Below are positions 1 through 64,000 of a DNA stretch of 64,000 bases, one piece after another. The stretch is taken from positions 682,001-746,000 of the forward strand of contig NZ_WKJI01000001.1 in NCBI RefSeq assembly GCF_009674685.1, read 5' to 3'. The position numbers were made by a program, and so were the translations under genes. The notes under the pieces are model-generated. The model was not told the DNA's origin. It saw only the letters and a list, made by a program, of their open reading frames with translations, and ran no database searches. Numbering within the stretch: position 1 is the stretch's first letter; every line of letters starts with the position of its first letter. This stretch comes from Pedobacter puniceum. Its GTDB lineage: Bacteria > Bacteroidota > Bacteroidia > Sphingobacteriales > Sphingobacteriaceae.

Positions 1-1
1 G

Positions 2-616
2 GCAGGTTCAGTTCCGTATACTTCAAATTTAGGCGGTAATGGAATGGATTGGATAGAAATGAGATTTGCAGAAGTGATGTTAAACTATGCAGAGTGTTTA
101 AATGAAACAGGTAATCTTGCTTTGGCTAAAGATTTAGTAAGACAAATCAGAATCAGAGCAGGAATAGAGCAGGGGGCTGCTGGTAATGATTACGGTTTAG
201 GTGCTGCAACAAGTGTAGATGCTATGCGAGACCTTATTTTTAATGAACGTTTTATAGAGTTTGCTTTTGAAAACAAACGTAATGCAGATTTAAGAAGAAT
301 GAGAAGAATGCACTTGTTAACGGGTACCATGTCTGCAATGACTATTGAAACACAAACTTCTGGTACAAGAGCTACACTAGAAGCTGTTGTAAATCCTACT
401 ACAGGGCAAATGTTTAGAGATAATTTAAATATAGAAGATAAAGCAACTTATCTAACTTATTTTAAACCTTATTCTATAGTTCAGCCGATTTCACGTCCTT
501 ACAGTGTTCCAGAATTCCACTATTTCTACACTTTCCATAATGATTTTGTGTATAGTGGTGTAAATATTCAACCAACAATAGGTTGGGCCGGGGGTACATT
601 TGATCCACTAGATTAA
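2..616 (+). CDS. SusD/RagB family outer-membrane glycan-binding lipoprotein, C-terminal part
   Basis: The reading frame is already open at base 2, so the start lies outside the window and only the last ~204 residues are seen. The segment with WIEMRFAEVMLNYAEC, followed by a helical stretch with the RDLIFNERFIEFAFENKR motif and a YSVPEFHYFY-type end, is characteristic of the C-terminal half of SusD-like proteins. In this family the protein sits on the cell surface over a SusC TonB-dependent transporter and captures oligosaccharides. The SusC partner would be upstream of the window. A surface lipoprotein gene starts 34 bp after the stop, as is usual in a SusCD operon. The pectinases downstream suggest a pectic ligand, which is inference from context. 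Confidence 0.9.
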   Translation, partial: AGSVPYTSNLGGNGMDWIEMRFAEVMLNYAECLNETGNLALAKDLVRQIRIRAGIEQGAAGNDYGLGAATSVDAMRDLIFNERFIEFAFENKRNADLRRMRRMHLLTGTMSAMTIETQTSGTRATLEAVVNPTTGQMFRDNLNIEDKATYLTYFKPYSIVQPISRPYSVPEFHYFYTFHNDFVYSGVNIQPTIGWAGGTFDPLD

Positions 617-650
617 TCAATTGTATTCTTTAAATTTTAATAATAATAAG

Positions 651-1916
651 ATGAAAAATAATAAAGCCTTAAAAATATTTTGCAGTATGCTAGCATTGCT
701 TACTGTATTAACATCTTGTAAGAAAGAGGTGCCTAATATATTTAACATGCTAACAGATGTTGAATTAGAATATAAGAGCACTTTAAATCAAGGTGAAGTT
801 TATGTAGAGTTCACTGCTGCTTTACCTACTTCAGGGGCAAACAGCACTAAGAACATGTCTAAAATAGAATTAACAGAAGTTGGAAGTACAACGCCAGCAA
901 GAACTATTCAGTTAACAAGTGCTCAAACAAAAAGTTACAATTCTGGAGTATTAATTCTTACAAGTGCAAATCCTCAAACGGTAACCTATAATATAAAAGT
1001 AATTGACGATACCAATGCAGATATTACATCGTTAGTCACCATAACTTATCCTTCTGGTAACCAAGTAGTCAATAATCCAATCTTAGTTACAGAAGTGGAT
1101 ACCAAAACTGTTAATCCGGGAGATAATGTTTATTTAGATTATACATTAACATCTAAAAAGGATATGAGAAATGTTGTTTTTGAAACCTTTGCAGGAAATG
1201 CTCAGCCAACAAGAACAAATATTGTATTGCTGCCAGATGCTAACAAGAATAATTATAGAGGCGTTGTTAGAATTAATATGACTCGTAACGGATTAAGCAG
1301 ATATAGAATTTATGCAACAGATGTTTTAAATGCTTTTATAGGCGATGATTATAAAAATATAAACATAAATGTTAGTAATGATCATACCATCATCACCAAC
1401 AGATTTCTATATGCGCCAAGCTTAGATGCAACAAATCAGAATCCAGATGTTACTTCGGCCAGTTTTTATTCTATTACTACAGGAGAAACTTTCAATTACA
1501 CAAATGGCAAAAACAATTCGGCTAAGATAGATTTTGGTATTTATATTTTGCCACCCGTAGCACCAAGTGTAGTGCCTAGCCTTAACTTGTATACACTAAA
1601 TAATCCTACAAACCCTATGGCGGGTAAGTATGATTTTACAGATTGGACAAAGAGAACTACTGTGTTTACGCCAGGAATAACAGCTAATGCCAAAACAGTA
1701 TTTGATAATACCTTAACATCTGGCTTAAGTATACAAACGGAAGCTTTAAAGCTTTCATCAGCTTTAAATAGAACTTCTGTAACCAATATAGCTGCCGGAA
1801 GTATTCTTTATTTCCGTACACAAGAAGGTAAATATGGGGTGCTTTATGTAAATGGTTTTACTAGAGATTATTTAAATAGATGGTTTGCTAATATTGATGT
1901 TAAAATTCAGAAATAG
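651..1916 (+). CDS. Surface lipoprotein, probable SusE/SGBP-like glycan-binding protein
   Basis: An N-terminal signal with a lipobox (LLTVLTSC, Cys at about residue 23) followed by KKE predicts an outer-membrane lipoprotein. I chose the ATG at 651, directly before MKNNKALKIF. An in-frame TTG at 621 would add residues that do not fit a signal peptide. The remaining ~400 residues are Thr/Asn/Val-rich and beta-strand-like, with two apparent Ig-like segments and a C-terminal module. No catalytic motif was recognised. The position right after susD, and the lipoprotein character, match the surface glycan-binding proteins of Bacteroidota utilization loci, but the fold is not identified from sequence. 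A strong terminator follows, closing this transcript. Confidence 0.7.
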   Translation: MKNNKALKIFCSMLALLTVLTSCKKEVPNIFNMLTDVELEYKSTLNQGEVYVEFTAALPTSGANSTKNMSKIELTEVGSTTPARTIQLTSAQTKSYNSGVLILTSANPQTVTYNIKVIDDTNADITSLVTITYPSGNQVVNNPILVTEVDTKTVNPGDNVYLDYTLTSKKDMRNVVFETFAGNAQPTRTNIVLLPDANKNNYRGVVRINMTRNGLSRYRIYATDVLNAFIGDDYKNININVSNDHTIITNRFLYAPSLDATNQNPDVTSASFYSITTGETFNYTNGKNNSAKIDFGIYILPPVAPSVVPSLNLYTLNNPTNPMAGKYDFTDWTKRTTVFTPGITANAKTVFDNTLTSGLSIQTEALKLSSALNRTSVTNIAAGSILYFRTQEGKYGVLYVNGFTRDYLNRWFANIDVKIQK

Positions 1917-1942
1917 AGATTTTTTTTCTTAATAATAAGTGT

Positions 1943-1978
1943 AAAGGCTAATGATTATTCATTAGCCTTTATTATTAT
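1943..1978 (+). terminator. Rho-independent terminator after the SusD/lipoprotein genes
   Basis: A 12-bp perfect stem (AAAGGCTAATGA / TCATTAGCCTTT) with a 4-nt loop is followed by a T/A-rich tract. It lies 26 bp after the lipoprotein stop. Confidence 0.85.
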
Positions 1979-2150
1979 TAAAATTAATTTTTATGTATTT
2001 TATTTTCTTTTTCTTATTTACTTGTTCTAGATTGATGATTAATGATAAAATCCAAAACCTATTTAGTTAAATTATTGATGATAAATGGTTTGTTTGTTTT
2101 TTTATTCAGTTCAAGAAAGGTGCTTTGTAAAAGTTATTCAAGATATTATT

Positions 2151-2217
2151 TTGATAATATCCTACAATAATCGGGGAAAATCTCATAATATATGATGGAT
2201 GTTTGAGGTTAAATTTG
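2151..2217 (+). promoter_or_regulatory. Putative pectin-regulon operator and promoter, copy 1
   Basis: Box 1 (TTGATAATATCCTACA, 2151-2166) is followed seven bases later by box 2 (GGGAAAAT, 2174-2181), and a Bacteroidota-type -7 element TAAATTTG at 2210-2217 begins 59 bp after the start of box 1. The same arrangement at the same spacing recurs at 6618, 10102, 10498 and 34983. The ATG it would serve is at 2261, giving a leader of about 35-40 nt. The motif is seen directly; activator binding is inferred. The rest of the 1917-2260 gap holds only the preceding terminator. Confidence 0.6.
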
Positions 2218-2260
2218 ATTTGATTATAAACTAAATTATTAAAGAATTAAAGAAGTAAAT

Positions 2261-3409
2261 ATGAAAAAACTATTACTTTCTACGTCCATTTTTCTAATAG
2301 GATTTTTTACAGTTAAAGAATCTAAAGCTCAAGATTTTGATTTAGACTTTTACCAATATTTTAATGCTAATATGGCTGCTTATGGTAAGACAACAGCTAA
2401 GGATGCAGCAACGGCTTGGCGAGGAAGTGCTACCGATGGAAGAATTGGTCCAATTGTTACTATGAATAATATTTCATCTAGAGTAATACAAAATAATAGG
2501 ATAAACAATATTTCAGTCGGTGATGACAATACCACCACAAATAATTATGTGAGATTTCAACTAGGTAACGATGATTGTAAGATTGTTTTAGAATCTACAG
2601 TTGATATTAAAACAATTGCGGTACAATACAGAAGTTCTTCCACAACACCAGCTGGTATCAAAATTGCTTATGGCGATACTGAGGCAAATGTAAATACTTT
2701 TGGAGGTACGATTGTTAATCTTGCTAATTACGATAGTTCAAGCCCTTCTCCTGGACAAACAGTGTTTTTAAATATACCTGAAACAGGGATTAGATTTGTG
2801 GTAATAAGCAGGAATGCTGGTACCTCACCTAAGCTTTATAGAATAGCAGCTTCATCAACTACATTTACAACTTTACCTTTAAACTTATTATCATTCACAG
2901 CAAAATCTGATGCTTTTGGTAAAGCAGTAAATCTTAATTGGAAAACTACTAATGAGGTTAATACAAAAGAATTTTCTATAGAAAGAAGAACCGATAATTC
3001 AGATTTTGTTTCAATTGGTACCATAACTAGCAAAAATACTGATGGTATTCATAACTACAATTTTACGGATAATAATGCTGTAGCAGGAAACTCGTATTAT
3101 CGTTTAAAGCAAATTGATAATGATGGGAAATTCCAATACAGCGATATTCAATCAGTTAAAATAGATGGAGGAGTTAGTTTAAGTTTATATCCAAACCCAA
3201 CTACAGACGAATTAAATATCTCTCATGCTTTAGCTTCTAATGCTTCAATAAAGGTGTTGAATATACAAGGTAGTACTGTTTTAGAACAAAAACTGGGTCA
3301 AGGCACTACTTTAAGTAATATCGGTGTATCTCAATTATCTCCAGGTACTTATATATTAATGCTAAATAATAGCGGACAGCAATCGACTATTAAGTTTATT
3401 AAAAAGTAA
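2261..3409 (+). CDS. Secreted protein with T9SS type A C-terminal sorting domain
   Basis: A signal peptide (MKKLLLSTSIFLIGFFTV, ending SKAQ) leads into an unrecognised ~170-residue N-terminal domain, Asn/Thr-rich and probably a beta-sandwich. A fibronectin-like linker module (LPLNLLSFTAKS to about residue 300) follows, then a ~75-residue C-terminal domain with LYPNPTTDELNI, a GTYIL motif and a basic end (IKFIKK). That last domain is the classic type A sorting signal for type IX secretion, so the protein should be surface-attached or released. No catalytic residues were recognised; a carbohydrate-binding or lyase-accessory role is suggested only by its place between SusD and the pectate lyases. 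It has its own promoter-like site upstream and a terminator downstream. Confidence 0.75.
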   Translation: MKKLLLSTSIFLIGFFTVKESKAQDFDLDFYQYFNANMAAYGKTTAKDAATAWRGSATDGRIGPIVTMNNISSRVIQNNRINNISVGDDNTTTNNYVRFQLGNDDCKIVLESTVDIKTIAVQYRSSSTTPAGIKIAYGDTEANVNTFGGTIVNLANYDSSSPSPGQTVFLNIPETGIRFVVISRNAGTSPKLYRIAASSTTFTTLPLNLLSFTAKSDAFGKAVNLNWKTTNEVNTKEFSIERRTDNSDFVSIGTITSKNTDGIHNYNFTDNNAVAGNSYYRLKQIDNDGKFQYSDIQSVKIDGGVSLSLYPNPTTDELNISHALASNASIKVLNIQGSTVLEQKLGQGTTLSNIGVSQLSPGTYILMLNNSGQQSTIKFIKK

Positions 3410-3428
3410 TTTCTTATCCATTTTAAGC

Positions 3429-3463
3429 AAAGAGGCTATCTCCTAAAAGATAGCCTCTTTCTG
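3429..3463 (+). terminator. Rho-independent terminator
   Basis: A perfect 13-bp stem (AAAGAGGCTATCT / AGATAGCCTCTTT) with a 6-nt loop sits 20 bp after the T9SS protein stop and 30 bp before the next ATG. The next gene may therefore rely on read-through or on a promoter hidden in this short gap. Confidence 0.8.
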
Positions 3464-3491
3464 TATTATCTAACCATAACCCTAATACAAT

Positions 3492-6400
3492 ATGAAAATA
3501 CCTTACATCTTTAAGTTTTTTATTTTATGGATGATTGTCTTTTTTGAGGTTAATATCGTTAATGCCCAAACCCCGGTTATAAAAGTAGACTTAAATCATT
3601 TTAGTGGTAGAGATGATCAAAATACAGAAAATGGTTATACTCCATGGCGTATTCCAACAGTAGAGGCAGACAGCTTAACTGTACAAGGTGTTAAAATAAG
3701 ATTTAAGCGTATTGGTACACAAGGTACAAGTCTTACAACCAATTGGTATAAAGCAGGTGCAACCACTTCAGGTGCGCAATTAGTTTCTGATGGTGTTACT
3801 GTGAGTAATGGTAATAGCGGTGGCAAAATAGAAATGAGAATAAGCGGTTTAGCAGCAGGGGCACATAATTTATTAGTATATTTAAATGCTGTGGATGGCT
3901 ATCTAGCAAGTGATGTTGGTCCGGTTGATGTTTATCTCAATAATGTTTTAGTAGCCGATAACGTACAACCAACTGTAAGAGCAACAAACTCCACTGCAAC
4001 ATTTGTTTATTTAAATCTTGAAGCTCAAGAAAATAAAGATATTGTTATAAGATTTGAAGCAGAAATCAATACATCAGCTTTATATAAAAATGTTTTTATC
4101 AATGCATTTGGTATAAATCTAGGCGATATGGGTAGCCAAGCTAAAGATCCTATCCCTTACAATGCAGATGAACATGTTGAATTGGTAGGCGGTGCAACCA
4201 ATTTAAGCTGGACAGCCGCTTCTGGCGCTTTATCTCATGATGTTTATTTTGGTACTAGTGAACAGGCTGTGTTTTCTGCTGACCGGTCTTCGCCTTTATA
4301 TAAAGGTAATTTTTCGGTCAATACTTATAATGCTTCAAATTTATATACTGGCGATACCTATTACTGGCGTATAGACGAAGTGTTTGCAGGCAGAACAGAA
4401 AAAGGTAGAGTTTGGTATTTTAGACCAGGACAATTAGCATTCCCCGGAGCGGAAGGTTTTGGTAGATATGCCAGAGGTGGCCGGGGTGGTAAAGTTGTGT
4501 ATGTTACCAATCTTAACGATAGTGGTCCGGGTAGTTTAAGAGAAGCTATTACCAATGATATTGGACCTAGAACAATTGTATTTAATGTAGGTGGTGTTAT
4601 TCAGTTATTATCAAGATTAACATTAAGTAGCCCATATGTTACCATAGCAGGTCAAACAGCACCTGGTAAAGGTATATGTTTACGTAAATCTCCTTTTGGT
4701 TTTGGTGCTAATGATGCTATTATCAGAAATATGAGGTTAAGATTAGGATCAGGCCCAACGGCAGATGGGATGGGCTTAACCGGAGATCATAGTATCATGG
4801 ATCATTGTTCTATCAGTTGGACGATAGATGAAGCATTTAGCTCTAGAAATGCTAAGAACATCACATTGCAAAGAACACTTATTTCCGAAGCTCTTAATAT
4901 AGCTGGTCATCAAAACTATCCAATAGGTACAGAGCATGGTTATGCAGCAACTATTGGTGGGAATAAAGGGAGTTTTCATCATAACTTATTAGCGCATTGT
5001 TACGGACGTAACTGGAGTTTAGGAGGGGGGCTTGATAATAATGGATACTTAGCTGGTAAATTAGATATCAGAAATAACGTTGTTTATAATTGGGGAAGTA
5101 GAGCTACTGATGGTGGCGCAAATCAAGTAAATTTTGTGAATAATTATTATAAACCAGGTGCAGGTACAACTCTTTTTTACGCTTTAACAGCACAGTATGA
5201 AAATATTGGCTTGGGTACTCAACAATATTATTTCAATGGAAATGTAATGCCAGGTAGGTTTGATGAAGCTACACAAGTAAATGGAAGAAGAGCTGTTTAT
5301 ACAAATGGCGCAACAAAAACTTATGAGCCATTTTTAGATCAACCATTTTTTACAGCACCTGTAACTACCCAAACTGCTTTTCATGCCTATAAAATGGTTT
5401 TGTCTGATGTTGGAGCTAATCAGCCTGTTTTTGATTTACATGATACAAGAATGGTAACAGAAACCTTAAATGGTACTTACTCTGTAACAGGAAGCATATC
5501 AGGTAAAAAAGGATTTCCAGATTCTGAAATGGATTCTGGAGGTTATGAGTTATATCCAGAAGTTTACAGAGCCTCTAATTGGGATACGGATAAAGATGGT
5601 ATGCCAGATTGGTGGGAAAATATAAAAGGCTTAAATGTAAACTCTTCGGTTGGCGATTTTTCTGATGCAAATGCAGATAATGATAGAGATGGATTTACTA
5701 ATCTAGAAGATTACTTACAATGGATGGCAGAGCCTCATTATAGTGCCATCACTGGGCAGGCAACAGCTATTGATATTAAGGAGTTATCAAAAGGTTTTAC
5801 CAATACACCTGTCTATACCATCTCAAATATTCTAAATGGTAGTGCAAGCCTTAGCAACGGTATTGTAACTTTTACAGCTTCAAATAATGGTTTAGCTGCT
5901 TTTAATTTTACGGTAACAGATGCAAACGGACATAACATGACAAGAAAAGTTAATCTTGTTAGTGGCGCAACTTTAACTTTACCAGTTACAATTGTTTCTT
6001 TTGAAGCTTCTAGAAAAAATACAAAAGAAGTTATTTTAAAATGGAAAACAGCCCAAGAAGTTAACAATAGTCATTTTGAAGTTTTAAAATCAAACGATGG
6101 TGAGAATTTTAAAAACCTAGGTATAAAGATTAACTCAAAAGCACCACAAGGACAAAGTAATCAACCTTTATCTTATGATTTTATAGATCAAAATGATGAT
6201 ATAGCTGATACTTATTATCAGCTTATTCAAAAAGATAAGAATGGCGAAACAGCATATTCTTCTATAAAATTTGTAAAAGGTAATGAAACTGCTTTTAAGG
6301 TTTGGCCAATACCCTCAACAGGAGAGGTTTCTTTGATGGCTGGTGAGTTAAAAGAAGATGCCCAATTGTTTATTTATGATATGTCTGGTAGAGTAATCCA

Positions 6401-6527
6401 GAATGCTGTGGTAGTTTCTAACAATACGCAAAAGTTATTTATCAAAACACCGGGTATTTATATTTTAAAAGTGAAGAGTTTGTTAAACCAAAAAGAGTTA
6501 TTTACTCAGAAATTAATCATTAACTAA
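3492..6527 (+). CDS. Multidomain PL1-like pectate lyase with T9SS sorting domain
   Basis: The signal peptide ends near NIVNAQ. Residues ~27-210 form a beta-rich domain of uncertain family, ~220-315 an FnIII-like module (ending YYWRIDEV...GRVWYFR). From ~318 the protein shows the Bacteroidota PL1 signature: FPGAEGFG, GGRGGKV, VTNLNDSGPGSLREAI, then VTIAGQTAPGKGI and an asparagine-rich parallel beta-helix up to ~690. Calcium-type Asp motifs (DTDKDGMPDWWEN and DANADNDRDGF) follow, then a second Fn-like module and a C-terminal sorting domain. The family cleaves polygalacturonate by beta-elimination. Export by T9SS to the surface is expected. At 1011 residues it is about twice the length of a bare PL1 because of the accessory domains. 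Exact PL1 subfamily not determined. Confidence 0.85.
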   Translation: MKIPYIFKFFILWMIVFFEVNIVNAQTPVIKVDLNHFSGRDDQNTENGYTPWRIPTVEADSLTVQGVKIRFKRIGTQGTSLTTNWYKAGATTSGAQLVSDGVTVSNGNSGGKIEMRISGLAAGAHNLLVYLNAVDGYLASDVGPVDVYLNNVLVADNVQPTVRATNSTATFVYLNLEAQENKDIVIRFEAEINTSALYKNVFINAFGINLGDMGSQAKDPIPYNADEHVELVGGATNLSWTAASGALSHDVYFGTSEQAVFSADRSSPLYKGNFSVNTYNASNLYTGDTYYWRIDEVFAGRTEKGRVWYFRPGQLAFPGAEGFGRYARGGRGGKVVYVTNLNDSGPGSLREAITNDIGPRTIVFNVGGVIQLLSRLTLSSPYVTIAGQTAPGKGICLRKSPFGFGANDAIIRNMRLRLGSGPTADGMGLTGDHSIMDHCSISWTIDEAFSSRNAKNITLQRTLISEALNIAGHQNYPIGTEHGYAATIGGNKGSFHHNLLAHCYGRNWSLGGGLDNNGYLAGKLDIRNNVVYNWGSRATDGGANQVNFVNNYYKPGAGTTLFYALTAQYENIGLGTQQYYFNGNVMPGRFDEATQVNGRRAVYTNGATKTYEPFLDQPFFTAPVTTQTAFHAYKMVLSDVGANQPVFDLHDTRMVTETLNGTYSVTGSISGKKGFPDSEMDSGGYELYPEVYRASNWDTDKDGMPDWWENIKGLNVNSSVGDFSDANADNDRDGFTNLEDYLQWMAEPHYSAITGQATAIDIKELSKGFTNTPVYTISNILNGSASLSNGIVTFTASNNGLAAFNFTVTDANGHNMTRKVNLVSGATLTLPVTIVSFEASRKNTKEVILKWKTAQEVNNSHFEVLKSNDGENFKNLGIKINSKAPQGQSNQPLSYDFIDQNDDIADTYYQLIQKDKNGETAYSSIKFVKGNETAFKVWPIPSTGEVSLMAGELKEDAQLFIYDMSGRVIQNAVVVSNNTQKLFIKTPGIYILKVKSLLNQKELFTQKLIIN

Positions 6528-6547
6528 ACCTTCTATATATTTTAATA

Positions 6548-6582
6548 GAAAAGAACTTTATCTTAGATAAGGTTCTTTTTTG
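6548..6582 (+). terminator. Rho-independent terminator
   Basis: A stem of about 15 bp with one mismatch (AAAAGAACtTTATC / GATAAgGTTCTTTT) is followed by a T-run, 20 bp after the first pectate lyase. Confidence 0.75.
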
Positions 6583-6617
6583 TTTTAAGGATTAGAAATT
6601 GTTTTTGAATGATGTTT

Positions 6618-6684
6618 GCGATAAAATCATATAATAATTTGTAAACATGGTATAAATAGGGCCATACATTAATATTTAAATTTG
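6618..6684 (+). promoter_or_regulatory. Putative pectin-regulon operator and promoter, copy 2
   Basis: Box 1 is GCGATAAAATCATATA (6618-6633, 11 of 16 matching copy 1). Box 2 is GTAAACAT (6641-6648). The -7 element TAAATTTG is at 6677-6684, again exactly 59 bp from the start of box 1. The gene served starts at 6735. This is the weakest of the five copies, accepted because spacing and the invariant positions agree. Confidence 0.5.
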
Positions 6685-6734
6685 AAATATTATACTTTAT
6701 CAACATCGTATAAGCTCTAAATTAAATTAATCAA

Positions 6735-8390
6735 ATGAAGAAACTGATGAAGTCTGCACTGCTGGGGGCAGTGGCTATGGTGAGTACTTATCAAGCGCAA
6801 GCGCAGTACCCAAGCATACCAGACGATGTACAAAAAGCAACTGCCGAATTAATGAATCAAGCTTTAAAACAGTCTGATTTAGCTTGGCAAAAAGCACTAC
6901 CTATTATAGAGCAAGAAGCAAAACAAGGAAAGCCTTATGTTCCTTGGGCCGGTAGGCCAACAGATTTACCGCAGGCAGATATTTTAGCTTTTCCTGGTGC
7001 AGAGGGTGGCGGTGCATATTCTTTTGGTGGTCGTGGCGGTAAAGTTTATGTAGTTACCAATTTAAACGATAGCGGACCCGGCTCTTTACGTTGGGCATGC
7101 GAGCAGGGTGGTGCTAGAATAGTAGTTTTTAATGTTGCGGGTATCATCAGATTAAAAACTCCTTTAATCATCAGAGCACCTTATATAACCATAGCGGGTC
7201 AAACAGCTCCCGGAGATGGGGTTTGTGTAGCAGGAGAATCAGTTTGGTTAAATACCCACGATGTAGTAATTAGATATATGCGCTTTAGAAGAGGCGAAAC
7301 CTATGTTGGTAGAAGAGATGACGCTATTGGTGGTAATCCGGTAGGAAATATCATGATAGACCACGTATCAGCAAGTTGGGGATTAGATGAAAACATGTCT
7401 ATGTATCGTCATATGTATAATGATAGTACCGGTAAACCCGAAGTTAAATTAGGTACGGTAAACATCACCATCCAAAACTCTATTTTTTCTGAGGCTTTAG
7501 ATACCTGGAACCACGCTTTTGGTAGTACTTTAGGAGGAGAAAATTGTGCTTTTGTTAGAAACCTTTGGGCAGATAATGCTGCAAGAAATCCATCAATTGG
7601 TTGGAATGGTATTTTTAATTTTGCTAACAATGTGATGTTTAACTGGGTGCATCGTTCTATAGATGGTGGCGATTATACAGCACAATACAATATCATCAAT
7701 AATTATTTTAAACCAGGGCCATTAACACCAAAAACAGAGGCTATTTCTTATCGTATTTTAAAGCCAGAATCTGGTCGTAGTAAATTGCCTTATGTAGTTT
7801 TCGGAAGAGCACATGTTGAAGGTAATATTGTTGAGGGAAATACAAAAGTTAGCCAAGATAATTGGGCTGGTGGCGTACAATTAGAAAATAAAAAAGGCGA
7901 GTCTATGACTTATGATGAGGCAAAACCATACTTTGCTGCTATGCGAGTTGCTAAGCCTTTGCCTATGCCAAAGATGACTATTATTCCGGCACAACAAGCT
8001 TATAGCTATGTGTTAGATAATGCAGGTGCTACTTTACCAAAGAGAGATCCGGTAGACACTAGAATTGTAAAACAGGTAAGAACAGGAGAAATAGAATTTA
8101 TAAAAGATGTAAAACTTCCTGAAGCTGATTTTAAACATCGCAGATTACCAAAAGATTCTTACAAAGGAGGCATCATTACAGATATCAGTCAAGTAGGAGG
8201 TTATCCAAAATATGAAGGCAAACCATATAAAGACGCAGATCAAGATGGTATGCCAGATGATTACGAAACAAAAAATGGTTTAAATCCTAAAGACGCTTCT
8301 GATGCTGCTAAAATTACCGCATCAGGTTATTCAAACATAGAAGTTTATTTAAACAGCGTGGTTGATATTAAGCGTGTAACACCAAACTAG
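6735..8390 (+). CDS. PL1-like pectate lyase, secreted
   Basis: A signal peptide ends at YQAQAQ. A short helical lead (residues 25-80) precedes the PL1 core: FPGAEGGGAYSFGGRGGKV, VTNLNDSGPGSLRWA, VTIAGQTAPGDGV, VIRYMRFRRGE, and a beta-helix ladder with NYFKPG. The C-terminal part has a calcium-type DADQDGMPDDYE motif followed by NIEVYLNSV, standard for this group. There is no T9SS domain, so this 551-residue enzyme probably works in the periplasm, whereas its 1011-residue relative upstream works outside. It would shorten oligogalacturonates after import. The assignment to the PL1 superfamily is firm; substrate preference (homogalacturonan versus the RG-II backbone) cannot be read. Confidence 0.88.
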   Translation: MKKLMKSALLGAVAMVSTYQAQAQYPSIPDDVQKATAELMNQALKQSDLAWQKALPIIEQEAKQGKPYVPWAGRPTDLPQADILAFPGAEGGGAYSFGGRGGKVYVVTNLNDSGPGSLRWACEQGGARIVVFNVAGIIRLKTPLIIRAPYITIAGQTAPGDGVCVAGESVWLNTHDVVIRYMRFRRGETYVGRRDDAIGGNPVGNIMIDHVSASWGLDENMSMYRHMYNDSTGKPEVKLGTVNITIQNSIFSEALDTWNHAFGSTLGGENCAFVRNLWADNAARNPSIGWNGIFNFANNVMFNWVHRSIDGGDYTAQYNIINNYFKPGPLTPKTEAISYRILKPESGRSKLPYVVFGRAHVEGNIVEGNTKVSQDNWAGGVQLENKKGESMTYDEAKPYFAAMRVAKPLPMPKMTIIPAQQAYSYVLDNAGATLPKRDPVDTRIVKQVRTGEIEFIKDVKLPEADFKHRRLPKDSYKGGIITDISQVGGYPKYEGKPYKDADQDGMPDDYETKNGLNPKDASDAAKITASGYSNIEVYLNSVVDIKRVTPN

Positions 8391-8412
8391 TTCAATTTTT
8401 CTTTCTATTCAT

Positions 8413-8449
8413 AATCTCCGTTTGTATTATACATTCGGAGATTTTTTTT
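8413..8449 (+). terminator. Rho-independent terminator
   Basis: Stem AATCTCCG / CGGAGATT with a 15-nt loop, followed by a run of T, 23 bp downstream of the periplasmic pectate lyase. Confidence 0.75.
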
Positions 8450-8660
8450 GCCTATAATTTTCCTCGGATCCTTTTCTTTAGAATATTCGTATAATAGAAA
8501 ATGAAATTTATTTGTTAATCATCAACTATTTCTTTTAATGAATTTGAAATATTAGAAATAATATTTTTAATTTAAGTTTTGAATAAATTAAAAGTCTTAA
8601 GAAGCCAATCTTTCTATTATAATTAATTCATACTTAACAAGCTTATAAGTCTTATGCTAT

Positions 8661-10040
8661 ATGCAGAAGTTCAAAATTGATAAATATCTACCTAGTTTTT
8701 TAAAAAACTCGCACACCTATGCAGTCGTTGTTACAGATTTAGAAGGTTTTTATACCTATGTTAACCCTTACTTCGCAGAAAAATTTTCTTTCATTACGAA
8801 TTACTTTATTGGTCTACATTCATTTTTAACGATATATCCAAAAGATCATGAAGCTTGTACTCAGGCTGTGCGTCAGTGTTTTACTTGCCCAAATGATATT
8901 ATAAAAGTCTCTTTAAGAAAGCCAGAAAATGTTTTAAGTGAATTTTACTGGACTTCTTGGGAGTTCTCTTTAATGAAAGATGAAAACCAAGATATTTTAG
9001 GAGTACTTTGCGTTGGGCATGATATTACAGAAACAGAGCTAGCTAGTAAAAGAGCCTTAGAATTTTCACAAAAAGTAGAAACCATTTTAGATAAAATGAG
9101 TGATGGGTTTATTCAGCTAGATCAAGAGCTTAAGCTTTTAAAAATAAATAAAGTTGCCCGAGATATTTTTTATCCTAACCATACTAAAATTATAGGTAAT
9201 GATATTTTAGATACCATAAATAAAAATTTGTCTATTAGATATTCAGCGTATTTTCAAGAAGCTTTAGATACTCATGTCTCTATTTCTTTTGAAGATTTTC
9301 ATGAGCAAACTAATCATTGGCTTAATTTAGTTGTACATCCATCATCAGAGGGTTTAAGTATTTTTATAAGAGATATATCTCAAGAAAAGAAAAGCCAAAT
9401 AGAGTTAAGTAAGTCTGAGTATAAACTTAAAGCTATATTAGATAGCACTACAGATAGTAACATCCTAATTAATCCTGAAATGAAAATTATCAGTTTTAAT
9501 AAACCTGCTTTAAAGGATTTTAGCTCTTATTACAAAGGCGAACTTAAAGAGGAAATAGATGTTAGGGAAGTACTAGCCAGCCAAAATAAAAAGTTTTTTG
9601 ATGTTTATTTTCCTTTGGCATTAAAAGGTGAAAAACATACTATAGAAATAGAAAAGGAGATAGATGGCCAAAAGCAATGGTTTGAAGTATCTTATTTACC
9701 AGTTTATAATTCTACCGCTCAATTGATAGGCGTCTCAAAAAACACCAGAAATATTACTAACAGAAAGTTAGAAGAAATAAAAATTGTTAAACAAAATGAA
9801 GCTTTTAGGTCTATCGCTTGGCAACAATCTCATGAGTTAAGAAGACCAGTTGTTAATTTATTAAGCCTTTGTGATTTATTGATAAAAGATAGAGACGAAA
9901 AAGAAGAGGTTAAAGATTTTTATTTAGATAGCATTTTAAAAAGCACACAAGAGTTAGATGAAATTATCAAAGCGATTATTCTATTGGCTAGTGAAAATGA
10001 GTTTATGAATAATCAAGAAAATAGGTCTAATTTATCATAA
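8661..10040 (+). CDS. PAS-domain sensor protein with H-box but no ATPase domain
   Basis: No signal peptide or membrane segment is evident, so it is probably cytoplasmic. Three PAS-like domains can be followed: ~18-120 (YAVVVTDLEGFYTYVN, ending GHDITETE), ~130-245 and ~255-365 (GVSKNTRNITNRK). At ~385-400 an H-box-like segment (IAWQQSHELRRPVVNLLSL) resembles the phospho-acceptor helix of histidine kinases, with His followed by ELRRP instead of the usual ELRTP. The protein then ends about 55 residues later after a helical hairpin. The N, G1 and G2 boxes of a HATPase domain are absent, and no continuing frame follows the stop. It may act as a phosphotransfer or dimerisation partner. It lies between two pectin operons and could be their signalling protein, but that is only context. 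Confidence 0.7.
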   Translation: MQKFKIDKYLPSFLKNSHTYAVVVTDLEGFYTYVNPYFAEKFSFITNYFIGLHSFLTIYPKDHEACTQAVRQCFTCPNDIIKVSLRKPENVLSEFYWTSWEFSLMKDENQDILGVLCVGHDITETELASKRALEFSQKVETILDKMSDGFIQLDQELKLLKINKVARDIFYPNHTKIIGNDILDTINKNLSIRYSAYFQEALDTHVSISFEDFHEQTNHWLNLVVHPSSEGLSIFIRDISQEKKSQIELSKSEYKLKAILDSTTDSNILINPEMKIISFNKPALKDFSSYYKGELKEEIDVREVLASQNKKFFDVYFPLALKGEKHTIEIEKEIDGQKQWFEVSYLPVYNSTAQLIGVSKNTRNITNRKLEEIKIVKQNEAFRSIAWQQSHELRRPVVNLLSLCDLLIKDRDEKEEVKDFYLDSILKSTQELDEIIKAIILLASENEFMNNQENRSNLS

Positions 10041-10101
10041 GAATCAAATCTTAAAGCTTTGATTAAAGTCTCATATATTTTTTATTTAGGGCAATAAAAG
10101 C

Positions 10102-10168
10102 TTGATAATATCCTACATTTTTTAGTGAAAATTATACAGAAAACAAGTGCTTGTAACATCTACATTTG
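10102..10168 (+). promoter_or_regulatory. Putative pectin-regulon operator and promoter, copy 3
   Basis: Box 1 TTGATAATATCCTACA (10102-10117) is identical over 16 bp to copy 1. Box 2 is GTGAAAAT (10125-10132), and the -7 element TACATTTG is at 10161-10168, with the same 59-bp offset. Unlike the other copies it is not directly in front of a gene: the transcript it predicts would start near 10175 and run into two terminator-like hairpins. Confidence 0.55.
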
Positions 10169-10174
10169 CTTTAT

Positions 10175-10306
10175 GTTTATTATCATTCAATAGTAAACAT
10201 AAAATAATGTTTTGTACTGTATGATTTTTTCATTTTTTAAAGTGCTAAATACAAAACATTTATACAAATAATTTTCTTAGTCGAGTGGTTTCACTAAGAA
10301 TTTTTT
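10175..10306 (+). ncRNA. Candidate small RNA or attenuated leader
   Basis: A transcript from the promoter-like element at 10161-10168 would end at a terminator-like hairpin (TTCTTAGT / ACTAAGAA plus six T, 10274-10306). No convincing ORF lies inside. It is either an independent small RNA of ~130 nt or an abortive leader upstream of the 10662 operon. The call rests only on promoter and terminator motifs. Confidence 0.3.
10274..10306 (+). terminator. Terminator-like hairpin 1 in a gene-free region
   Basis: 8-bp stem TTCTTAGT / ACTAAGAA, 11-nt loop, then TTTTTT. No coding gene precedes it within 230 bp. Confidence 0.55.
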
Positions 10307-10335
10307 AACTCATATTTTAGGTATATTGGTTGGCT

Positions 10336-10376
10336 TAAAAAGAGGAGAACTGCCCATCAGTTTCTCCTCTTTTTTG
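10336..10376 (+). terminator. Strong rho-independent terminator 2 in a gene-free region
   Basis: A stem of about 16 bp with one bulged base (AAAAGAGGAGAA-CTG / CAGTTTCTCCTCTTTT) followed by T residues, 30 bp after hairpin 1. Confidence 0.75.
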
Positions 10377-10497
10377 TATTAAATTATTATAAGTTCCATT
10401 TTTAGCTATCCCAAATGTAACTTTATAAAATTGCTAATATGCCTTTCAATATAACATAAGTGGCTTTTTTATTGATTTTAGAAGCTTTTAACTACTA

Positions 10498-10564
10498 ATG
10501 GTAAAATTGTATAAGACATAGAGAAAATGCTACAAAAATAACAGTCCTTTAACCATTAAATTTG
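10498..10564 (+). promoter_or_regulatory. Putative pectin-regulon operator and promoter, copy 4
   Basis: Box 1 ATGGTAAAATTGTATA (10498-10513) keeps all the positions invariant in the other copies. Box 2 GAGAAAAT (10521-10528) is a perfect GnGAAAAT. The -7 element TAAATTTG is at 10557-10564, 59 bp from the start of box 1. It is the best candidate promoter for the long operon starting at 10662, giving a leader of about 90 nt. Confidence 0.55.
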
Positions 10565-10661
10565 TAATGAAATGTACCAATTTATACAGGTAAGGCCTAA
10601 TTTAAGCTTAAATGATTAATTTGCTTAATGAATGTTTTTACCTCTTGTAAATTGAACCTAA

Positions 10662-13600
10662 ATGACAATTACTTTGCTTAAAAAAATACTTCAATCTGGT
10701 GTAAAAAATAATATCTTAAAGCCTTGTTTTTTAAGTGTTTATTTGTTTTTTGCATTGTTTCCATCATCAGTTGAAGCACAAAAAAAAGAAGCTCCAAAAT
10801 CTCCTGTTTATCTTCAAAAAGATGGTAAGCTTGCCTACACACCAGATGCTTTAGGTAATCGTATCCCTGATTATTCTTACAGTGGCTACCAAGCAGGTGA
10901 AAACGCTATTCCAAATGTTCCTGTGAAAGTTGTTGTGCCAACCATAGTAGGCGATGCAACCGCCACTATACAAGCAGCTATAGATGAAGTAGCTAAATTA
11001 CCTTTAGATAAAAATGGTTTCAGAGGTGCTGTACTCTTGCAAAAAGCTGTTTATCAAGTTTATGGAACTATCAAAATAAATGCTTCAGGTGTTGTTTTAA
11101 GAGGTAGCGGATTTCTAGAAAATGGTACTAGCATTTTGGGCAAAGGCACAAACAGAGAAATATTAATTCGGGTTTTAGGAAAACAAAATCAGGTAAAGCA
11201 AACACCTGTTTCTATTGTAGATGATTACGTACCTGTTAACGCCTTTCAGTTTAAGCTTGCCGATGTGAGCTCATTTAAAGTAGGAGATCAAATCCTGATC
11301 CATCGTCCATCTACACAAGAATGGATAGCTAAACTAAATACCGTAACCTTTGGTGGTGGTTTAAGTAGTTTAGGATGGAAGCCCGGTCAAAGAGATATTT
11401 TCTGGGATAGAAAAATTACTGCTATCAATGGTAATACCATCACCATTGATGCGCCTATTACTACAGCTTTAGATAAACAATTTGGGCAAGCCACTGTAGC
11501 CAAATACCAATGGGATGGCCGCATAACCAATATCGGAATAGAAAACCTGCAATTAGCATCAGATTACAATCAACTCAATAAAAAAGACGAAGATCATCGC
11601 TGGAATGCCATCAACATAGAAAATGCGGCCGATGTTTGGGTAAGACAAATCACTTTCAAGCATTTTGCTGGTTCTGCAGTTTATGTAAACCAACACAGTA
11701 AGCGTGTTACTGTAGAAGATTGTAAATCTTTAGCTCCTGTATCAGAAATTGGTGGCGAACGTAGGTATACTTTTTATACCAAAGGGCAACAAACCTTATT
11801 TCAAAGGCTTTATTCTGAATTTGGTTACCACGATTTTGCGGTAGGTTTTATGGCAGCTGGGCCAAATGCTTTTGTACAATGCCAAGCCATGAACCCTTAT
11901 AGCTTTAGTGGAGCAATAGACAGCTGGGCTTCAGGTTCTTTGTTTGATATCATGAATATAGACGGCCAAGCTTTAAGTTTTGCAAATAGAGGTCAAGATG
12001 GGCAAGGAGCAGGATGGACAGCCGCTAATAGCCTTTTTTGGCAATGTAGCGCTGCTAAAGTGTATAATGAGCAGGCACCAACAGCACAAAATTGGGCTTT
12101 TGGTACTTGGGCACAATTTGCTGGCGATGGTTTTTGGGATATGTCTAATGAGCATGTAAATCCAAGAAGTTTTTATTATGCACAGTTAGAAGACCGTTTA
12201 GGAAAATCGGCAACAGCCAGAAAATTTTTATTGCCAGTAGCATCAGAAGCATCTTCTAGTCCTTCTATAGAAACAGCTTTAGCATTAACGCAGCTAGCAG
12301 CAAAACCTGTTTTACAATTAAGTCAGTTTATTGATGATGCTGGCTCAAGAACACCTATAAATACCGATGCAAACGGAGCTAAAATTTTAAAGCCTATTAT
12401 CGCTAAAGAAAATCTTAAAGCTGGCGATATGAAGTTGAAAAACGGTTTTATCATTTATAAAGACAAGGTTGTTACAGGTGCCAAGCAAGATATACAATGG
12501 TGGTCTGGCAGTGCTAGACCATTCGCTTTAGATAAAATGCGTCCACATATTACCCGTTTTGTACCTGGCGAAATTGGTAATGGTTTAACCGATGATTTAG
12601 AAGAACTTACCACAAGCATGCAACAAAAAAATGTGGTTGCAATGGATCATAACTACGGTTTATGGTACGAGCGTAGGAGGGATGACCACCAGCGTGTAAG
12701 AAGAATGGATGCTGAAGTTTGGCCGCCTTTTTACGAGCAACCTTTTGCCCGCAGCGGCCAAGGTATCGCCTGGGATGGCTTAAGTAAATACGATTTAACT
12801 ACGTTTAACAAATGGTATTGGGGTAGGTTACAGCAGTTTGCCAACCTTGCTGATGAAAAAGGTCTTGTGCTTTTACATCAAAATTATTTTCAGCACAATA
12901 TTCTAGAAGCTGGGGCACATTATGCAGATTTTCCTTGGCGACCAGCAAATAATATCAATGATACAGGTTTTCCAGAGCCTGTACCTTATGCAGGCGATAA
13001 ACGCATTTTCATGGCAGAGCAGTTTTACGATGCTAATCATCCCGTAAAGAGGGCTTTGCACCGTAATTATATCCGCCAATGCTTAGAAAATTTTAAAGAT
13101 AATTCATCAGTTATACAACTTACTAGTGCAGAGTATACTGGGCCAACGCATTTTGTAGCTTTTTGGTTAGATGTAATTAAAGAATGGGAATTAGAAACAG
13201 GTAAAAAACCTATCATTGGTTTAAGTGCTACTAAAGATGTACAAGACGAGATTTTAGCAGACCCCGAGCGTTCTAAATATGTTGATGTTATTGATATCAG
13301 ATATTGGTTTTACCAAGAAAACGGTGTGGCTTATGCACCAAAAGGCGGACAAAATTTAGCGCCAAGGCAGCATGCTCGTTTAACTAAAGTTGGTAAATCT
13401 TCTTTTGAGCAGGTTTATAGGGCTGTGGCCGAGTATCGTTCTAAATATCCAGATAAAGCGGTTATCTATAATGCAGGTAATTACGATAGAATGGGTTGGG
13501 CAGTATTCATGGCTGGCGGGTCTCTGGCAGATTTGCCTCTTATTGCTGATGTGAATTTTTTAAGAGACGCTGCAAGCATGAAACCGCAGCCACAATCGCA

Positions 13601-13814
13601 AAAAGGCGTTTATACTTTGGCGAATGCATCATCGGCTATTGTTTACCAAAATAATCAAGCAGAGGTAAAACTAGGAAACGGTACTTATGTGCTCAGCTAC
13701 ATCAGTCCACAAAGTGGTAAAGTTGTAAAGCAAAGCACTATAAAAATTAATAATAAAGCCATCAAAACAGAAGATTTAAAAAGTGATGTGGTGGTTTGGA
13801 TAAAGAAAAAATAG
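10662..13814 (+). CDS. Large secreted beta-helix plus TIM-barrel-like protein (DUF6298-like), probable glycan-active
   Basis: A long N-terminal region ends in a signal-type segment (VYLFFALFPSSVEAQ). Residues ~85-560 look like a pectate-lyase-superfamily right-handed beta-helix: IQAAIDEVAKLP, GVVLRGSGF, then repeated short strands with VRQITFKHFAGSAVYV. From ~600 a second domain begins (WWSGSARPFALDKMRPHITRFVPGE) with MDHNYGLWYERRRDD, LVLLHQNYFQHN and VIQLTSAEYTGP. It reads as a TIM-barrel glycosidase-like fold with possible acid residues, and ends in a small beta module. From memory this resembles Bacteroidota proteins annotated with DUF6298; no activity is assigned here. It opens the 23-kb operon, six bases before a GH140 gene, suggesting attack on an RG-II fragment. 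No T9SS domain, so likely periplasmic. Confidence 0.65.
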   Translation: MTITLLKKILQSGVKNNILKPCFLSVYLFFALFPSSVEAQKKEAPKSPVYLQKDGKLAYTPDALGNRIPDYSYSGYQAGENAIPNVPVKVVVPTIVGDATATIQAAIDEVAKLPLDKNGFRGAVLLQKAVYQVYGTIKINASGVVLRGSGFLENGTSILGKGTNREILIRVLGKQNQVKQTPVSIVDDYVPVNAFQFKLADVSSFKVGDQILIHRPSTQEWIAKLNTVTFGGGLSSLGWKPGQRDIFWDRKITAINGNTITIDAPITTALDKQFGQATVAKYQWDGRITNIGIENLQLASDYNQLNKKDEDHRWNAINIENAADVWVRQITFKHFAGSAVYVNQHSKRVTVEDCKSLAPVSEIGGERRYTFYTKGQQTLFQRLYSEFGYHDFAVGFMAAGPNAFVQCQAMNPYSFSGAIDSWASGSLFDIMNIDGQALSFANRGQDGQGAGWTAANSLFWQCSAAKVYNEQAPTAQNWAFGTWAQFAGDGFWDMSNEHVNPRSFYYAQLEDRLGKSATARKFLLPVASEASSSPSIETALALTQLAAKPVLQLSQFIDDAGSRTPINTDANGAKILKPIIAKENLKAGDMKLKNGFIIYKDKVVTGAKQDIQWWSGSARPFALDKMRPHITRFVPGEIGNGLTDDLEELTTSMQQKNVVAMDHNYGLWYERRRDDHQRVRRMDAEVWPPFYEQPFARSGQGIAWDGLSKYDLTTFNKWYWGRLQQFANLADEKGLVLLHQNYFQHNILEAGAHYADFPWRPANNINDTGFPEPVPYAGDKRIFMAEQFYDANHPVKRALHRNYIRQCLENFKDNSSVIQLTSAEYTGPTHFVAFWLDVIKEWELETGKKPIIGLSATKDVQDEILADPERSKYVDVIDIRYWFYQENGVAYAPKGGQNLAPRQHARLTKVGKSSFEQVYRAVAEYRSKYPDKAVIYNAGNYDRMGWAVFMAGGSLADLPLIADVNFLRDAASMKPQPQSQKGVYTLANASSAIVYQNNQAEVKLGNGTYVLSYISPQSGKVVKQSTIKINNKAIKTEDLKSDVVVWIKKK

Positions 13815-13820
13815 ATAAAG

Positions 13821-15215
13821 ATGAAGAGAATCATAAACATTGTTTTTTTGATAGCGATAGCATTTACTGCATGTCAAACTACTGAAGAGTATCATGGAGT
13901 GCAATTGCTTAAAATATCAGAAAACAAGAGGTATTTAATGACAGAGGATGGAGAACCTTTCTTCTGGTTGGGGGATACCGGATGGTTATTATTCAATAAA
14001 CTAAACAGGGCAGAGGCAGAAACTTATCTTGAAGACCGCAAGCAAAAAGGCTTTAATGTGGTACAAGCTATGGTTTTACATACCGTTCCTTCGGTAAATG
14101 TTTACGGAGACTCTTCTTTAATAAACGCAAATGTTGCTACGCAAGATACCACAGCAGGAAACAACCCGCAAGATTCTTTGGCTTATGATTATTGGGATCA
14201 TCTAGATTTTATCATCGATAAAGCTAGCGAAAAAGGTATTTACATGGCTTTAGTGCCTGTTTGGGGTACTAATGTTAAAGATGGAAAGGTTAGCGTAGCA
14301 CAAGCAGAACAATACGCTAAATTTTTAGCTAAGCGATACAAAGACCGCAACAATATTATTTGGTTAAACGGCGGCGATATCAAAGGCAGTGATTCTTTAG
14401 CTGTATGGAAGAAAATAGGTGAAACTTTAAGAACTCATGACGATAGGCATTTGATAACTTTTCATCCGAGAGGCAGAACGGCTTCATCAGACTGGTTTCA
14501 TAAAGAAAGCTGGTTAGATTTTAATATGGTACAATCTGGCCATAGAAGGTACGACCAAGATACTTCAAAAAAAGAAGTGAAGCATTACGGCGAAGACAAC
14601 TGGAAGTTTATGGAAGCCGATTTAAAATTAAGTCCACTTAAACCAACTATAGATGGAGAACCTTCATACGAGGGCATCCCGCAAGGTCTACATGATACTT
14701 TAGAACCACGTTGGACAGATGCTGATGTTCGCAGATACGGCTACTGGTCGGTTTTTGCTGGTGCTTTTGGGTATACTTATGGGCATAACTCGGTGATGCA
14801 AATGCATCAAAAAACAGATTCTACAAGCGCTTATGGCTCAAAAGAATTATGGAGTCAAGCTATTAATGCACCAGGAGCTAAGCATATGGTTCATTTAAAA
14901 AATCTAATGCTGTCTAAACCTTATTTCAATCGTATTCCAGATCAAAGCTTAATTGCAGAAAACGGTGAAAAATATAACCGATTGATAGCTACCAGAGCCG
15001 ATGATTATGCCATGATTTATACCTATACGGGTAGAAATATGAAAATCAATATGGGTAAAATTAAAGGTGATGAGGTGAAAGTTTCTTGGTTTAACCCACG
15101 CGATGGTAAATACAAAGAAGAAGCTAAAGTAGAAAATAAAGGTGTAAAGGAGTTTAACCCACCGGGCGATGTTAAAGAAGGGAATGATTGGGTGTTGGTT
15201 TTGGAGAGCTTTTAA
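13821..15215 (+). CDS. GH140-family (DUF4038) lipoprotein, probable apiosidase
   Basis: A lipobox (IAFTAC, Cys ~18) predicts a lipoprotein. The catalytic domain starts with RYLMTEDGEPFFWLGDTGWLLF, the hallmark DUF4038 opening, continues through KGFNVVQAM, YWDHLDFIIDKASEKGIYMALVPVWG and IIWLNGGDIKGSD, and has IDGEPSYEGIP, with the Glu of GEPSYE a likely catalytic residue. The last ~90 residues form the small beta-sandwich usual for the family (putative collagen-binding domain type). Characterised GH140 enzymes hydrolyse the apiosyl linkage that ties RG-II side chains to the galacturonan backbone. The 464-residue length is normal. Its presence is the strongest single pointer to RG-II as substrate. 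Six bases separate it from the preceding gene. Confidence 0.85.
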   Translation: MKRIINIVFLIAIAFTACQTTEEYHGVQLLKISENKRYLMTEDGEPFFWLGDTGWLLFNKLNRAEAETYLEDRKQKGFNVVQAMVLHTVPSVNVYGDSSLINANVATQDTTAGNNPQDSLAYDYWDHLDFIIDKASEKGIYMALVPVWGTNVKDGKVSVAQAEQYAKFLAKRYKDRNNIIWLNGGDIKGSDSLAVWKKIGETLRTHDDRHLITFHPRGRTASSDWFHKESWLDFNMVQSGHRRYDQDTSKKEVKHYGEDNWKFMEADLKLSPLKPTIDGEPSYEGIPQGLHDTLEPRWTDADVRRYGYWSVFAGAFGYTYGHNSVMQMHQKTDSTSAYGSKELWSQAINAPGAKHMVHLKNLMLSKPYFNRIPDQSLIAENGEKYNRLIATRADDYAMIYTYTGRNMKINMGKIKGDEVKVSWFNPRDGKYKEEAKVENKGVKEFNPPGDVKEGNDWVLVLESF

Positions 15216-15316
15216 GAGTAGAAAGTATAAAGTACAAAGTAGAAAGTATAAAGTACTGATTATAAAGTAGAAAGAACTGGGTAAAGAGAGTAATAGATAG
15301 TAAATAAGAATAAACA
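15216..15316 (+). repeat. AAAGTAGAAAGTATAAAGTAC low-complexity tract
   Basis: The 101-bp gap holds repeated AGTAGAAAGTA / TAAAGTAC words. The same words reappear at 33670-33760 and 34460-34530, so this is a dispersed intergenic repeat type of this genome. No terminator is visible, so the operon probably reads through. Confidence 0.6.
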
Positions 15317-16301
15317 ATGCAAAGAATTAATCATATAAGGAAATTAAACAAGCAAGCATGGCAATTCTTCTCCTTTAGAGAGGGATTTAGGCTGATGTTT
15401 CTTTTTTTCTTAGCGATGTTTTTTTCTTCATGCAACCCAAATGTTTACATGTTTACTTCTTTTCATGAGCCAGCAACAGATGGCTTAAGATTGCTTTATA
15501 GTAAAGACGCCTACCATTGGGAAGATTTAAATCAGGTTTTCTTAAAGCCAGAGATAGGTTCCCAAAAAGTAATGAGAGACCCATCTATTGTACAAGGTCC
15601 AGATGGGGTTTACCATTTAGTATGGACAAGCAGCTGGAAAGGCGATAAAGGCTTCGGCTATGCCAGTTCTAAAGATTTAATGAATTGGTCGGCACAGCAA
15701 TTTATTCCAGTAATGCAGCATGAAGCAACCACTGTAAATGTTTGGGCGCCAGAGTTGTTTTATGATGATGAGGAAAAGCAATTTATCATTATCTGGGCTT
15801 CTACCATTCCTTATCGCTTTGAAAAAGGAATAGAGGAAGAGCAGAACAACCACCGTATGTATTACACTACCACTAAGGATTTTAAAACTTTTACGCCTAC
15901 AAAATTATTTATAGACCCCGGTTTTAGTGTCATAGATGCTGTAATTGTGAAAAGGGCTCAACAAGATTATGTTTTGGTTTTGAAAGATAACACTCGGCCA
16001 AACCGAAACATGAAAGTAGCTTTTGCTAAGCATCCTTTAGGGCCATATAACCAAGTTTCTGATGCCTTTACGCCTCATTTAAACAGAAGGTCCATCGGTA
16101 GTAAAAGTAGCTAACAACTGGCTTATCTATTACGACTCTTACGGAGATAAAAAATATGCCGCAGTAAGTACCCAAGATTTCAGAAGCTTTAAAAATATCA
16201 ATACAGAAATTAAACTGCCTGAAGGGCACAAACACGGAACTATTTTTAAAGCCAAAGCAAAACATCTGAAGGCCATCATCAATAAAGCCGAAAAAAATTA
16301 A
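15317..16301 (+). pseudogene. GH43-like glycosidase lipoprotein, frameshifted before the catalytic acid
   Basis: The first frame (15317-16114) gives a lipobox (MFFSSC), VMRDPSIV (catalytic-base Asp), VWAPELFYD and a second Asp in DPGFSVIDAVIV, typical of a five-bladed GH43 propeller. It then breaks off at HLNRRSIGSKSS. In the +1 frame the homology continues without loss: TEGPSVVKVANNW, with EGP carrying the expected acid Glu, through to a stop at 16301, two bases before the next ATG. Removing one A from TTTAAAC at about 16078-16083 restores a ~328-residue protein. As it stands, the short product lacks the catalytic acid and the last blades. GH43 enzymes mostly remove arabinofuranose or xylose. 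This may be a true mutation or a base-calling error in an A-run. Confidence 0.8.
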
Positions 16302-16302
16302 T

Positions 16303-18147
16303 ATGAAAATCATTCAGACCTGTATAGCCATAGCATTAAGCACCTCTAGTTTGCTAGCACAGCAAGACACGGTGAGATATATTGGAAAAACGCTTTCTAA
16401 TGTAGATTACCACCATGGGCAGTTAAGCTTGGCGGTAGGTGTACATAACATACAAGTGATGCGAGCAAACAGAACGCATCCAGAATATAACGCTGGTCAT
16501 AATTTTACTTATAACCACCAACCCATGTTGGCTTATTGGAACAATACTTTCTTTTTAGAGTATTTGAGTAACCCCGTGGGTGAGCATATCGCAGAAGGTA
16601 AAACCTTGCTGCAAACATCTAAAGATGGCTACCTATGGTCTGCACCAGCAGTAGTTTTTCCGCCTTACAAAGTGCCAGATGGCTTTACAAAACCCAATCA
16701 TCCCGGTAAGGCTAAAGATTTATATGCCATTATGCACCAACGTATGGGATTTTATGTAAGTGCCAGCAATAGGTTATTGGTTTTGGGTTATTATGGTGTG
16801 GCTTTAGATGCTAAAGACGACCCTAATGATGGTAATGGCATTGGCCGAGTAGTGCGTGAAATTTATAAAGATGGCACTTATGGCCCTATCTATTTCATCC
16901 GTTTTAATGCTTCTTTCAATACCAAATTGGCTCAATATCCTTTCTATACAAAAAGTAAAGATAAAGGCTTTGTAGCAGCTTGTAACGAGTTACTTGCTAA
17001 ACCTTTATTGATGCAGCAATGGTCTGAAGAGGCTGATAGAAACGACCCTTTAGTGCCTTACAAAAGAGCTATTAAAGCTTTTAGCTATTATACTTTACCT
17101 GATGGCAGAATTGCTGGCTTTTGGAAACATGCTTTAACCAGCATTAGCACCAATGGAGGTAAAAGCTGGCAATACGATGCTGTAAGAGCACCAGGTTTTG
17201 TAAATAGTAATGCTAAAATATGGGGACAAAAAACTTCCGATGGTAAATATGCTACGGTTTACAATCCTTCAGAATACCGTTGGCCTTTGGCTGTTTCTGT
17301 GAGTGATGATGGTTTAAATTATCACAATTTATTATTGGTAAATGGCGAAATATCTCCTATGCGTTACGGAGGCAATTATAAATCTTACGGGCCACAGTAT
17401 GTAAGAGGTATTATAGAAGGTAACGGCATCCCGGCTGATAAGAATATGTGGGTTGGCTACAGCATGAATAAAGAAGATATGTGGGTAGCAAAAATTCCTG
17501 TTCCGGTTAAAGATAAAGTAGAAACGCCTGTAAATGATGTTTTTGCAGATTTAAAAACTGGCGAAGAATTAAAAGAATGGAATATTTATAGTCCGCTTTG
17601 GGCTTCCGCAAAAATAGAGCAAGCTCCTAATGGTAAAAAAGCTTTGGCTTTACGCGATAAGGATTTGTACGATTACACTAAAGTAGAAAGAGTCATCCCT
17701 TCGGCAGAGCAAGTTTCTATCGAGTTTTCTTTTACGCCGGCTCAGGCTGATAAAGGCTTGTTACACATAGAACTATTAGACCAAAAAGGTATTGCCGCAA
17801 CCCGCATTATTGTTGATGCTGATGGTGAATTGAAATCTAAAGCAGGTTATCGCAACAGTGGGATTGCTAAATACGAAGCCGGTAAAACCTATAATTTAAG
17901 ATTAGAGGTAAATACTAAAACCCGTTCTTACAAACTGTTTTTAAACGGACAAGAGAAGGGGACAAAACTGTTTTTTGCTCCGGTAGCAGAAATTAGTAGG
18001 GTAGCTTTTAGAACAGGTGAAGTTCGTCGTTTTCCAGATGCGGATACACCAACCGATCAGGATTATGATTTAAAAAATCCGGGCGAGCCTGTAGCAGAAG
18101 CCGTTTATTTTATTCACGCTTTAAAAACATCAGCGCTAAGCAAATAA
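16303..18147 (+). CDS. Secreted sialidase-like beta-propeller protein with C-terminal lectin-like domain
   Basis: A signal peptide ends at SLLAQ. Residues ~25-400 are propeller-like, with LLQTSKDGYLWSAP and SISTNGGKSWQYDA, both resembling Asp-box strands, and SVSDDGLNYHN. The last ~190 residues (from FADLKTGEELKEWNIYSP) look like a concanavalin-type jelly roll, with YNLRLEVNTKTRSYKLFLNGQ. I do not recognise a characterised family. The context (GH140 and GH43 before, GH2 after) and the propeller type suggest a glycosidase or lyase acting on an acidic pectin sugar. The gene begins two bases after the GH43 frame ends and stops two bases before the next ATG, so translation is probably coupled. 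Without experimental data the activity is open. Confidence 0.6.
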   Translation: MKIIQTCIAIALSTSSLLAQQDTVRYIGKTLSNVDYHHGQLSLAVGVHNIQVMRANRTHPEYNAGHNFTYNHQPMLAYWNNTFFLEYLSNPVGEHIAEGKTLLQTSKDGYLWSAPAVVFPPYKVPDGFTKPNHPGKAKDLYAIMHQRMGFYVSASNRLLVLGYYGVALDAKDDPNDGNGIGRVVREIYKDGTYGPIYFIRFNASFNTKLAQYPFYTKSKDKGFVAACNELLAKPLLMQQWSEEADRNDPLVPYKRAIKAFSYYTLPDGRIAGFWKHALTSISTNGGKSWQYDAVRAPGFVNSNAKIWGQKTSDGKYATVYNPSEYRWPLAVSVSDDGLNYHNLLLVNGEISPMRYGGNYKSYGPQYVRGIIEGNGIPADKNMWVGYSMNKEDMWVAKIPVPVKDKVETPVNDVFADLKTGEELKEWNIYSPLWASAKIEQAPNGKKALALRDKDLYDYTKVERVIPSAEQVSIEFSFTPAQADKGLLHIELLDQKGIAATRIIVDADGELKSKAGYRNSGIAKYEAGKTYNLRLEVNTKTRSYKLFLNGQEKGTKLFFAPVAEISRVAFRTGEVRRFPDADTPTDQDYDLKNPGEPVAEAVYFIHALKTSALSK

Positions 18148-18149
18148 TC

Positions 18150-20924
18150 ATGTTCAAGAGCCTAAACATATATTTTACTTTGATTCTGTTTTTGATAACA
18201 GCTGGTTTATCTGCGCAACAAACAGAAAAAATTATGCTTTCTGGAACTGGTTTTGGCAATACTAAAAACTGGGATTTTTTCTGTACCGATGGTGCAAACT
18301 CTGGCAAATGGACAAGCATCGCCGTACCTTCTAACTGGGAGTTACAGGGCTTTGGTAGATATAATTATGGCTTTAATAAAGAGGTAAATAAAGGCAAAGA
18401 AAAAGGACTTTATAAATATAGTTTCACAGTTGCCGATGCTTGGAAGAACAAGAAAATCAATTTGGTTTTTGATGGTGTGATGACTGATGCCGAAGTTAAA
18501 ATTAACGGAAAAGTAGCAGGAGAGATACATCAAGGTTCTTTTTATCAGTTTAAATATGATATTACCGAGCTAGTAAAATTTCAGGAAAGCAATTTGTTAG
18601 AGGTTACGGTAAGCAAGCATTCTGCAAATAAATCTGTTAATGCAGCAGAACGTGAAGCCGATTACTGGATTTTTGGAGGCATTTTTAGACCTGTTTTTTT
18701 AGAAGCTTTACCAAAACAACATATCCAACAAGTTTCTATAGATGCTAAAGCCGATGGCTCTTTTCAGGCTAAAGTTGCACATCAGGGCGAAGCCCAAAAA
18801 CTAGTTTTAGAAGTTTTTGACAAAGCTGGTAAAAGGTTAGGGAAACATCAACAAGCACTATCGGGTAATTTAAATCTTATTAAAACAACATTTAAAGCCC
18901 CTAAATTATGGTCGGCAGAGTTTCCAAACCTGTACAAAGCTGTTTTTTCTTTATACGATGGTTCTAAATTGCTTCATCAAATCAGTAAAAATGTTGGTTT
19001 CCGTACGGTAGAGCTAAGGGAGCGTGATGGCGTTTACATCAATGGCGTAAAAATCAAATTTAAAGGGGTTAATCACCATTCTTTTTGGCCAGAATCTGGT
19101 AGAACAACAAGTAAAACCATCAGCATCAATGATGTAAAACTTATCAAAGAAATGAATATGAATGCTATCAGGATGGCACATTATCCGCCTGATAGTCATT
19201 TACTTGAAGCTTGCGATTCTTTGGGTTTATATGTGATGAACGAGCTAGCTGGCTGGCATGGGCATTATGATACGCCTACGGGTACTAAACTGCTCAAAGA
19301 AATGTTTGCTAGAGATGAAAATCATCCATCCATTATTTTTTGGGCAAATGGTAACGAGGGTGGCCATAATACAGATCTAGATCCATTATTTACACAACTA
19401 GACATCCAAAAAAGACCTGTTGTACACCCATGGGAAATTTACGGAGGTTTTGAAACTACGCATTACCGCGAATATAATTATGGCATCGGCAATTATGACC
19501 AAGGTAGAAATATCATCATGCCTACCGAGTTCTTACATGGGATGTTTGACGGTGGTCATGCCGCTGGTTTAGAAGATTATTGGAAAGCCATGTGGAGCAA
19601 TCCGCTATCGGCAGGTGGTTTTCTATGGGATTTTGCTGACCAAGGCGTGGTACGTACCGATAAAAATGGAATATTAGATACCGATGGTAACCACGGTGCC
19701 GATGGTATTGTTGGTCCGCATCACGAAAAAGAAGGTAGCTTTTATGCTATAAAAGAAATTTGGTCGCCGGTTTTTATAGAACGCAGAGAAATTACCCCAG
19801 CTTTTGATGGTAAACTCCTAATAGAAAACCGCTACCATTTTACCAATCTTAACCAATGCAGTTTCAGTTATAAACTAAGCAGATTAGCCACACAAGGCGA
19901 AAACTTGGTTAAAACAGGTCAAATAGAAGCTCCAAATCTAAAACCTTTAGAAAAAGGGGCATTACAAATACTTTTACCATCAGACTGGAACACTTTTGAT
20001 GTTTTATTTGTAACGGCTAAAGATGTATACGGACAAGAAATTTTTACCTGGAGTTTCCCTATCACCAGGCCAGAAAATACCTTGAAAATAGCTTTATCTA
20101 ATTCATTAAAAAACAAGGTAGAAGCTACAGAAAGTGCTAATGCTTATGTTTTAAAAGTTGCCGATTTACAACTCAGCATCAATAAAACAACAGGAATTTT
20201 AGAGCAGGTACAAAACCAAAAAGGGGTAATTCCTTTTAACAATGGCCCTTTTATACAAGAAGGAGCTACAAACTTTAAAAATTTCAGCTTAAAGCAAGAC
20301 GGCGATAATATCATCATCTCTTCATCTTTTGATAAAAAGGAAAGCTTTAACACTTTACAGTGGACAATATATCCATCGGGAATGGTGAAAATGCAGGTTA
20401 AATATTTCCCCGAGAGCTATTTTACCAGATATGTAGGTGTAAACTTCTCTTTTCCAGAAGAGCAAATAAAAGGGGTAGAATTTATGGGCTTTGGTCCTTA
20501 CCGTGTTTGGAAAAACCGTATGAAAGGTAACCAATTTGGCATCTGGAAAAAAGATTACAACGATAATTCTACCGGAGAAATTCCTTTTGAATATCCAGAG
20601 TTTAAAGGTTATTACGCCAATATGTACTGGTGCAAATTCATCACCAAACAACAAAGCTTTAAGGTTTATACCGATAAGGAAGATATCTTTTTAAGGTTGT
20701 TTACACCTAAAAAGCAAAAAGATACCGAGTGGGAAAATATGCAAATGACTTTCCCTTTAGGGGATATTTCTTTCATGAATGGTATTGCAGCTATAGGTAC
20801 TAAAACTCAAAAACCAGAAACTACTGGTCCAATGGGGATGAAACATATTTATTATGATTTTGAGAAAGAACCTAAAAGAGCTTTAGATATGACATTGTAT
20901 TTTGATTTTACAGGGAAAGATTAA
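18150..20924 (+). CDS. GH2 family glycosidase (beta-galactosidase-like)
   Basis: A signal peptide ends at AGLSAQ. The order is the standard GH2 one: N-terminal jelly roll (SIAVPSNWELQGFGRYNYGFN, VFDGVMTDAEVKINGK), an Ig-like domain, then a TIM barrel opening with VGFRTVELRERDGVYINGVKIKFKGVNHH cut by NAIRMAHYPPDSHLLEACDSLGLYVMNE. The acid/base Glu403 lies in FWANGNEGG and the likely nucleophile Glu460 in IIMPTEFLHG. Beyond ~600 come Ig-like and C-terminal beta-sandwich domains. GH2 members here may be beta-galactosidase, beta-glucuronidase or alpha-L-arabinopyranosidase; several GH2s act on RG-II side chains. The 924-residue length is normal for a periplasmic GH2. Two bases separate it from each neighbour. 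Confidence 0.88.
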   Translation: MFKSLNIYFTLILFLITAGLSAQQTEKIMLSGTGFGNTKNWDFFCTDGANSGKWTSIAVPSNWELQGFGRYNYGFNKEVNKGKEKGLYKYSFTVADAWKNKKINLVFDGVMTDAEVKINGKVAGEIHQGSFYQFKYDITELVKFQESNLLEVTVSKHSANKSVNAAEREADYWIFGGIFRPVFLEALPKQHIQQVSIDAKADGSFQAKVAHQGEAQKLVLEVFDKAGKRLGKHQQALSGNLNLIKTTFKAPKLWSAEFPNLYKAVFSLYDGSKLLHQISKNVGFRTVELRERDGVYINGVKIKFKGVNHHSFWPESGRTTSKTISINDVKLIKEMNMNAIRMAHYPPDSHLLEACDSLGLYVMNELAGWHGHYDTPTGTKLLKEMFARDENHPSIIFWANGNEGGHNTDLDPLFTQLDIQKRPVVHPWEIYGGFETTHYREYNYGIGNYDQGRNIIMPTEFLHGMFDGGHAAGLEDYWKAMWSNPLSAGGFLWDFADQGVVRTDKNGILDTDGNHGADGIVGPHHEKEGSFYAIKEIWSPVFIERREITPAFDGKLLIENRYHFTNLNQCSFSYKLSRLATQGENLVKTGQIEAPNLKPLEKGALQILLPSDWNTFDVLFVTAKDVYGQEIFTWSFPITRPENTLKIALSNSLKNKVEATESANAYVLKVADLQLSINKTTGILEQVQNQKGVIPFNNGPFIQEGATNFKNFSLKQDGDNIIISSSFDKKESFNTLQWTIYPSGMVKMQVKYFPESYFTRYVGVNFSFPEEQIKGVEFMGFGPYRVWKNRMKGNQFGIWKKDYNDNSTGEIPFEYPEFKGYYANMYWCKFITKQQSFKVYTDKEDIFLRLFTPKKQKDTEWENMQMTFPLGDISFMNGIAAIGTKTQKPETTGPMGMKHIYYDFEKEPKRALDMTLYFDFTGKD

Positions 20925-20926
20925 AG

Positions 20927-23680
20927 ATGAAAAAGAACCTGTTCAACTATAAGACTTTTGTATTAACGCTGTTATGGCTCATAACAGCTGATGTATGCTT
21001 AGCGCAAATAAGTGTACAAAAACTAAGATGCGAGTCTTTAGAAAACCCGTTGGCTATAGATAATACCCAACCTCGTTTAAGCTGGCAAATTAGCAGTCAG
21101 CAAAGAGGGGTTATGCAAACAGCTTGGCAAGTTTTGGTGGCTTCTTCACCTGAAAAATTAACAGAAAAAGATGCTGATTTATGGAACTCTGGTAAAGTAA
21201 ATACCAGCGAGTCTTTACACAACCCCTATGCAGGTAAAACTTTAAAAGCCAGAGAAAAATGCTTCTGGAAAGTTAAAGTTTGGACAAATAAAGGCGAAAG
21301 CGCTTGGAGTGAAACGGCTAACTGGACAGTTGGTTTATTGTATTATAAAGCTTGGAATGGTCGCTGGATAGGTTTCGACCGTCATTTTCCTTGGGATAAT
21401 GAGGAGGAACAAAAGTTATCTGCTCGTTATTTCCGCAAAGAGTTTGAGGTAAAAAAGCAAATCAAATCGGCAACAGCCTACATCATGGGCTTAGGTTTGT
21501 ATGAGTTTTATGTAAACGGACAAAAAATTGGCAATCAGGTTTTAGCGCCTGCCCCAACAGATTATCAAGAGAATATCCAGTACAATGCTTTTGATATTAC
21601 TTCAAACATGAACCAAGGCAAACAGACTATTGGTGTAATTTTAGGGAATGGTAGGTATTATGCCATGCGTCAGGCTAAGCCTTATAAAGTAAAAACTTTT
21701 GGTTTTCCTAAGTTATTGATGCAAATCCACGTACAGTATACAGATGGAACCTCAGAAACTATTAAAACTGATGAAAGCTGGAAAGGTACTGCAAACGGCC
21801 CGATACTAGCCAATAACGAGTATGATGGCGAAATTTACGATGCCAGAAAAGAATTTATAGGCTGGGCACAAGCTGGTTTTAATGATAAAGAATGGCTTAA
21901 AGCCGAGTATGTGCAAGAGCCAGAAGGGAAATTTGAAGCTCAAAAAATAGCTCCAATGAAGGTGATGCAGGATATTTATCCTGTTAGCATCACGCCAAAA
22001 GGAAATGGAAGGTATTTAATAGACTTCGGGCAGAATTTTTCTGGCTGGATGAAAATAAGTGTACAAGGTACAATTGGTGATACCATCAAAATGCGCTTTG
22101 CAGAGTCTCTACAAAGCAATGGCGAGCTCTTCACCACTAATTTACGTGATGCTAAAGTTACAGATACTTATATCCTTAACGGAAAAGGTAAAGAAGTTTG
22201 GGAGCCTAAATTTGTATATCACGGTTTCCGCTATGCAGAAGTAAGCGGTTTTAAAGGGCAACCTAGCAAAGAAAGTTTTGTAGGTAGGTTTGTTTATGAT
22301 GATATGGCTACTACCGGAACTTTTCAATCATCAAATGCATTATTAAACCAAATTTTTAAGAACTCTTGGTGGGGTATAGCATCCAATTATAAAGGGATGC
22401 CGATAGATTGTCCGCAACGTAACGAGCGCCAGCCTTGGTTGGGCGACCGTACCGTGGGTGCTTACGGCGAGAGCTTTTTATTTGATAATGCTACATTTTA
22501 TACCAAATGGTTAGATGATATCAGATACGCACAAAAAGAAGATGGTGCTATACCAGATGTTGCTCCAGCTTTTTGGAGGTATTATAGCGATAATGTAAGC
22601 TGGCCAGCAACTTTAACTTTGGTTACCGAGATGCTTTACCGCCAAACAGCTGATGTTAAGGTTTTAGAGCAAAATTATCCCGCTATAAAAAAATGGCTTT
22701 CATACATGAAAGACCGATACATGAACGATAAAGGTATCATCACTAAAGATAGCTACGGCGATTGGTGCGAACCACCTTTAACAGCAGAAGACGGACGTGG
22801 TGTAAATGCAGATCAAAAGCACCCCAGTGCTTTAATTTCTACGGCTTATTACTATCATTTGCTTACCATCATGACCAAATTTAGTGTCTTAACAGGTAAT
22901 ACTCAGGATAGCTTGTATTTTAGACAAGAGGTTGCTAAAATGAAAAAAGCCTTTAATCAGGAGTTTTATAAAAACGGTTATTATGGTGCTAATAAGTTAA
23001 CCGATAATCTTTTACCATTAGCTTTCGGCATAGCAGAAGGAGAGCAAAGAAAGCAAGTAATTGCTCAGGTAGTAGACATCATCGAGAATAAAAACAAAGG
23101 GCATTTAAGTACAGGCGTAGTGGGTACGCAATGGCTTATGCGTACGCTAACCCAAATCGGAAGAAACGATTTAGCTTTTAAAATAGCTACCAATACCACT
23201 TATCCATCTTGGGGCTATATGCTAGAAAATGGCGCTACCACCATTTGGGAGTTATGGAATGGCAATACAGCAGCACCAAAAATGAATTCGCAAAACCATG
23301 TGATGATGCTGGGCGATTTACTCATTTGGTATTACGAAAGTTTGGCAGGCATCAGTTCTGATACACAGCAAACTGGCTTCAAAAAAATCATCATGAAACC
23401 AGAAGAAATCAATGGGCTAAACTGGGTAAATGCAAGTTATCAATCTCCTTACGGCGAGGTTAAAAGTTATTGGAAGAAAGAAAAATCATCATTTAGCTGG
23501 CAAATAACCATTCCTGCAAATAGCAGTGCTTTGGTTTACATCCCTGTAAAGGATAAACAAGAGGTAAAAGAAGGGAACCAGAAAATTAACGATTCATCAA
23601 ACATCAAATACATTAAAACAGAAGGCGGCAAGGCTATTTACGAAGTGCTTTCTGGTAGTTATCATTTTAAAGTGAATTAA
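20927..23680 (+). CDS. GH78 alpha-L-rhamnosidase
   Basis: A signal peptide ends at VCLAQ. The GH78 domain order is clear: Fn-like start (KLRCESLENPLAIDNTQPRLSW), Bac_rhamnosid_N (KSATAYIMGLGLYEFYVNGQKI), a concanavalin-type domain (DFGQNFSGWMKI), and the (alpha/alpha)6 barrel with MPIDCPQRNERQPWLGDRT, which carries the conserved acidic residues, and WGYMLENGATTIWELWNG. A C-terminal beta domain (NASYQSPYGEVKSYWKKE) closes it. The enzyme removes terminal alpha-L-rhamnose from rhamnogalacturonan. It sits after GH2 and before the DUF3826 gene with one to two bases between stop and start. Periplasmic location expected; 917 residues is typical. Confidence 0.92.
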   Translation: MKKNLFNYKTFVLTLLWLITADVCLAQISVQKLRCESLENPLAIDNTQPRLSWQISSQQRGVMQTAWQVLVASSPEKLTEKDADLWNSGKVNTSESLHNPYAGKTLKAREKCFWKVKVWTNKGESAWSETANWTVGLLYYKAWNGRWIGFDRHFPWDNEEEQKLSARYFRKEFEVKKQIKSATAYIMGLGLYEFYVNGQKIGNQVLAPAPTDYQENIQYNAFDITSNMNQGKQTIGVILGNGRYYAMRQAKPYKVKTFGFPKLLMQIHVQYTDGTSETIKTDESWKGTANGPILANNEYDGEIYDARKEFIGWAQAGFNDKEWLKAEYVQEPEGKFEAQKIAPMKVMQDIYPVSITPKGNGRYLIDFGQNFSGWMKISVQGTIGDTIKMRFAESLQSNGELFTTNLRDAKVTDTYILNGKGKEVWEPKFVYHGFRYAEVSGFKGQPSKESFVGRFVYDDMATTGTFQSSNALLNQIFKNSWWGIASNYKGMPIDCPQRNERQPWLGDRTVGAYGESFLFDNATFYTKWLDDIRYAQKEDGAIPDVAPAFWRYYSDNVSWPATLTLVTEMLYRQTADVKVLEQNYPAIKKWLSYMKDRYMNDKGIITKDSYGDWCEPPLTAEDGRGVNADQKHPSALISTAYYYHLLTIMTKFSVLTGNTQDSLYFRQEVAKMKKAFNQEFYKNGYYGANKLTDNLLPLAFGIAEGEQRKQVIAQVVDIIENKNKGHLSTGVVGTQWLMRTLTQIGRNDLAFKIATNTTYPSWGYMLENGATTIWELWNGNTAAPKMNSQNHVMMLGDLLIWYYESLAGISSDTQQTGFKKIIMKPEEINGLNWVNASYQSPYGEVKSYWKKEKSSFSWQITIPANSSALVYIPVKDKQEVKEGNQKINDSSNIKYIKTEGGKAIYEVLSGSYHFKVN

Positions 23681-23681
23681 T

Positions 23682-24320
23682 ATGAAAAGTCTTAAATACA
23701 TCATGCTGTTATGGCTGGCACTACCCATTTTGGTAAACGCCCAAACAGAGCAAGAGCAAAAAGCTGTAGAATGGGTAAGCAGCTTAAATTTAAATGATGC
23801 TGCCAAAGAAAATCGTGTAAAAACGGTTATTGCAAAGCATTTAACAGCTGTAAGAGATTGGCACAATAGCCACCCGGCAAGCACAGTTCCGGCTGGTATA
23901 AACCCTATTACAGGCGAAAAATTAAGCGATTTGCATCGTGAGATTATTGCTGATTCTGCCATGCCAGATAGCGTACACAAAAACTTAATGACTGGCTTAA
24001 GAGCCGATTTATCTCCAGAACAAGTAATTGCCATTTTAGATAAATACACCATCGGTAAGGTAGCATTTACCATGCAAGGTTATAAAGCTATTGTACCTAA
24101 CATGACAGCTACTGAAGAAGCTTTTATCCAAAAGAATTTAGAAGAAGCCCGCGAAATGGCTGTTGATTATAAAAGCATGAAACAGATATCGGCCATTTTT
24201 GAGATTTACAAAAACAAGTGCGAGCAGTATTTAAACAACAATGGCAGAAACTGGCGACAAATGTATAAAGACTATGTAAACGCCCAAAAGGCAAAGAAAC
24301 AAGCAGAAGCAAAAAAGTAA
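23682..24320 (+). CDS. DUF3826 secreted helical protein
   Basis: A signal peptide (ending VNAQ) is followed by ~190 mostly helical residues with AVEWVSSLNL, HLTAVRDWHN, LSPEQVIAILDKYTIGK and NGRNWRQMYKDYV. This matches the DUF3826 family as I remember it, which is frequently found beside rhamnogalacturonan genes in Bacteroidota and has no established activity. Lys/Ala-rich tail. Starts one base after the GH78 stop and ends four bases before the next ATG, so it is an integral operon member. Confidence 0.75.
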   Translation: MKSLKYIMLLWLALPILVNAQTEQEQKAVEWVSSLNLNDAAKENRVKTVIAKHLTAVRDWHNSHPASTVPAGINPITGEKLSDLHREIIADSAMPDSVHKNLMTGLRADLSPEQVIAILDKYTIGKVAFTMQGYKAIVPNMTATEEAFIQKNLEEAREMAVDYKSMKQISAIFEIYKNKCEQYLNNNGRNWRQMYKDYVNAQKAKKQAEAKK

Positions 24321-24324
24321 AACC

Positions 24325-25464
24325 ATGTTAAAAAGACATATCATTTTCCTATTCATATGCTTTGGAGTTTCATCGTTGGCAACAGCGCAAGAAGCCAAAT
24401 GGCGTAAAGGCATTTTAGTAGATGAATTTATTTACGAGAAAGCGCCTTTTCCATCTTGTCACTCGGCTACTTTAGCAGAAACTCCTGAAGGTTTGGTTTA
24501 TGCTTTTTTTGGAGGTACCAGAGAACGCCACCCTGATGTTGAAATATATGTAAGCAGACAGGTAAATGGTAAATGGACAGCTCCGGTATCGGCAGCAGAT
24601 GGTGTACAGCCAGATGGCACAAGATTACCAACATGGAACCCCGTATTGTACCAAGTTCCAGGTGGCGATTTATTACTATTTTATAAAGTTGGGCCTAAAC
24701 CATCAGAATGGTGGGGGATGTTAAAAACATCAAAAGACAATGGTAAAACATGGTCTGCAGCACAAAAACTGCCTGATACTTATATCGGCCCTGTAAAAAA
24801 TAAACCTGTTTTATTAAGCAATGGTAATTTGTTTTCTGCAAGCAGCACAGAAGGTAAGGGTTGGAAAGTTCATTTTGAAGTAAGTTCTGATTTTGGTAAA
24901 ACTTGGAGAAAAATTGGTCCGCTAGATGCCGGAAAAGATAGCTTAAATGTAATACAGCCAAGTATTTTAGACCATGGCAATGGTAAACTTCAAATTTTAG
25001 CCAGAACAAGAAATAGGGCTTTAGCAGAAGCATGGTCTTACGATTATGGCGAAACCTGGACAGCACTTTCTAAAACCAATTTGCCAAACAATAACTCTGG
25101 TACTGATGCTGTAACGCTAAAAAATGGTAAACATGTTTTGGTTTATAACCATGTTTTACCTCCCGGCGATTTAGCAAAAGGCCCAAGAACACCTTTAAAC
25201 GTAGCGGTTTCTAAAGATGGTAAAAACTGGAAAGCGGCGCTTATTTTAGAAGATTCGCCTATCAGCCAGTATTCTTATCCGGCAGTTATCCAAACCAAAG
25301 ACGGGCTTTTACATTTTGCCTATACCTGGCGAAGAGAGAAAATGAAGCATGTAGTGGTAGACCCATCAAAACTAAAATTAAAGAAAATAAAAAACGGACA
25401 GTGGCCTGCTTTAAAAGGCTATGAAGCACCTGTTTTAAAAGAAACTAAATCAGAAGAAGAATAA
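24325..25464 (+). CDS. Sialidase-superfamily (BNR) exo-glycosidase-like protein
   Basis: A signal peptide ends at ATAQ. Asp-box motifs recur through the propeller: TSKDNGKTWSA, SSDFGKTWRK, SYDYGETWTA and SKDGKNWKA. FPSCHSATLAETPEGLVYAFFGGTRE and LQILARTRNRALAEAWSYDYG are typical of the BNR_2-type family. Whether a full sialidase catalytic set (Arg triad, Tyr/Glu pair, Asp) exists cannot be settled by eye. Sialic acid is not a pectin sugar, but RG-II contains the related 2-ulosonic acids Kdo and Dha, so a hydrolase for those is a reasonable guess; release of other uronic sugars is an alternative. Directly followed by cytoplasmic sugar-acid catabolic genes. Confidence 0.7.
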   Translation: MLKRHIIFLFICFGVSSLATAQEAKWRKGILVDEFIYEKAPFPSCHSATLAETPEGLVYAFFGGTRERHPDVEIYVSRQVNGKWTAPVSAADGVQPDGTRLPTWNPVLYQVPGGDLLLFYKVGPKPSEWWGMLKTSKDNGKTWSAAQKLPDTYIGPVKNKPVLLSNGNLFSASSTEGKGWKVHFEVSSDFGKTWRKIGPLDAGKDSLNVIQPSILDHGNGKLQILARTRNRALAEAWSYDYGETWTALSKTNLPNNNSGTDAVTLKNGKHVLVYNHVLPPGDLAKGPRTPLNVAVSKDGKNWKAALILEDSPISQYSYPAVIQTKDGLLHFAYTWRREKMKHVVVDPSKLKLKKIKNGQWPALKGYEAPVLKETKSEEE

Positions 25465-25480
25465 AATCAACCATCATAAA

Positions 25481-26623
25481 ATGCAGTTATTAAACATACA
25501 TTTCCCAGGTAAATTGGTTTTCGGAAATGGTTCATTACAGCAGTTAACCAATGAAATTTTACAGCTTTCCTGTAAAAGAGTGTTGCTGTTAACTATTGAG
25601 CCGCTGTTAGCTACTTTAACAGATTTGAAAACCCAATTAGAACAAGCTGGGGTAGCATTAAAGATTGATAACAGTATTATCCAAGAGCCTACTTTTCAGG
25701 ATTTTAGGAATTTACTGGCGGATAGTAAAGATTTTAATGCTGATTTAGTGTTAGGAATTGGTGGTGGTAGCGTTTTAGATATCGCCAAATTAATAGCTGC
25801 ACAACTAGACAATACTCAAACTTTAGAAGAAATTGTAGGGATAGGTTTCCTTAAAGGCAGAAATATTAAATTGATATGCGTACCTGCAACATCTGGTACC
25901 GGAAGCGAGGTTTCTCCAAACGCTATTTTGGTTGATGATGAAGGCCAAAAGAAAGGTATTATCAGTCCGTATTTAGTGCCAGATATGGTTTATGTAGACC
26001 CATTATTAACCATCAGCGTACCAGCAAGTATTACTGCCGCAACTGGTTTAGATGCTTTAACCCATTGTTTAGAAGCCTTTACCAATAAGTTTGCTCAGCC
26101 ATTTATAGATATGTATGCCTTTGAAGGTATGCGCTTGATAGCTGCCAATTTGGTAGATGCTGTACAAGACGGAACAAATAAAACAGCCAGAGAACAAGTT
26201 GCCATGGGAAGTTTGTTAGGCGGCTTTTGTTTAGGCCCGGTAAATACAGCAGGTGTACATGCACTTTCTTATCCTTTAGGAAGCATGTTTCATTTGCCAC
26301 ACGGACTTTCAAATGCGCTTTTATTGCCTTATGTGATGGAGTATAACTATCCGGCAGACTTAAAAAAATACGCACAGGTAGCACAAGCCTTAGGTTGCGA
26401 AAATCAAGATAATGATGAAAAAATGGCCTTAGCCGGAATTGCCAAAATCAAATCGCTGATAGCGGCTTGTGGTATTCCTGCTAAACTTAGTGATTTAAAT
26501 ATACCCAAAGATAAAATAGCCGAAATGGCAAAAGACGCAATGCAAATACAAAGATTATTAAAAAATAATCCGAGAGAGATAACTCTTGAGGATGCAGTTT
26601 CTATTTATACAGCAGCTTATTAA
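25481..26623 (+). CDS. Iron-containing alcohol dehydrogenase
   Basis: No signal peptide, so cytoplasmic. A Rossmann-type NAD(P) domain has LVLGIGGGSVLDIAKLIA and CVPATSGTGSEVSPNAI. The metal-site segments are GLDALTHCLEAF and HALSYPLGSMFHLPHGLSNALLLP, giving the Asp and three His that bind Fe(II) in this family. The 380-residue length is standard. Family members interconvert aldehydes and alcohols, including lactaldehyde reductase and 4-hydroxybutyrate dehydrogenase. It leads a block of aldolase, PdxA-like dehydrogenase and DUF1537 kinase, so the likely job is reducing the aldehyde released by that aldolase. Substrate unproven. Confidence 0.88.
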   Translation: MQLLNIHFPGKLVFGNGSLQQLTNEILQLSCKRVLLLTIEPLLATLTDLKTQLEQAGVALKIDNSIIQEPTFQDFRNLLADSKDFNADLVLGIGGGSVLDIAKLIAAQLDNTQTLEEIVGIGFLKGRNIKLICVPATSGTGSEVSPNAILVDDEGQKKGIISPYLVPDMVYVDPLLTISVPASITAATGLDALTHCLEAFTNKFAQPFIDMYAFEGMRLIAANLVDAVQDGTNKTAREQVAMGSLLGGFCLGPVNTAGVHALSYPLGSMFHLPHGLSNALLLPYVMEYNYPADLKKYAQVAQALGCENQDNDEKMALAGIAKIKSLIAACGIPAKLSDLNIPKDKIAEMAKDAMQIQRLLKNNPREITLEDAVSIYTAAY

Positions 26624-26626
26624 TAC

Positions 26627-27568
26627 ATGAAGACAGAAAAGAAATTTCAAGGAACCATTGTTCCGGTTGTGGCGCCACTAACGCATGACTTTAAGCTGGA
26701 TAAGGAGGCTGTAGAAAGAATTTTCTCTCACCTATATAAAAGCAATGCTTCTCCTTTTATATTGGGTACAACCGGAGAATCTGCTTCTTTACCTCAATCT
26801 TATAAAGAAGATTATATAAAAGCAGCTGCAAAAATAAGATCTACAGATGTAAAACTCTATGCAGGTATTTCTTCTAATATTCTAGCAGAATCTATAGAAT
26901 TTGCAAAGCTATGTTTTAATGAAGGTGTTGATGCTGTGGCGGCTACTTTGCCTACTTATTACCATCTATCTGAAGAGCAAATGAAACGCTACTTTTTAGA
27001 GCTGGCAGATGAAATTCCAGGGCCTTTAATCATCTATAACATCCCGGCAACCACGCATATGTCTATTCCGCTTTCGCTGATGGATGAATTAAGTTTACAC
27101 CCTAATATCGTAGGTGCAAAAGATTCTGAACGTAGCGAGAAAAGATTAGATGATTCTTTAAACCTTTGGAAACACCGACCAGATTTTAGCTATTTCTTAG
27201 GTTGGGCGGCAAAATCTGCCCATGCACTTATCAACGGTGCCGATGGTTTGGTACCAAGTACCGGAAATATAACACCATCTATTTATGCAGAAATGTGTAA
27301 AGCAGTATTAAAAGGAGATGAAGAATTAGCTTTCCATTATCAATCACAGTCTGATAAATTAGGCCATTTATACCAGCATGACCGCTCTTTGGGCGAGTCT
27401 TTATGGGCTTTAAAAGTATTGATGAATGAACTAGGCTTATGCGAAAGTCATATGATGCCGCCGCTTTGCAGCTTATCCTTAAAAGAGGAAAACGAATTAA
27501 GAAAAGGTTTCCACGAGTTAATTAAAAAAGAAAAAATTACCCTGAATTTATTAAGCCATGCCTCATAA
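26627..27568 (+). CDS. DapA-superfamily (DHDPS/NAL type) pyruvate aldolase or dehydratase
   Basis: The (beta/alpha)8 barrel of the class I pyruvate-aldolase family is evident: GTIVPVVAPLT, FILGTTGESASL in place of the common GTTGE region, IIYNIP with the catalytic Tyr137, and VGAKDSE with the Schiff-base Lys165. Members cleave or dehydrate 2-keto-3-deoxy sugar acids such as KDG, Neu5Ac or 4-hydroxy-2-oxoglutarate. It starts three bases after the dehydrogenase stop and overlaps the pdxA-like start by 11 bp, so it is translated together with them. A 2-keto-3-deoxy acid from pectin (KDG, Kdo or Dha) is the expected substrate; see the finding on Dha. Unlikely to be the biosynthetic DapA. Confidence 0.87.
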   Translation: MKTEKKFQGTIVPVVAPLTHDFKLDKEAVERIFSHLYKSNASPFILGTTGESASLPQSYKEDYIKAAAKIRSTDVKLYAGISSNILAESIEFAKLCFNEGVDAVAATLPTYYHLSEEQMKRYFLELADEIPGPLIIYNIPATTHMSIPLSLMDELSLHPNIVGAKDSERSEKRLDDSLNLWKHRPDFSYFLGWAAKSAHALINGADGLVPSTGNITPSIYAEMCKAVLKGDEELAFHYQSQSDKLGHLYQHDRSLGESLWALKVLMNELGLCESHMMPPLCSLSLKEENELRKGFHELIKKEKITLNLLSHAS

Positions 27569-28607
27569 ACCAATCATCGGAATTACCATGGGCGACCCGG
27601 CCAGCATTGGGCCAGAAATTGCCGTAAAAGCACTTCTTGATTTTAAAATCTATGATTATTGCCGTCCTTTATTAGTTGGTGATGCTGCCGTTTTTAAGCA
27701 CATCATTAAAAAGTTAGGTTTAATGGCACAAATAAATCCTATACAAAACGTAGCCGATGCCCGTTTTGAAATGGGTAAACTAGATGTTTTTGATCTTCAG
27801 AATGTAGATTTAGAAAAGCTAGAGTTTGGTGCTATATCTGCCATGGCAGGCGAAGCATCTTTCCAAGCGGTTAAAAAAGTAATAGAATTGGCTTTAGCCG
27901 GAGATATTGATGCAACCGTAACTGGGCCTATCAATAAAAAATCTATCAATGAAGCTGGTCATCATTACGCTGGCCATACAGAAATTTATGCCGATTTAAC
28001 CAATACAAAAAAATACGCCATGCTTTTGGTAGAAGATAACATGAAAGTTATCCATGTTTCTACCCATGTTTCTTTAAGGCAAGCTTGTGATTTGGTTAAA
28101 AAAGAAAGAATTATAGAAGTTGTTGAGCTTTTACATCATGGCTTAATCTCTTTGGGCGAGAAGAATTTAAAAATCGGTATAGCAGGTTTAAATCCACATG
28201 CAGGAGATTCTGGTCTTTTTGGTACCGAGGATGATGAGGAGATTTTACCAGCCGTACAACAAGCTTTAGCTTTAGGTTATGATGTTGAAGGTCCTGTACC
28301 GGCAGATACTTTATTCTCTAAAGCTGCAACAGGTTATTATGGAGGTATCGTTGCGATGTATCACGATCAAGGGCATATTCCGTTTAAGCTTTCTGGTTTT
28401 AAATGGAACCCGCTTAAAAAGCAAATGGATAGCGTTAAAGGTGTAAACATCACGATGGGTTTACCTATCATCAGAACATCTGTAGACCATGGTACAGCTT
28501 TTGAAATTGCAGGTAAAGGCATTGCCAGTTCTGATGCCATGACTTTAGCCATAAACTCTGCTGTACAATTAGCAGCATACAGAAAAGCAGAAATCCAACA
28601 AGATTAG
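27558..28607 (+). CDS. PdxA-family 4-phospho-sugar-acid dehydrogenase (PdxA2-like)
   Basis: The PdxA signature is complete: IGITMGDPASIGPEIAVKAL, VTGPINKKSINEAGHHYAGHTE, GLNPHAGDSGLFG, ADTLF and VAMYHDQGHIPFKL, with the metal-binding His residues in GHTE and YHDQGH. Classical PdxA oxidises 4-phosphohydroxythreonine for vitamin B6. PdxA2 paralogs found next to DUF1537 kinases oxidise and decarboxylate 4-phospho-D-threonate or 4-phospho-D-erythronate to DHAP. Here a DUF1537 gene follows five bases later, so the PdxA2 role is much more likely. Start ATG at 27558 overlaps the aldolase end. 349 residues is normal. Confidence 0.85.
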   Translation: MPHKPIIGITMGDPASIGPEIAVKALLDFKIYDYCRPLLVGDAAVFKHIIKKLGLMAQINPIQNVADARFEMGKLDVFDLQNVDLEKLEFGAISAMAGEASFQAVKKVIELALAGDIDATVTGPINKKSINEAGHHYAGHTEIYADLTNTKKYAMLLVEDNMKVIHVSTHVSLRQACDLVKKERIIEVVELLHHGLISLGEKNLKIGIAGLNPHAGDSGLFGTEDDEEILPAVQQALALGYDVEGPVPADTLFSKAATGYYGGIVAMYHDQGHIPFKLSGFKWNPLKKQMDSVKGVNITMGLPIIRTSVDHGTAFEIAGKGIASSDAMTLAINSAVQLAAYRKAEIQQD

Positions 28608-28611
28608 CTTC

Positions 28612-29766
28612 ATGATGATAGCCGTTATTGCAGATGATTTAACAGGAGCAGCAGAAATTGGAGGTATTGCTTTAAGATACAACCTCACGGTAGAAGTGGT
28701 GTCTGCTTTGCAATATGCCAAAAAAGCTGATGTAATTGTGGTTAACGCCAATACCCGTTCTTTAACAGAAGAACAGGCTAGGGCTGTTATCAAAAGCATT
28801 TTTACTGATTTGCAAAAGCTAAATCCGCAGCTGGTATTTAAAAAGATAGATTCTGTTTTACGTGGTCATGTACTGCCAGAAATAGAAGAGCAAATGCTAA
28901 CATCGGGTAAACGAAAAGCTTTAATATTGGCTGCTAGTCCGGCTTTAGGCCGAGCAATCAAAAAAGGTCATTATTATATAGAAGGAAAACCTATTCATGA
29001 AACAGGCTTTGCTCAAGATCCAGAATATCCTGCAAAAAGTTCTTCTGTAAAAGACCTTTTACGTGTCACATCATCAGTTTTTCCGGTGCATGTTCAACAT
29101 CACGAGAGTACTTTGCCAGCAATTGGAGTAACTGTAGGAGAGCTAGAGACTTTTAATGATTTTAACCACTGGCTAAAACATACCAACCATGATGTAGCTC
29201 TGGCTGGTTCGTCAGCATTTTTTAATGCGCTATTAGCACAACGCTACACCAATTTATCGGCAAACCGTAAAGAACGCTTGATGCTTAAAATCCCCATCAT
29301 TTACGTTTGCGGAAGTAAGTTTGATAAAAGTATACAATTAGTAAAGCAAGCGCAGCAGCAAGAAGTAGTAAGCTATATGCCCGCTGCATTAGCTTATGAT
29401 GTAAAAAATCAAGCTACTTTATTAAAGCAATGGCAGCAAGAAATCATCCAAATATTACAATCTAAATCTAAAGTGATAATTGCTGTAAATACTTTAGAAC
29501 AAGCACAAGAAGCCAAGCCTGAGGATATCAAAAACCTGATGGCAGGCGTTTTAGAAATGGTATTGCAAGAGGTAAAGGTTAAAGAATTTATAATAGAAGG
29601 TGGTGCTACGGCATCGGCTATATTAGATAAACTTAAAATAAACCGTTTGCTCTTGGTGCAAGAAATTGCCCAAGGTTTAACCAGAAGTATTGCAAAAGAT
29701 CAAAAAATAAATATTACTTTAAAGCCAGGTAGTTATACCTGGACAAATAATATATGGAAGTTCTAA
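28612..29766 (+). CDS. DUF1537 four-carbon acid-sugar kinase (DtnK-like)
   Basis: The N-terminal domain opens IAVIADDLTGAAEIGGIAL, has VFKKIDSVLRGHVLPEIE and AASPALGRAIKKGHYYIEGKPIHET. The C-terminal nucleotide-binding domain has EFIIEGGATASAILDKL. These are the two domains of the DUF1537 kinases shown to phosphorylate D-threonate, L-threonate, D-erythronate or 3-oxo-isoapionate. At 384 residues it is slightly short of the usual ~420. The adjacent PdxA2-like gene matches the DtnK/PdxA2 pairing of D-threonate catabolism. A second, more distant DUF1537 kinase occurs at 50099-51472 with a RuBisCO-like protein; the two should have different substrates. Confidence 0.87.
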   Translation: MMIAVIADDLTGAAEIGGIALRYNLTVEVVSALQYAKKADVIVVNANTRSLTEEQARAVIKSIFTDLQKLNPQLVFKKIDSVLRGHVLPEIEEQMLTSGKRKALILAASPALGRAIKKGHYYIEGKPIHETGFAQDPEYPAKSSSVKDLLRVTSSVFPVHVQHHESTLPAIGVTVGELETFNDFNHWLKHTNHDVALAGSSAFFNALLAQRYTNLSANRKERLMLKIPIIYVCGSKFDKSIQLVKQAQQQEVVSYMPAALAYDVKNQATLLKQWQQEIIQILQSKSKVIIAVNTLEQAQEAKPEDIKNLMAGVLEMVLQEVKVKEFIIEGGATASAILDKLKINRLLLVQEIAQGLTRSIAKDQKINITLKPGSYTWTNNIWKF

Positions 29767-29793
29767 ACTTCTTATAGCAACTAACCAATAAAA

Positions 29794-31377
29794 ATGACTA
29801 AACCCGTTCTAGGAATAATTGATTATTGTATCATTATTGCCGTTTTACTAATTACCCTCTATTTTGGTTTGCGCTATGCCAGAAACCAAAAAACTACCGA
29901 GGCTTATTTTTCTGCCAAGGGTAGGGTGCCATCTTGGGCTATAGGGATGTCTTTATTAGCAACCTTAATCAGTAGCGTTACCTTTTTAGGCTATCCCGGC
30001 GAAGGTTTTTCTAATAACTGGATATTGCTAGTGCAAGGTTTAATGGTTCCAATTGTTTTGTTGGGCACCATTTGGTTTATTGTGCCGCTGTACAGAAAAG
30101 TAATTGGCCTAAGTACTTACGAGTATTTCGAGAAGCGTTTTGGCTCTTTTGCCCGCTATTATAGCTCTATAGCTTTTGTTTTAAGGCAGTTTTCTGGTAT
30201 GGGAACCGTGTTTTACCTCTTAGCCGTGGCGCTTTCTAGCATGACAGGTTTTAACACTTTTTGGGTAATCATTGTAGTTGGTTTAATCATCATCATTGTA
30301 AATTTATTAGGGGGTATAGAAGCTGTAATTTGGTTAGATGTTTTCCAAGGTTTTATGCTTTTTGCTAGCGGTATATTGGTTCTATTGGTGATTATCTTCT
30401 CTGTAAACGGTGGTTTATCAACCATTTGGGATGTAGCATCGGCCAACGGAAGAACAGGTTTTGGCCCTTATGATGTAGATTTTACCAGACTTACCTTTAT
30501 CGTTATGGCTATAAACGGGATGTTTTATGCCATTCAAAAGTATGGTACAGACCAAACCGTTATTCAAAGATATTTAACCGCTCGGTCAGATAAATCGGCA
30601 ATAAAAGCTTCTTTATTAGGTATTTTATTAACTGTTCCTGTTTGGTCTTTGTTCATGTTCATTGGTACCGCCTTGTTTGTTTATTATCAACAACAAAGCC
30701 TTCCGGCAGATGTAAATGCTAATAGTGTATTCCCATATTTTATCATGACAGAGCTTCCTACTGGCGTAGTAGGTTTTATTTTAGCCGCCATGATTTCTGC
30801 CGCTATTTGTAGCCTAAGTGCCGATTTAAACTCCCTGGCAGCTGTAGGTATAGAAGATTATTATAAAAAAATTCGTCCGGGTAAGATAGATAATGAATAT
30901 TTATTGGCAAGCCGTTGGATGGTGGCCTTATCTGGTTTTATAGCTATAGGGATAGGCGCTATTTATATTAATGTAGGTGGCGAGGGTGTTTTAGGTATCA
31001 TCTTTACCTTGTATGCAATTTTCTCTGGTGGTATTGTGGGGATATTTTTATTAGGTGTTTTCTCTGCCCGGGCAAATAGGCAAGGGGTAAATATTGCTAT
31101 TTTAGTTTGTATTCTTTTCACCTCCTATGCTTTTTTAACCTCAACTAAAATTGGCTTAGGAGAAGAGAAATTCTTATTGCTAGATATGGGCCCTTATAAT
31201 TTCACTCACGATAAATTAATGTTAGGCGTTTACAGTCACCTTATTGTGATAGGTGTAGGCTATATAGCCAGCTTATTTTTTCCTAAACCAATACTAGACC
31301 GTAATTTGCTTTACAGCGGATGGATTGCCGGCAGGAGAGAAGAGAGAGCACAAAATCTGGCAAATAAAAATCAATAG
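29794..31377 (+). CDS. SSS-family sodium/solute symporter
   Basis: Thirteen or so hydrophobic segments are visible. Sequence marks of the sodium:solute symporter family include EAYFSAKGRVPSWAIGMSLLATLISSVTFLGYPGE, VPLYRKVIGLSTYEYFEKRFG and QKYGTDQTVIQRYLTARSDK. The 527-residue length fits. Given its place after the sugar-acid kinase, it probably imports a monosaccharide or sugar acid released in the periplasm. The ligand cannot be read from sequence. Confidence 0.9.
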   Translation: MTKPVLGIIDYCIIIAVLLITLYFGLRYARNQKTTEAYFSAKGRVPSWAIGMSLLATLISSVTFLGYPGEGFSNNWILLVQGLMVPIVLLGTIWFIVPLYRKVIGLSTYEYFEKRFGSFARYYSSIAFVLRQFSGMGTVFYLLAVALSSMTGFNTFWVIIVVGLIIIIVNLLGGIEAVIWLDVFQGFMLFASGILVLLVIIFSVNGGLSTIWDVASANGRTGFGPYDVDFTRLTFIVMAINGMFYAIQKYGTDQTVIQRYLTARSDKSAIKASLLGILLTVPVWSLFMFIGTALFVYYQQQSLPADVNANSVFPYFIMTELPTGVVGFILAAMISAAICSLSADLNSLAAVGIEDYYKKIRPGKIDNEYLLASRWMVALSGFIAIGIGAIYINVGGEGVLGIIFTLYAIFSGGIVGIFLLGVFSARANRQGVNIAILVCILFTSYAFLTSTKIGLGEEKFLLLDMGPYNFTHDKLMLGVYSHLIVIGVGYIASLFFPKPILDRNLLYSGWIAGRREERAQNLANKNQ

Positions 31378-31385
31378 GTTTCATC

Positions 31386-32762
31386 ATGAAAAAGATTCTT
31401 TTAATACTTCTTGTAGCTGCTTGTCATATGCTTTATGCACAGCAAGATAGCGACCATCAATACAAAAGGCCCTTAAAAGAGGTGATTTCAGAAATAGAAA
31501 GACGCTTTGATGTTAAAATAAAATACAGCGAAAATCAAGTTGCAAACAAATGGCTAAGCTATGCCGATTGGCGTTTTAGACCTAGTTTAGAAGAAACTTT
31601 AGACAATATTTTTAAACCTTTAGACTTAAAACTCAATAAAGAGAAAGACAAAGTTTATAAGCTTAAAGAGTACGAGTATTACCGTTGGGAAGTGCAAGAC
31701 GGTTGGGATAATTTAGACAGATTAGCTGCTTTATATAACAATAAAACGTCTTGGGAAGCCCGTAGAGATTCTATTCGTCCACAACTTTATAAAGCACTAA
31801 AACTATCTCCCTTACCGGCATTGCCTAAAAGTAAACCTATCCTTACACCAAAAAGAGTGATGGACGGTTATACGGTAGAAAATATCGCTATAGAAATTAT
31901 GCCGGGCTTATATGTAAATGGTTCTATTTATAAGCCATTGAAAATGAAGGGTAAAGCGCCGGTTATTTTAAGTCCTGATGGGCATTGGTTTGATCATCGC
32001 TTTAGAGCCGATTGCCAAATTCGTTGCGCAATGACGGCTAAAATGGGGGCCATCACCGTAAGCTATGATTTATTTGGCTGGGGCGAATCTGGCTTGCAAT
32101 TTAAGTATGAAGATCATCGCAGAAGCCTAGCCCAAACCGTACAAACTTTAGGCGCTATCCGTTTGCTTGATTACCTCTTAACCTTAAAAGAAGCCGATAA
32201 AACCCGCGTTGGTATCTGCGGAGGTTCTGGCGGTGGCAGTCAAACTGTATTAATGGCCGCCATGGATCCAAGAATAAATTTAAGCATCCCGGTGGTGTCT
32301 TTATCATCTTATTTTTATGGAGGATGCCCTTGCGAAAGCGGTATGCCGGTACATCTTTGTGGCGGAGGAACCAATAATGTAGAGTTAGCAGCTATCACAG
32401 CGCCAAACCCGCAACTAGTTATTTCTGATGGTGGAGATTGGACAGCCCATTTCCCTCAGCATGATTATCCTTACCTCAAAAAAATGTATAGCTACTATGG
32501 TAAAGAGTCACAAATACAAAACATTCATTTACCAGAAGATAAACACGATTTTGGTTTCTCTAAACGTAAAGCCGTTTATGATTTTTTAATTGCTCAGTTT
32601 AAGCTGGATGCTAAAGCCGTTCAGGATAAAAATGGTAATTATGACGAGTCTAGCTGCACCATAGAGAAGAAAGAAGCCTTGTATGTATTTGGTGATAAAG
32701 GCGAAAAACTTCCTAAAAATGCCATCATGGGTTATGAGCAGTTAGAAAAGCTTTTTAAATAA
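31386..32762 (+). CDS. STN-like domain fused to an acetylxylan-esterase-type alpha/beta hydrolase
   Basis: A signal peptide ends at MLYAQ. Residues ~28-100 (RPLKEVISEIERRFDVKIKY, SLEETLDNIFKPLDLKLN) have the pattern of the STN domain of TonB-linked SusC proteins. From ~105 an esterase-like alpha/beta hydrolase follows: APVILSPDGHWFDH, YDLFGWGESG, VGICGGSGGGSQT with the nucleophile Ser, ISDGGDW and DKHDFG for the Asp and His. A Cys-rich loop (YGGCPCESGMPVHLCGGG) is unusual. It probably deacetylates pectin oligosaccharides in the periplasm. An STN domain on an enzyme rather than on a receptor or anti-sigma factor is odd. Nine bases after the symporter. Confidence 0.75.
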   Translation: MKKILLILLVAACHMLYAQQDSDHQYKRPLKEVISEIERRFDVKIKYSENQVANKWLSYADWRFRPSLEETLDNIFKPLDLKLNKEKDKVYKLKEYEYYRWEVQDGWDNLDRLAALYNNKTSWEARRDSIRPQLYKALKLSPLPALPKSKPILTPKRVMDGYTVENIAIEIMPGLYVNGSIYKPLKMKGKAPVILSPDGHWFDHRFRADCQIRCAMTAKMGAITVSYDLFGWGESGLQFKYEDHRRSLAQTVQTLGAIRLLDYLLTLKEADKTRVGICGGSGGGSQTVLMAAMDPRINLSIPVVSLSSYFYGGCPCESGMPVHLCGGGTNNVELAAITAPNPQLVISDGGDWTAHFPQHDYPYLKKMYSYYGKESQIQNIHLPEDKHDFGFSKRKAVYDFLIAQFKLDAKAVQDKNGNYDESSCTIEKKEALYVFGDKGEKLPKNAIMGYEQLEKLFK

Positions 32763-32777
32763 TCATTCCAATCAAAT

Positions 32778-33668
32778 ATGTCTAATCGTCGTTATTTTAT
32801 TACTCAGCTTGGTGTTTTGGCTGCTGCTGCCTGTATGCCTCAAAGGCTTTTGGCTTTCGCCGATGTACCAAAACAGCGTTATAAAATAGCGGTCATAGAT
32901 TTGATGATTCTAAAACGCCAGAAAATTTCTGCATTTCAACTCGCCAAAGATATTGGCGCTGATGGTTTAGAGCTAGATATGGGAGGCCTTGGCAACCGCG
33001 AAACTTTTGATAATAAACTTGCCGATGAAGCCACAAGAGCAGCTTTTTTAGCGAAAGCTCAAGAATTGCAATTAGAAATTTGCTCGCTTGCCATGACAGG
33101 TTTTTACGCACAATCTTTCGCTACCCGGCCAACCTATCAAAAAATGCTTCAAGATTGTATAGATACGATGCAAGCCATGCAGGTGAAAGTAGCTTTTTTA
33201 CCATTGGGTGTTCAAGGAGATTTGGTTAAAAACCCCGAGCTAAGACCCGCTATTGTAGAACGGTTAAAAGTTGCAGGTGCTATGGCTAAAAAGGCTGGTA
33301 TTATCATCGGTATAGAAACATCATTAAGTGCCACAGAAGAGAAAAAGCTTTTAAAAGAAATTGGTTCTAAGCATATTCAAATCTATTTCAACTTTTCTAA
33401 TCCGCTAAAAGCAGGTAGAGATTTGATAGCAGAATTAAAAATCTTAGGTAAGAAACGCATCTGTCAAATCCATTGTACAGATGAAGATGGCGTTTGGCTA
33501 CAAGATAATCCGCGTTTAAATATGTATAAAGTAAAAGAAACCTTGGATGCTATGGGCTGGCAAGGTTGGTTAGTGATAGAACGCTCCCGCGATGCCCGTT
33601 TCCCAACTAAAGTACTCGATAATTTCTCGGCCAATACCGCTTTTATGAAAAAGGTTTTTCAGTTATAA
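32778..33668 (+). CDS. Exported sugar-phosphate isomerase/epimerase-like TIM barrel
   Basis: The N-terminus (MSNRRYFITQLGVLAAAACM) looks like a signal, perhaps Tat-type with a weak RR motif. The barrel has IGADGLELDMGGLG, GIIIGIETSLS, ICQIHCTDEDGVWL and WLVIERSRD, matching the xylose-isomerase-like AP-endonuclease-2 superfamily with potential metal ligands Glu, His and Glu. Function undefined; exported members are common in Bacteroidota sugar loci. It is the last gene of the long operon; no classical terminator follows, only repeats. Confidence 0.75.
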   Translation: MSNRRYFITQLGVLAAAACMPQRLLAFADVPKQRYKIAVIDLMILKRQKISAFQLAKDIGADGLELDMGGLGNRETFDNKLADEATRAAFLAKAQELQLEICSLAMTGFYAQSFATRPTYQKMLQDCIDTMQAMQVKVAFLPLGVQGDLVKNPELRPAIVERLKVAGAMAKKAGIIIGIETSLSATEEKKLLKEIGSKHIQIYFNFSNPLKAGRDLIAELKILGKKRICQIHCTDEDGVWLQDNPRLNMYKVKETLDAMGWQGWLVIERSRDARFPTKVLDNFSANTAFMKKVFQL

Positions 33669-33694
33669 GTATAAAGGTACAGAGCAGAAAGTTA

Positions 33695-34008
33695 TAGGTA
33701 TAAAGTACTGATTAGAAAGTAGAAAGATGCCTTAAAAAGTCAAAAGTAGAAAGTAAAAAGAGCCAAAAAAGTGGATAATCAGGAACTAACTTTAACTACT
33801 AAAAAAATCTCTCCTAAGAACGAAGACGGCCTATGAAGATTTGGACGTGTAGTCAAATAAATCTTTTGTATAAACTTTCATAAAACACTAGCAGGAAACA
33901 ATCCGACGGGTGTTGTAAATACTTTCATCAAGCAAAACCATTCACACCACTTAGGATTGTGGATAAAGATTTATTTAGACGGAACGACAAATATTCATCA
34001 GCCTTGAT
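33695..34008 (+). repeat. Long intergenic direct repeat, copy A
   Basis: About 315 bp nearly identical to 34463-34787. It starts with the AAAGTAC/TAGAAAG words, then GTGGATAATCAGGAACTAAC, and ends CAAATATTCATCAGCCTTGA. No convincing ORF was seen. The spacer to copy B contains only non-coding sequence. Confidence 0.8.
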
Positions 34009-34097
34009 TTATTCATTTTTTGTTTATAGTTTTTCTTAGGTATTCATGAACTCGTTCCTCGTTTTTGTTTCTTTTTCATCAAGGAAAAGAAAGAAGC

Positions 34098-34130
34098 CGC
34101 TACCCGGCTAGGGTTAGAAAGCCTTGTGCG
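34098..34130 (+). repeat. CTACCCGGCTAGGGTTAG repeat module, copy 1
   Basis: A module ending GAAAGCCTTGTGCG recurs at 34888-34920, and a variant (GGCCGGAGAGCCTTGTGCG) at 34840-34858. These lie between and beside the long direct repeats. The 34065-34343 frame that crosses it does not look like a protein. Confidence 0.6.
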
Positions 34131-34462
34131 CAACAGCCCATCATAATATTTTATCCGCCTCTATCGCCGGCGAGGCTCGTTCCTTTTGCGGGACCAAAAG
34201 GAACCAAAAGTCCTGATCAATCCCGCAGGAGCCTTTGCCGCACAAGGCTTACCCACACTCAAAAACAGGGAGCGCTTATTTTTGCTCGTTTATGCTTATT
34301 GAAGGTTAGTGAAAGCTCGAACACAAAACCGCATGCGCTATAGGCTTGGAAGTGCAAGATTTTTTAATTTCTGCTATTGTTTTTTCGTTTTTCCGGCTCT
34401 GGGGGATTGCTCATGCACTTCGGGATAGCCTGTTTTTTTATGAATGGTTGCTCTTTTCTGGA

Positions 34463-34787
34463 GTATAAAGTAAAAAGTACAGATTAGAAAGTAGTAAGAT
34501 GCCTTAAAAAGTCAAAAGTAGAAAGTAAAAAGTAAAAAGAGCCTAAAAAGTGGATAATCAGGAACTAACTTTAACTACTAAAAAAATCTCTCCGAAGAAC
34601 GAGGATGGCCTATGAAGATTTGGACGTGTAGTCAAATAAATCTTTTGCAAAAACTTTCCTTAAGCAGTATCGGAAAACAATCCAACGGGTGTTGTAAATT
34701 CTTTCATCGAGCAAAACCATTCACACCACTCAGGATTGTGGATAAAGATTTATTTAGACGGAACGACAAATATTCATCAGCCTTGAA
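34463..34787 (+). repeat. Long intergenic direct repeat, copy B
   Basis: Second copy of the unit at 33695-34008, with scattered substitutions (roughly 90 % by eye) and a few indels. The two copies lie ~770 bp apart in the same orientation in the 1.45-kb gene-free region 33669-35119. That region otherwise holds only short repeated modules and the operator at 34983. Confidence 0.8.
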
Positions 34788-34887
34788 TTTTTGGGGACTT
34801 TTTTTTCAAGAAAAAAGTGCCTAGGGCTGGCCGCCTATGAGGCCGGAGAGCCTTGTGCGTAATAGCCATAACAAGAAAAGAAAAAGC

Positions 34888-34920
34888 TACTACCCGGCTA
34901 GGGTTAGAAAGCCTTGTGCG
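34888..34920 (+). repeat. CTACCCGGCTAGGGTTAG repeat module, copy 2
   Basis: Matches 34098-34130 over its whole length apart from the first bases. Confidence 0.6.
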
Positions 34921-34982
34921 AAAACACCATTTCCAAAAGCTTTGTATACGCTTTATCTTTAACACAATCACATCCAATCTTA

Positions 34983-35049
34983 AAGCTAACATCCTATAAA
35001 ACAAAGAAAATATCTTACACGATAGACGCAGTTTTCTATACTAAATTTG
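34983..35049 (+). promoter_or_regulatory. Putative pectin-regulon operator and promoter, copy 5
   Basis: Box 1 AAGCTAACATCCTATA (34983-34998), box 2 GAAAATAT (35006-35013) and -7 element TAAATTTG (35042-35049) keep the 59-bp spacing. The ATG served is at 35120 (GH106), so the leader would be ~65 nt. Confidence 0.55.
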
Positions 35050-35119
35050 AAAGATAAACCTTTTGATAATCAAATTTTATCATCGTACAGGTAAATCAAC
35101 CATTTAAAAGAAAGAAAAC

Positions 35120-38100
35120 ATGACATTTAAAGCATATCATGCTTATTTAATTGCCTTTTTATTATGTTTCAGTTCTTTCATGCCTTTACAGGCGCAAACA
35201 TTAGCTCCTCATATTCAAAAAATAAATCATGAAGCAAAACCTTGGGTGTTTTGGTATTGGATGCATGCATCTTTCTCTAAAGAAGGTATCACTGCCGATT
35301 TAAAAGCCATGAAAGAGGCTGGTATAGCCGGTGCTTATATTGCACCTATTAAAGGCAAAACCAATCCGCCTTTGTATGAGCCTGTGATAGAAACCTTAAC
35401 ACCAGCCTGGTGGGATATTTTCAAATTTGCTTTAGAAGAAGCTAAAAGATTTGATATTAAAATAGCCCTTTTGCCTAATGATGGCTTCGCTACCGCAGGT
35501 GGCCCTTGGATAACGCCTCAGCTATCTATGCAAAAAGTGGTTTACAGCACCACAACTGTAAAGGGAGGTAGCTTGTTTAATACTACTTTAAAACAGCCAG
35601 AAGCTTACCAAAATTATTATCAAGATATAGCGGTTTTAGCGTTTCCAACACCGGGTGGTAAAACACAAAGTACACAAGAAATAAAACCTTTCATAAGCAC
35701 CAGTAATGGGCAAGATGCTTCTTTTTTAGCCGAAACGGGGCATAAAAGGAACTTTGGTAGTAATGAGCCTTGCTGGATACAATACGCTTTTGATAAACCT
35801 TTTCTTTGTCGTTCTATTAAAATAAGCGTTAATAATTTCAATCATCAATCTAACAGATTATGGGTAGAGGTGAGTGATGATGGAAAAAACTTCAGAAGCT
35901 TAGGTCGTTTACAAGCTCCAAGAACGGGGTGGTTAGATTGGGATGCTCCAGTAACACACGAAATAGAGCCCGTAAGTGCAAAATATTTTAGGTTTGTGTA
36001 CAACCCAGAAGGTACAGAACCCGGTGCCGAAGATTTAGATGCTGCTAAATGGAAACAAAGCTTAAAAATTAACGGAATAGAGCTTTCATCATTACCAAAA
36101 ATACATCAGTTTGAAGGTAAAAGTGGTTTGGTGTGGCGAGTAGGCGAACATACTAAAACCATTCCTGATGATTTAGCCATACCCATTGCAACAGTACTCA
36201 ACATCAGCGATAAGCTAGACGCTAGAGGAAATTTAAAATGGACAGCGCCAAAAACAAATGCCGAGTGGACAATCATTCGTATAGGGCATACTTCTACCGG
36301 ACATAAGAACGAGACCGCTGGTGCTGGTAAAGGTTTAGAAGTTGATAAGTTTAATCCCGAAGCAGTAAAACTACAGTTTGATAAATGGTATGGCGAGGCT
36401 TTACGTGTAGCTGGTGCTGATTTAGCCAAACAAGTACTAGGTGTTTTCCATGTGGATAGCTGGGAGTGTGGTAGCCAAAACTGGTCGCCGGTGTTTATGG
36501 CCGAGTTTCAGAAAAGGAGAGGTTATGACCCTACGTTGTTCTTGCCAACTTTGGCGGGTTTCCCTTTAGCAAGCCCTGCAAAAGCAGAACAGTTTTTATA
36601 CGATATGCGCAAAACCATAGCCGAGTTGATGCATGATAATTTCTTTGTTACCCTTAAAAATTTAGCACAGCAGCATGGGGCCATTTTTACTGCCGAAACT
36701 ACAGCTCCGGTAATGATGGGCGATGGTTTAAAACATTTTGGTACGGTAGATGTGCCTATGGGCGAGTTTTGGGCTAAAAGTCCTTCTCATGATAAACCTA
36801 ATGATATGTTAGATGCCATTTCTGGAGCGCATATTTATGGTAAAAATATCATTCAGGCAGAGGCTTTTACTACTGTAAGGATGGAGTGGGATGAGCACCC
36901 CGGAAATTTAAAAACTTTGCAAGACAGAAATTATGCTTTAGGTGTAAATAAACTGGTTTATCATGTTTATGTACACAACCCTTGGTTAGATAGAAAACCC
37001 GGTATGACCTTAGATGGCGTAGGTTTATACTTCCAAAGAGACCAAACCTGGTGGGAGCAAGGCAAAGAATGGGTTGCTTATGCAGAGCGTTGCCAATCTT
37101 TATTACAACAGGGTAAGCCAGTGGCAGATTTAGCTGTTTTCGTTGGCGAAGAATATCCATCAAGAGCTATATTGCCTGACCGTTTGGTAAATACCTTACC
37201 GGGCATTTTTGGAGATGAAAGAGTAGCTGCCGAAGCGCAAAGAATGGCCAATAAAGCTTTGCCTACACAAAAAGTAGCAGGTGTAACAACTTCGGCCAAT
37301 ATGGCCCAGCCAGAGCGTTGGATAAACCCTTTAAGAGGTTATGCTTATGACTCTTTCAATGCGGATGTTTTACAGTTGGCTAGCTTTAAAAATGGTAAAG
37401 TTGTGTTTGCTAGTGGTGCCGAGTATCGCATTTTGGTTTTGCCCTTAAAACATCAGTTAAATCCTAACCAATATTATACAGAAACATCATTAGCTAAAAT
37501 TTTAGAATTGGTAAATGCAGGGGCGCTATGTATCATCGGCGATAAGCCACAATTTAAAACAGGTTTAAAAGCCGATGAAAAGCTATTTAACCATGTAGTG
37601 GAAGCTATTTGGGGTGGTACTTTTGAAAATATTAAAGTAGCAGGAAGCTATTACGAGTTTAAAAATTCAGGCAAAGGAAAATTCATTAAAGCTCCTTTTT
37701 TACCTCAAGATTTTAGCTTTTTAGGTGCTCATCAAGATGTTTTGGTAAAAGATACTAATGGAAAAGAAGCTCCTGCAATAGCCTGGAATCATCGTAAAAC
37801 CGCAACAAAAGATATTTACTTTATTGCTAACCAATTAGATAAAGAAAGAAATTTAAGTTTTGCTTTCAGCGTAAGCGATAAACAAGCTCGTTTATACGAT
37901 GCTGTAAGCGATACCAATATTCCGTTAAAGCAATATCAAGTTAAAGATGGTTACACGCATATCTCTATAAAACTCCCGGCAAACGGTTCTTTATTTGTAA
38001 TTTTTGAAGGGTCTTCATCCCTAAAGGAAATAAATAAAGGCTTCAACTATATCCAATATCAAAACCTAAAAAATATTTCTACTGCATGGAAGGTTAAGTT

Positions 38101-38545
38101 TAACCAAAGCCACGGTGGCCCTGCAGAAAGCATCATGTTAGATAGCTTACAAGATTGGAGCACCCACAGCAATCCGCAAATTAAATACTATTCTGGTACG
38201 GCTACTTACAACAATAGCTTTACACATAAAGCATCAAAAAACGAAGAAATATGGCTCGATTTAGGCGAAGTAGCCAATATTGCCAGTGTAAAAGTAAATG
38301 GTATAGATTGCGGTATTGTTTGGACACCTCCGTACCGAGTAAACATCAGCAAGGCTTTAAAGAAAGGCCAAAATCAATTAGAAATTAAAGTAAGCAATAC
38401 TTGGGCAAATCGTTTAATTGGCGACCAACTATTGCCAGAAGATAAAAGAATCACCAAAACAACAGCCCCTTTTAGGTTAGAAGGTAAAGCCTTAAATAAA
38501 GCAGGCTTATTGGGCACTGTTTCTTTATTAAAAGTTATAGAATGA
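35120..38545 (+). CDS. GH106 alpha-L-rhamnosidase-family glycosidase
   Basis: A signal peptide ends at LQAQ. The opening (KPWVFWYWMHASFSKEGITADLKAMKEAGIAGAYIAPI) and the following barrel with IKIALLPNDGFATAGGPWITP are the GH106 signature. Acidic residues in VFHVDSWECGSQNWSP and IFTAETTAP sit where the family places its catalytic carboxylates. Inserted jelly-roll domains follow, and the C-terminus has GTATYNNSFTHK, WLDLGEVANIASVKVNG and WTPPYRVNIS, a carbohydrate-binding sandwich. 1141 residues is usual. Known GH106 enzymes cleave alpha-L-rhamnosyl bonds in RG-I and RG-II. It overlaps the next ATG by four bases (ATGA), so the pair is translationally coupled. Confidence 0.9.
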   Translation: MTFKAYHAYLIAFLLCFSSFMPLQAQTLAPHIQKINHEAKPWVFWYWMHASFSKEGITADLKAMKEAGIAGAYIAPIKGKTNPPLYEPVIETLTPAWWDIFKFALEEAKRFDIKIALLPNDGFATAGGPWITPQLSMQKVVYSTTTVKGGSLFNTTLKQPEAYQNYYQDIAVLAFPTPGGKTQSTQEIKPFISTSNGQDASFLAETGHKRNFGSNEPCWIQYAFDKPFLCRSIKISVNNFNHQSNRLWVEVSDDGKNFRSLGRLQAPRTGWLDWDAPVTHEIEPVSAKYFRFVYNPEGTEPGAEDLDAAKWKQSLKINGIELSSLPKIHQFEGKSGLVWRVGEHTKTIPDDLAIPIATVLNISDKLDARGNLKWTAPKTNAEWTIIRIGHTSTGHKNETAGAGKGLEVDKFNPEAVKLQFDKWYGEALRVAGADLAKQVLGVFHVDSWECGSQNWSPVFMAEFQKRRGYDPTLFLPTLAGFPLASPAKAEQFLYDMRKTIAELMHDNFFVTLKNLAQQHGAIFTAETTAPVMMGDGLKHFGTVDVPMGEFWAKSPSHDKPNDMLDAISGAHIYGKNIIQAEAFTTVRMEWDEHPGNLKTLQDRNYALGVNKLVYHVYVHNPWLDRKPGMTLDGVGLYFQRDQTWWEQGKEWVAYAERCQSLLQQGKPVADLAVFVGEEYPSRAILPDRLVNTLPGIFGDERVAAEAQRMANKALPTQKVAGVTTSANMAQPERWINPLRGYAYDSFNADVLQLASFKNGKVVFASGAEYRILVLPLKHQLNPNQYYTETSLAKILELVNAGALCIIGDKPQFKTGLKADEKLFNHVVEAIWGGTFENIKVAGSYYEFKNSGKGKFIKAPFLPQDFSFLGAHQDVLVKDTNGKEAPAIAWNHRKTATKDIYFIANQLDKERNLSFAFSVSDKQARLYDAVSDTNIPLKQYQVKDGYTHISIKLPANGSLFVIFEGSSSLKEINKGFNYIQYQNLKNISTAWKVKFNQSHGGPAESIMLDSLQDWSTHSNPQIKYYSGTATYNNSFTHKASKNEEIWLDLGEVANIASVKVNGIDCGIVWTPPYRVNISKALKKGQNQLEIKVSNTWANRLIGDQLLPEDKRITKTTAPFRLEGKALNKAGLLGTVSLLKVIE

Positions 38546-40575
38546 TGAATAAGAAAATTTATATCAGCTTATTAGCTGGCTTTTTAGCTTTAAATAACAG
38601 TTACGCACAAACCAAAGCCATGGTTAATACAGCTGCTAGTCCTTACGCTAAGCTAAAAAGCCTTGATATGGGTGCTGTAAACTGGACAAATGGTTTCTGG
38701 GCAGAACGTTTTCAGGTATGTAAAGAAAGCATGGTGCCGCAATTATGGAAAGTTTATACCAGTGCAGACATCAGCCATGCTTACAGAAATTTTGAAATTG
38801 CTGCTGGTTTAGAGAAAGGAAACCATAAAGGTCCGTCTTTTCATGATGGCGATTTTTATAAAACCTTAGAAGCAGTAGCTAGCTTATATGCTTCTACCAA
38901 AGATGAGCAATTAAATAAAATGATGGATGAGGCTATCGCTACAATAGCTAAATCTCAGAGAGAAGATGGCTATATCTATACTAAGGCCATGATAGAAGAG
39001 CGAAATACGGGTATTCGAAATCAATTTCAAGACCGTTTAAGTTTCGAGGCTTATAATATTGGCCATTTAATGACAGCCGCTTGCATCCATTACCGGGCTA
39101 CTGGAAAGCGTTCTTTGTTAAATGTGGCAGTAAAGGCCACAGATTATCTGTACAATTTCTATCAAAAAGCATCGCCAACTTTAGCCAGAAACGCTATTTG
39201 CCCATCGCATTATATGGGTGTGATAGAAATGTATCGTACCCTTGGTGATAAAAGATATTTAGAGTTAGCCAAACACCTGATAGATATTAAAGGAAAGATA
39301 GACGATGGTACTGATGATAACCAAGATAGAATTCCGTTTAGAGAACAGAAGAAGGTGATGGGCCATGCCGTTAGGGCTAATTATTTATATGCTGGCGTTG
39401 CCGATGTTTATGCCGAAACAGGCGATGCTACCTTAATGAGCCAATTAGATAAGATGTGGCATGATGTCACGCAGCATAAAATGTATATCACCGGAGGTTG
39501 CGGTTCTTTATACGATGGTGTATCGCCAGACGGAACTTCTTACAACCCTACCGAAGTACAAAAAATACATCAGGCTTATGGCCGAGATTACCAATTGCCC
39601 AATTTTACAGCACATAATGAAACTTGCGCCAATATTGGTAATGTTTTATGGAATTACCGTATGCTACAGCTTAGCGGAGAGGCTAAATATGCCGATGTGA
39701 TAGAACTAGCACTTTATAACAGCGTATTATCAGGCATTAGTTTAGATGGTAAACGTTTTTTATATACCAATCCTTTAAGCTATAGCGATGCTTTACCTTT
39801 TAAACAGCGTTGGTCTAAAGATAGGGTAGAGTATATTTCATTATCTAATTGTTGTCCGCCTAATACCGTACGCACTCTAGCAGAAGTAAGTAATTACGCC
39901 TATAGCGTGTCTGATAAGGGTGTTTGGATAAATCTGTATGGCGCCAACGAGTTAAAAACTACTTTAAAAGATGGTTCTTCTTTATTAGTTAGCCAAGAAA
40001 CAGCTTACCCATGGAATGGCGATATTAAATTAACCGTTAAAGAGAGTAGCAAAAACCCATTCTCTTTCTTTTTAAGAATACCAGGTTGGGCTTCAAAAGC
40101 TAGTATCCTAGTAAATGGTAAAGCACTTGAAACGCCTGCTAAACCTGGCACATATGCCGAAATTAATAGAAATTGGAAAAAAGGAGATGTTATAAGTTTA
40201 ACTATCCCTATGGAAGCCGAGCTGATAGCAGCCAACCCATTGGTAGAAGAAAATAGAAACCAAGTAGCCGTAAAACGTGGCCCTGTGGTGTATTGTGCCG
40301 AGTCTGTAGATATGCCACAAGGTACCAGTGTTTTTTCTTTAACTATACCAGCAAGCGCCCAGTTTAAAGCCGTTCCTTTACAATTTGCAGATAGTAAAAT
40401 GATGGCTTTAGAAGCCGATGTAAAAATGGTAAAAGCACAAAACTGGACAAACCAACTTTACCAAAAAATAAACACCCAAACAGAGCAAGTAAAAGTAAAA
40501 TTGATTCCTTATTATGCATGGGGCAATAGAGGTCATGTAGCCGAAATGTCTGTATGGTTACCTTTTAGTAGATAA
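38542..40575 (+). CDS. GH127 (DUF1680) beta-L-arabinofuranosidase-family enzyme
   Basis: A signal peptide ends at NSYAQ. The (alpha/alpha)6 barrel shows DMGAVNWTNGFWAERFQVCKESMVP, GHAVRANYLYAGVADVYAETGD and MYITGGCGS. The zinc-site residues of the family are present: Glu and Cys in HNETCANIG and the Cys pair in SNCCPPNTVRTLAE; one Cys is the nucleophile in characterised members. A C-terminal beta domain follows (SLTIPMEAELI, VAVKRGPVVYCAES). Activities in GH127 include beta-L-arabinofuranosidase and the RG-II aceric-acid hydrolase. 677 residues fits. Shares ATGA with the GH106 gene. The long tandem repeat begins two bases after its stop. Confidence 0.9.
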   Translation: MMNKKIYISLLAGFLALNNSYAQTKAMVNTAASPYAKLKSLDMGAVNWTNGFWAERFQVCKESMVPQLWKVYTSADISHAYRNFEIAAGLEKGNHKGPSFHDGDFYKTLEAVASLYASTKDEQLNKMMDEAIATIAKSQREDGYIYTKAMIEERNTGIRNQFQDRLSFEAYNIGHLMTAACIHYRATGKRSLLNVAVKATDYLYNFYQKASPTLARNAICPSHYMGVIEMYRTLGDKRYLELAKHLIDIKGKIDDGTDDNQDRIPFREQKKVMGHAVRANYLYAGVADVYAETGDATLMSQLDKMWHDVTQHKMYITGGCGSLYDGVSPDGTSYNPTEVQKIHQAYGRDYQLPNFTAHNETCANIGNVLWNYRMLQLSGEAKYADVIELALYNSVLSGISLDGKRFLYTNPLSYSDALPFKQRWSKDRVEYISLSNCCPPNTVRTLAEVSNYAYSVSDKGVWINLYGANELKTTLKDGSSLLVSQETAYPWNGDIKLTVKESSKNPFSFFLRIPGWASKASILVNGKALETPAKPGTYAEINRNWKKGDVISLTIPMEAELIAANPLVEENRNQVAVKRGPVVYCAESVDMPQGTSVFSLTIPASAQFKAVPLQFADSKMMALEADVKMVKAQNWTNQLYQKINTQTEQVKVKLIPYYAWGNRGHVAEMSVWLPFSR

Positions 40576-40576
40576 T

Positions 40577-41030
40577 GTTTATTGATTTTTGATGGATTGA
40601 ATGATTGATTAAACTTTCCGCCTTCTGCTTTTTTTATTGATTGATTTTTGATGGATTGAATGATTGATTGAGCTTTCCGCTTTCTGCTTTTTTTATTGAT
40701 TGATTTTTGATGGATTGAATGATTGATTGAGCTTTCCGCTTTCTGCTTTTTTTATTGATTGATTTTTGATGGATTGAATGATTGATTAAGCTTTCCGCTT
40801 TCTGCTTTTTTTATTGATTGATTTTTGATGGATTGAATGATTGATTGAGCTTTCCGCTTTCTGCTTTTTTTATTGATTGCTTTTTTTGTGATTGAATGAT
40901 TGATTAAGCTTTCCGCTTTCTGCTTTTTTTATTGATTGATTTTTGATGGATTGAATGATTGATTGAGCTTTCCGCTTTCTGCTTTTTTTATTGATTGCTT
41001 TTTTTGTGATTGAATGATTGATTAAGAGAT
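40577..41030 (+). repeat. Eight-copy 57-59 bp tandem repeat
   Basis: Units containing GATGGATTGAATGATTGATT and AGCTTTCCGCTTTCTGC recur with anchors at 40591, 40650, 40709, 40768, 40827, 40888, 40945 and about 41003. Two units carry the variant GCTTTTTTTGTG. No ORF crosses it. The rest of 41031-41505 is AT-rich, with the small 11-bp repeat and the attC-like core before the next gene. Confidence 0.85.
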
Positions 41031-41227
41031 TTTCTCTGTCTTTGCGATGTGGAATGAAGAAGCAATCTTTTTATCAAACAGTGACGGTTTTTGGTTAACA
41101 GTTTCTAGTTTTAGATGTAGAGTTTTCTGCTTTTAATTTTGAATTTTCCTTTCAAATTTTCTTCTTTAAACCACTTGCTTTATAATTAATTTTTATAATA
41201 ATTTAGAAACAAGAAATTTTTAGTGTT

Positions 41228-41271
41228 TCACCCTAGGATCACCCTACTATCACCCTAGAATGAGCCTACTT
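41228..41271 (+). repeat. TCACCCTA direct repeats at 11-bp period
   Basis: TCACCCTA occurs at 41228, 41239 and 41250, with a decayed fourth copy (TGAGCCTA) at 41261. Each unit is 11 bp, so they fall on nearly the same helix face, as binding sites often do. No promoter or gene is close (next ATG 41506). Confidence 0.55.
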
Positions 41272-41477
41272 TATGCTTGGTAAAGAAATGGTAAAAATTA
41301 CTTAATTTTTGACTTTCAATAAATATTTACTTACTTAGAGTTAAAATCTGATTTATGAAAATACCTATGGAATTGGATGTAAATTATAAACAAAAAAAAA
41401 TAATAATAACATGATGACTTGCACCTATACCACTGTTTTATGTTGTATTTGTGCAACTTTATTGGATATATATACTA

Positions 41478-41486
41478 GTTATAGGC
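41478..41486 (+). other. attC-core-like site GTTATAGGC before the small lipoprotein
   Basis: GTTATAGGC 20 bp before the 41506 ATG is the exact reverse complement of GCCTATAAC, which would read across 42194-42200 and 44068-44069 if the intron is removed. GTT...GGC fits an integron R' box loosely. See the attC-like element at 44068. Confidence 0.35.
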
Positions 41487-41505
41487 AACCCTAAAAGACG
41501 ATAAA

Positions 41506-42177
41506 ATGAGAGTATATTTTTACATAGCGACATTAGTTTTTCTTGCTTCTTGCGGACAGACAAACAACAATTTGGACAAAAACGAAGTAAGTAATATTGA
41601 CACTTTAACAAAATCAAATGAAAGTGCATCTTCTCAAAACTATACATTAACGGACAAGACAATAACTTTTTTAAGTCGTGATACAAATAGCTCAATTGTA
41701 ATAAATGAAGAATTTTGTAAAACTATAACAGAACCTGAAAGAGCAGCATTAGGTTATGTTGCGACTTTCATCGGTAACGAATGTAATTGGGACGGAGACT
41801 ACACGGACGACAGAAGTAATTTAAAATGTAAAATATTGACTGCGCTAAACTTGGGTTATCAATGCTCTGAAAAACATTTGGGCTTTCTAAGACAGATGTT
41901 TAAAAACGACAACAAAGTGTTGGAAGAACTTAAATCTGACAACTGCCCTACAACACCAGACGGTGCGACAATCCAAGACACTTTTGATGAAATTACTCTT
42001 ACTGTTAAAGGCAACGAAATTTTAGTTTTCTTTAGGGCAAGCGGTATAAATATGAGAGAAGGAGACAGTTGGAGTTGGACAGAAACTGACCGTTTTCAAC
42101 TTGACAAAGACAACATTAAACTTATAAAGAAAGACGAATCAAAAGTAAAAAGAGAAAAATTCGACACGGGTGAATAA
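41506..42177 (+). CDS. Hypothetical lipoprotein (accessory)
   Basis: A signal with lipobox (LVFLASC, Cys 16) precedes a low-complexity Asn/Ser/Thr linker and a ~150-residue domain with paired Cys residues (EFCKTI, NECNWDGDY, LKCKIL, YQCSEK, DNCPTTP). Family not recognised. GC-poor, Lys/Asp-rich, and isolated from the carbohydrate genes. Bracketed by attC-core-like sequences, it may be a mobile cassette gene. No promoter identified. Confidence 0.6.
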   Translation: MRVYFYIATLVFLASCGQTNNNLDKNEVSNIDTLTKSNESASSQNYTLTDKTITFLSRDTNSSIVINEEFCKTITEPERAALGYVATFIGNECNWDGDYTDDRSNLKCKILTALNLGYQCSEKHLGFLRQMFKNDNKVLEELKSDNCPTTPDGATIQDTFDEITLTVKGNEILVFFRASGINMREGDSWSWTETDRFQLDKDNIKLIKKDESKVKREKFDTGE

Positions 42178-42242
42178 CAACGGAAGAAGGGCAGCCTATA
42201 ATCGAGTAGACGGCTCTGCCAGAAACCTGACAGAGTGCGCCT

Positions 42243-42282
42243 CTCACACCACCGTACGTACGGTTCTCGTATACGGCGGTTC
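42243..42282 (-). other. Group II intron domain V hairpin
   Basis: The minus strand folds as GAACCGCCGTATACG opposite CGTACGGTGGTGTGAG, with an AGAACC loop region. It overlaps the last codons of the maturase gene (the TGA lies within it). Confidence 0.6.
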
Positions 42283-43560
42283 GTAAACTGATGGGTTGAG
42301 CTTTGTGTAAATCTCTAGCATGGGTATGTAGCCTTTTTGCTTTAACCGTTTAATAGTTATGGTCGTATTAAGGATTGGGCTTTGGGCTATTCGCCATCCC
42401 CCTTTTCTTGTCCTGCTCCATGCATAAGCATGGTCGGCATCTACTCCTAATCGTATCAGGTTTTTCCTTTTACGTTCCGGTTTCTTCCAGTCCGTCCAAA
42501 TGCAATAGCGCAGGCGGTTACGCAACCAGCCGTCCATATCTCGCAGTTTACCTGCAATGCTACTTCCTTTAAAGTAGGTAAGCCAGCCTCGGGTAATCTC
42601 ATTGATTTTATTAATGCGTTCTGATAGACTTTTGGGTGACGTTTTCCGAGTAACTTCCTTTAACTTCTCTTTCAGCTTTGCCCATGCTTTTTCTCCTACT
42701 GTTAACTGGTATTGTCCTTTTACTCCTTTTTGGTACGTGGATACAAATGTAAAGCCTAGTATGGTAAAATTACTGGGTTTTACTATTCCGCTCTTTGACT
42801 TATTGACTTTCAGCTTTAGCTTGTTTACCAAGTATTTGGTAATGGCTTTGCTTGCCAGTTTTGCATCAGAGGGGAGTTTGCAATAGATACTGAAATCATC
42901 GGCATAGCGTACAAACCTTAGCTTTCTCCTTTCCAATTCTTTGTCCAACTCGCCCAGCAGGATATTAGAAAGTAGGGGGCTTAATGGGCTGCCTTGCGGC
43001 ACTCCTTTGCTTCGTTTTACTAATTTGCCGTTAATCTGTATCGGTGCTCGTAGCCATTTCCGTATCAGTCTTAGCGTAAGCGGGCATTTTACCTTTTGGT
43101 AAATCAGGTTTAGTAGCAGGCAATGGTCTACCTCGTCAAAGAATGTTTCTAAATCGATAGCTACGATGTGGCTATAACCTTCGTGGATATTGCTCCATGC
43201 TTTTCCTACTGCTGTTCTAGCATTTTTGTAGGGTCTAAAGCCGTAGCTATTTTCATGAAATTCATGCTCGAACTTTGGTGTCAAAACTTGTGATACGGCT
43301 TGTTGTAGCAGGCGGTCTACAACCGTAGGGATACCTAATAAACGAAGTTTTCCTCCGCCTTTGGGTATCTCTACTCCTAAAATTGATTGAGGCAGGTATT
43401 TGTTCTCTTTTATTCTCTCCAGTAGCGCTTCCCTATGTTTTTGGACATAGGATTTTAAATCGGTGGTTTTTAAACCATCAATACCAGCACTTCCTTTATT
43501 AGCTATTACTTGTTGTAATGCCTTTTGGAGGTTTTGGGGGCGTAATACTTGTGCAATCAA
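42244..43560 (-). CDS. ltrA: Group II intron reverse transcriptase/maturase
   Basis: The RT domain is complete: KGSAGIDGLKTTDL, LGIPTVVDRLLQQAV, SYGFRPYKNARTAV, VAIDLETFFDEVDH (palm Asp), GVPQGSPLSPLLSNILL and FVRYADDF with the YADD catalytic pair. Domain X follows (GWLTYFKGSSIAGKLRDMDGWLRNRLRYCIWTDWKKP). The ~60 C-terminal residues contain no HNH endonuclease motif, as in class C ORFs. The protein ends with codons that double as domain V RNA (PPYTRTVRTVV). It promotes splicing and retrohoming. Intact, so the element may be active. Confidence 0.92.
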   Translation of the reverse strand: MIAQVLRPQNLQKALQQVIANKGSAGIDGLKTTDLKSYVQKHREALLERIKENKYLPQSILGVEIPKGGGKLRLLGIPTVVDRLLQQAVSQVLTPKFEHEFHENSYGFRPYKNARTAVGKAWSNIHEGYSHIVAIDLETFFDEVDHCLLLNLIYQKVKCPLTLRLIRKWLRAPIQINGKLVKRSKGVPQGSPLSPLLSNILLGELDKELERRKLRFVRYADDFSIYCKLPSDAKLASKAITKYLVNKLKLKVNKSKSGIVKPSNFTILGFTFVSTYQKGVKGQYQLTVGEKAWAKLKEKLKEVTRKTSPKSLSERINKINEITRGWLTYFKGSSIAGKLRDMDGWLRNRLRYCIWTDWKKPERKRKNLIRLGVDADHAYAWSRTRKGGWRIAQSPILNTTITIKRLKQKGYIPMLEIYTKLNPSVYEPPYTRTVRTVV

Positions 43561-44067
43561 TTCTTTTACTTTTGTTTTAATTTTGTTCTTCCTGTTCCGC
43601 TTCTACAGGGCTATGGCTTACGCCAGTCCTTTGTAAATTAAGAACCAATTTACGTTCGGTCCTTCCTTGTTTGTGAGACCTTGTATCGTTTGTTGATACC
43701 TCGTTGCCTCAAGTACTACGACCTCTGCTGACTTCTCTTTATGATTAGCTCGTAATCTAAGAGATCTCCCTCGGTAAGATAAATATCCTTCAATCTACTC
43801 CTGCTGAATCTACATCGTTGAGCTTTTGGTTTTCTTTGAACTTCGATGTGCTGTGCCATCTCATCCGCTCAATGATGCCTCTTATCCAGTTTCTGTTCGT
43901 CAGTGCAGACTTTTGCAGTCTCGCTTACTTTAGTGTATCGCTCACGCTAAGCCACCTTGCGACTTGCTAATTCTTCCAGGCGTTACCCCAGCGAATAAGG
44001 GACTTGCACCCTCTGGAACTCTTTAATCTTTATATTTAAAGAACTATATTTACCATTCAAGGCGCAC

Positions 44068-44197
44068 ACACGGGTTTGGCAAAAGTGGCGGTTCAGTGCT
44101 ACGCAGACACATTTGTGGTTAATCAAAGTTTGGTTCACCGCATCAACATCTGTGGTGAAAATCGCCACCTTCGCCAAGCCCGAAACCGTTATGTGCC
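44068..44197 (+). other. attC-like imperfect palindrome interrupted at its left edge by the intron
   Basis: 23-nt arms at 44071-44093 and 44160-44182 pair with only a few mismatches around a 66-nt middle that has its own hairpin (GGTTCACC ... GGTGAA, 44132-44157). The outer right end reads GTTATGTGCC (44188-44197); the outer left end, across the intron, reads GCCTATAAC. AAC and GTT at the two ends plus an imperfect long stem are features of integron attC recombination sites. No integrase gene is in the window, so this is structural evidence only. Confidence 0.45.
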
Positions 44198-44214
44198 ATT
44201 TTAAGACAACCGAC

Positions 44215-44649
44215 ATGAGATTAACACTTACCTTTTTAATTGCTTTGTTTCTTCAGTCCTGTTCTGACAATTACGAACAATCATATGCTGACTATTCAAG
44301 TTTTAATAAATCATCAGCAACACAGCAGGGATGGTTTCCCGGCATTGTGGGGCAAGACTGTTTTGACTTTAAAGAAATTCACAATCTTGACAACAATAAC
44401 TCTTACGGAACTTTTGCATTCACAAACGGAGACAGAATTGATTCTTTACTAACTGACACCTTAAGGTTTGAACAGATTAAGAGTAATGAGGTTGAATCCC
44501 TTTTAAACAAAATTGTTTCTCCCAAAAAACCTGAATGGTTTATAAAAGACATTTCAAGGAACTATCTTGACTTTTATAAACAAGAACTGACTTGCATAAT
44601 TAAAGATAGCGGGAATAAAAGAATATTTTTTGTATATAATTCACTTTGA
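44215..44649 (+). CDS. Small hypothetical lipoprotein (accessory)
   Basis: I place the start at ATG 44215 (MRLTLTFLIALFLQSC, lipobox FLQSC, Cys 16). The frame is open upstream to 44113, but that part belongs to the attC-like palindrome. The 144-residue product is Asn/Asp/Lys-rich with a single apparent globular domain (QGWFPGIVGQDCFDFKEIHN to the end). Family not recognised. It lies between an attC-like site and a direct repeat, consistent with a cassette gene. Confidence 0.6.
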   Translation: MRLTLTFLIALFLQSCSDNYEQSYADYSSFNKSSATQQGWFPGIVGQDCFDFKEIHNLDNNNSYGTFAFTNGDRIDSLLTDTLRFEQIKSNEVESLLNKIVSPKKPEWFIKDISRNYLDFYKQELTCIIKDSGNKRIFFVYNSL

Positions 44650-44661
44650 CAGCAACGGCCT

Positions 44662-44860
44662 GCCAGATAGAAGCAGAGGCTTTAATGTTTTGCATAATGT
44701 AAAAAAATGTAAGCAATGAGTGGTGCTAGAGATTATTGCGGTATGTTAGGTAAAATAGAAATATTAAAACTTGAAGCAGACCTAAAATAAGTATGATTTA
44801 GCAAACCAGGTACAAGTATCCAACACACAGGGTTAAGGCTGCATACTTGTGTCAGAGATG
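44662..44860 (+). repeat. Direct repeat flanking the two-gene module, copy 1
   Basis: About 199 bp beginning GCCAGATAGAAGCAGAGGC and ending CAGAGATG. It matches 45702-45869 closely except for a ~31-bp stretch missing there. Near its end ACAAGTAT and ATACTTGT form a stem. Base changes in copy 2 keep most of that stem paired. Confidence 0.75.
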
Positions 44861-44936
44861 TTATACCTAATGCTATCCAACCACAGAGAAAAGGACTAAG
44901 CAACGAATTTTCAATCTATTTTAGTAAATTAGTGTT

Positions 44937-45467
44937 GTGAAAAAACAGAAAGAAATCGGACTTGACTTTGTCATCGACAAGCTCACAAACTCAATTGAAA
45001 ATGTGATAACTGGAGACAGCTTTCCTACTGAAATCTCTGTTCTGACAACACAAGACATTAAAACAATCACAAAGAATAACGGCTGGCTTTTTGACTGGAA
45101 ATCAGAATTTAAGAATCCAGTTAAAGAAGTTTATAAACTGACTATATGGAACAATCCTAACATTATTCAAGGGTTAGTTTGTTTAGAAGTAAAAACCGAC
45201 CATGTTTACATGCATTTGGTAGAAAATGCTCCATTCAATAAAGGTAAGAATAAAATGTATGCTGGTGTAGCAGGGAATTTAGTTGCATTTGCTTGTAAAC
45301 TATCTTTTCAAAGAGGACATGAAGGAAATGTTTCATTTATCTCAAAAACTCAGTTAATCGACCATTATGAAAAAACTCTTGGTGCATTTCATTTTGGTGG
45401 AAGATTAATGATTATCGAGACAAAATCAGCACTTGTTTTAATCAATAAATATTTTCAAAATTCATAA
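44937..45467 (+). CDS. Acetyltransferase-like protein of unknown function, possible toxin
   Basis: A GTG start at 44937 gives a 176-residue soluble protein. The pattern of strands with VCLEVKTDHVYMHLVENAPFN, YAGVAGNLVAFACKLSFQRGHEGNVSFISK and YEKTLGAFHFGGRLMII resembles a GNAT fold (motif around RGHEGNVSF like the acetyl-CoA loop). The sequence-to-family link is weak. A 53-codon gene follows three bases later, and both are enclosed by ~170-200-bp direct repeats. This looks like a toxin-antitoxin or small-molecule modification cassette; function not established. Confidence 0.6.
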   Translation: MKKQKEIGLDFVIDKLTNSIENVITGDSFPTEISVLTTQDIKTITKNNGWLFDWKSEFKNPVKEVYKLTIWNNPNIIQGLVCLEVKTDHVYMHLVENAPFNKGKNKMYAGVAGNLVAFACKLSFQRGHEGNVSFISKTQLIDHYEKTLGAFHFGGRLMIIETKSALVLINKYFQNS

Positions 45468-45470
45468 CAT

Positions 45471-45632
45471 ATGAAAACGACAATAAAAGAATTAGAAGTT
45501 GACTTTATAGGCGGACAAGAACCTTTAACAGTTCAAGAAGAAAATGCCTTATCAGCGTATTTCAAAAAGAAGAAAACAGAAAAAGTAAATTCGACCGAAA
45601 AGAAGAAAACAAAATTGCATAAGGTGAATTAA
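45471..45632 (+). CDS. Small basic protein paired with the acetyltransferase-like gene
   Basis: 53 codons from ATG 45471: MKTTIKELEVDFIGG, QEPLTVQEENALSAYF, then a Lys-rich tail (KKKKTEK...KKKTKLHKVN). The motif FIGGQ.PLT.EE..ALS.YF recalls short Bacteroidota proteins that follow such acetyltransferase-like genes, from memory. A three-base gap to the upstream stop suggests co-translation. Possible antitoxin or cofactor protein. Confidence 0.6.
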   Translation: MKTTIKELEVDFIGGQEPLTVQEENALSAYFKKKKTEKVNSTEKKKTKLHKVN

Positions 45633-45701
45633 AAAAAGTACCAGGCATAACAGCAAATTTGTATAAAAATGGCTAACCTACTTAAAAAAAACCTCAATGG
45701 C

Positions 45702-45869
45702 GCCAGACAGAAGCAGAGGCTTTAATGTTTTGCATAATATAAGAAAATGTAAGCAATGAGAAGTGCTAGAGATTAAAACTTGAAGCAGACCTAAAGTAAG
45801 TATGGTTTGGCAAACCAGGCACAAGTATCCAACACGCTGGGCTAAGGCTGCGTACTTGCGCCAGAGATG
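45702..45869 (+). repeat. Direct repeat flanking the two-gene module, copy 2
   Basis: Second copy of the 44662-44860 unit, same orientation, ~31 bp shorter. It ends 25 bp before the next gene. Confidence 0.75.
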
Positions 45870-45894
45870 ACCGAAAATAATAACAAGGATTACA

Positions 45895-46539
45895 ATGAAC
45901 ATTGACCATATTTTTATATTCACTGACGACAATGGAAAAGTTGCTGACGAATTAGTGGACTTCGGTTTGACAGAGGGAAGTAACAGAATTCACATTGGAC
46001 AAGGAACAGCAAATCGAAAATTCTATTTCGAAAACTTTTTCTTGGAAATTTTATGGGTTCATAATATAAACGAGCTTACAAGCGACAAAACAAAGCCTAT
46101 GGGACTTTGGCAACGAGCAGAATATAAAAACAACAATTTTTCGCCTTTTGGACTTTGCCTAGTAAACGCTGAAAACACTGAAGCAATTTTCAATAATGCT
46201 TTCAAATATCAACCTGATTATTTTCCACAAGGAATGGAAATTGATATCATAAAAAATGAAGACCAGACAGATTTACCATGGACATTTAGATTGCCGTTTA
46301 AAGGTCAAAAGAAAACCGAAAACGAGCCTTTAAGACATAAAAATGATATTTCTGTTTTAACAAATGCGATTTTTGAGTGCGAATCAATTTCTCAAAATAC
46401 GTTTTTAGAGCATTTAAAAAATCAAAATCAAATTCAATTTACTGAGTCTTCAAGAAATTGGCTGAACTTGATTTTCGACAATGGTAAACAAAGGAAAAAA
46501 CGAGATTTTGAGAAACTTAAATTGACAATAGAATACTAA
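45895..46539 (+). CDS. Glyoxalase-like (VOC superfamily) protein
   Basis: A 214-residue cytoplasmic protein opening MNIDHIFIFTDDNGKVADELVDFGL, then FYFENFFLEILWVHN, FGLCLVN and WTFRLPFK, which fit the glyoxalase-like beta-alpha-beta-beta-beta pattern (paired VOC-type domain). His4 and the Glu in FLEILW could be metal ligands. Substrate unknown. Probably part of the accessory patch, by its repeat-bounded location and small size. Confidence 0.7.
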   Translation: MNIDHIFIFTDDNGKVADELVDFGLTEGSNRIHIGQGTANRKFYFENFFLEILWVHNINELTSDKTKPMGLWQRAEYKNNNFSPFGLCLVNAENTEAIFNNAFKYQPDYFPQGMEIDIIKNEDQTDLPWTFRLPFKGQKKTENEPLRHKNDISVLTNAIFECESISQNTFLEHLKNQNQIQFTESSRNWLNLIFDNGKQRKKRDFEKLKLTIEY

Positions 46540-46631
46540 TAATAAAATAGTAATAATAAAAAATTATGCATAAGAGCTTACATTAGCGTAAGATTAAAAA
46601 AAGAAATTGAAGCAAAGACAAATTATCGCTA

Positions 46632-47468
46632 ATGTTCAACGGAAGAAAACTCATCATCGCTACCAAGCATCATAAAGAAAAGCTTATTGCACCTATTCTG
46701 GAGAAAGCATTGGGGCTTACTTGTTTTGTAGATGAAACTTTTGATACCGATACCTTAGGGACATTTACGGGCGAGGTAGAGCGTACTTTAGACCCCATAG
46801 CAACAGCTCGGGAGAAATGCTTACAAGCTATGCGTAAAAATAATTGCGATTTAGGCTTGGCTAGCGAAGGTTCTTTTGGTCCGCATCCATCGTTGTTTTT
46901 TGTTCAAGCCGATGATGAATTTCTGATTTTCATAGACCATAAACATGGTATAGAAATTATTGCTAGGGAGTTAAGCACTGCAACCAATTTTAATGCTAAA
47001 AGCATTGCTAATGAGGAAGAACTTCTAGCATTTGCAGCAGAAATTGGCTTTCCTGAACATGCTTTAATCCTGAGGCCATCAAAAGATAATTTTACAGCTA
47101 TACATAAAGGCATTAACGATGCTGAAACATTAAAGAAAGTATTCCATCAGCTCAACAAGGAATACCAAAGTGTTTATGCCGAGACAGATATGAGGGCCAT
47201 GTACAATCCCACCCGAATGGGGGTGATAGAAAAAGCTACCTATAAACTGCTAGAAAAAATACAATCGCATTGCCCACAATGCCAAATGCCAGGTTTTACG
47301 GTAACAGCAGCCAAGCCTGGGTTAAAATGTAGTTTATGTGGTTTGCCAACCAAATCTACGCTGAGCTATGTTTACAGTTGCCAGCATTGCCATTTTAGTA
47401 AAGAAGAAATATATCCTAACCAAAAGCAAACAGAAGACCCTACTTATTGCGATTATTGTAATCCTTAA
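46632..47468 (+). CDS. DUF6671-like protein with C-terminal zinc-ribbon cysteines
   Basis: The N-terminal ~190 residues start FNGRKLIIATKHHKEKLIAPILEKALGL and include CDLGLASEGSFGPHPSLFFVQADDEF. The last 70 residues hold four Cys pairs (CPQC, CSLC, CQHC, CDYC), enough for two zinc ribbons. I recall this architecture as DUF6671; no activity is known to me. Soluble and probably cytoplasmic. Unrelated to its neighbours. Confidence 0.7.
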   Translation: MFNGRKLIIATKHHKEKLIAPILEKALGLTCFVDETFDTDTLGTFTGEVERTLDPIATAREKCLQAMRKNNCDLGLASEGSFGPHPSLFFVQADDEFLIFIDHKHGIEIIARELSTATNFNAKSIANEEELLAFAAEIGFPEHALILRPSKDNFTAIHKGINDAETLKKVFHQLNKEYQSVYAETDMRAMYNPTRMGVIEKATYKLLEKIQSHCPQCQMPGFTVTAAKPGLKCSLCGLPTKSTLSYVYSCQHCHFSKEEIYPNQKQTEDPTYCDYCNP

Positions 47469-47534
47469 GTTTTCTAAGACAACATAATTGTCTGGGCAAC
47501 GTATTAATGATTATATTTTATGTAAATTAAGAAT

Positions 47535-48095
47535 ATGAAAAACATCAAACTATCTACGCTTATTTATTTCTTTTGTTTAATATGCTCAACATCTACCTTG
47601 CGAGCGCAAAATTCGGTTTCTTATTTTATTTCTTTAAGAGGAGAGATTAGTATCAAGATAGATAAAGCCGACTTTTTTGTTTGTATCTCCACAACAGGGG
47701 AAATAGTTAATTTTAGTGCCTTGGCTGATGGAAATATCTCTCGTAATTTTAATGAAAAAATAGATAGAATAGGTAAAGTAAATATTGCTTATGACATTCA
47801 TGATAGAATCTCTAAAATTGGTGACGAATCAATATCTTATGATATTCATGGTAGGGTGGGGCAAATAGGTGAGACAAGAATAAGCTATAATATCCATGAT
47901 AAACTTGATTATATAGGTGATAAAAGAGTTTATTATGATATTCATGGCAGGATAGAAAGAATTGGCCAGATAAGAGTTTCTTATGATATCCATGGACGTT
48001 TAGATAAACTTCAAAAAGAGGAAGATTTATTTTATCATCCTCTAAATTACGGAAGCCTAAATGAGCCAGTTTATGTAGATATCATAGAAAAATGA
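47535..48095 (+). CDS. Secreted protein with tandem YDIHGR repeats
   Basis: A signal peptide ends at LRAQ. From about residue 75 to 165 a 17-18-residue unit repeats five to six times: IAYDIHDRISKIGDES, ISYDIHGRVGQIGETR, ISYNIHDKLDYIGDKR, VYYDIHGRIERIGQIR, VSYDIHGRLDKL. The repeat resembles a minimal YD/RHS-like beta-hairpin but is much shorter. No other domain is seen. Role unknown; probably periplasmic or surface-exposed. It converges with the transporter gene on the other strand. Confidence 0.7.
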   Translation: MKNIKLSTLIYFFCLICSTSTLRAQNSVSYFISLRGEISIKIDKADFFVCISTTGEIVNFSALADGNISRNFNEKIDRIGKVNIAYDIHDRISKIGDESISYDIHGRVGQIGETRISYNIHDKLDYIGDKRVYYDIHGRIERIGQIRVSYDIHGRLDKLQKEEDLFYHPLNYGSLNEPVYVDIIEK

Positions 48096-48105
48096 AATTA
48101 ATAAG

Positions 48106-49410
48106 CTATTTTAACTCCTTAACCAGCTCTTCTTCTTTCAATTCTTTTAAGGCCTTTGTTCGCCAGTAATTGGCTAAAATAGAACCCGAAATATTCATCC
48201 AAGGACTAAAAACTGCTGCTGCAAGTCCAACAGTACCCAATTTACCCATAGTACCAGCTAAGCCAGAAGCCATACCTCCGTTTTGTAAGCCTACTTCAAA
48301 AGCTATAGTACGGGCAGATGGCTTATCCATCCCCAATAACCTACTAAAGACATAGCCAAAAAAATAACCTGCTGCGTTATGAATCACAGCTACTAAAAAC
48401 AAAATCAAGCCTACTTGCATTAAATTATCTCTGCCGGCGGCTGTGGTTACAGTTGTAAAATAAATAATACCAGCCATAGAGATATAAGGCATCATCCCAT
48501 CTAAATTTTTAAATATGTAGGCTAATTGATGATAAGCAAAACCGATGATGATAGCTCCCGCAAAGAAGTTTAAAATCTCTACAGTTTCTAACAATGGTAA
48601 AGATAAATAAGTGCTAAAAATGGTCCATAAACCAGCTGATTGAGCTGTTAACCATAAGACAGCCATAATACTAAGGAATTTTACTTTTTGGGCTTCTTTT
48701 ACAGATGCTGTTTTTAAATAATCATGAATTAGAGCTGCCATGATAGGGACAATCACAATTTTGATAATCTCCATCATCATGTTGATGAATTTAATTTCTA
48801 TAAGCGTACCTGCTAATAATTTCATCAAAAAGGGTGTCATTAATGGAGCGAATAGGGTAGTGATAGCTGTTACCGTAACAGAAAGCACCAAATTGCCTTT
48901 AGCGATGTAAGTCATCACGTTAGAAGCCAAACCACTAGAGCAAGATCCTATCAGGATGATACCGGCAGCAATTTCAGTTTCAAAATGAAATATTTTAGTG
49001 AGGATAAAACCCATAATCGGCATCACGGTAAAATGGCATAATAAGCCAATGGTAATGCCTTTCCCGGTTTTGCTGATGCCTGTAAAATCCGAAATTCTCA
49101 TGTGCATGCCCATTCCAAACATCACCAATTGTATCACGATGAGGATGAGCCATTTGTTACGTAAATCAAAATCGCCCCATTTCTGGAAAGAGGCCGGAAA
49201 AATCATCCCGGCAACAACAGCCGTAATAATCCAAGCGGTATATTGATAGCCTTTTAAAGCAGGTAAAGCACCTATACCAATAGCTGTGGATATAGCTAGG
49301 CCTAAGGCTGCATATTTCCAAAGATGCGGAGCTTGTAAGCTTAAACCAATAACTAAAACGAGTAAGGCTATAAGAGCCAGAAACAAGCAAATTTTGCGTA
49401 ACATCAGCAT
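48106..49410 (-). CDS. BASS-family (bile acid:sodium symporter-like) transporter
   Basis: About ten to twelve membrane helices. Family marks are VIQLVMFGMGMHMRISDF, GLLCHFTVMPIMGF and ILIGSCSSGLASNVMTYIAKGNLVLSV, where the SCSSG...SN segment corresponds to the discontinuous helix site of the SBF fold. At 434 residues it is longer than bacterial ~330-residue BASS because of extra N-terminal helices. The family carries organic acids with sodium. It is the last gene of an operon with DUF1537 kinase and a RuBisCO-like protein, so it probably imports (or exports) the sugar acid they use. Confidence 0.82.
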   Translation of the reverse strand: MLMLRKICLFLALIALLVLVIGLSLQAPHLWKYAALGLAISTAIGIGALPALKGYQYTAWIITAVVAGMIFPASFQKWGDFDLRNKWLILIVIQLVMFGMGMHMRISDFTGISKTGKGITIGLLCHFTVMPIMGFILTKIFHFETEIAAGIILIGSCSSGLASNVMTYIAKGNLVLSVTVTAITTLFAPLMTPFLMKLLAGTLIEIKFINMMMEIIKIVIVPIMAALIHDYLKTASVKEAQKVKFLSIMAVLWLTAQSAGLWTIFSTYLSLPLLETVEILNFFAGAIIIGFAYHQLAYIFKNLDGMMPYISMAGIIYFTTVTTAAGRDNLMQVGLILFLVAVIHNAAGYFFGYVFSRLLGMDKPSARTIAFEVGLQNGGMASGLAGTMGKLGTVGLAAAVFSPWMNISGSILANYWRTKALKELKEEELVKELK

Positions 49411-49421
49411 GGTAAAGTTAT

Positions 49422-50087
49422 TTAGGAGTTGATGATTTTAGCCAATTCTTGTATCGCAATAGCAGGGCTTGCCAATATGGGTACAATTTTATCTTCGGCA
49501 CTTAAGCCATCAACCACACGGGCCATAGAAGCTTGCGCCAGCAAGATTACATCTACTTCTTTACTTAATGCTTTTAATGCAGTACCAACCATTTCATCGT
49601 GTTTAGCGGCATCTCCGCTCATCAAAGCTTCAAAAGCACCATCACAAAGCTTAGCAACCAAAGTAATTTCTTTGCCTGCAACTACGGCTCTTCTTCTTAC
49701 CAAATCGCTAGTAGGCTCTAAAGTGGTGGGTAGGGTAGCAATAACGCCAATGCTTTTACCAGTTTGTACAGCTTGGTCTGCCATGGCTTGGTCTACCCTA
49801 ATTACCGGAACTTGCGAAAGACTAGCGGCTGTTTCTACCGCAGCACCAATAGAAGAACAGGTTACCAAAATATAATCTGCTCCGGCTGCTTCTGCCGATG
49901 CTACCTGATTAACTACTCTTTTTGCCGTTGCAGGCGTAAGTGTTCCCTTGCTGATGACATCTTTAATCAAGCTATCATCAACCATGTTAAAAACTTTGGT
50001 GTGGGGTAAATGGGCTTCGCAAAGTCCTTGAAATAAAGGCACCAAGGTAGCAGAGGTATGGATTAATCCTAATGTTTTAGTTTGCAT
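49422..50087 (-). CDS. Aspartate/glutamate-racemase superfamily protein
   Basis: Two similar halves with the expected Cys-containing loops: LGLIHTSATLVPLF, ILVTCSSIGAAVETAA (first Cys) and, in the second half, VILLAQASMARVVDG, where the usual second Cys is replaced by Ala or Ser. A one-cysteine version suggests lyase- or isomerase-type chemistry (maleate isomerase or decarboxylase relatives) rather than amino-acid racemisation. 221 residues is typical. Eleven bp separate it from each neighbour. A sugar-acid step in apiose metabolism is possible. Confidence 0.7.
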   Translation of the reverse strand: MQTKTLGLIHTSATLVPLFQGLCEAHLPHTKVFNMVDDSLIKDVISKGTLTPATAKRVVNQVASAEAAGADYILVTCSSIGAAVETAASLSQVPVIRVDQAMADQAVQTGKSIGVIATLPTTLEPTSDLVRRRAVVAGKEITLVAKLCDGAFEALMSGDAAKHDEMVGTALKALSKEVDVILLAQASMARVVDGLSAEDKIVPILASPAIAIQELAKIINS

Positions 50088-50098
50088 ATATGTATGTC

Positions 50099-51472
50099 TT
50101 ATGAAATTTTTCCTGATTGTATTTGTTCAAAATAGTTGGGTGCACCTACTTGTCCGCCTTTAAAGTTTATTTCAATGCCATTGGCTGGCGAGTTGGGCGC
50201 ATAAGCTTTGCATAAAGGAGCTCCGGGACTCATTGGAGCTATCATTTCTACGGCTTCTATGCCTAAAGCTCTGGCAGCATAGCTAGAAGTGTCTCCGCCT
50301 GCTAATAGCAGTCTCTGTAGTTTAACTTCTTGTAAAATGGCTCTAGTGATATTGCCTAATGTAGTACCCAATAGGGCAGCAGAGGTTAGCTGCTCATCCT
50401 GTTTTAAGATTTGCCCAGTAGTGGCTAAACGGTCATCATCCGGACCTTTACTGGTATGGATAACCACATTTTTTTCTGCTTTTAACAAAGCAATAGCTTT
50501 AGCAATAACATCTTTCACTTCTTTATCTTGATGTTTGGCTATGGCTACCGTATCTAAAGCAATTTCTTCAAAACCATGGGCTACAGCCATGTTAATTTGC
50601 TGTGCAGTAACGGGCGAACAACTGCCAGAAACAACCAATAAAGGCTTTACAGCGCTAGGCTGAGGCCAATTTTCTTTGTTTTTGATGCGCCCAACCTTGT
50701 TCCAATGTAAGCCTAAGGCCATTTCTATACCAGATGATCCTACAGAAAAAAGCGGACAATCTTGAGGGGCGATATCCACAAGTAACTCGCCAATACTTTC
50801 CATATGTGTGGCGTCAATAGCATCAAAAAGTATCACTTCGTTTTCTTCTGCTATAAGTGCTTGAAGCTTTTCTTTTCTTTGATTGCTTTCTTTAGCGATA
50901 TCCAAAATATCAAACAAGCCAGTTTTTACCCGACTTTGTTTAGCCAGATGCAAGCGTAAATCACTCTCGGTTGCTGGCGTAGTAGGATGCTTGCTCATAG
51001 AGGGGTGGCGGTCTAAACGGTAAATTTGTCCTTGGCTACCTATCCCCATACGGGCATATAAATTACCAAAAGTACAATACCTGCCTAGGGCCGGGGCAGC
51101 AACCACTAAAGGTACTAACGTTTTAAAAACAGCCTTGCCTATTTCTATAGCCCTACCAATGTTTCCTCTTTCTGGCGAAGAGTCAAAAGTAGAGCAAACT
51201 TTATAATGCACATGCTCTGGATTGATAGCTTTTAAGGCCTCAAAAGCTGGTTGTAGTGTTTCTTGCATAGCTTGTGGATGCATGGTCCTGCTCATGCCGG
51301 CAATACCAATAGCTTGTAAATCTGGGTATTGTTGCAATTGCGTTTTGCTTGGCGCCGATATAAACAGCATAGTTTTAATACCTGCCTTACTCAAAAACTC
51401 AAGCGCATCTGTAGAGCCAGTAAAGTCATCCCCATAAAATGCTAGTAATAACCTTTTTGATGCTACGCTCAT
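50099..51472 (-). CDS. DUF1537 sugar-acid kinase, probable 3-oxo-isoapionate kinase (OiaK-like)
   Basis: I set the start at ATG 51472 (MSVASKRLLLAFYGDDFTGSTDALEF). Its ATGA overlaps the stop of the RuBisCO-like gene; a longer frame back to 51565 would only translate antiparallel sequence of that gene. Kinase marks: YGDDFTGSTDALEFLS, HYKVCSTFDSSPERGNIGRAIEIG, VVSGSCSPVTAQQI and LLLAGGDTSSYAARALG. In the published D-apiose pathway a DUF1537 kinase (OiaK) makes 3-oxo-isoapionate 4-phosphate, the substrate of a RuBisCO-like OiaX. The coupled neighbour supports that role; threonate or erythronate kinases are alternatives. 457 residues, longer than the 28612 paralog. Confidence 0.83.
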   Translation of the reverse strand: MSVASKRLLLAFYGDDFTGSTDALEFLSKAGIKTMLFISAPSKTQLQQYPDLQAIGIAGMSRTMHPQAMQETLQPAFEALKAINPEHVHYKVCSTFDSSPERGNIGRAIEIGKAVFKTLVPLVVAAPALGRYCTFGNLYARMGIGSQGQIYRLDRHPSMSKHPTTPATESDLRLHLAKQSRVKTGLFDILDIAKESNQRKEKLQALIAEENEVILFDAIDATHMESIGELLVDIAPQDCPLFSVGSSGIEMALGLHWNKVGRIKNKENWPQPSAVKPLLVVSGSCSPVTAQQINMAVAHGFEEIALDTVAIAKHQDKEVKDVIAKAIALLKAEKNVVIHTSKGPDDDRLATTGQILKQDEQLTSAALLGTTLGNITRAILQEVKLQRLLLAGGDTSSYAARALGIEAVEMIAPMSPGAPLCKAYAPNSPANGIEINFKGGQVGAPNYFEQIQSGKIS

Positions 51473-52716
51473 GCTTTTTTGCCAAATTTTTCTACAGAAA
51501 GGGCAAACTCTGGATATTGTTGTACCGCTTCCGCGATGCTTAAACCATTTACAGCTGCTTCCCATGCTTGTTTTAATGCCGTAACACCAGCACTAGCACC
51601 TTGTGGATGCGCTAAAATACCACCACCTGCCATGTAAAGAAGATCGGTAGTTTGGGTACGCCTATAAGTTTCTGGTGCTTGGCCACCCCATTGCCCTGAT
51701 GATACCACAGGCAAAATATTGTAGCCGCCTAACAAAGGTTTCTGACATGATTTGATAGATTTAACCACAGAATCGTCAGACTCCCAAAACTTATTTTGTA
51801 TACCATTAACATGGATTTGATCAACCCCAACCAAGCGCCATAACTTTTGGTAAGCCGGAAATTCTATCCCCAATAAAGGATGACGGTTAAGCATTCCCCA
51901 ACCGTTTCTATGTCCGTGGATACACAACTGTCTATTGTCGCAAAGTTTCTTAACACCTGCTAAGCCAACACTATTTAAGCTAATCATGGCGCAGGTACCT
52001 CCATGAGCAAGAATGGTATCGTAATTTCTTTGCATCTCATCTAGCTCATTGCTGATATTGAAGGCATACATTACTTTTTTACCTGTTTTATCAGCATGTT
52101 CATTAATCACCCTCATTGCTGCTTCTACTCTTTTAGCAAAAGGCGAATTGGCAGAGGACGACATCAATTCATCATCCTTAATAAAATCTATACCGGCAGT
52201 TACCAAAGTTTTTACCAAATCTGCGGTTTGCTCTGGCGACATGCCAATGCTAGGTTTGATGATGGTGCCTATCATAGGTCTATCGTAAACCCGAGTGAGC
52301 GCTCTAGAACCTGCAACACCAAAAGCAGGACCTTCAAAATGCTGTCTAAAAGAATCCGGAATTTCTATATCCATCAGCTTTAAGCCCGTAAATTGGGTAA
52401 GCTCATATAAATTTCCTTGCAGGGTAGAAATCATCACCGGAAGGTTATAGCCAAAATTTTCTATCGACCATGATATTTCTAAATTAGCCCTGTGGTATTT
52501 TTTGCCAGCAGTCATGATACCCGGAATAGCAGGTTCATCTACGGTTTCTAAGTATTGGATATTTTCTACCCGGGCAGCAAATCTATTTTTTAGCTCTTCG
52601 GTTTCGCCGGGTACAGCCACAAAAGTCCCTGATGATTGTTCGCCAGCCAATATTTGCGCTGCTTTTTCAATCTCTAAAGGTGTTTCTATGTAATAATGTG
52701 CGGTTACTCTTTCCAT
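51469..52716 (-). CDS. RuBisCO-like protein, probable 3-oxo-isoapionate-4-phosphate transcarboxylase/hydrolase (OiaX-like)
   Basis: Start chosen at ATG 52716 (MERVTAHYYIETP), one base after the preceding stop; the longer frame begins at a TTG inside the upstream gene. RuBisCO large-chain fold motifs remain: GTIIKPSIGMSPEQ (Lys175 kept, Lys177 position Ser), DFIKDDELMSSS with the Lys that is carbamylated in RuBisCO, CIHGHRNGW, and HVNGIQNKFWE. The loop-6 Lys of true RuBisCO is not evident, so CO2 fixation is not expected. Form IV proteins act on keto-sugar phosphates; OiaX converts 3-oxo-isoapionate 4-phosphate to 3-phosphoglycerate and glycolate. The DUF1537 partner and the GH140 gene elsewhere in the locus fit that. 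Confidence 0.85.
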   Translation of the reverse strand: MERVTAHYYIETPLEIEKAAQILAGEQSSGTFVAVPGETEELKNRFAARVENIQYLETVDEPAIPGIMTAGKKYHRANLEISWSIENFGYNLPVMISTLQGNLYELTQFTGLKLMDIEIPDSFRQHFEGPAFGVAGSRALTRVYDRPMIGTIIKPSIGMSPEQTADLVKTLVTAGIDFIKDDELMSSSANSPFAKRVEAAMRVINEHADKTGKKVMYAFNISNELDEMQRNYDTILAHGGTCAMISLNSVGLAGVKKLCDNRQLCIHGHRNGWGMLNRHPLLGIEFPAYQKLWRLVGVDQIHVNGIQNKFWESDDSVVKSIKSCQKPLLGGYNILPVVSSGQWGGQAPETYRRTQTTDLLYMAGGGILAHPQGASAGVTALKQAWEAAVNGLSIAEAVQQYPEFALSVEKFGKKA

Positions 52717-52717
52717 A

Positions 52718-55015
52718 TTATTGCTCAATAAAATTGATGATATCTTTTTTTCTGTATTCTGGTGTTACTTTCAAGTGTTTTAGTTTGCCGTTTTCCAAGG
52801 TGGCCTCAATGGTGGTTTGCTTGGGTGCATGTAGTTTAAAGCTTACATCTTTAGTTTTAGGCCAAGCGGGGAAAATCATAATTTTATCTCCATCGCATTG
52901 CATCAGCATTTCCTGTAAACCTATCATGCCAGAGCCTCCCCAGTTATGGTCTGGTGTCCAATCAAAACCTGGCCCCCAAAAGGCCGGAAATCTTCTGCCA
53001 GAGTCTTTCAATTTTAAAGTGGTTAAGCGGTAAGCTTCATCTGTTAAACCTAAACGGGCGGCAAAAATATTATCCTGTTTCCAACCTACATGACTTCTAA
53101 ATTTAAGCGCATCGGGGTCGTATTTGTAAGTATTGATAGCCGTATCTAAGCCTGTTTTTCCTAGTCCAAATATCCCCCAAGGGTAAACCGGATATAGCTG
53201 AGGTGTTTCTGTATTGTTGATACGCTCCCAAAGTTTAGCTGGGGCAATGGTAGTTTTACCCTCAACCTCACGATAAGTAATAGGAGGGATACGCTTCAAC
53301 ATGGTCTCCCATTGGGCTTTTTGTGTGGCAGATAAATAATTATCAGGCAAGGCCAGTAAACGTTCTAAAACTGTTTTTAGAGCGGCTATGGTAGCGTTAG
53401 CATTATAAGCCATTTTATAGGTCTCGGCAGCAGAACCTGGGTATAAAATCAAATGCCCATGAGCATCTAAAGTTTTGCTGCCTCTTTGCTTAGCTAAATA
53501 AGTATAATGCTCGTTAAAAAAAGTTAGGCAACTCTCTATAAAAGGTATGTATTTTTGGATGTCTTTACCCGCATATTTTTCTTGCTCTAGCATCATCATG
53601 CAAAACTCTAAAACGGTATCCCACTCGTATTCTAGCCAAGCATTATACTCCATACCTTTATCATAATCGGCAGGCCTTTTCCAGCCATATTCTGCCGGAT
53701 TTGGCAGTCCAAAATTTTCTAATTGCTCTGTAAAAGATGCTCCTTTATGCTTCCAGTAAAATTGGGTGCGTAGCTCGGCATTTTTTAAAGCATTCAGGTA
53801 GAAATTAAATTGCGGCAACATCAAATCAAAATCTCCTGATTTTAACATGGGCCAATACACCAATCTTTGGTTTTGAGCGGTATGCGTACCACCACCCCAA
53901 TTCCTAAAATCTGGAGTAAATTTTTGTGTGCTATCTGTTAAAGAAGGATCGTAAGTAAATAAGCCACCGTTAAATTTAGTAGGCCATTGCCCAAAAGCAT
54001 TACAGCCAAGCATATACCTAAAAAGCTGATAATTTCTACCTATTTGCCAATCCTCGGTATTTTCTTGGGCTTTGGTGTAGATATAAGAACGTTGCCAATA
54101 GTTGCGCCACCATTGTATGGTGTTTTCTTGTGCTTTCTGGTCTTTGATAGCCTTAAGCTGAGCAGCTTTTAATTCATTTTTCCAGCTGTTGATGTCTGGC
54201 TTTTGCGCCTGGTATAAAGTAATATTGATTTGCTGATATTTACTGGCTTTGATGCTACTTAAGCTCCAACCTTTAAAATCAGTATCCAGATATTTGCCTG
54301 TATGCATTCCGCTGGCTTTCATATTGCTTGCGCTGATGATTCCGCCTGAGGTTAAATACGCTAAAGGATTGTATAAACTATCTTGAATAGCTGCCAAACC
54401 TTGCTGTTTAACGGTAGCATCAAAAACAGTTTGCTTACGGTTTTTATGGTAAAAAAGGATGTTATTTTGCTCAAAATTGATACTATCGGCATAAACAATA
54501 ACGGGTTCTTGTGGTGCCCATTTCCAAGAGTTGGCATTGTTGGCTTTCCCTTTTAATGCCCTGTCTTGGTAGCGCCAGCTTTCATAAACCAATTGGGTGT
54601 GTATAGCTTCCTTACTTTTTACTTCAACCCTAATATTCGGATGAAAAACATCTACACTTATTTTTACAGTTGTGCCTTTAGCTCCATCAATGGTAATAAA
54701 ACCCTCTTTTAAATGAAGCTCTTGCTTAAAAGTACCATCAGCAAAAGGGTTTGGGCTTAGTTTTATTCTTACCCTGCCCAGCTTTAAAAGCATGTTATGC
54801 TCGTCAAAAGTACCGCTTTTAGATAAGTAAAAAAGGATGTCATTTCCCTCTGTCCAAACGTTTAAACCTATATCTCCACCTCCGCAAGGCATAGACTCTC
54901 CTGAATTTTTACTTTGCGTAAACCACACTGGGTGGTAAGAAGAAATATCTTGCGCAACAGCAGTTAACTGCAACGCTAAAAGGAAAATGAGGCTATATAA
55001 AGTTTGTTTTTTCAT
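52718..55015 (-). CDS. DUF5703-domain (GH95-like) glycosidase
   Basis: A signal peptide ends at AVAQ. The first ~270 residues fit DUF5703 (YHPVWFTQSKNSGESMPCGGGDIGLNVWTEGNDILFYLSKSGTFDE), a beta-sandwich. The rest is an (alpha/alpha)6 barrel with FNGGLFTYDP, NWGGGTHTAQNQRLVYWPML and WGPGFDWTPDHNWGGSGMIGLQEML. Order and motifs match GH95/GH65-like barrels, including an Asn/Asp-rich active site. GH95 enzymes remove alpha-L-fucose or L-galactose, both found in RG-II side chain A, but the substrate here is unassigned. Stop TAA is followed after one base by the RuBisCO-like ATG. 765 residues. Confidence 0.75.
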   Translation of the reverse strand: MKKQTLYSLIFLLALQLTAVAQDISSYHPVWFTQSKNSGESMPCGGGDIGLNVWTEGNDILFYLSKSGTFDEHNMLLKLGRVRIKLSPNPFADGTFKQELHLKEGFITIDGAKGTTVKISVDVFHPNIRVEVKSKEAIHTQLVYESWRYQDRALKGKANNANSWKWAPQEPVIVYADSINFEQNNILFYHKNRKQTVFDATVKQQGLAAIQDSLYNPLAYLTSGGIISASNMKASGMHTGKYLDTDFKGWSLSSIKASKYQQINITLYQAQKPDINSWKNELKAAQLKAIKDQKAQENTIQWWRNYWQRSYIYTKAQENTEDWQIGRNYQLFRYMLGCNAFGQWPTKFNGGLFTYDPSLTDSTQKFTPDFRNWGGGTHTAQNQRLVYWPMLKSGDFDLMLPQFNFYLNALKNAELRTQFYWKHKGASFTEQLENFGLPNPAEYGWKRPADYDKGMEYNAWLEYEWDTVLEFCMMMLEQEKYAGKDIQKYIPFIESCLTFFNEHYTYLAKQRGSKTLDAHGHLILYPGSAAETYKMAYNANATIAALKTVLERLLALPDNYLSATQKAQWETMLKRIPPITYREVEGKTTIAPAKLWERINNTETPQLYPVYPWGIFGLGKTGLDTAINTYKYDPDALKFRSHVGWKQDNIFAARLGLTDEAYRLTTLKLKDSGRRFPAFWGPGFDWTPDHNWGGSGMIGLQEMLMQCDGDKIMIFPAWPKTKDVSFKLHAPKQTTIEATLENGKLKHLKVTPEYRKKDIINFIEQ

Positions 55016-56449
55016 TTAAAAATCATCAGTTCTGAAAGATGAAAGCGGTAAGCCTTCGGTAGAAAAAAGTTCGCCTACAACAAAATCTTTAAAAGCATAC
55101 CTTACTGCAACAGGCTCTTTTACCATAGGAGAAGATACAACAACAGTACTGCCTTGTATGCTGGCTTTCGCCGGATAATATTGTTTATTGGCCCCGGCAA
55201 CTTCAAATTGTTGTAGCTCTTTGCCATAGCTGGTTAGGCCGTTAGGGGCGTTTTTAAATTTTACAGTGATAACGCTTCCGCTGATTTGGGTGCTTTCTAC
55301 TGCCGGACTAGCATAACCAAAGCCTTTTAAGCCATAAGTTTGGGCCAATGCTAATAAAGCCAAGCGGGTTCCAACTGGCTCTTTATGCATGGGGTGGATG
55401 TTGTTCTCTTCGCCAATATCTAACAAAACCGCCATGGCCGAGTTGCTAATCTTAGCTTCTGCTTTACGCTGGGCATCTCTAATATAGGCCGAATTATACT
55501 TGCCACCGTAATGGTAAGGAGGTAGCTGTGCATAGTTATAAGGGGCTATTTGCGCATAATAGAAAGGAAAATCTCCTTGTTTCCATTCGCTCCTCCAATG
55601 TTTTACCATAGCTGGGAATAAAGACTCGTACTGGTCTGGTCTTTCGTAGTTAGATTCGCCCTGATACCAAATACACCCTTTTATCGCATAAGGAATAATA
55701 GGTTTTAGCATGGCATTGTATAACAAAGTAGCTGTACGGTTAGGAGACTTTATACTATCTTGCCTTTGCGGGATGTTGATGTCCTTAAAATCCTGAAGGG
55801 CTTGTTTGCTCATCCAGGCTTCTGCAACAGAGCCACCATAACTGCAATTAATTAAACCGATTGGCACTTGCAGCATTTCTTGTAAAAGCCTGCCAAAATA
55901 ATAGCCCGTAGCACTAAAATTAGCAATGCTTTCTGGCTGTGCCACCTTCCAAAAAGAAGTTTTGCTGGTGTCTTGTGGTAATAATTGTGAACCTCTGGGT
56001 ACGGTATACACCCTAATATTTGGGTTAGCTGATTTTAGTACCGCGGCATTTGCACCCCAAACAGGTTGGCTTTTAAAGCCTTTCATGGGCATTTCCATGT
56101 TTGATTGCCCACCACATAACCAAACTTCGCCAATAAGAATATGCTGTAATTTTATATTTCCTGATGTGCTCTTAACCTTAATTTCCTGCTCAGTGAAGCT
56201 AGCTTTGGGTGTTTGTAATTGTACCCACCATTCGCCTTTACTATTGGCTTTTATAGTTTGCTGTTTATTATCCCAACTGCTATAAATGGATAGTTTTTCA
56301 TTTGGCTTGGTCCAACCCCAAAGCTTTACATCTGCCTGCTGCTGTAAAACCATATGGTTTGTAAAAACACGAGCCAATTTCACCTGAGCCTTTAATGAAA
56401 GACTGAGGAAAAGCAAACTCAGCACAAAGCTGTAAAAGCGTAAAATCAT
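55016..56449 (-). CDS. SGNH-family sialate O-acetylesterase-like enzyme
   Basis: A signal peptide ends at LKAQ. SGNH blocks are clear: CGGQSNMEMPM (Ser nucleophile), SYGGSVAEAWM (Gly), CIWYQGESNYER (Asn) and DIGEENNIHPMHK (His pair). Residues ~28-100 and the last ~90 form beta-sandwich flanks, normal for the sialate O-acetylesterase family (DUF303). In a pectin locus it probably removes O-acetyl groups from RG-II or RG-I sugars. It opens the minus-strand operon (55016-56449 then DUF5703 with no gap). 477 residues. Confidence 0.85.
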   Translation of the reverse strand: MILRFYSFVLSLLFLSLSLKAQVKLARVFTNHMVLQQQADVKLWGWTKPNEKLSIYSSWDNKQQTIKANSKGEWWVQLQTPKASFTEQEIKVKSTSGNIKLQHILIGEVWLCGGQSNMEMPMKGFKSQPVWGANAAVLKSANPNIRVYTVPRGSQLLPQDTSKTSFWKVAQPESIANFSATGYYFGRLLQEMLQVPIGLINCSYGGSVAEAWMSKQALQDFKDINIPQRQDSIKSPNRTATLLYNAMLKPIIPYAIKGCIWYQGESNYERPDQYESLFPAMVKHWRSEWKQGDFPFYYAQIAPYNYAQLPPYHYGGKYNSAYIRDAQRKAEAKISNSAMAVLLDIGEENNIHPMHKEPVGTRLALLALAQTYGLKGFGYASPAVESTQISGSVITVKFKNAPNGLTSYGKELQQFEVAGANKQYYPAKASIQGSTVVVSSPMVKEPVAVRYAFKDFVVGELFSTEGLPLSSFRTDDF

Positions 56450-56562
56450 TGTTAAAAGAGATATTTAAGGTTTATTTAATGAAATTAAGCAAGTTGTACG
56501 TTATAGAGAAGTTTTTGCTAAGATGATACAGAACTTGGAGAAAATGGTATAATGGTTAGGGG

Positions 56563-56770
56563 GAGGGAAGTCCGATGTCCGAAGACCGATGTCCGCGGTC
56601 AGATGTCCGCTGTCCGAAGACCGATGTCCGAAGACTGAAGGGAGTGTCAAGACTAAATCCGTAACGCTCAACCCAAAACTGATAACTAACAACCGGCAAC
56701 CAACAACTAATAACTGGCAACCGATAACCGGCAACTAACAACTGGCAACCGATAACCGACAACTGATAAA
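56563..56770 (+). repeat. Two short-period low-complexity repeats
   Basis: 56563-56640 is built of GATGTCCGAAGACC-type units, and 56660-56770 of AACAACTGGCAACCGATAACC-type units. Non-coding; the frames seen on the minus strand here are repeat artefacts. They lie in the divergent gap 56450-56855, which also holds a small palindrome (AAAAGCCAAGGCTTTT, 56809-56824) 32 bp before the GH88 ATG, perhaps an operator. Confidence 0.7.
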
Positions 56771-56855
56771 TAAATATGGGACTTTTTCCATCTCATCGGT
56801 CATGATATAAAAGCCAAGGCTTTTAAAAGACCATAATTCCTTTTAAATTTAAGAT

Positions 56856-58115
56856 ATGAACAAGATTTTATTAATGGCAAAACAGGGGTTTTATTACTTG
56901 AGTACTTTGTTTTTAGTATTGGCACTAAACGGTCATGCGCAGGATGATTTCGTAAAGAAAAGCTTTGCTACGGCGGCTCCGCTGTACGAAAATCTATTGA
57001 AAACTACTGAAGGAAATTTCAAAGATTATCCGCACTCTTTATACCCTGATGGTAGGTTGAAATATCTTCAAATAGACGAGTGGACAGGTGGTTTTTGGCC
57101 GGGTGCCTTATGGTATATGTACGAGTTTACTAAAGACGATAAATGGCGTAAACATGCGGAAGCTTGGACAAATTCATTAGAAACAAACCAGTACAATACC
57201 CAGCATCATGATATTGGTTTTATGATGTATTGTAGCTACGGAAATGCCATCAGGTTTAACCCAAATCCAAAATATCAAGAGATTTTGGTGCAATCTGCTA
57301 AGTCTTTATGTAAAAGATATTCGCCCGTGGTAGGCAGCATCCAATCTTGGAACAAGCGTAAATCAAAAGGGAATATCAATACTTGGGAATATCCGGTGAT
57401 TATGGATAACATGATGAATTTAGAATTGCTGTTCTATGCTTCTAAAGTAACGGGCGATACCATTTATAAACATATCGCTATTAAGCATGCCGAGCAAACC
57501 ATGAAAAATCATATTAGGCCAGATTATAGCTCTTTCCACGTTGTAAACTACGACCCTAAAACCGGAAAAGTATTACATCAGCAAACTTTACAAGGTTTTT
57601 CTGATAACTCTACTTGGGCTAGGGGGCAAGCCTGGGGCATTCATGGTTTTACCACTACTTATCGTGAAACCAAAGACAAAAGATTTCTTAAAACAGCTAT
57701 CGGTTTGGCAGATTTCTTCATCAAACATCCAAACCTGCCAAAAGATAAAATACCTTATTGGGATTTTAATGTTGGACAGCCAGGCTATAAACCCGATTGG
57801 AATTTTAACCCTCAGCAATACCAGCCTATACCAAGAGATGCATCGGCAGCAGCCATAACCAGTTCTGCCTTGTTAGAGTTAAGTACTTATGTAAAAGGAG
57901 CAAAAGCTAAATTGTACAGAAACACCGCTATCCAGATGTTAAAGTCTTTAAGCTCTGATGTTTATCTTAATACCGATAAAGCTAATCCTTACTTTTTATT
58001 GAAGCATAGCACTGGTAATTTACCAAGTAATAACGAGGTGGATGTGCCACTTATATATTCAGATTACTATTTCCTAGAAGCTTTATTGAGGTATCAAAAA
58101 CTAACAGCTAAATAA
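56856..58115 (+). CDS. GH88 unsaturated glucuronyl/galacturonyl hydrolase
   Basis: A signal peptide ends at GHAQ. The (alpha/alpha)6 barrel has YLQIDEWTGGFWPGALWYMYE, NTQHHDIGFMMY (catalytic Asp), YPVIMDNMMNLELLFYASK (second catalytic Asp), FSDNSTWARGQAWGIHGFTTTYRETKD and NEVDVPLIYSDYYFLEALLRYQ. The family hydrates and hydrolyses 4,5-unsaturated uronic residues left by polysaccharide lyases. It would finish the products of the two PL1 enzymes, yielding 5-keto-4-deoxyuronate. 419 residues, periplasmic. An exported EEP-family gene starts one base after its stop. Confidence 0.9.
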   Translation: MNKILLMAKQGFYYLSTLFLVLALNGHAQDDFVKKSFATAAPLYENLLKTTEGNFKDYPHSLYPDGRLKYLQIDEWTGGFWPGALWYMYEFTKDDKWRKHAEAWTNSLETNQYNTQHHDIGFMMYCSYGNAIRFNPNPKYQEILVQSAKSLCKRYSPVVGSIQSWNKRKSKGNINTWEYPVIMDNMMNLELLFYASKVTGDTIYKHIAIKHAEQTMKNHIRPDYSSFHVVNYDPKTGKVLHQQTLQGFSDNSTWARGQAWGIHGFTTTYRETKDKRFLKTAIGLADFFIKHPNLPKDKIPYWDFNVGQPGYKPDWNFNPQQYQPIPRDASAAAITSSALLELSTYVKGAKAKLYRNTAIQMLKSLSSDVYLNTDKANPYFLLKHSTGNLPSNNEVDVPLIYSDYYFLEALLRYQKLTAK

Positions 58116-58116
58116 A

Positions 58117-58908
58117 ATGAGAAAACTGATTGCTATAGCGCTCTTGCTTTTAACTTTCACCAACTTAATGGCGCAACAGCAAGAGCTATCACTTAAAGTG
58201 ATGTCTTTCAATATCCACCATGCTAACCCACCAGCAGAGGAGCAAAGTGGTAAAATAGATATAGATGCGATTGCAAATACCATAAAACAAGCAGATGCAG
58301 ATATCATTGCCCTACAAGAAATTGATGAAAACACCCAGAGAAGTGGCAAAGGCAACCAAGCAAAGCTGATAGCGAAAAAGCTAGGCCTAAAAGTATATTT
58401 TGCTAAAGCGATAGATTTCCAAGGGGGGGCTTATGGGATAGCCATATTATCTAAATTCCCGATGAGCGAGCATCAAATATACCGCCTTAGCAATCAAGCT
58501 GATGCAAAAGCAGAACCTCGTATCTTACAAATGGTAAAGCTAAAATTACCTGGAAAACGTTACATCCGCTTTGCGAATACCCATCTTGATTTTTTAAAGA
58601 CAGGTAACCGCGAGTTGCAAGCGCAACAAATTGTAGACATCGCTAAAGCAGAAAAATTGCCTTTAATTATAGCGGGCGACTGGAATGCTAGTCCGCAAAG
58701 TAAAACCTTAAATATCATGGACAGCGCCTTTATCAGAACCTGTACAGATTGCCCTACAACCTATCCGGATGATCAACATAGTGCCGCTATAGATTTTATC
58801 GCTTTTGATAAAAGAGTAAATATTAAAGTAAAAAGCCATCAAGTTTTAAACCAGGTACAGGCATCAGACCATTATCCTATAGTGGCAGAACTGGTTTTGA
58901 ATAAGTAA
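58117..58908 (+). CDS. Exported endonuclease/exonuclease/phosphatase-family protein
   Basis: A signal peptide ends at LMAQ. The EEP fold is complete: LKVMSFNIHHAN, IIALQEIDENTQRSG (metal-binding Glu), IRFANTHLDFL (His), IIAGDWNASPQSKTLNIM (Asp, Asn) and ASDHYPIVAELVL (final Asp-His). Exported versions in Bacteroidota often act on phosphodiesters outside the cytoplasm; substrate unknown. Paired with GH88 in a two-gene unit, one base apart. 263 residues. Confidence 0.85.
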   Translation: MRKLIAIALLLLTFTNLMAQQQELSLKVMSFNIHHANPPAEEQSGKIDIDAIANTIKQADADIIALQEIDENTQRSGKGNQAKLIAKKLGLKVYFAKAIDFQGGAYGIAILSKFPMSEHQIYRLSNQADAKAEPRILQMVKLKLPGKRYIRFANTHLDFLKTGNRELQAQQIVDIAKAEKLPLIIAGDWNASPQSKTLNIMDSAFIRTCTDCPTTYPDDQHSAAIDFIAFDKRVNIKVKSHQVLNQVQASDHYPIVAELVLNK

Positions 58909-58949
58909 TTCATGAAAAGATGATCAGCAGCGTTTCCCAAAAAGAGCGC

Positions 58950-59250
58950 TGCATCTAACCACCTAACCACCCAACCACCTAACCACCCAACCCACTAACC
59001 ACCTAACAAACTAACCAACTAACCACCTAACCACCTAACAAACTAACCATCCAACCAACTAACCACCTAACCACCTAACCATCCAACCACCTAACAAACT
59101 AACCATCCAACCACCTAACCACCTAACAAACTAACCATCTAACCACCTAACCACCTAACCACCTAACAAACTAACCATCTAACAACCTAACCATCTAACC
59201 ATCCAACCACCTAACAAACTAACCACCTAACAAACTAACCATCTAACCAC
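58950..59250 (+). repeat. CTAACCAC/CTAACAAA octamer tandem array
   Basis: About 300 bp made of 8-bp units CTAACCAC, CTAACAAA, CTAACCAT and ATCCAACC. The complementary strand reads GGTTAG-rich DNA, with paired G tracts. It fills the gap between the convergent EEP and blh genes and contains no ORF. Confidence 0.85.
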
Positions 59251-60126
59251 CTAAGCCCCATAAAGCCTATGCATCACTATAACATGTGGTAAGGTAATCA
59301 GCGAAAGCAGGATAAAGGCTTGTCCGATATTAAAATCAAAGAAATAGAGGTAGAAGCCAAATCCCGCAAGGGAAATAAAGCTAAAAGGTAGCATGGCTAT
59401 AAAGAAATCTCTTTTAAGCTTTTGATAATGTTGGGTATAGAAAATCACCTGATGCTGGGTAGATTGTAAAGCATGCCACAAGCAAAAAACTACAATAAAA
59501 CCAAATAATAAAGGCGTGAAAAGATACCATAAGGTTACCAAAACAAGCTGTAAGCAATATTTAAAAAAATGCTGCTTTTGGTAAATATAGATGCTGATGA
59601 GGTAAGCAGCACCGAGTAATAATAAGGTTGCTATTTGCCAGTTAGTTAAAGAAAGCGGACTGGTATCATAAATAAATTCGTTAAAATTACCTTTGCCAAT
59701 CATGGCTTTGAAGATAAATAGTGCTTCTTCCAAATGTAAAACTACAGGGAAAGCTAGTAAAATAACTCCCCACAAAATAGAGGGTATGTATTTAACATGC
59801 TCATTCTCGAAATTAGACTGACCAAAATGATGGAAAGAAACCATGAAAAATATAAGCAAAGCTGCTAAGGGTATAAAGTACCATAAAAGCGCATAAGCAG
59901 CTATAATCCCTAAATAAAGCGCAAGAAATTTTAGCATTCCCCACCAGTTCTGCTCTTTACGGTATAAATGGTCGTTAGCACCATGCGGAATACCTATAGT
60001 GCATAATAAAATGCCGGCCAAAAGAACCTGCGTAATAGGGCCAAAGGGGAAGAAATAAAAAAGCAGCAGCAATGCAAACTGCAAAATCATTTGTAGGTTA
60101 AACAATTTAGAGTTGATGTATATCAT
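59251..60126 (-). CDS. blh: Beta-carotene 15,15'-dioxygenase, Brp/Blh family
   Basis: Seven or more membrane helices and the His-bearing motifs of the family: TIGIPHGANDH, SFHHFGQSNFE, CLWHALQSTQHQ and TLPHVIVMHRLYG. The enzyme cleaves beta-carotene into two retinals, the chromophore of the rhodopsin encoded 1.3 kb upstream. 291 residues. Four bp after crtY stop, so the two are one transcript. The octamer array follows directly. Confidence 0.92.
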   Translation of the reverse strand: MIYINSKLFNLQMILQFALLLLFYFFPFGPITQVLLAGILLCTIGIPHGANDHLYRKEQNWWGMLKFLALYLGIIAAYALLWYFIPLAALLIFFMVSFHHFGQSNFENEHVKYIPSILWGVILLAFPVVLHLEEALFIFKAMIGKGNFNEFIYDTSPLSLTNWQIATLLLLGAAYLISIYIYQKQHFFKYCLQLVLVTLWYLFTPLLFGFIVVFCLWHALQSTQHQVIFYTQHYQKLKRDFFIAMLPFSFISLAGFGFYLYFFDFNIGQAFILLSLITLPHVIVMHRLYGA

Positions 60127-60130
60127 AGGT

Positions 60131-61324
60131 TTATTTGATGAAATAGCGAACTAATGATTTTAAAAACAACAAGATAGGTAATTTTGAAAATATCATCATC
60201 TCTTCTTTAATGCTGGTCTCTTCGTCCAGAAACTTTAATATTCTTGGGGTAGGTTGTTTTTTAAAAAGTGTCTTAAAAATTTCTTTACCACGCTGCGGCT
60301 GCGCTACTAAAATTTGTAATAACAAAATATCATAAAGTCTAAATCGCCAAGGCCTATAAGTGGTAGGTATGGCACTATGGCTAACCAAAGCTTTAGCTAC
60401 ATCATCTGCATATTTAGCCATTCTTTTAAATCCGTAGCCTGTGGTAGGTTTAATAGCTCCGGCTAAGGTTCCTAAATAAATAACATTTTCATGCTTATCT
60501 AAAGTTTTACGTTTATTGTCAAAATGGGTAGTCATGGGTATAGCACCAACTTCTGTTTCTATAATCTCGAAAGATGTGTTTTTGCTTGCCAAGTAGTTTT
60601 TTAAGATTTCCTCGGCTTCAGTGATACTCAGTTTGGCTTCTCCAAAACGGGTTAGTTCTACCAAAGATTCGCTATCAGAAAAGGGCAATTCATACATAAA
60701 TTGGGTATGGCCAAGCTGTGGTATCTCAAAATCCATTAAAGTCATCCGTGTAGCATCAAAACTGGCATGCTGCATTTTAATCCTCCAACCCACAAAAGAT
60801 TGCCATATTAAAATATGTTGCTCTCGTTTCTGGTTTAAATAAGTTTTAAGTCTTTTAGAAGAAAAAATATCTTCCCTTTCTGGTAGGGCAGATAAAAATA
60901 GTCTCTCGGTTTTCCAAGAGCTGTCTTTAGTTTTGATGCTTAAATCAGGGTTTTGCTGATAGTTTTCAAATGAAGTATACAGCCAGGTAATATTTTCGCA
61001 GCCCGATAAAAGGCCTTTCATCTTTTTATAAAAATCCTGACTTCTGATATGGTAATAAGCATATGGGTAAATGCTACCACTTTTAGAAGTGATATGAGCA
61101 TTGTGAGAATAATGCCAAACTTTATCTGCCAAAGGCTGCGGATAAAGCTCTTCTTTAGCCCAATAGCACCAAGTTCTATCATTAAATTTTTGCGAGTCTT
61201 GTTCTACCAAAACAAGCGTTTTATCTTTTAATAAACCATGTTTATATAAAGCATAAGCCATCCATAAGCCAGATGCACCAGCGCCAATAATGGTATAATG
61301 ATAAAAAGGATTTGTTGTTTGCAT
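60131..61324 (-). CDS. crtY: Lycopene beta-cyclase, CrtY type
   Basis: An FAD-binding GxGxxG start (YTIIGAGASGLWMAYALYKHG), the NDRTWCYW motif, FEIPQLGHTQFMYELPF and LGTLAGAIKPTTGYGFKRM, characteristic of CrtY-type cyclases. It converts lycopene to beta-carotene. 397 residues, normal. Its product feeds blh, the next gene. Lycopene-forming genes are not in the window. Confidence 0.93.
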   Translation of the reverse strand: MQTTNPFYHYTIIGAGASGLWMAYALYKHGLLKDKTLVLVEQDSQKFNDRTWCYWAKEELYPQPLADKVWHYSHNAHITSKSGSIYPYAYYHIRSQDFYKKMKGLLSGCENITWLYTSFENYQQNPDLSIKTKDSSWKTERLFLSALPEREDIFSSKRLKTYLNQKREQHILIWQSFVGWRIKMQHASFDATRMTLMDFEIPQLGHTQFMYELPFSDSESLVELTRFGEAKLSITEAEEILKNYLASKNTSFEIIETEVGAIPMTTHFDNKRKTLDKHENVIYLGTLAGAIKPTTGYGFKRMAKYADDVAKALVSHSAIPTTYRPWRFRLYDILLLQILVAQPQRGKEIFKTLFKKQPTPRILKFLDEETSIKEEMMIFSKLPILLFLKSLVRYFIK

Positions 61325-61350
61325 ACAACTGGCTAAAATTGGCTTTAAAC

Positions 61351-61380
61351 AAAAACGGAACTTGCTTAAGGTTCCGTTTT
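61351..61380 (-). terminator. Rho-independent terminator between rhodopsin and crtY
   Basis: On the minus strand a 10-bp stem AAAACGGAAC / GTTCCGTTTT with a 9-nt loop is followed by T residues (61355-61351), 22 bp after the rhodopsin stop. It would cap the rhodopsin mRNA while allowing some read-through to crtY-blh. Confidence 0.75.
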
Positions 61381-61402
61381 CGAGTTAGTTAGTTAATGTT
61401 AA

Positions 61403-62137
61403 TTAAGCTTTTTTGCTATTGATAGCGATGTTATACACCACTAAACCAAAGCCAATTTTGTTAATAGCATCTGCAATGTTATAAAGTAAATCTACATTGC
61501 TAGATTCCCATCCTAAACCGGTATTTAACCATCCACCAGGCATACACATGTAACCAATTGGATAAATAGCCCAACCCACTAAAACAAACCATCCTAAGGT
61601 ATTGATACCTTTGATAACGGTACTGTCGCCAGTGTTTTTTGCCAATTGAGCAACTTCGCCATACCATGCTGCATACAATACATACACATAGCCAATGGTA
61701 GATAAAGCACCCCATAAAGCAACTTGGGTACTGTCTCCGCCAGAGAATGCCTCTCCAATGTATCCAGTTACCAACATAAATACCGAAGCAATAATTAACT
61801 TCCATAATAAAGAAGTTTTAGCGCCAGCAGATTTAGTTAATAAATAGAACTCCACACACATCAACGGCACTGTTAAAGTCCAGTCAATGTATCTCAAAGC
61901 AGTAGGTGTTTGGCCAGTTGCTAAATAATAGTCTCTCATGTAGTAGTAATGTACTGCAGCAATCCCCGTAATTAATGCAGATACTAACATAGAAAGTTTC
62001 CATTTTCCGTCTACACTTCCTCTTTCAAAGAAGAAGAAAACAGATGCAGCTAACATAGCCATGTACCCTGTAAAGAAGGTAAAAGCAACTGGGTCATCCA
62101 CTGGGATGGTTACCACGTTTAAAATTGTTGAAATCAT
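61403..62137 (-). CDS. Proteorhodopsin-type light-driven proton pump
   Basis: Seven helices in 244 residues. The proton-pump triad is present: Asp85, Thr89 and Glu96 in RYIDWTLTVPLMCVEFYL, equivalent to 97/101/108 of proteorhodopsin (DTE). His63 (AVHYYYMRDY) pairs with the counter-ion. Lys227 (INKIGFG) binds retinal. Met93 occupies the spectral-tuning position, which predicts green absorption as in marine Flavobacteria. Whether helix E has the small residue that allows a carotenoid antenna cannot be told by eye. Followed by its own terminator, then crtY and blh. Confidence 0.95.
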   Translation of the reverse strand: MISTILNVVTIPVDDPVAFTFFTGYMAMLAASVFFFFERGSVDGKWKLSMLVSALITGIAAVHYYYMRDYYLATGQTPTALRYIDWTLTVPLMCVEFYLLTKSAGAKTSLLWKLIIASVFMLVTGYIGEAFSGGDSTQVALWGALSTIGYVYVLYAAWYGEVAQLAKNTGDSTVIKGINTLGWFVLVGWAIYPIGYMCMPGGWLNTGLGWESSNVDLLYNIADAINKIGFGLVVYNIAINSKKA

Positions 62138-62172
62138 AAAATTTTGTTTAAGGTTTTATAATAATTGTTCAA

Positions 62173-62180
62173 CAAAATTA
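62173..62180 (-). promoter_or_regulatory. Possible -7 promoter element for rhodopsin
   Basis: TAATTTTG fits TAnnTTTG and lies 36 bp before the ATG. No clear -33 TTG at the right distance was found, so support is limited. Confidence 0.35.
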
Positions 62181-62727
62181 AATACAAAAAGTTTTAATTG
62201 TTTGATTTTTAGGTGTTTAATTTATTAACAAAATTTAGGTATTTTTTAAAAATGTGCCTTTTTGCCTATATAAAGCCTAATTGTAGCGGGGAATAATGTG
62301 TAATTTTTACCTCAAAAATTTTCATAATAAGCTAAAATTATCTTTAAAATAGATGTCTTTGGTCTTTATTTTCAGTTGCCAACTGCCAGTTTTTTAGTTG
62401 TGAGTTTCAAGTTCTGGGTGTAGAATTTCCTGTTTTTTACTTTTGAATTTTCCCTTTTCCCTTTTGAATTTTCCCTTTTTAACCAGAAAAGCCCATTCCA
62501 TACTACTATCATCCGCCAGTCCGGTGCTTTGCTTAACTCCTCGTCCATTTTCCGCAAAAGCTCCAAATGTCCTGTGGGGTATCGCCCTCGCCCCGGTTTA
62601 GTTGGGGTAGGGTTGGTGCTAAACGCAGCTAAAAGTTTAAAACCTTAGCTATTGGAAAAAGACTAACTGTTTGTAGTGAGAACTTCCTAAGGTTGCATCC
62701 TCATTATTGTCTTTATCACATGATTAT
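62181..62727. other. Gene-free interval before the CRISPR array
   Basis: AT-rich sequence with TTTTGAATTTTCCCTTTT-type low-complexity words near 62430-62490, resembling text at 41120-41160. No ORF with protein-like character. Nothing resembling cas1, cas2, cas9 or a tracrRNA was recognised. Confidence 0.5.
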
Positions 62728-62757
62728 TATAGCCACGGGTTTAAACCTGTGGCTATA
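62728..62757 (+). repeat. REP-like palindrome beside the CRISPR array
   Basis: A 30-bp near-perfect palindrome (TATAGCCACGGGTTT mirrored, one G:T mismatch), 14 bp before the first repeat. Similar palindromes are scattered in Bacteroidota genomes. It could also stop transcription leaving the array on the minus strand. Confidence 0.6.
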
Positions 62758-62771
62758 GAAACAATATGAGA

Positions 62772-64000
62772 ATTGTGATTTGCTTTCATTCTTTGAACTA
62801 CTGATATTTACAACAATACCAAAGCGGACAACCTGTTTTAGACTTAGTTGTGATTTGCTTTCATTCTTTGAACTACTGATATTTACAACAACAAACTGCT
62901 CATCTATAATATCTGTTGCTGAGTTGTGATTTGCTTTCATTCTTTGAACTACTGATATTTACAACAACGTTAGCATACGTTCTGCTACTGCAAGTCCGTT
63001 GTGATTTGCTTTCATTCTTTGAACTACTGATATTTACAACAACACAGCTTTCGTTTTGTGTGCAAGTGCAAGTGTTGTGATTTGCTTTCATTCTTTGAAC
63101 TACTGATATTTACAACAACTGAATCTGCGCAAAGAAAGTTAAGCTATTAGTTGTGATTTGCTTTCATTCTTTGAACTACTGATATTTACAACAACGTACT
63201 CTCTTTATGCCGTACTCTTTATTCTGTTGTGATTTGCTTTCATTCTTTGAACTACTGATATTTACAACAACGGACAACCTGTAAACGGTTTTCCTCCTTC
63301 GGTTGTGATTTGCTTTCATTCTTTGAACTACTGATATTTACAACAACGGTGGTAAAACTGGTGTTAGTGGTGAGGTTGTTGTGATTTGCTTTCATTCTTT
63401 GAACTACTGATATTTACAACAACCCGAGTTCCTCCCCTTGTTTCTTTTTTATTGTTGTGATTTGCTTTCATTCTTTGAACTACTGATATTTACAACAACT
63501 TATATTAGAAGCACTAATGTAGCCTTGCTGTTGTGATTTGCTTTCATTCTTTGAACTACTGATATTTACAACAACTCTAAAATCGCCAGCGATGCGGTCG
63601 TTTTGTTGTGATTTGCTTTCATTCTTTGAACTACTGATATTTACAACAACCTCTAAAATCGCCAGCGATGCGGTCATTCTGTTGTGATTTGCTTTCATTC
63701 TTTGAACTACTGATATTTACAACAACGGTTTTGTTTTCTGATGTTTCTTGTTGAAGGTTGTGATTTGCTTTCATTCTTTGAACTACTGATATTTACAACA
63801 ACTTTCCAATTGACTTTAAGTTTCGCGGTAGCGTTGTGATTTGCTTTCATTCTTTGAACTACTGATATTTACAACAACCCAAACAGTTATAACATAGCAA
63901 AAGAATTTGTTGTGATTTGCTTTCATTCTTTGAACTACTGATATTTACAACAACAAAAGAAAGCGGATTACAGTTATCAAAGCAGTTGTGATTTGCTTTC
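62772..64000. CRISPR. CRISPR array, 46-bp repeats, type II-C-like
   Basis: Sixteen full repeats (GTTGTGATTTGCTTTCA ... TTTACAACAAC, 46 bp) plus 16 bases of a seventeenth are seen. Spacers are 29-30 bp. Repeat starts: 62772, 62847, 62923, 62998, 63074, 63150, 63226, 63302, 63378, 63454, 63530, 63605, 63681, 63757, 63833, 63909 and 63985. The array continues past the window. Repeats are identical except the first (62772), where the first base is A and the last is T; a degenerate end repeat usually marks the old, trailer end, so the leader and cas genes should lie to the right. Length and the opening match type II-C repeats of Bacteroidota. Transcription direction is undetermined. Confidence 0.97.

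Follow-up and report, generated by a model that had tools for sequence, protein, structure and literature searches.

Four adjacent genes in the 64,000-nucleotide stretch of Pedobacter puniceum DNA analyzed here (the window) probably constitute a catabolic cassette for L-aceric acid. They encode a RuBisCO-like protein (RLP), a DUF1537-family kinase, a protein resembling Asp/Glu racemases, and a BASS-family transporter; the substrate, the order of steps, the activities, and the products are all predicted from sequence. This reading draws on the genes and their conservation, on a GH127 enzyme identified by a curated model, on its linkage to the cassette, and on the catalytic residues that were kept. 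L-Aceric acid, 3-C-carboxy-5-deoxy-L-xylose, is an acid sugar of rhamnogalacturonan II (RG-II). A passage of PMC12168206 describes it as an RG-II sugar of plant cell walls. The original prediction for this DNA was right that an OiaX/OiaK-like pair lies within an RG-II degradation region. It had also proposed that the locus both releases apiose from RG-II and degrades it, and apiose as the substrate finds no support in the separate clade of the RLP, the distribution of the apionolactonase ApnL, or the linkage to GH127 rather than GH140.

Organization and conservation of the operon

In this soil-type bacterium, the operon comprises the following genes:

55016..56449, minus strand: SASA-type carbohydrate esterase, the first gene of the operon (PF03629, 64.4 bits)
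52718..55015, minus strand: DUF5703 protein, likely a secreted glycan-active enzyme (PF18961, 385.7 bits)
51469..52716, minus strand: RLP, proposed transcarboxylase/hydrolase of an aceric-acid-derived ketose 1-phosphate (PF00016)
50099..51472, minus strand: sugar-acid kinase of the DUF1537 family, which would phosphorylate the CH2OH adjoining a ketone (PF07005 and PF17042)
49422..50087, minus strand: Asp/Glu-racemase-fold protein with a single catalytic cysteine (C77), proposed aldose-ketose isomerase (PF01177)
48106..49410, minus strand: BASS-family transporter that would import the free sugar acid (PF01758)

The corresponding minus-strand open reading frames were listed as 51469-52728 (RLP), 50099-51565 (kinase), 49422-50087, and 48106-49410. 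In the sequence, the ATG of the RLP gene lies at 52716, 1 base past the stop of the preceding gene, and its stop is fused to the start of the kinase gene in an ATGA at 51472-51469, the overlap that had been claimed for this OiaX-like and OiaK-like pair. The open reading frames and the start and stop positions also confirm the predicted operon of RLP, kinase, racemase-like, and BASS genes with its coordinates of 48106-52716. It extends further: the DUF5703 and SASA genes precede the RLP gene in the same orientation, separated by 0 to 1 base. The RLP matched RuBisCO_large with 218.6 bits, PF00016 and PF02788 both being over cut-off; the kinase matched SBD_N (202.1 bits) and NBD_C (121.6 bits), as is expected of a DUF1537 kinase; and the racemase-like protein matched Asp_Glu_race with 81.3 bits. 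The transporter gave 119.6 bits with SBF and 209 bits with the PanS model, under its cut-off of 400.

Among 80 loci with the RLP, the kinase was present in 76 and the BASS transporter in 74. Homologues of the two leading genes were found near the RLP less often: DUF5703 (at least 45% identity) in 14 loci and SASA in 13, of which 9 reached at least 45% identity. Two genomes (L109 and L110) retained the order GH127-SASA-DUF5703 and lacked exactly the four cassette genes. Locus L017 has RLP and GH127 in a stretch of full length but no kinase, racemase-like, or BASS gene, and L016 lacks the kinase. No dehydrogenase belongs to the conserved four-gene core.

Linkage of the cassette to GH127

Elsewhere in the window, the following RG-II genes were identified:

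13821..15215, plus strand: GH140 apiosidase family (PF13204, Apiosidase, 394.8 bits), at the position where the original prediction had placed it
16303..18147, plus strand: BT_1020-like protein, an RG-II marker (PF24067, 406.8 bits)
35120..38545, plus strand: GH106 family, overlapping the GH127 gene by 4 bases (PF17132, 548.5 bits)
38542..40575, plus strand: GH127 aceric acid hydrolase with a signal-peptide-like N terminus, proposed source of the substrate of the operon (NF049879)

A second cluster in the window, at 25481-29766, is better suited to Dha.

The GH127 protein scored 1177.6 bits with the NCBIfam equivalog NF049879, named aceric acid hydrolase, for which the cut-off is 950. It also matched PF07944, and its best PDB match was 5mqo (854.7 bits, with the next at 402.3). 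5mqo is BT1003; the identity of the window protein is carried by the NF049879 result. Passages of PMC5698469 and PMC10850190 name BT1003, the GH127 enzyme of Bacteroides thetaiotaomicron, as an aceric acid hydrolase. The window protein is like BT1003 in passing the equivalog model and in its RG-II context, whereas BT1003 only releases the sugar. In the window, the GH127 gene lies on the strand opposite to the operon, at a distance of 7.5 kb that is occupied by unrelated genes.

In some other genomes the two are closer. GH127 was located directly upstream of the RLP gene, on the same strand and within 400 bp, in 26 of the 80 loci, and anywhere in the DNA stretch around it in 42, compared with 4 for GH140; around the RLP genes of the remaining 38 loci, some of them on short contigs, no GH127 was seen. 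The commonest neighbor cluster outside the cassette was GH127 (40 loci), the next one occurring in 17. Genome-level searches covered the 47 loci that are non-MAG records. All 47 of these operon genomes matched NF049879, 44 of them over cut-off; GH140 was found in 39, the other 8 lacking it at E<=1e-80, and a BT_1020-like gene in 44. Because the latter is almost as universal, the genome-level link to GH127 is partly a link to RG-II overall. Three genomes contained GH127 and the operon and neither GH140 nor a BT_1020-like gene at E<=1e-80. Among 395 genomes of the class, 12 had an over-cut-off hydrolase, and the RLP clade was present in 5, the same 5 in which the racemase-like protein was found, all within these 12 (hypergeometric probability 1.0e-8, or 3.3e-7 with the genome of P. 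puniceum removed, kinship being ignored in both). The cassette was absent from 7 of the 12.

A plasmid of Croceibacterium (L095), on which a GH127-like gene touches an RLP gene, was considered as independent support and rejected: the best structural match of that GH127-like protein was 5opj (123 bits), with only 64.9 bits for 5mqo. No other RLP from outside the window clade was seen with an adjoining GH127-like gene, and this one differs in type from the aceric acid hydrolase.

Phylogeny and catalytic residues of the RLP

The best NCBIfam model for the RLP was that of OiaX, NF042437, with 517.8 bits and a cut-off of 700, while named OiaX controls reached 789.9, 777.1, and 773.8 bits. RLPs linked to ApnL scored 444 to 472 bits, lower than the window RLP; those of Microvirga and Paraburkholderia gave 453.2 and 444.1 bits and adjoin ApnL genes that are over cut-off (899.2 and 770.4). 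Because RLPs beside such genes score lower still, missing the OiaX cut-off is no evidence against apiose; it argues against a decarboxylase equivalog. A phylogenetic tree was built from 27 of the 80 loci, the window RLP, 13 plasmid RLPs (those examined among 366 plasmid records in which an RLP was matched), and one distant row, the branch of which is too long to trust; one cut sequence (L076) was excluded here and from the residue count. The window RLP fell into its own clade, which comprised 29 rows with a support of 99/95. The sister of this clade was an OiaX clade of 3 rows (100/100), and the ApnL-linked RLPs lay outside the window clade as well. Placement with enzymes for other substrates had been named as a result that would overturn the apiose assignment; the tree goes part of the way, setting the protein apart from OiaX and from ApnL-linked RLPs in a clade of its own.

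Catalytic lysines K158, K184, and K313 of the RLP were fixed in all 81 clade sequences, as expected of the RuBisCO-like superfamily. In RuBisCO numbering, which we take to map onto the window RLP by motif and alignment, the equivalents of E60, N123, K175, K201, D203, E204, H294, R295, H327, K334, and S379 were likewise fixed in 81 of 81. The clade shares the catalytic lysines, the carbamate triad, and most phosphate-site residues with RuBisCO, the MtnW enolase, and the 3nwr RLP, but it has substitutions at several RuBisCO residues (F for W66, I for T173, S for K177, W for H298, and Q for G381). In three over-cut-off OiaX decarboxylases, E60 is replaced by D, N123 by G, and H327 by Q. The ApnL-linked RLPs share the catalytic residues of the window clade; the residues therefore bear on the reaction and not on the substrate, and neither they nor the OiaX cut-off separates apiose from aceric acid. 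The AlphaFold2 model of the RLP had a pLDDT of 86.0.

The kinase and the racemase-like protein

The kinase scored 437.8 bits with the OiaK model NF042436, its best NCBIfam match, against a cut-off of 700. A kinase adjoining a true OiaX gave only 441.3 bits, and the OiaK cut-off was therefore dropped as evidence.

In the racemase-like protein, C77 was fixed in 76 of 76 sequences, as was the motif LAQASM, which occupies the stretch where a second cysteine usually occurs. At what we take to be the position of the second catalytic cysteine of the Asp/Glu racemase family, all 76 have alanine, which agrees with the earlier observation that one of the two usual cysteines is replaced. The racemase model drew on 52 of the 76 sequences. 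The AlphaFold2 model of the protein (pLDDT 95.5) aligned with aspartate racemase 1jfl (VIA; Z 21.7, rmsd 2.5, 207 aligned), and its ten best VIA matches shared 12 to 19% identity with it. The protein thus resembles the superfamily in its fold and first catalytic cysteine, but differs in the second and in being a candidate sugar acid isomerase.

Proposed pathway

GH127 would free aceric acid outside the cytoplasm, and the BASS carrier would import the anion. The single-cysteine racemase-fold protein would then isomerize the aldose to the 2-ketose HOCH2-CO-C(OH)(COOH)-CHOH-CH3, and the DUF1537 kinase would phosphorylate C1 of this ketose. The RLP is predicted to transfer the C3 carboxyl group to C2 via a RuBisCO-type enediol and to hydrolyze the C2-C3 bond, yielding 3-phosphoglycerate and L-lactate. 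The overall sum of these proposed steps is balanced and requires no redox cofactor, which fits the conserved four-gene core devoid of a dehydrogenase. The ketose is an exact homologue of the OiaK substrate 3-oxo-isoapionate, HOCH2-CO-C(OH)(COOH)-CH2OH, with CHOH-CH3 in place of CH2OH, and this homology would explain the likeness of the RLP and kinase to OiaX and OiaK.

The OiaK/OiaX branch of the D-apiose pathway, reportedly established by Carter et al. 2018, is described by NCBIfam names and in passages of PMC6302742. Both systems combine an RLP with a DUF1537 kinase in one operon, and the proposed substrates are both of the form HOCH2-CO-C(OH)(COOH)-R, with RLP chemistry of the same type. 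However, the window RLP belongs to a separate clade, and it and the kinase are under the OiaX and OiaK cut-offs; the cassette includes an isomerase candidate and a BASS transporter, whereas the apiose branch has a dehydrogenase, ApnL, and an ABC transporter; and the cassette type shows closer linkage to GH127 than to GH140.

Alternative explanations

Unlikely, though the most probable of the alternatives, is that the RLP acts on the same aceric acid derivative as a plain decarboxylase, with loss of CO2 to give 5-deoxypentulose 1-phosphate, which an outside aldolase would cleave to dihydroxyacetone phosphate (DHAP) and acetaldehyde. All evidence for the aceric acid substrate applies to it equally, the sister clade in the tree bears the NCBIfam name decarboxylase, and the product would resemble the 5-methylthioribulose 1-phosphate used by other RLPs (passages of PMC6302742). 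The window clade, however, keeps the equivalents of the three residues replaced in the OiaX decarboxylases, and no aldolase family occurred among the 19 neighbor clusters, the larger ones, that were scanned with Pfam.

Apiose catabolism, in which the RLP and kinase would degrade 3-oxo-isoapionate derived from GH140-released apiose and the dehydrogenase, lactonase, and oxidoisomerase would be encoded elsewhere, appears quite improbable. In its favor are the best model matches of the RLP and kinase, missed cut-offs that prove little, and GH140 in the window and in most operon genomes. Apiose oxidation enzymes were not seen in the window, as had been stated; for apiose dehydrogenase and apionate oxidoisomerase, the Gfo/Idh/MocA and PGDH-like families are too broad to assign a name. 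A search of the genome for ApnL, which had been suggested, found no match to NF049900, the standard controls being silent there too, and ApnL was also undetected in 45 of the 47 operon genomes; the 2 with a homologue count against the aceric acid assignment. Three of three control plasmids were positive, with scores that stayed below the cut-off of 750 (671.8 bits, 632.4 bits, and, for Shinella, two pieces, the better with 182.8). The separate RLP clade, the scarcity of GH140 near the RLP, and its absence from some operon genomes speak against apiose, as does the need for redox genes, which the conserved core lacks. Apiose would also leave the racemase-like protein without a task. The original prediction had noted that neither this gene nor the BASS gene has a named role in the apiose pathway, which stands, and the aceric acid reading would give both one. 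On the other side, we know of no racemase-fold aldose-ketose isomerase, which counts against the mechanism proposed for aceric acid.

Least probable is another pectin sugar acid (a tetronate, or else a piece of Kdo or Dha), the GH127 link merely reflecting shared RG-II loci. DUF1537 kinases also act on tetronates according to NCBIfam model names, the BT_1020-like gene is nearly universal in the operon genomes, and RLP-kinase pairs occur elsewhere with SDR or TRAP genes. Against this stand the 26 direct GH127-RLP junctions and the three genomes with GH127 and neither other marker; moreover, linear tetronates have no tertiary carbon bearing a carboxyl group, and this RuBisCO-type chemistry requires one; for Dha the cluster at 25481-29766 is the better candidate.

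Significance

In a search of titles and abstract openings, with subscription journals mostly outside its coverage, no catabolic pathway for aceric acid was found. Its release by GH127 is already known. We tentatively propose, at somewhat less than even confidence, a complete redox-free pathway in Bacteroidota, Verrucomicrobiota, Planctomycetota, and Balneolota, with a one-cysteine isomerase of the racemase fold and an RLP that would act through the enediol of ribulose 1,5-bisphosphate (RuBP) minus its second phosphate, shift the carboxyl group, and cut to 3-phosphoglycerate and L-lactate. Compared with RuBisCO and other RLPs, the proposed substrate would differ in being a 5-deoxy ketose 1-phosphate that already bears the carboxyl group. 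If true, this would provide a function for one more RLP clade and a new kind of reaction for the Asp/Glu racemase fold, and the fate of aceric acid would be directly testable with four genes.

Operon and gene neighborhood

The genes considered here form an operon of six minus-strand genes, running from 56449 down to 48106 with intergenic gaps of 11 bases or less, in a genome of 3.9 Mb assembled in 10 contigs. Genes of the rhamnogalacturonan II (RG-II) type occur in the same window.

Features of the window (coordinates, strand, description)
55016-56449, minus: SASA-type esterase
52718-55015, minus: DUF5703 protein, in RG-II-type gene run
ATG at 52716, stop at 51469, minus: RuBisCO-like protein (RLP)
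start within ATGA at 51472, minus: DUF1537 kinase
49422-50087, minus: Asp/Glu-racemase-like protein, 221 residues
48106-49410, minus: BASS transporter
10662-13814: DUF6298 protein, in RG-II-type gene run
13821, plus: GH140, RG-II-type enzyme
16303, plus: BT_1020-like protein, RG-II-type
38542-40575, plus: GH127, RG-II-type enzyme
plus strand: GH2, GH78, and GH106, RG-II-type enzymes

The DUF6298 and DUF5703 proteins are likely to be uncharacterized glycan-active enzymes. The operon and the GH127 gene, whose product has an N terminus that looks like a signal peptide, are on opposite strands and 7.5 kb apart.

Two further gene groups were observed. At 25481-29766 (plus strand), within the RG-II gene run and adjoined by a transporter gene (29794-31377), are genes for an Fe-dependent alcohol dehydrogenase, a DHDPS-family aldolase, a PdxA-family dehydrogenase, and a second DUF1537 kinase, which is closest to D-threonate kinase (135 bits, below the cut-off of 450). 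Since aldol cleavage of 3-deoxy-D-lyxo-heptulosarate (Dha) would, by stereochemistry, give pyruvate and a tetruronate that reduces to D-threonate, these four genes could encode a Dha catabolic route with DHAP as end product. At 59251-61324 (minus strand), a lycopene cyclase gene adjoins one for a Blh-type beta-carotene dioxygenase; these retinal synthesis genes suggest a rhodopsin somewhere in the P. puniceum genome.

Comparison with apiose catabolism

The original prediction was that the RLP and kinase, for their likeness to OiaX and OiaK, may serve apiose catabolism, with the GH140 enzyme releasing the sugar. Those are indeed the nearest NCBIfam models (517.8 and 437.8 bits, respectively), but both scores fall below the cut-off of 700. 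The cut-offs are no argument against apiose as such, because a Paracoccus kinase adjoining a true OiaX scored 441.3 bits with the OiaK model, and RLPs near matches to the apionate lactonase ApnL scored 471.6 (Shinella), 453.2 (Microvirga), and 444.1 bits (Paraburkholderia) with the OiaX model, which gave 789.9, 777.1, and 773.8 bits for three named OiaX proteins. The neighboring ApnL matches reached 312.8, 899.2, and 770.4 bits, respectively (cut-off, 750).

Each of five apiose-type plasmid loci (Salipiger, Paracoccus, Shinella, Microvirga, and Paraburkholderia) has ABC transporter genes and an ApnL match alongside a Gfo/Idh/MocA dehydrogenase gene; in three of the five, a PGDH-like gene also lies within the stretch read. 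As had been noted for the apiose oxidation genes, all of these are missing from the window's operon; none was seen within 10 kb of the Sinorhizobium meliloti OiaX locus. The proposed check for an apionolactonase gene elsewhere in the P. puniceum genome, made with the ApnL model NF049900, gave no match, although the standard controls gave no signal in that genome either. All three positive-control plasmids were matched below the cut-off (weakest, 182.8 bits). Of 47 non-MAG genomes with the window-type operon, a set in which related genomes are not independent, two gave a match, each a Runella genome (about 270 bits).

Nor did phylogeny place the RLP with the apiose enzymes. In an IQ-TREE analysis of 42 rows, whose very long outgroup branch makes the root untrustworthy, the window RLP grouped with 27 relatives and an RLP from Rufibacter in a clade (99/95) whose sister was the group of three named OiaX proteins (100/100), and the ApnL-linked RLPs of Shinella, Microvirga, and Paraburkholderia fell within a different group (98/93). 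The window RLP thus lies outside both.

Linkage to aceric acid hydrolase

Scanning one genome per species (84,980 species) with the RLP alignment yielded at least 553 relatives, of which the best 80 loci, 61 to 80% identical to the window RLP, were used. By record title they belong to Bacteroidota, Balneolota, Verrucomicrobiota, and Planctomycetota, with one MAG titled Williamsia. Of the 80 loci, 76 have the kinase by tblastn, 75 the racemase-like gene, and 74 the transporter. Missing partners mostly reflect contig ends, but L017 lacks all three over a full stretch, and L016 lacks the kinase.

Outside this cassette, the top neighbor cluster in the best 80 loci was the GH127 homologue (40 loci; runner-up, 17). 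With tblastn, GH127 was found in 42/80 loci, in 26 of which it ends less than 400 bases upstream of the RLP gene on the same strand; GH140 was present in 4/80 loci and the BT_1020-like gene in 8/80. With 1177.6 bits, the window GH127 exceeds the cut-off (950) of the NCBIfam equivalog model for aceric acid hydrolase. According to PMC5698469 and PMC10850190, the Bacteroides thetaiotaomicron GH127 BT1003 is a hydrolase of aceric acid (3-C-carboxy-5-deoxy-L-xylose), and GH127 enzymes other than BT1003 have different substrates (PMC5698469).

Every one of the 47 operon genomes has GH127 (minimum for a genome's top hit, 47% identity and 699 bits), over the family cut-off in 44 and at 943, 917, and 885 bits in the other three. 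At an E value of ≤1e-80, at which weaker homologues may escape, the BT_1020-like gene was found in 44/47 and GH140 in 39/47, so that, across genomes, the operon follows GH127 just slightly more closely than it follows RG-II overall. At this threshold, neither gene was found in Aurantibacter (L061), Pseudozobellia (L062), or Bythopirellula (L079), which have GH127; in L061 and L062 it lies 35 and 28 bases, respectively, upstream of the RLP gene.

Proposed pathway

Gene linkage, the curated model, and chemistry lead us to infer aceric acid as the probable substrate. Aceric acid is CHO-CHOH-C(OH)(COOH)-CHOH-CH3. Its 2-ketose would be HOCH2-CO-C(OH)(COOH)-CHOH-CH3, which would differ from the OiaK/OiaX pathway intermediate 3-oxo-isoapionate solely in having CHOH-CH3 for CH2OH. 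Phosphorylation at C1 would then yield a homologue of the OiaX substrate, and loss of CO2 from C3 would generate the enediol of a 5-deoxypentulose 1-phosphate. Addition of CO2 at C2, followed by C2-C3 hydrolysis, would give 3-phosphoglycerate and lactate, the latter retaining C4 and being L owing to the L-xylo configuration. The mass balance would close with one water and no redox steps.

Both decarboxylation and transcarboxylation are named for RLPs of the apiose pathway in a review (PMC6302742). Equivalents of RuBisCO E60, N123, K175, K201, D203, E204, H294, R295, H327, K334, and S379 are kept in 81/81 window-clade sequences; W66, T173, K177, H298, and G381 are substituted, likewise in the other RLPs compared. 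With modest confidence, we favor transcarboxylation with hydrolysis, because at E60, N123, and H327 the window clade keeps the RuBisCO residues, in contrast to the D, G, and Q found at these positions in the three OiaX decarboxylases named by NCBIfam.

The AlphaFold2 model of the racemase-like protein (pLDDT, 95.5) resembles aspartate and glutamate racemases (1jfl: VIA Z, 21.7; rmsd, 2.5; 207 residues aligned). In 76/76 sequences C77 is invariant and alanine occupies what we take to be the position of the second catalytic cysteine. A two-base racemase requires both cysteines. A role as an aldose-ketose isomerase fits, by elimination and by mechanism, because a 1,2-proton shift takes one base and a single cysteine is present. 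The protein may instead be an epimerase or a decarboxylase, the latter having a precedent in arylmalonate decarboxylase, a one-cysteine member of the racemase family.

Other RLP-kinase loci

On a plasmid of the alphaproteobacterium Croceibacterium (L095, 6175-10528), a GH127-like gene, an RLP gene, and a DUF1537 kinase gene abut, with racemase and BASS genes not adjoining. The GH127-like protein is closer to 5opj than to 5mqo, and this set possibly serves a different sugar acid. RLP-DUF1537 kinase pairs also occur in L094 (7986-12669), L100 (7998-12663), L092 (6276-12722), L096 (1672-10651), and L097 (7962-16429), accompanied by an SDR and a permease or by a TRAP transporter and a dehydrogenase. 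No annotated ApnL-type neighbors were present in the stretches read, and these five loci probably represent additional RLP pathways.

Gain or loss of the cassette

Five genomes in a sample of 395 from the class contain the RLP clade, and precisely these five contain the racemase-like gene; all are among the 12 with an aceric acid hydrolase over the cut-off. A sixth RLP match (G142) was distant (28% identity) and was not counted in the clade. The seven genomes with the hydrolase and no RLP have none of the four cassette genes within about 8 kb on either side of it. Two of the seven loci, L109 and L110, keep the order GH106-GH127-SASA-DUF5703, with GH127-SASA spacings of 88 (7903-7992) and 187 bases (7804-7992), respectively; this gap is the site of the four genes in L013, L024, L027, and others. 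The four genes are gained or lost there as a single unit adjoining the aceric acid hydrolase. L109 and L110, whose RG-II gene orders resemble those of L013, L024, and L027 but lack the cassette, offer a ready natural comparison.
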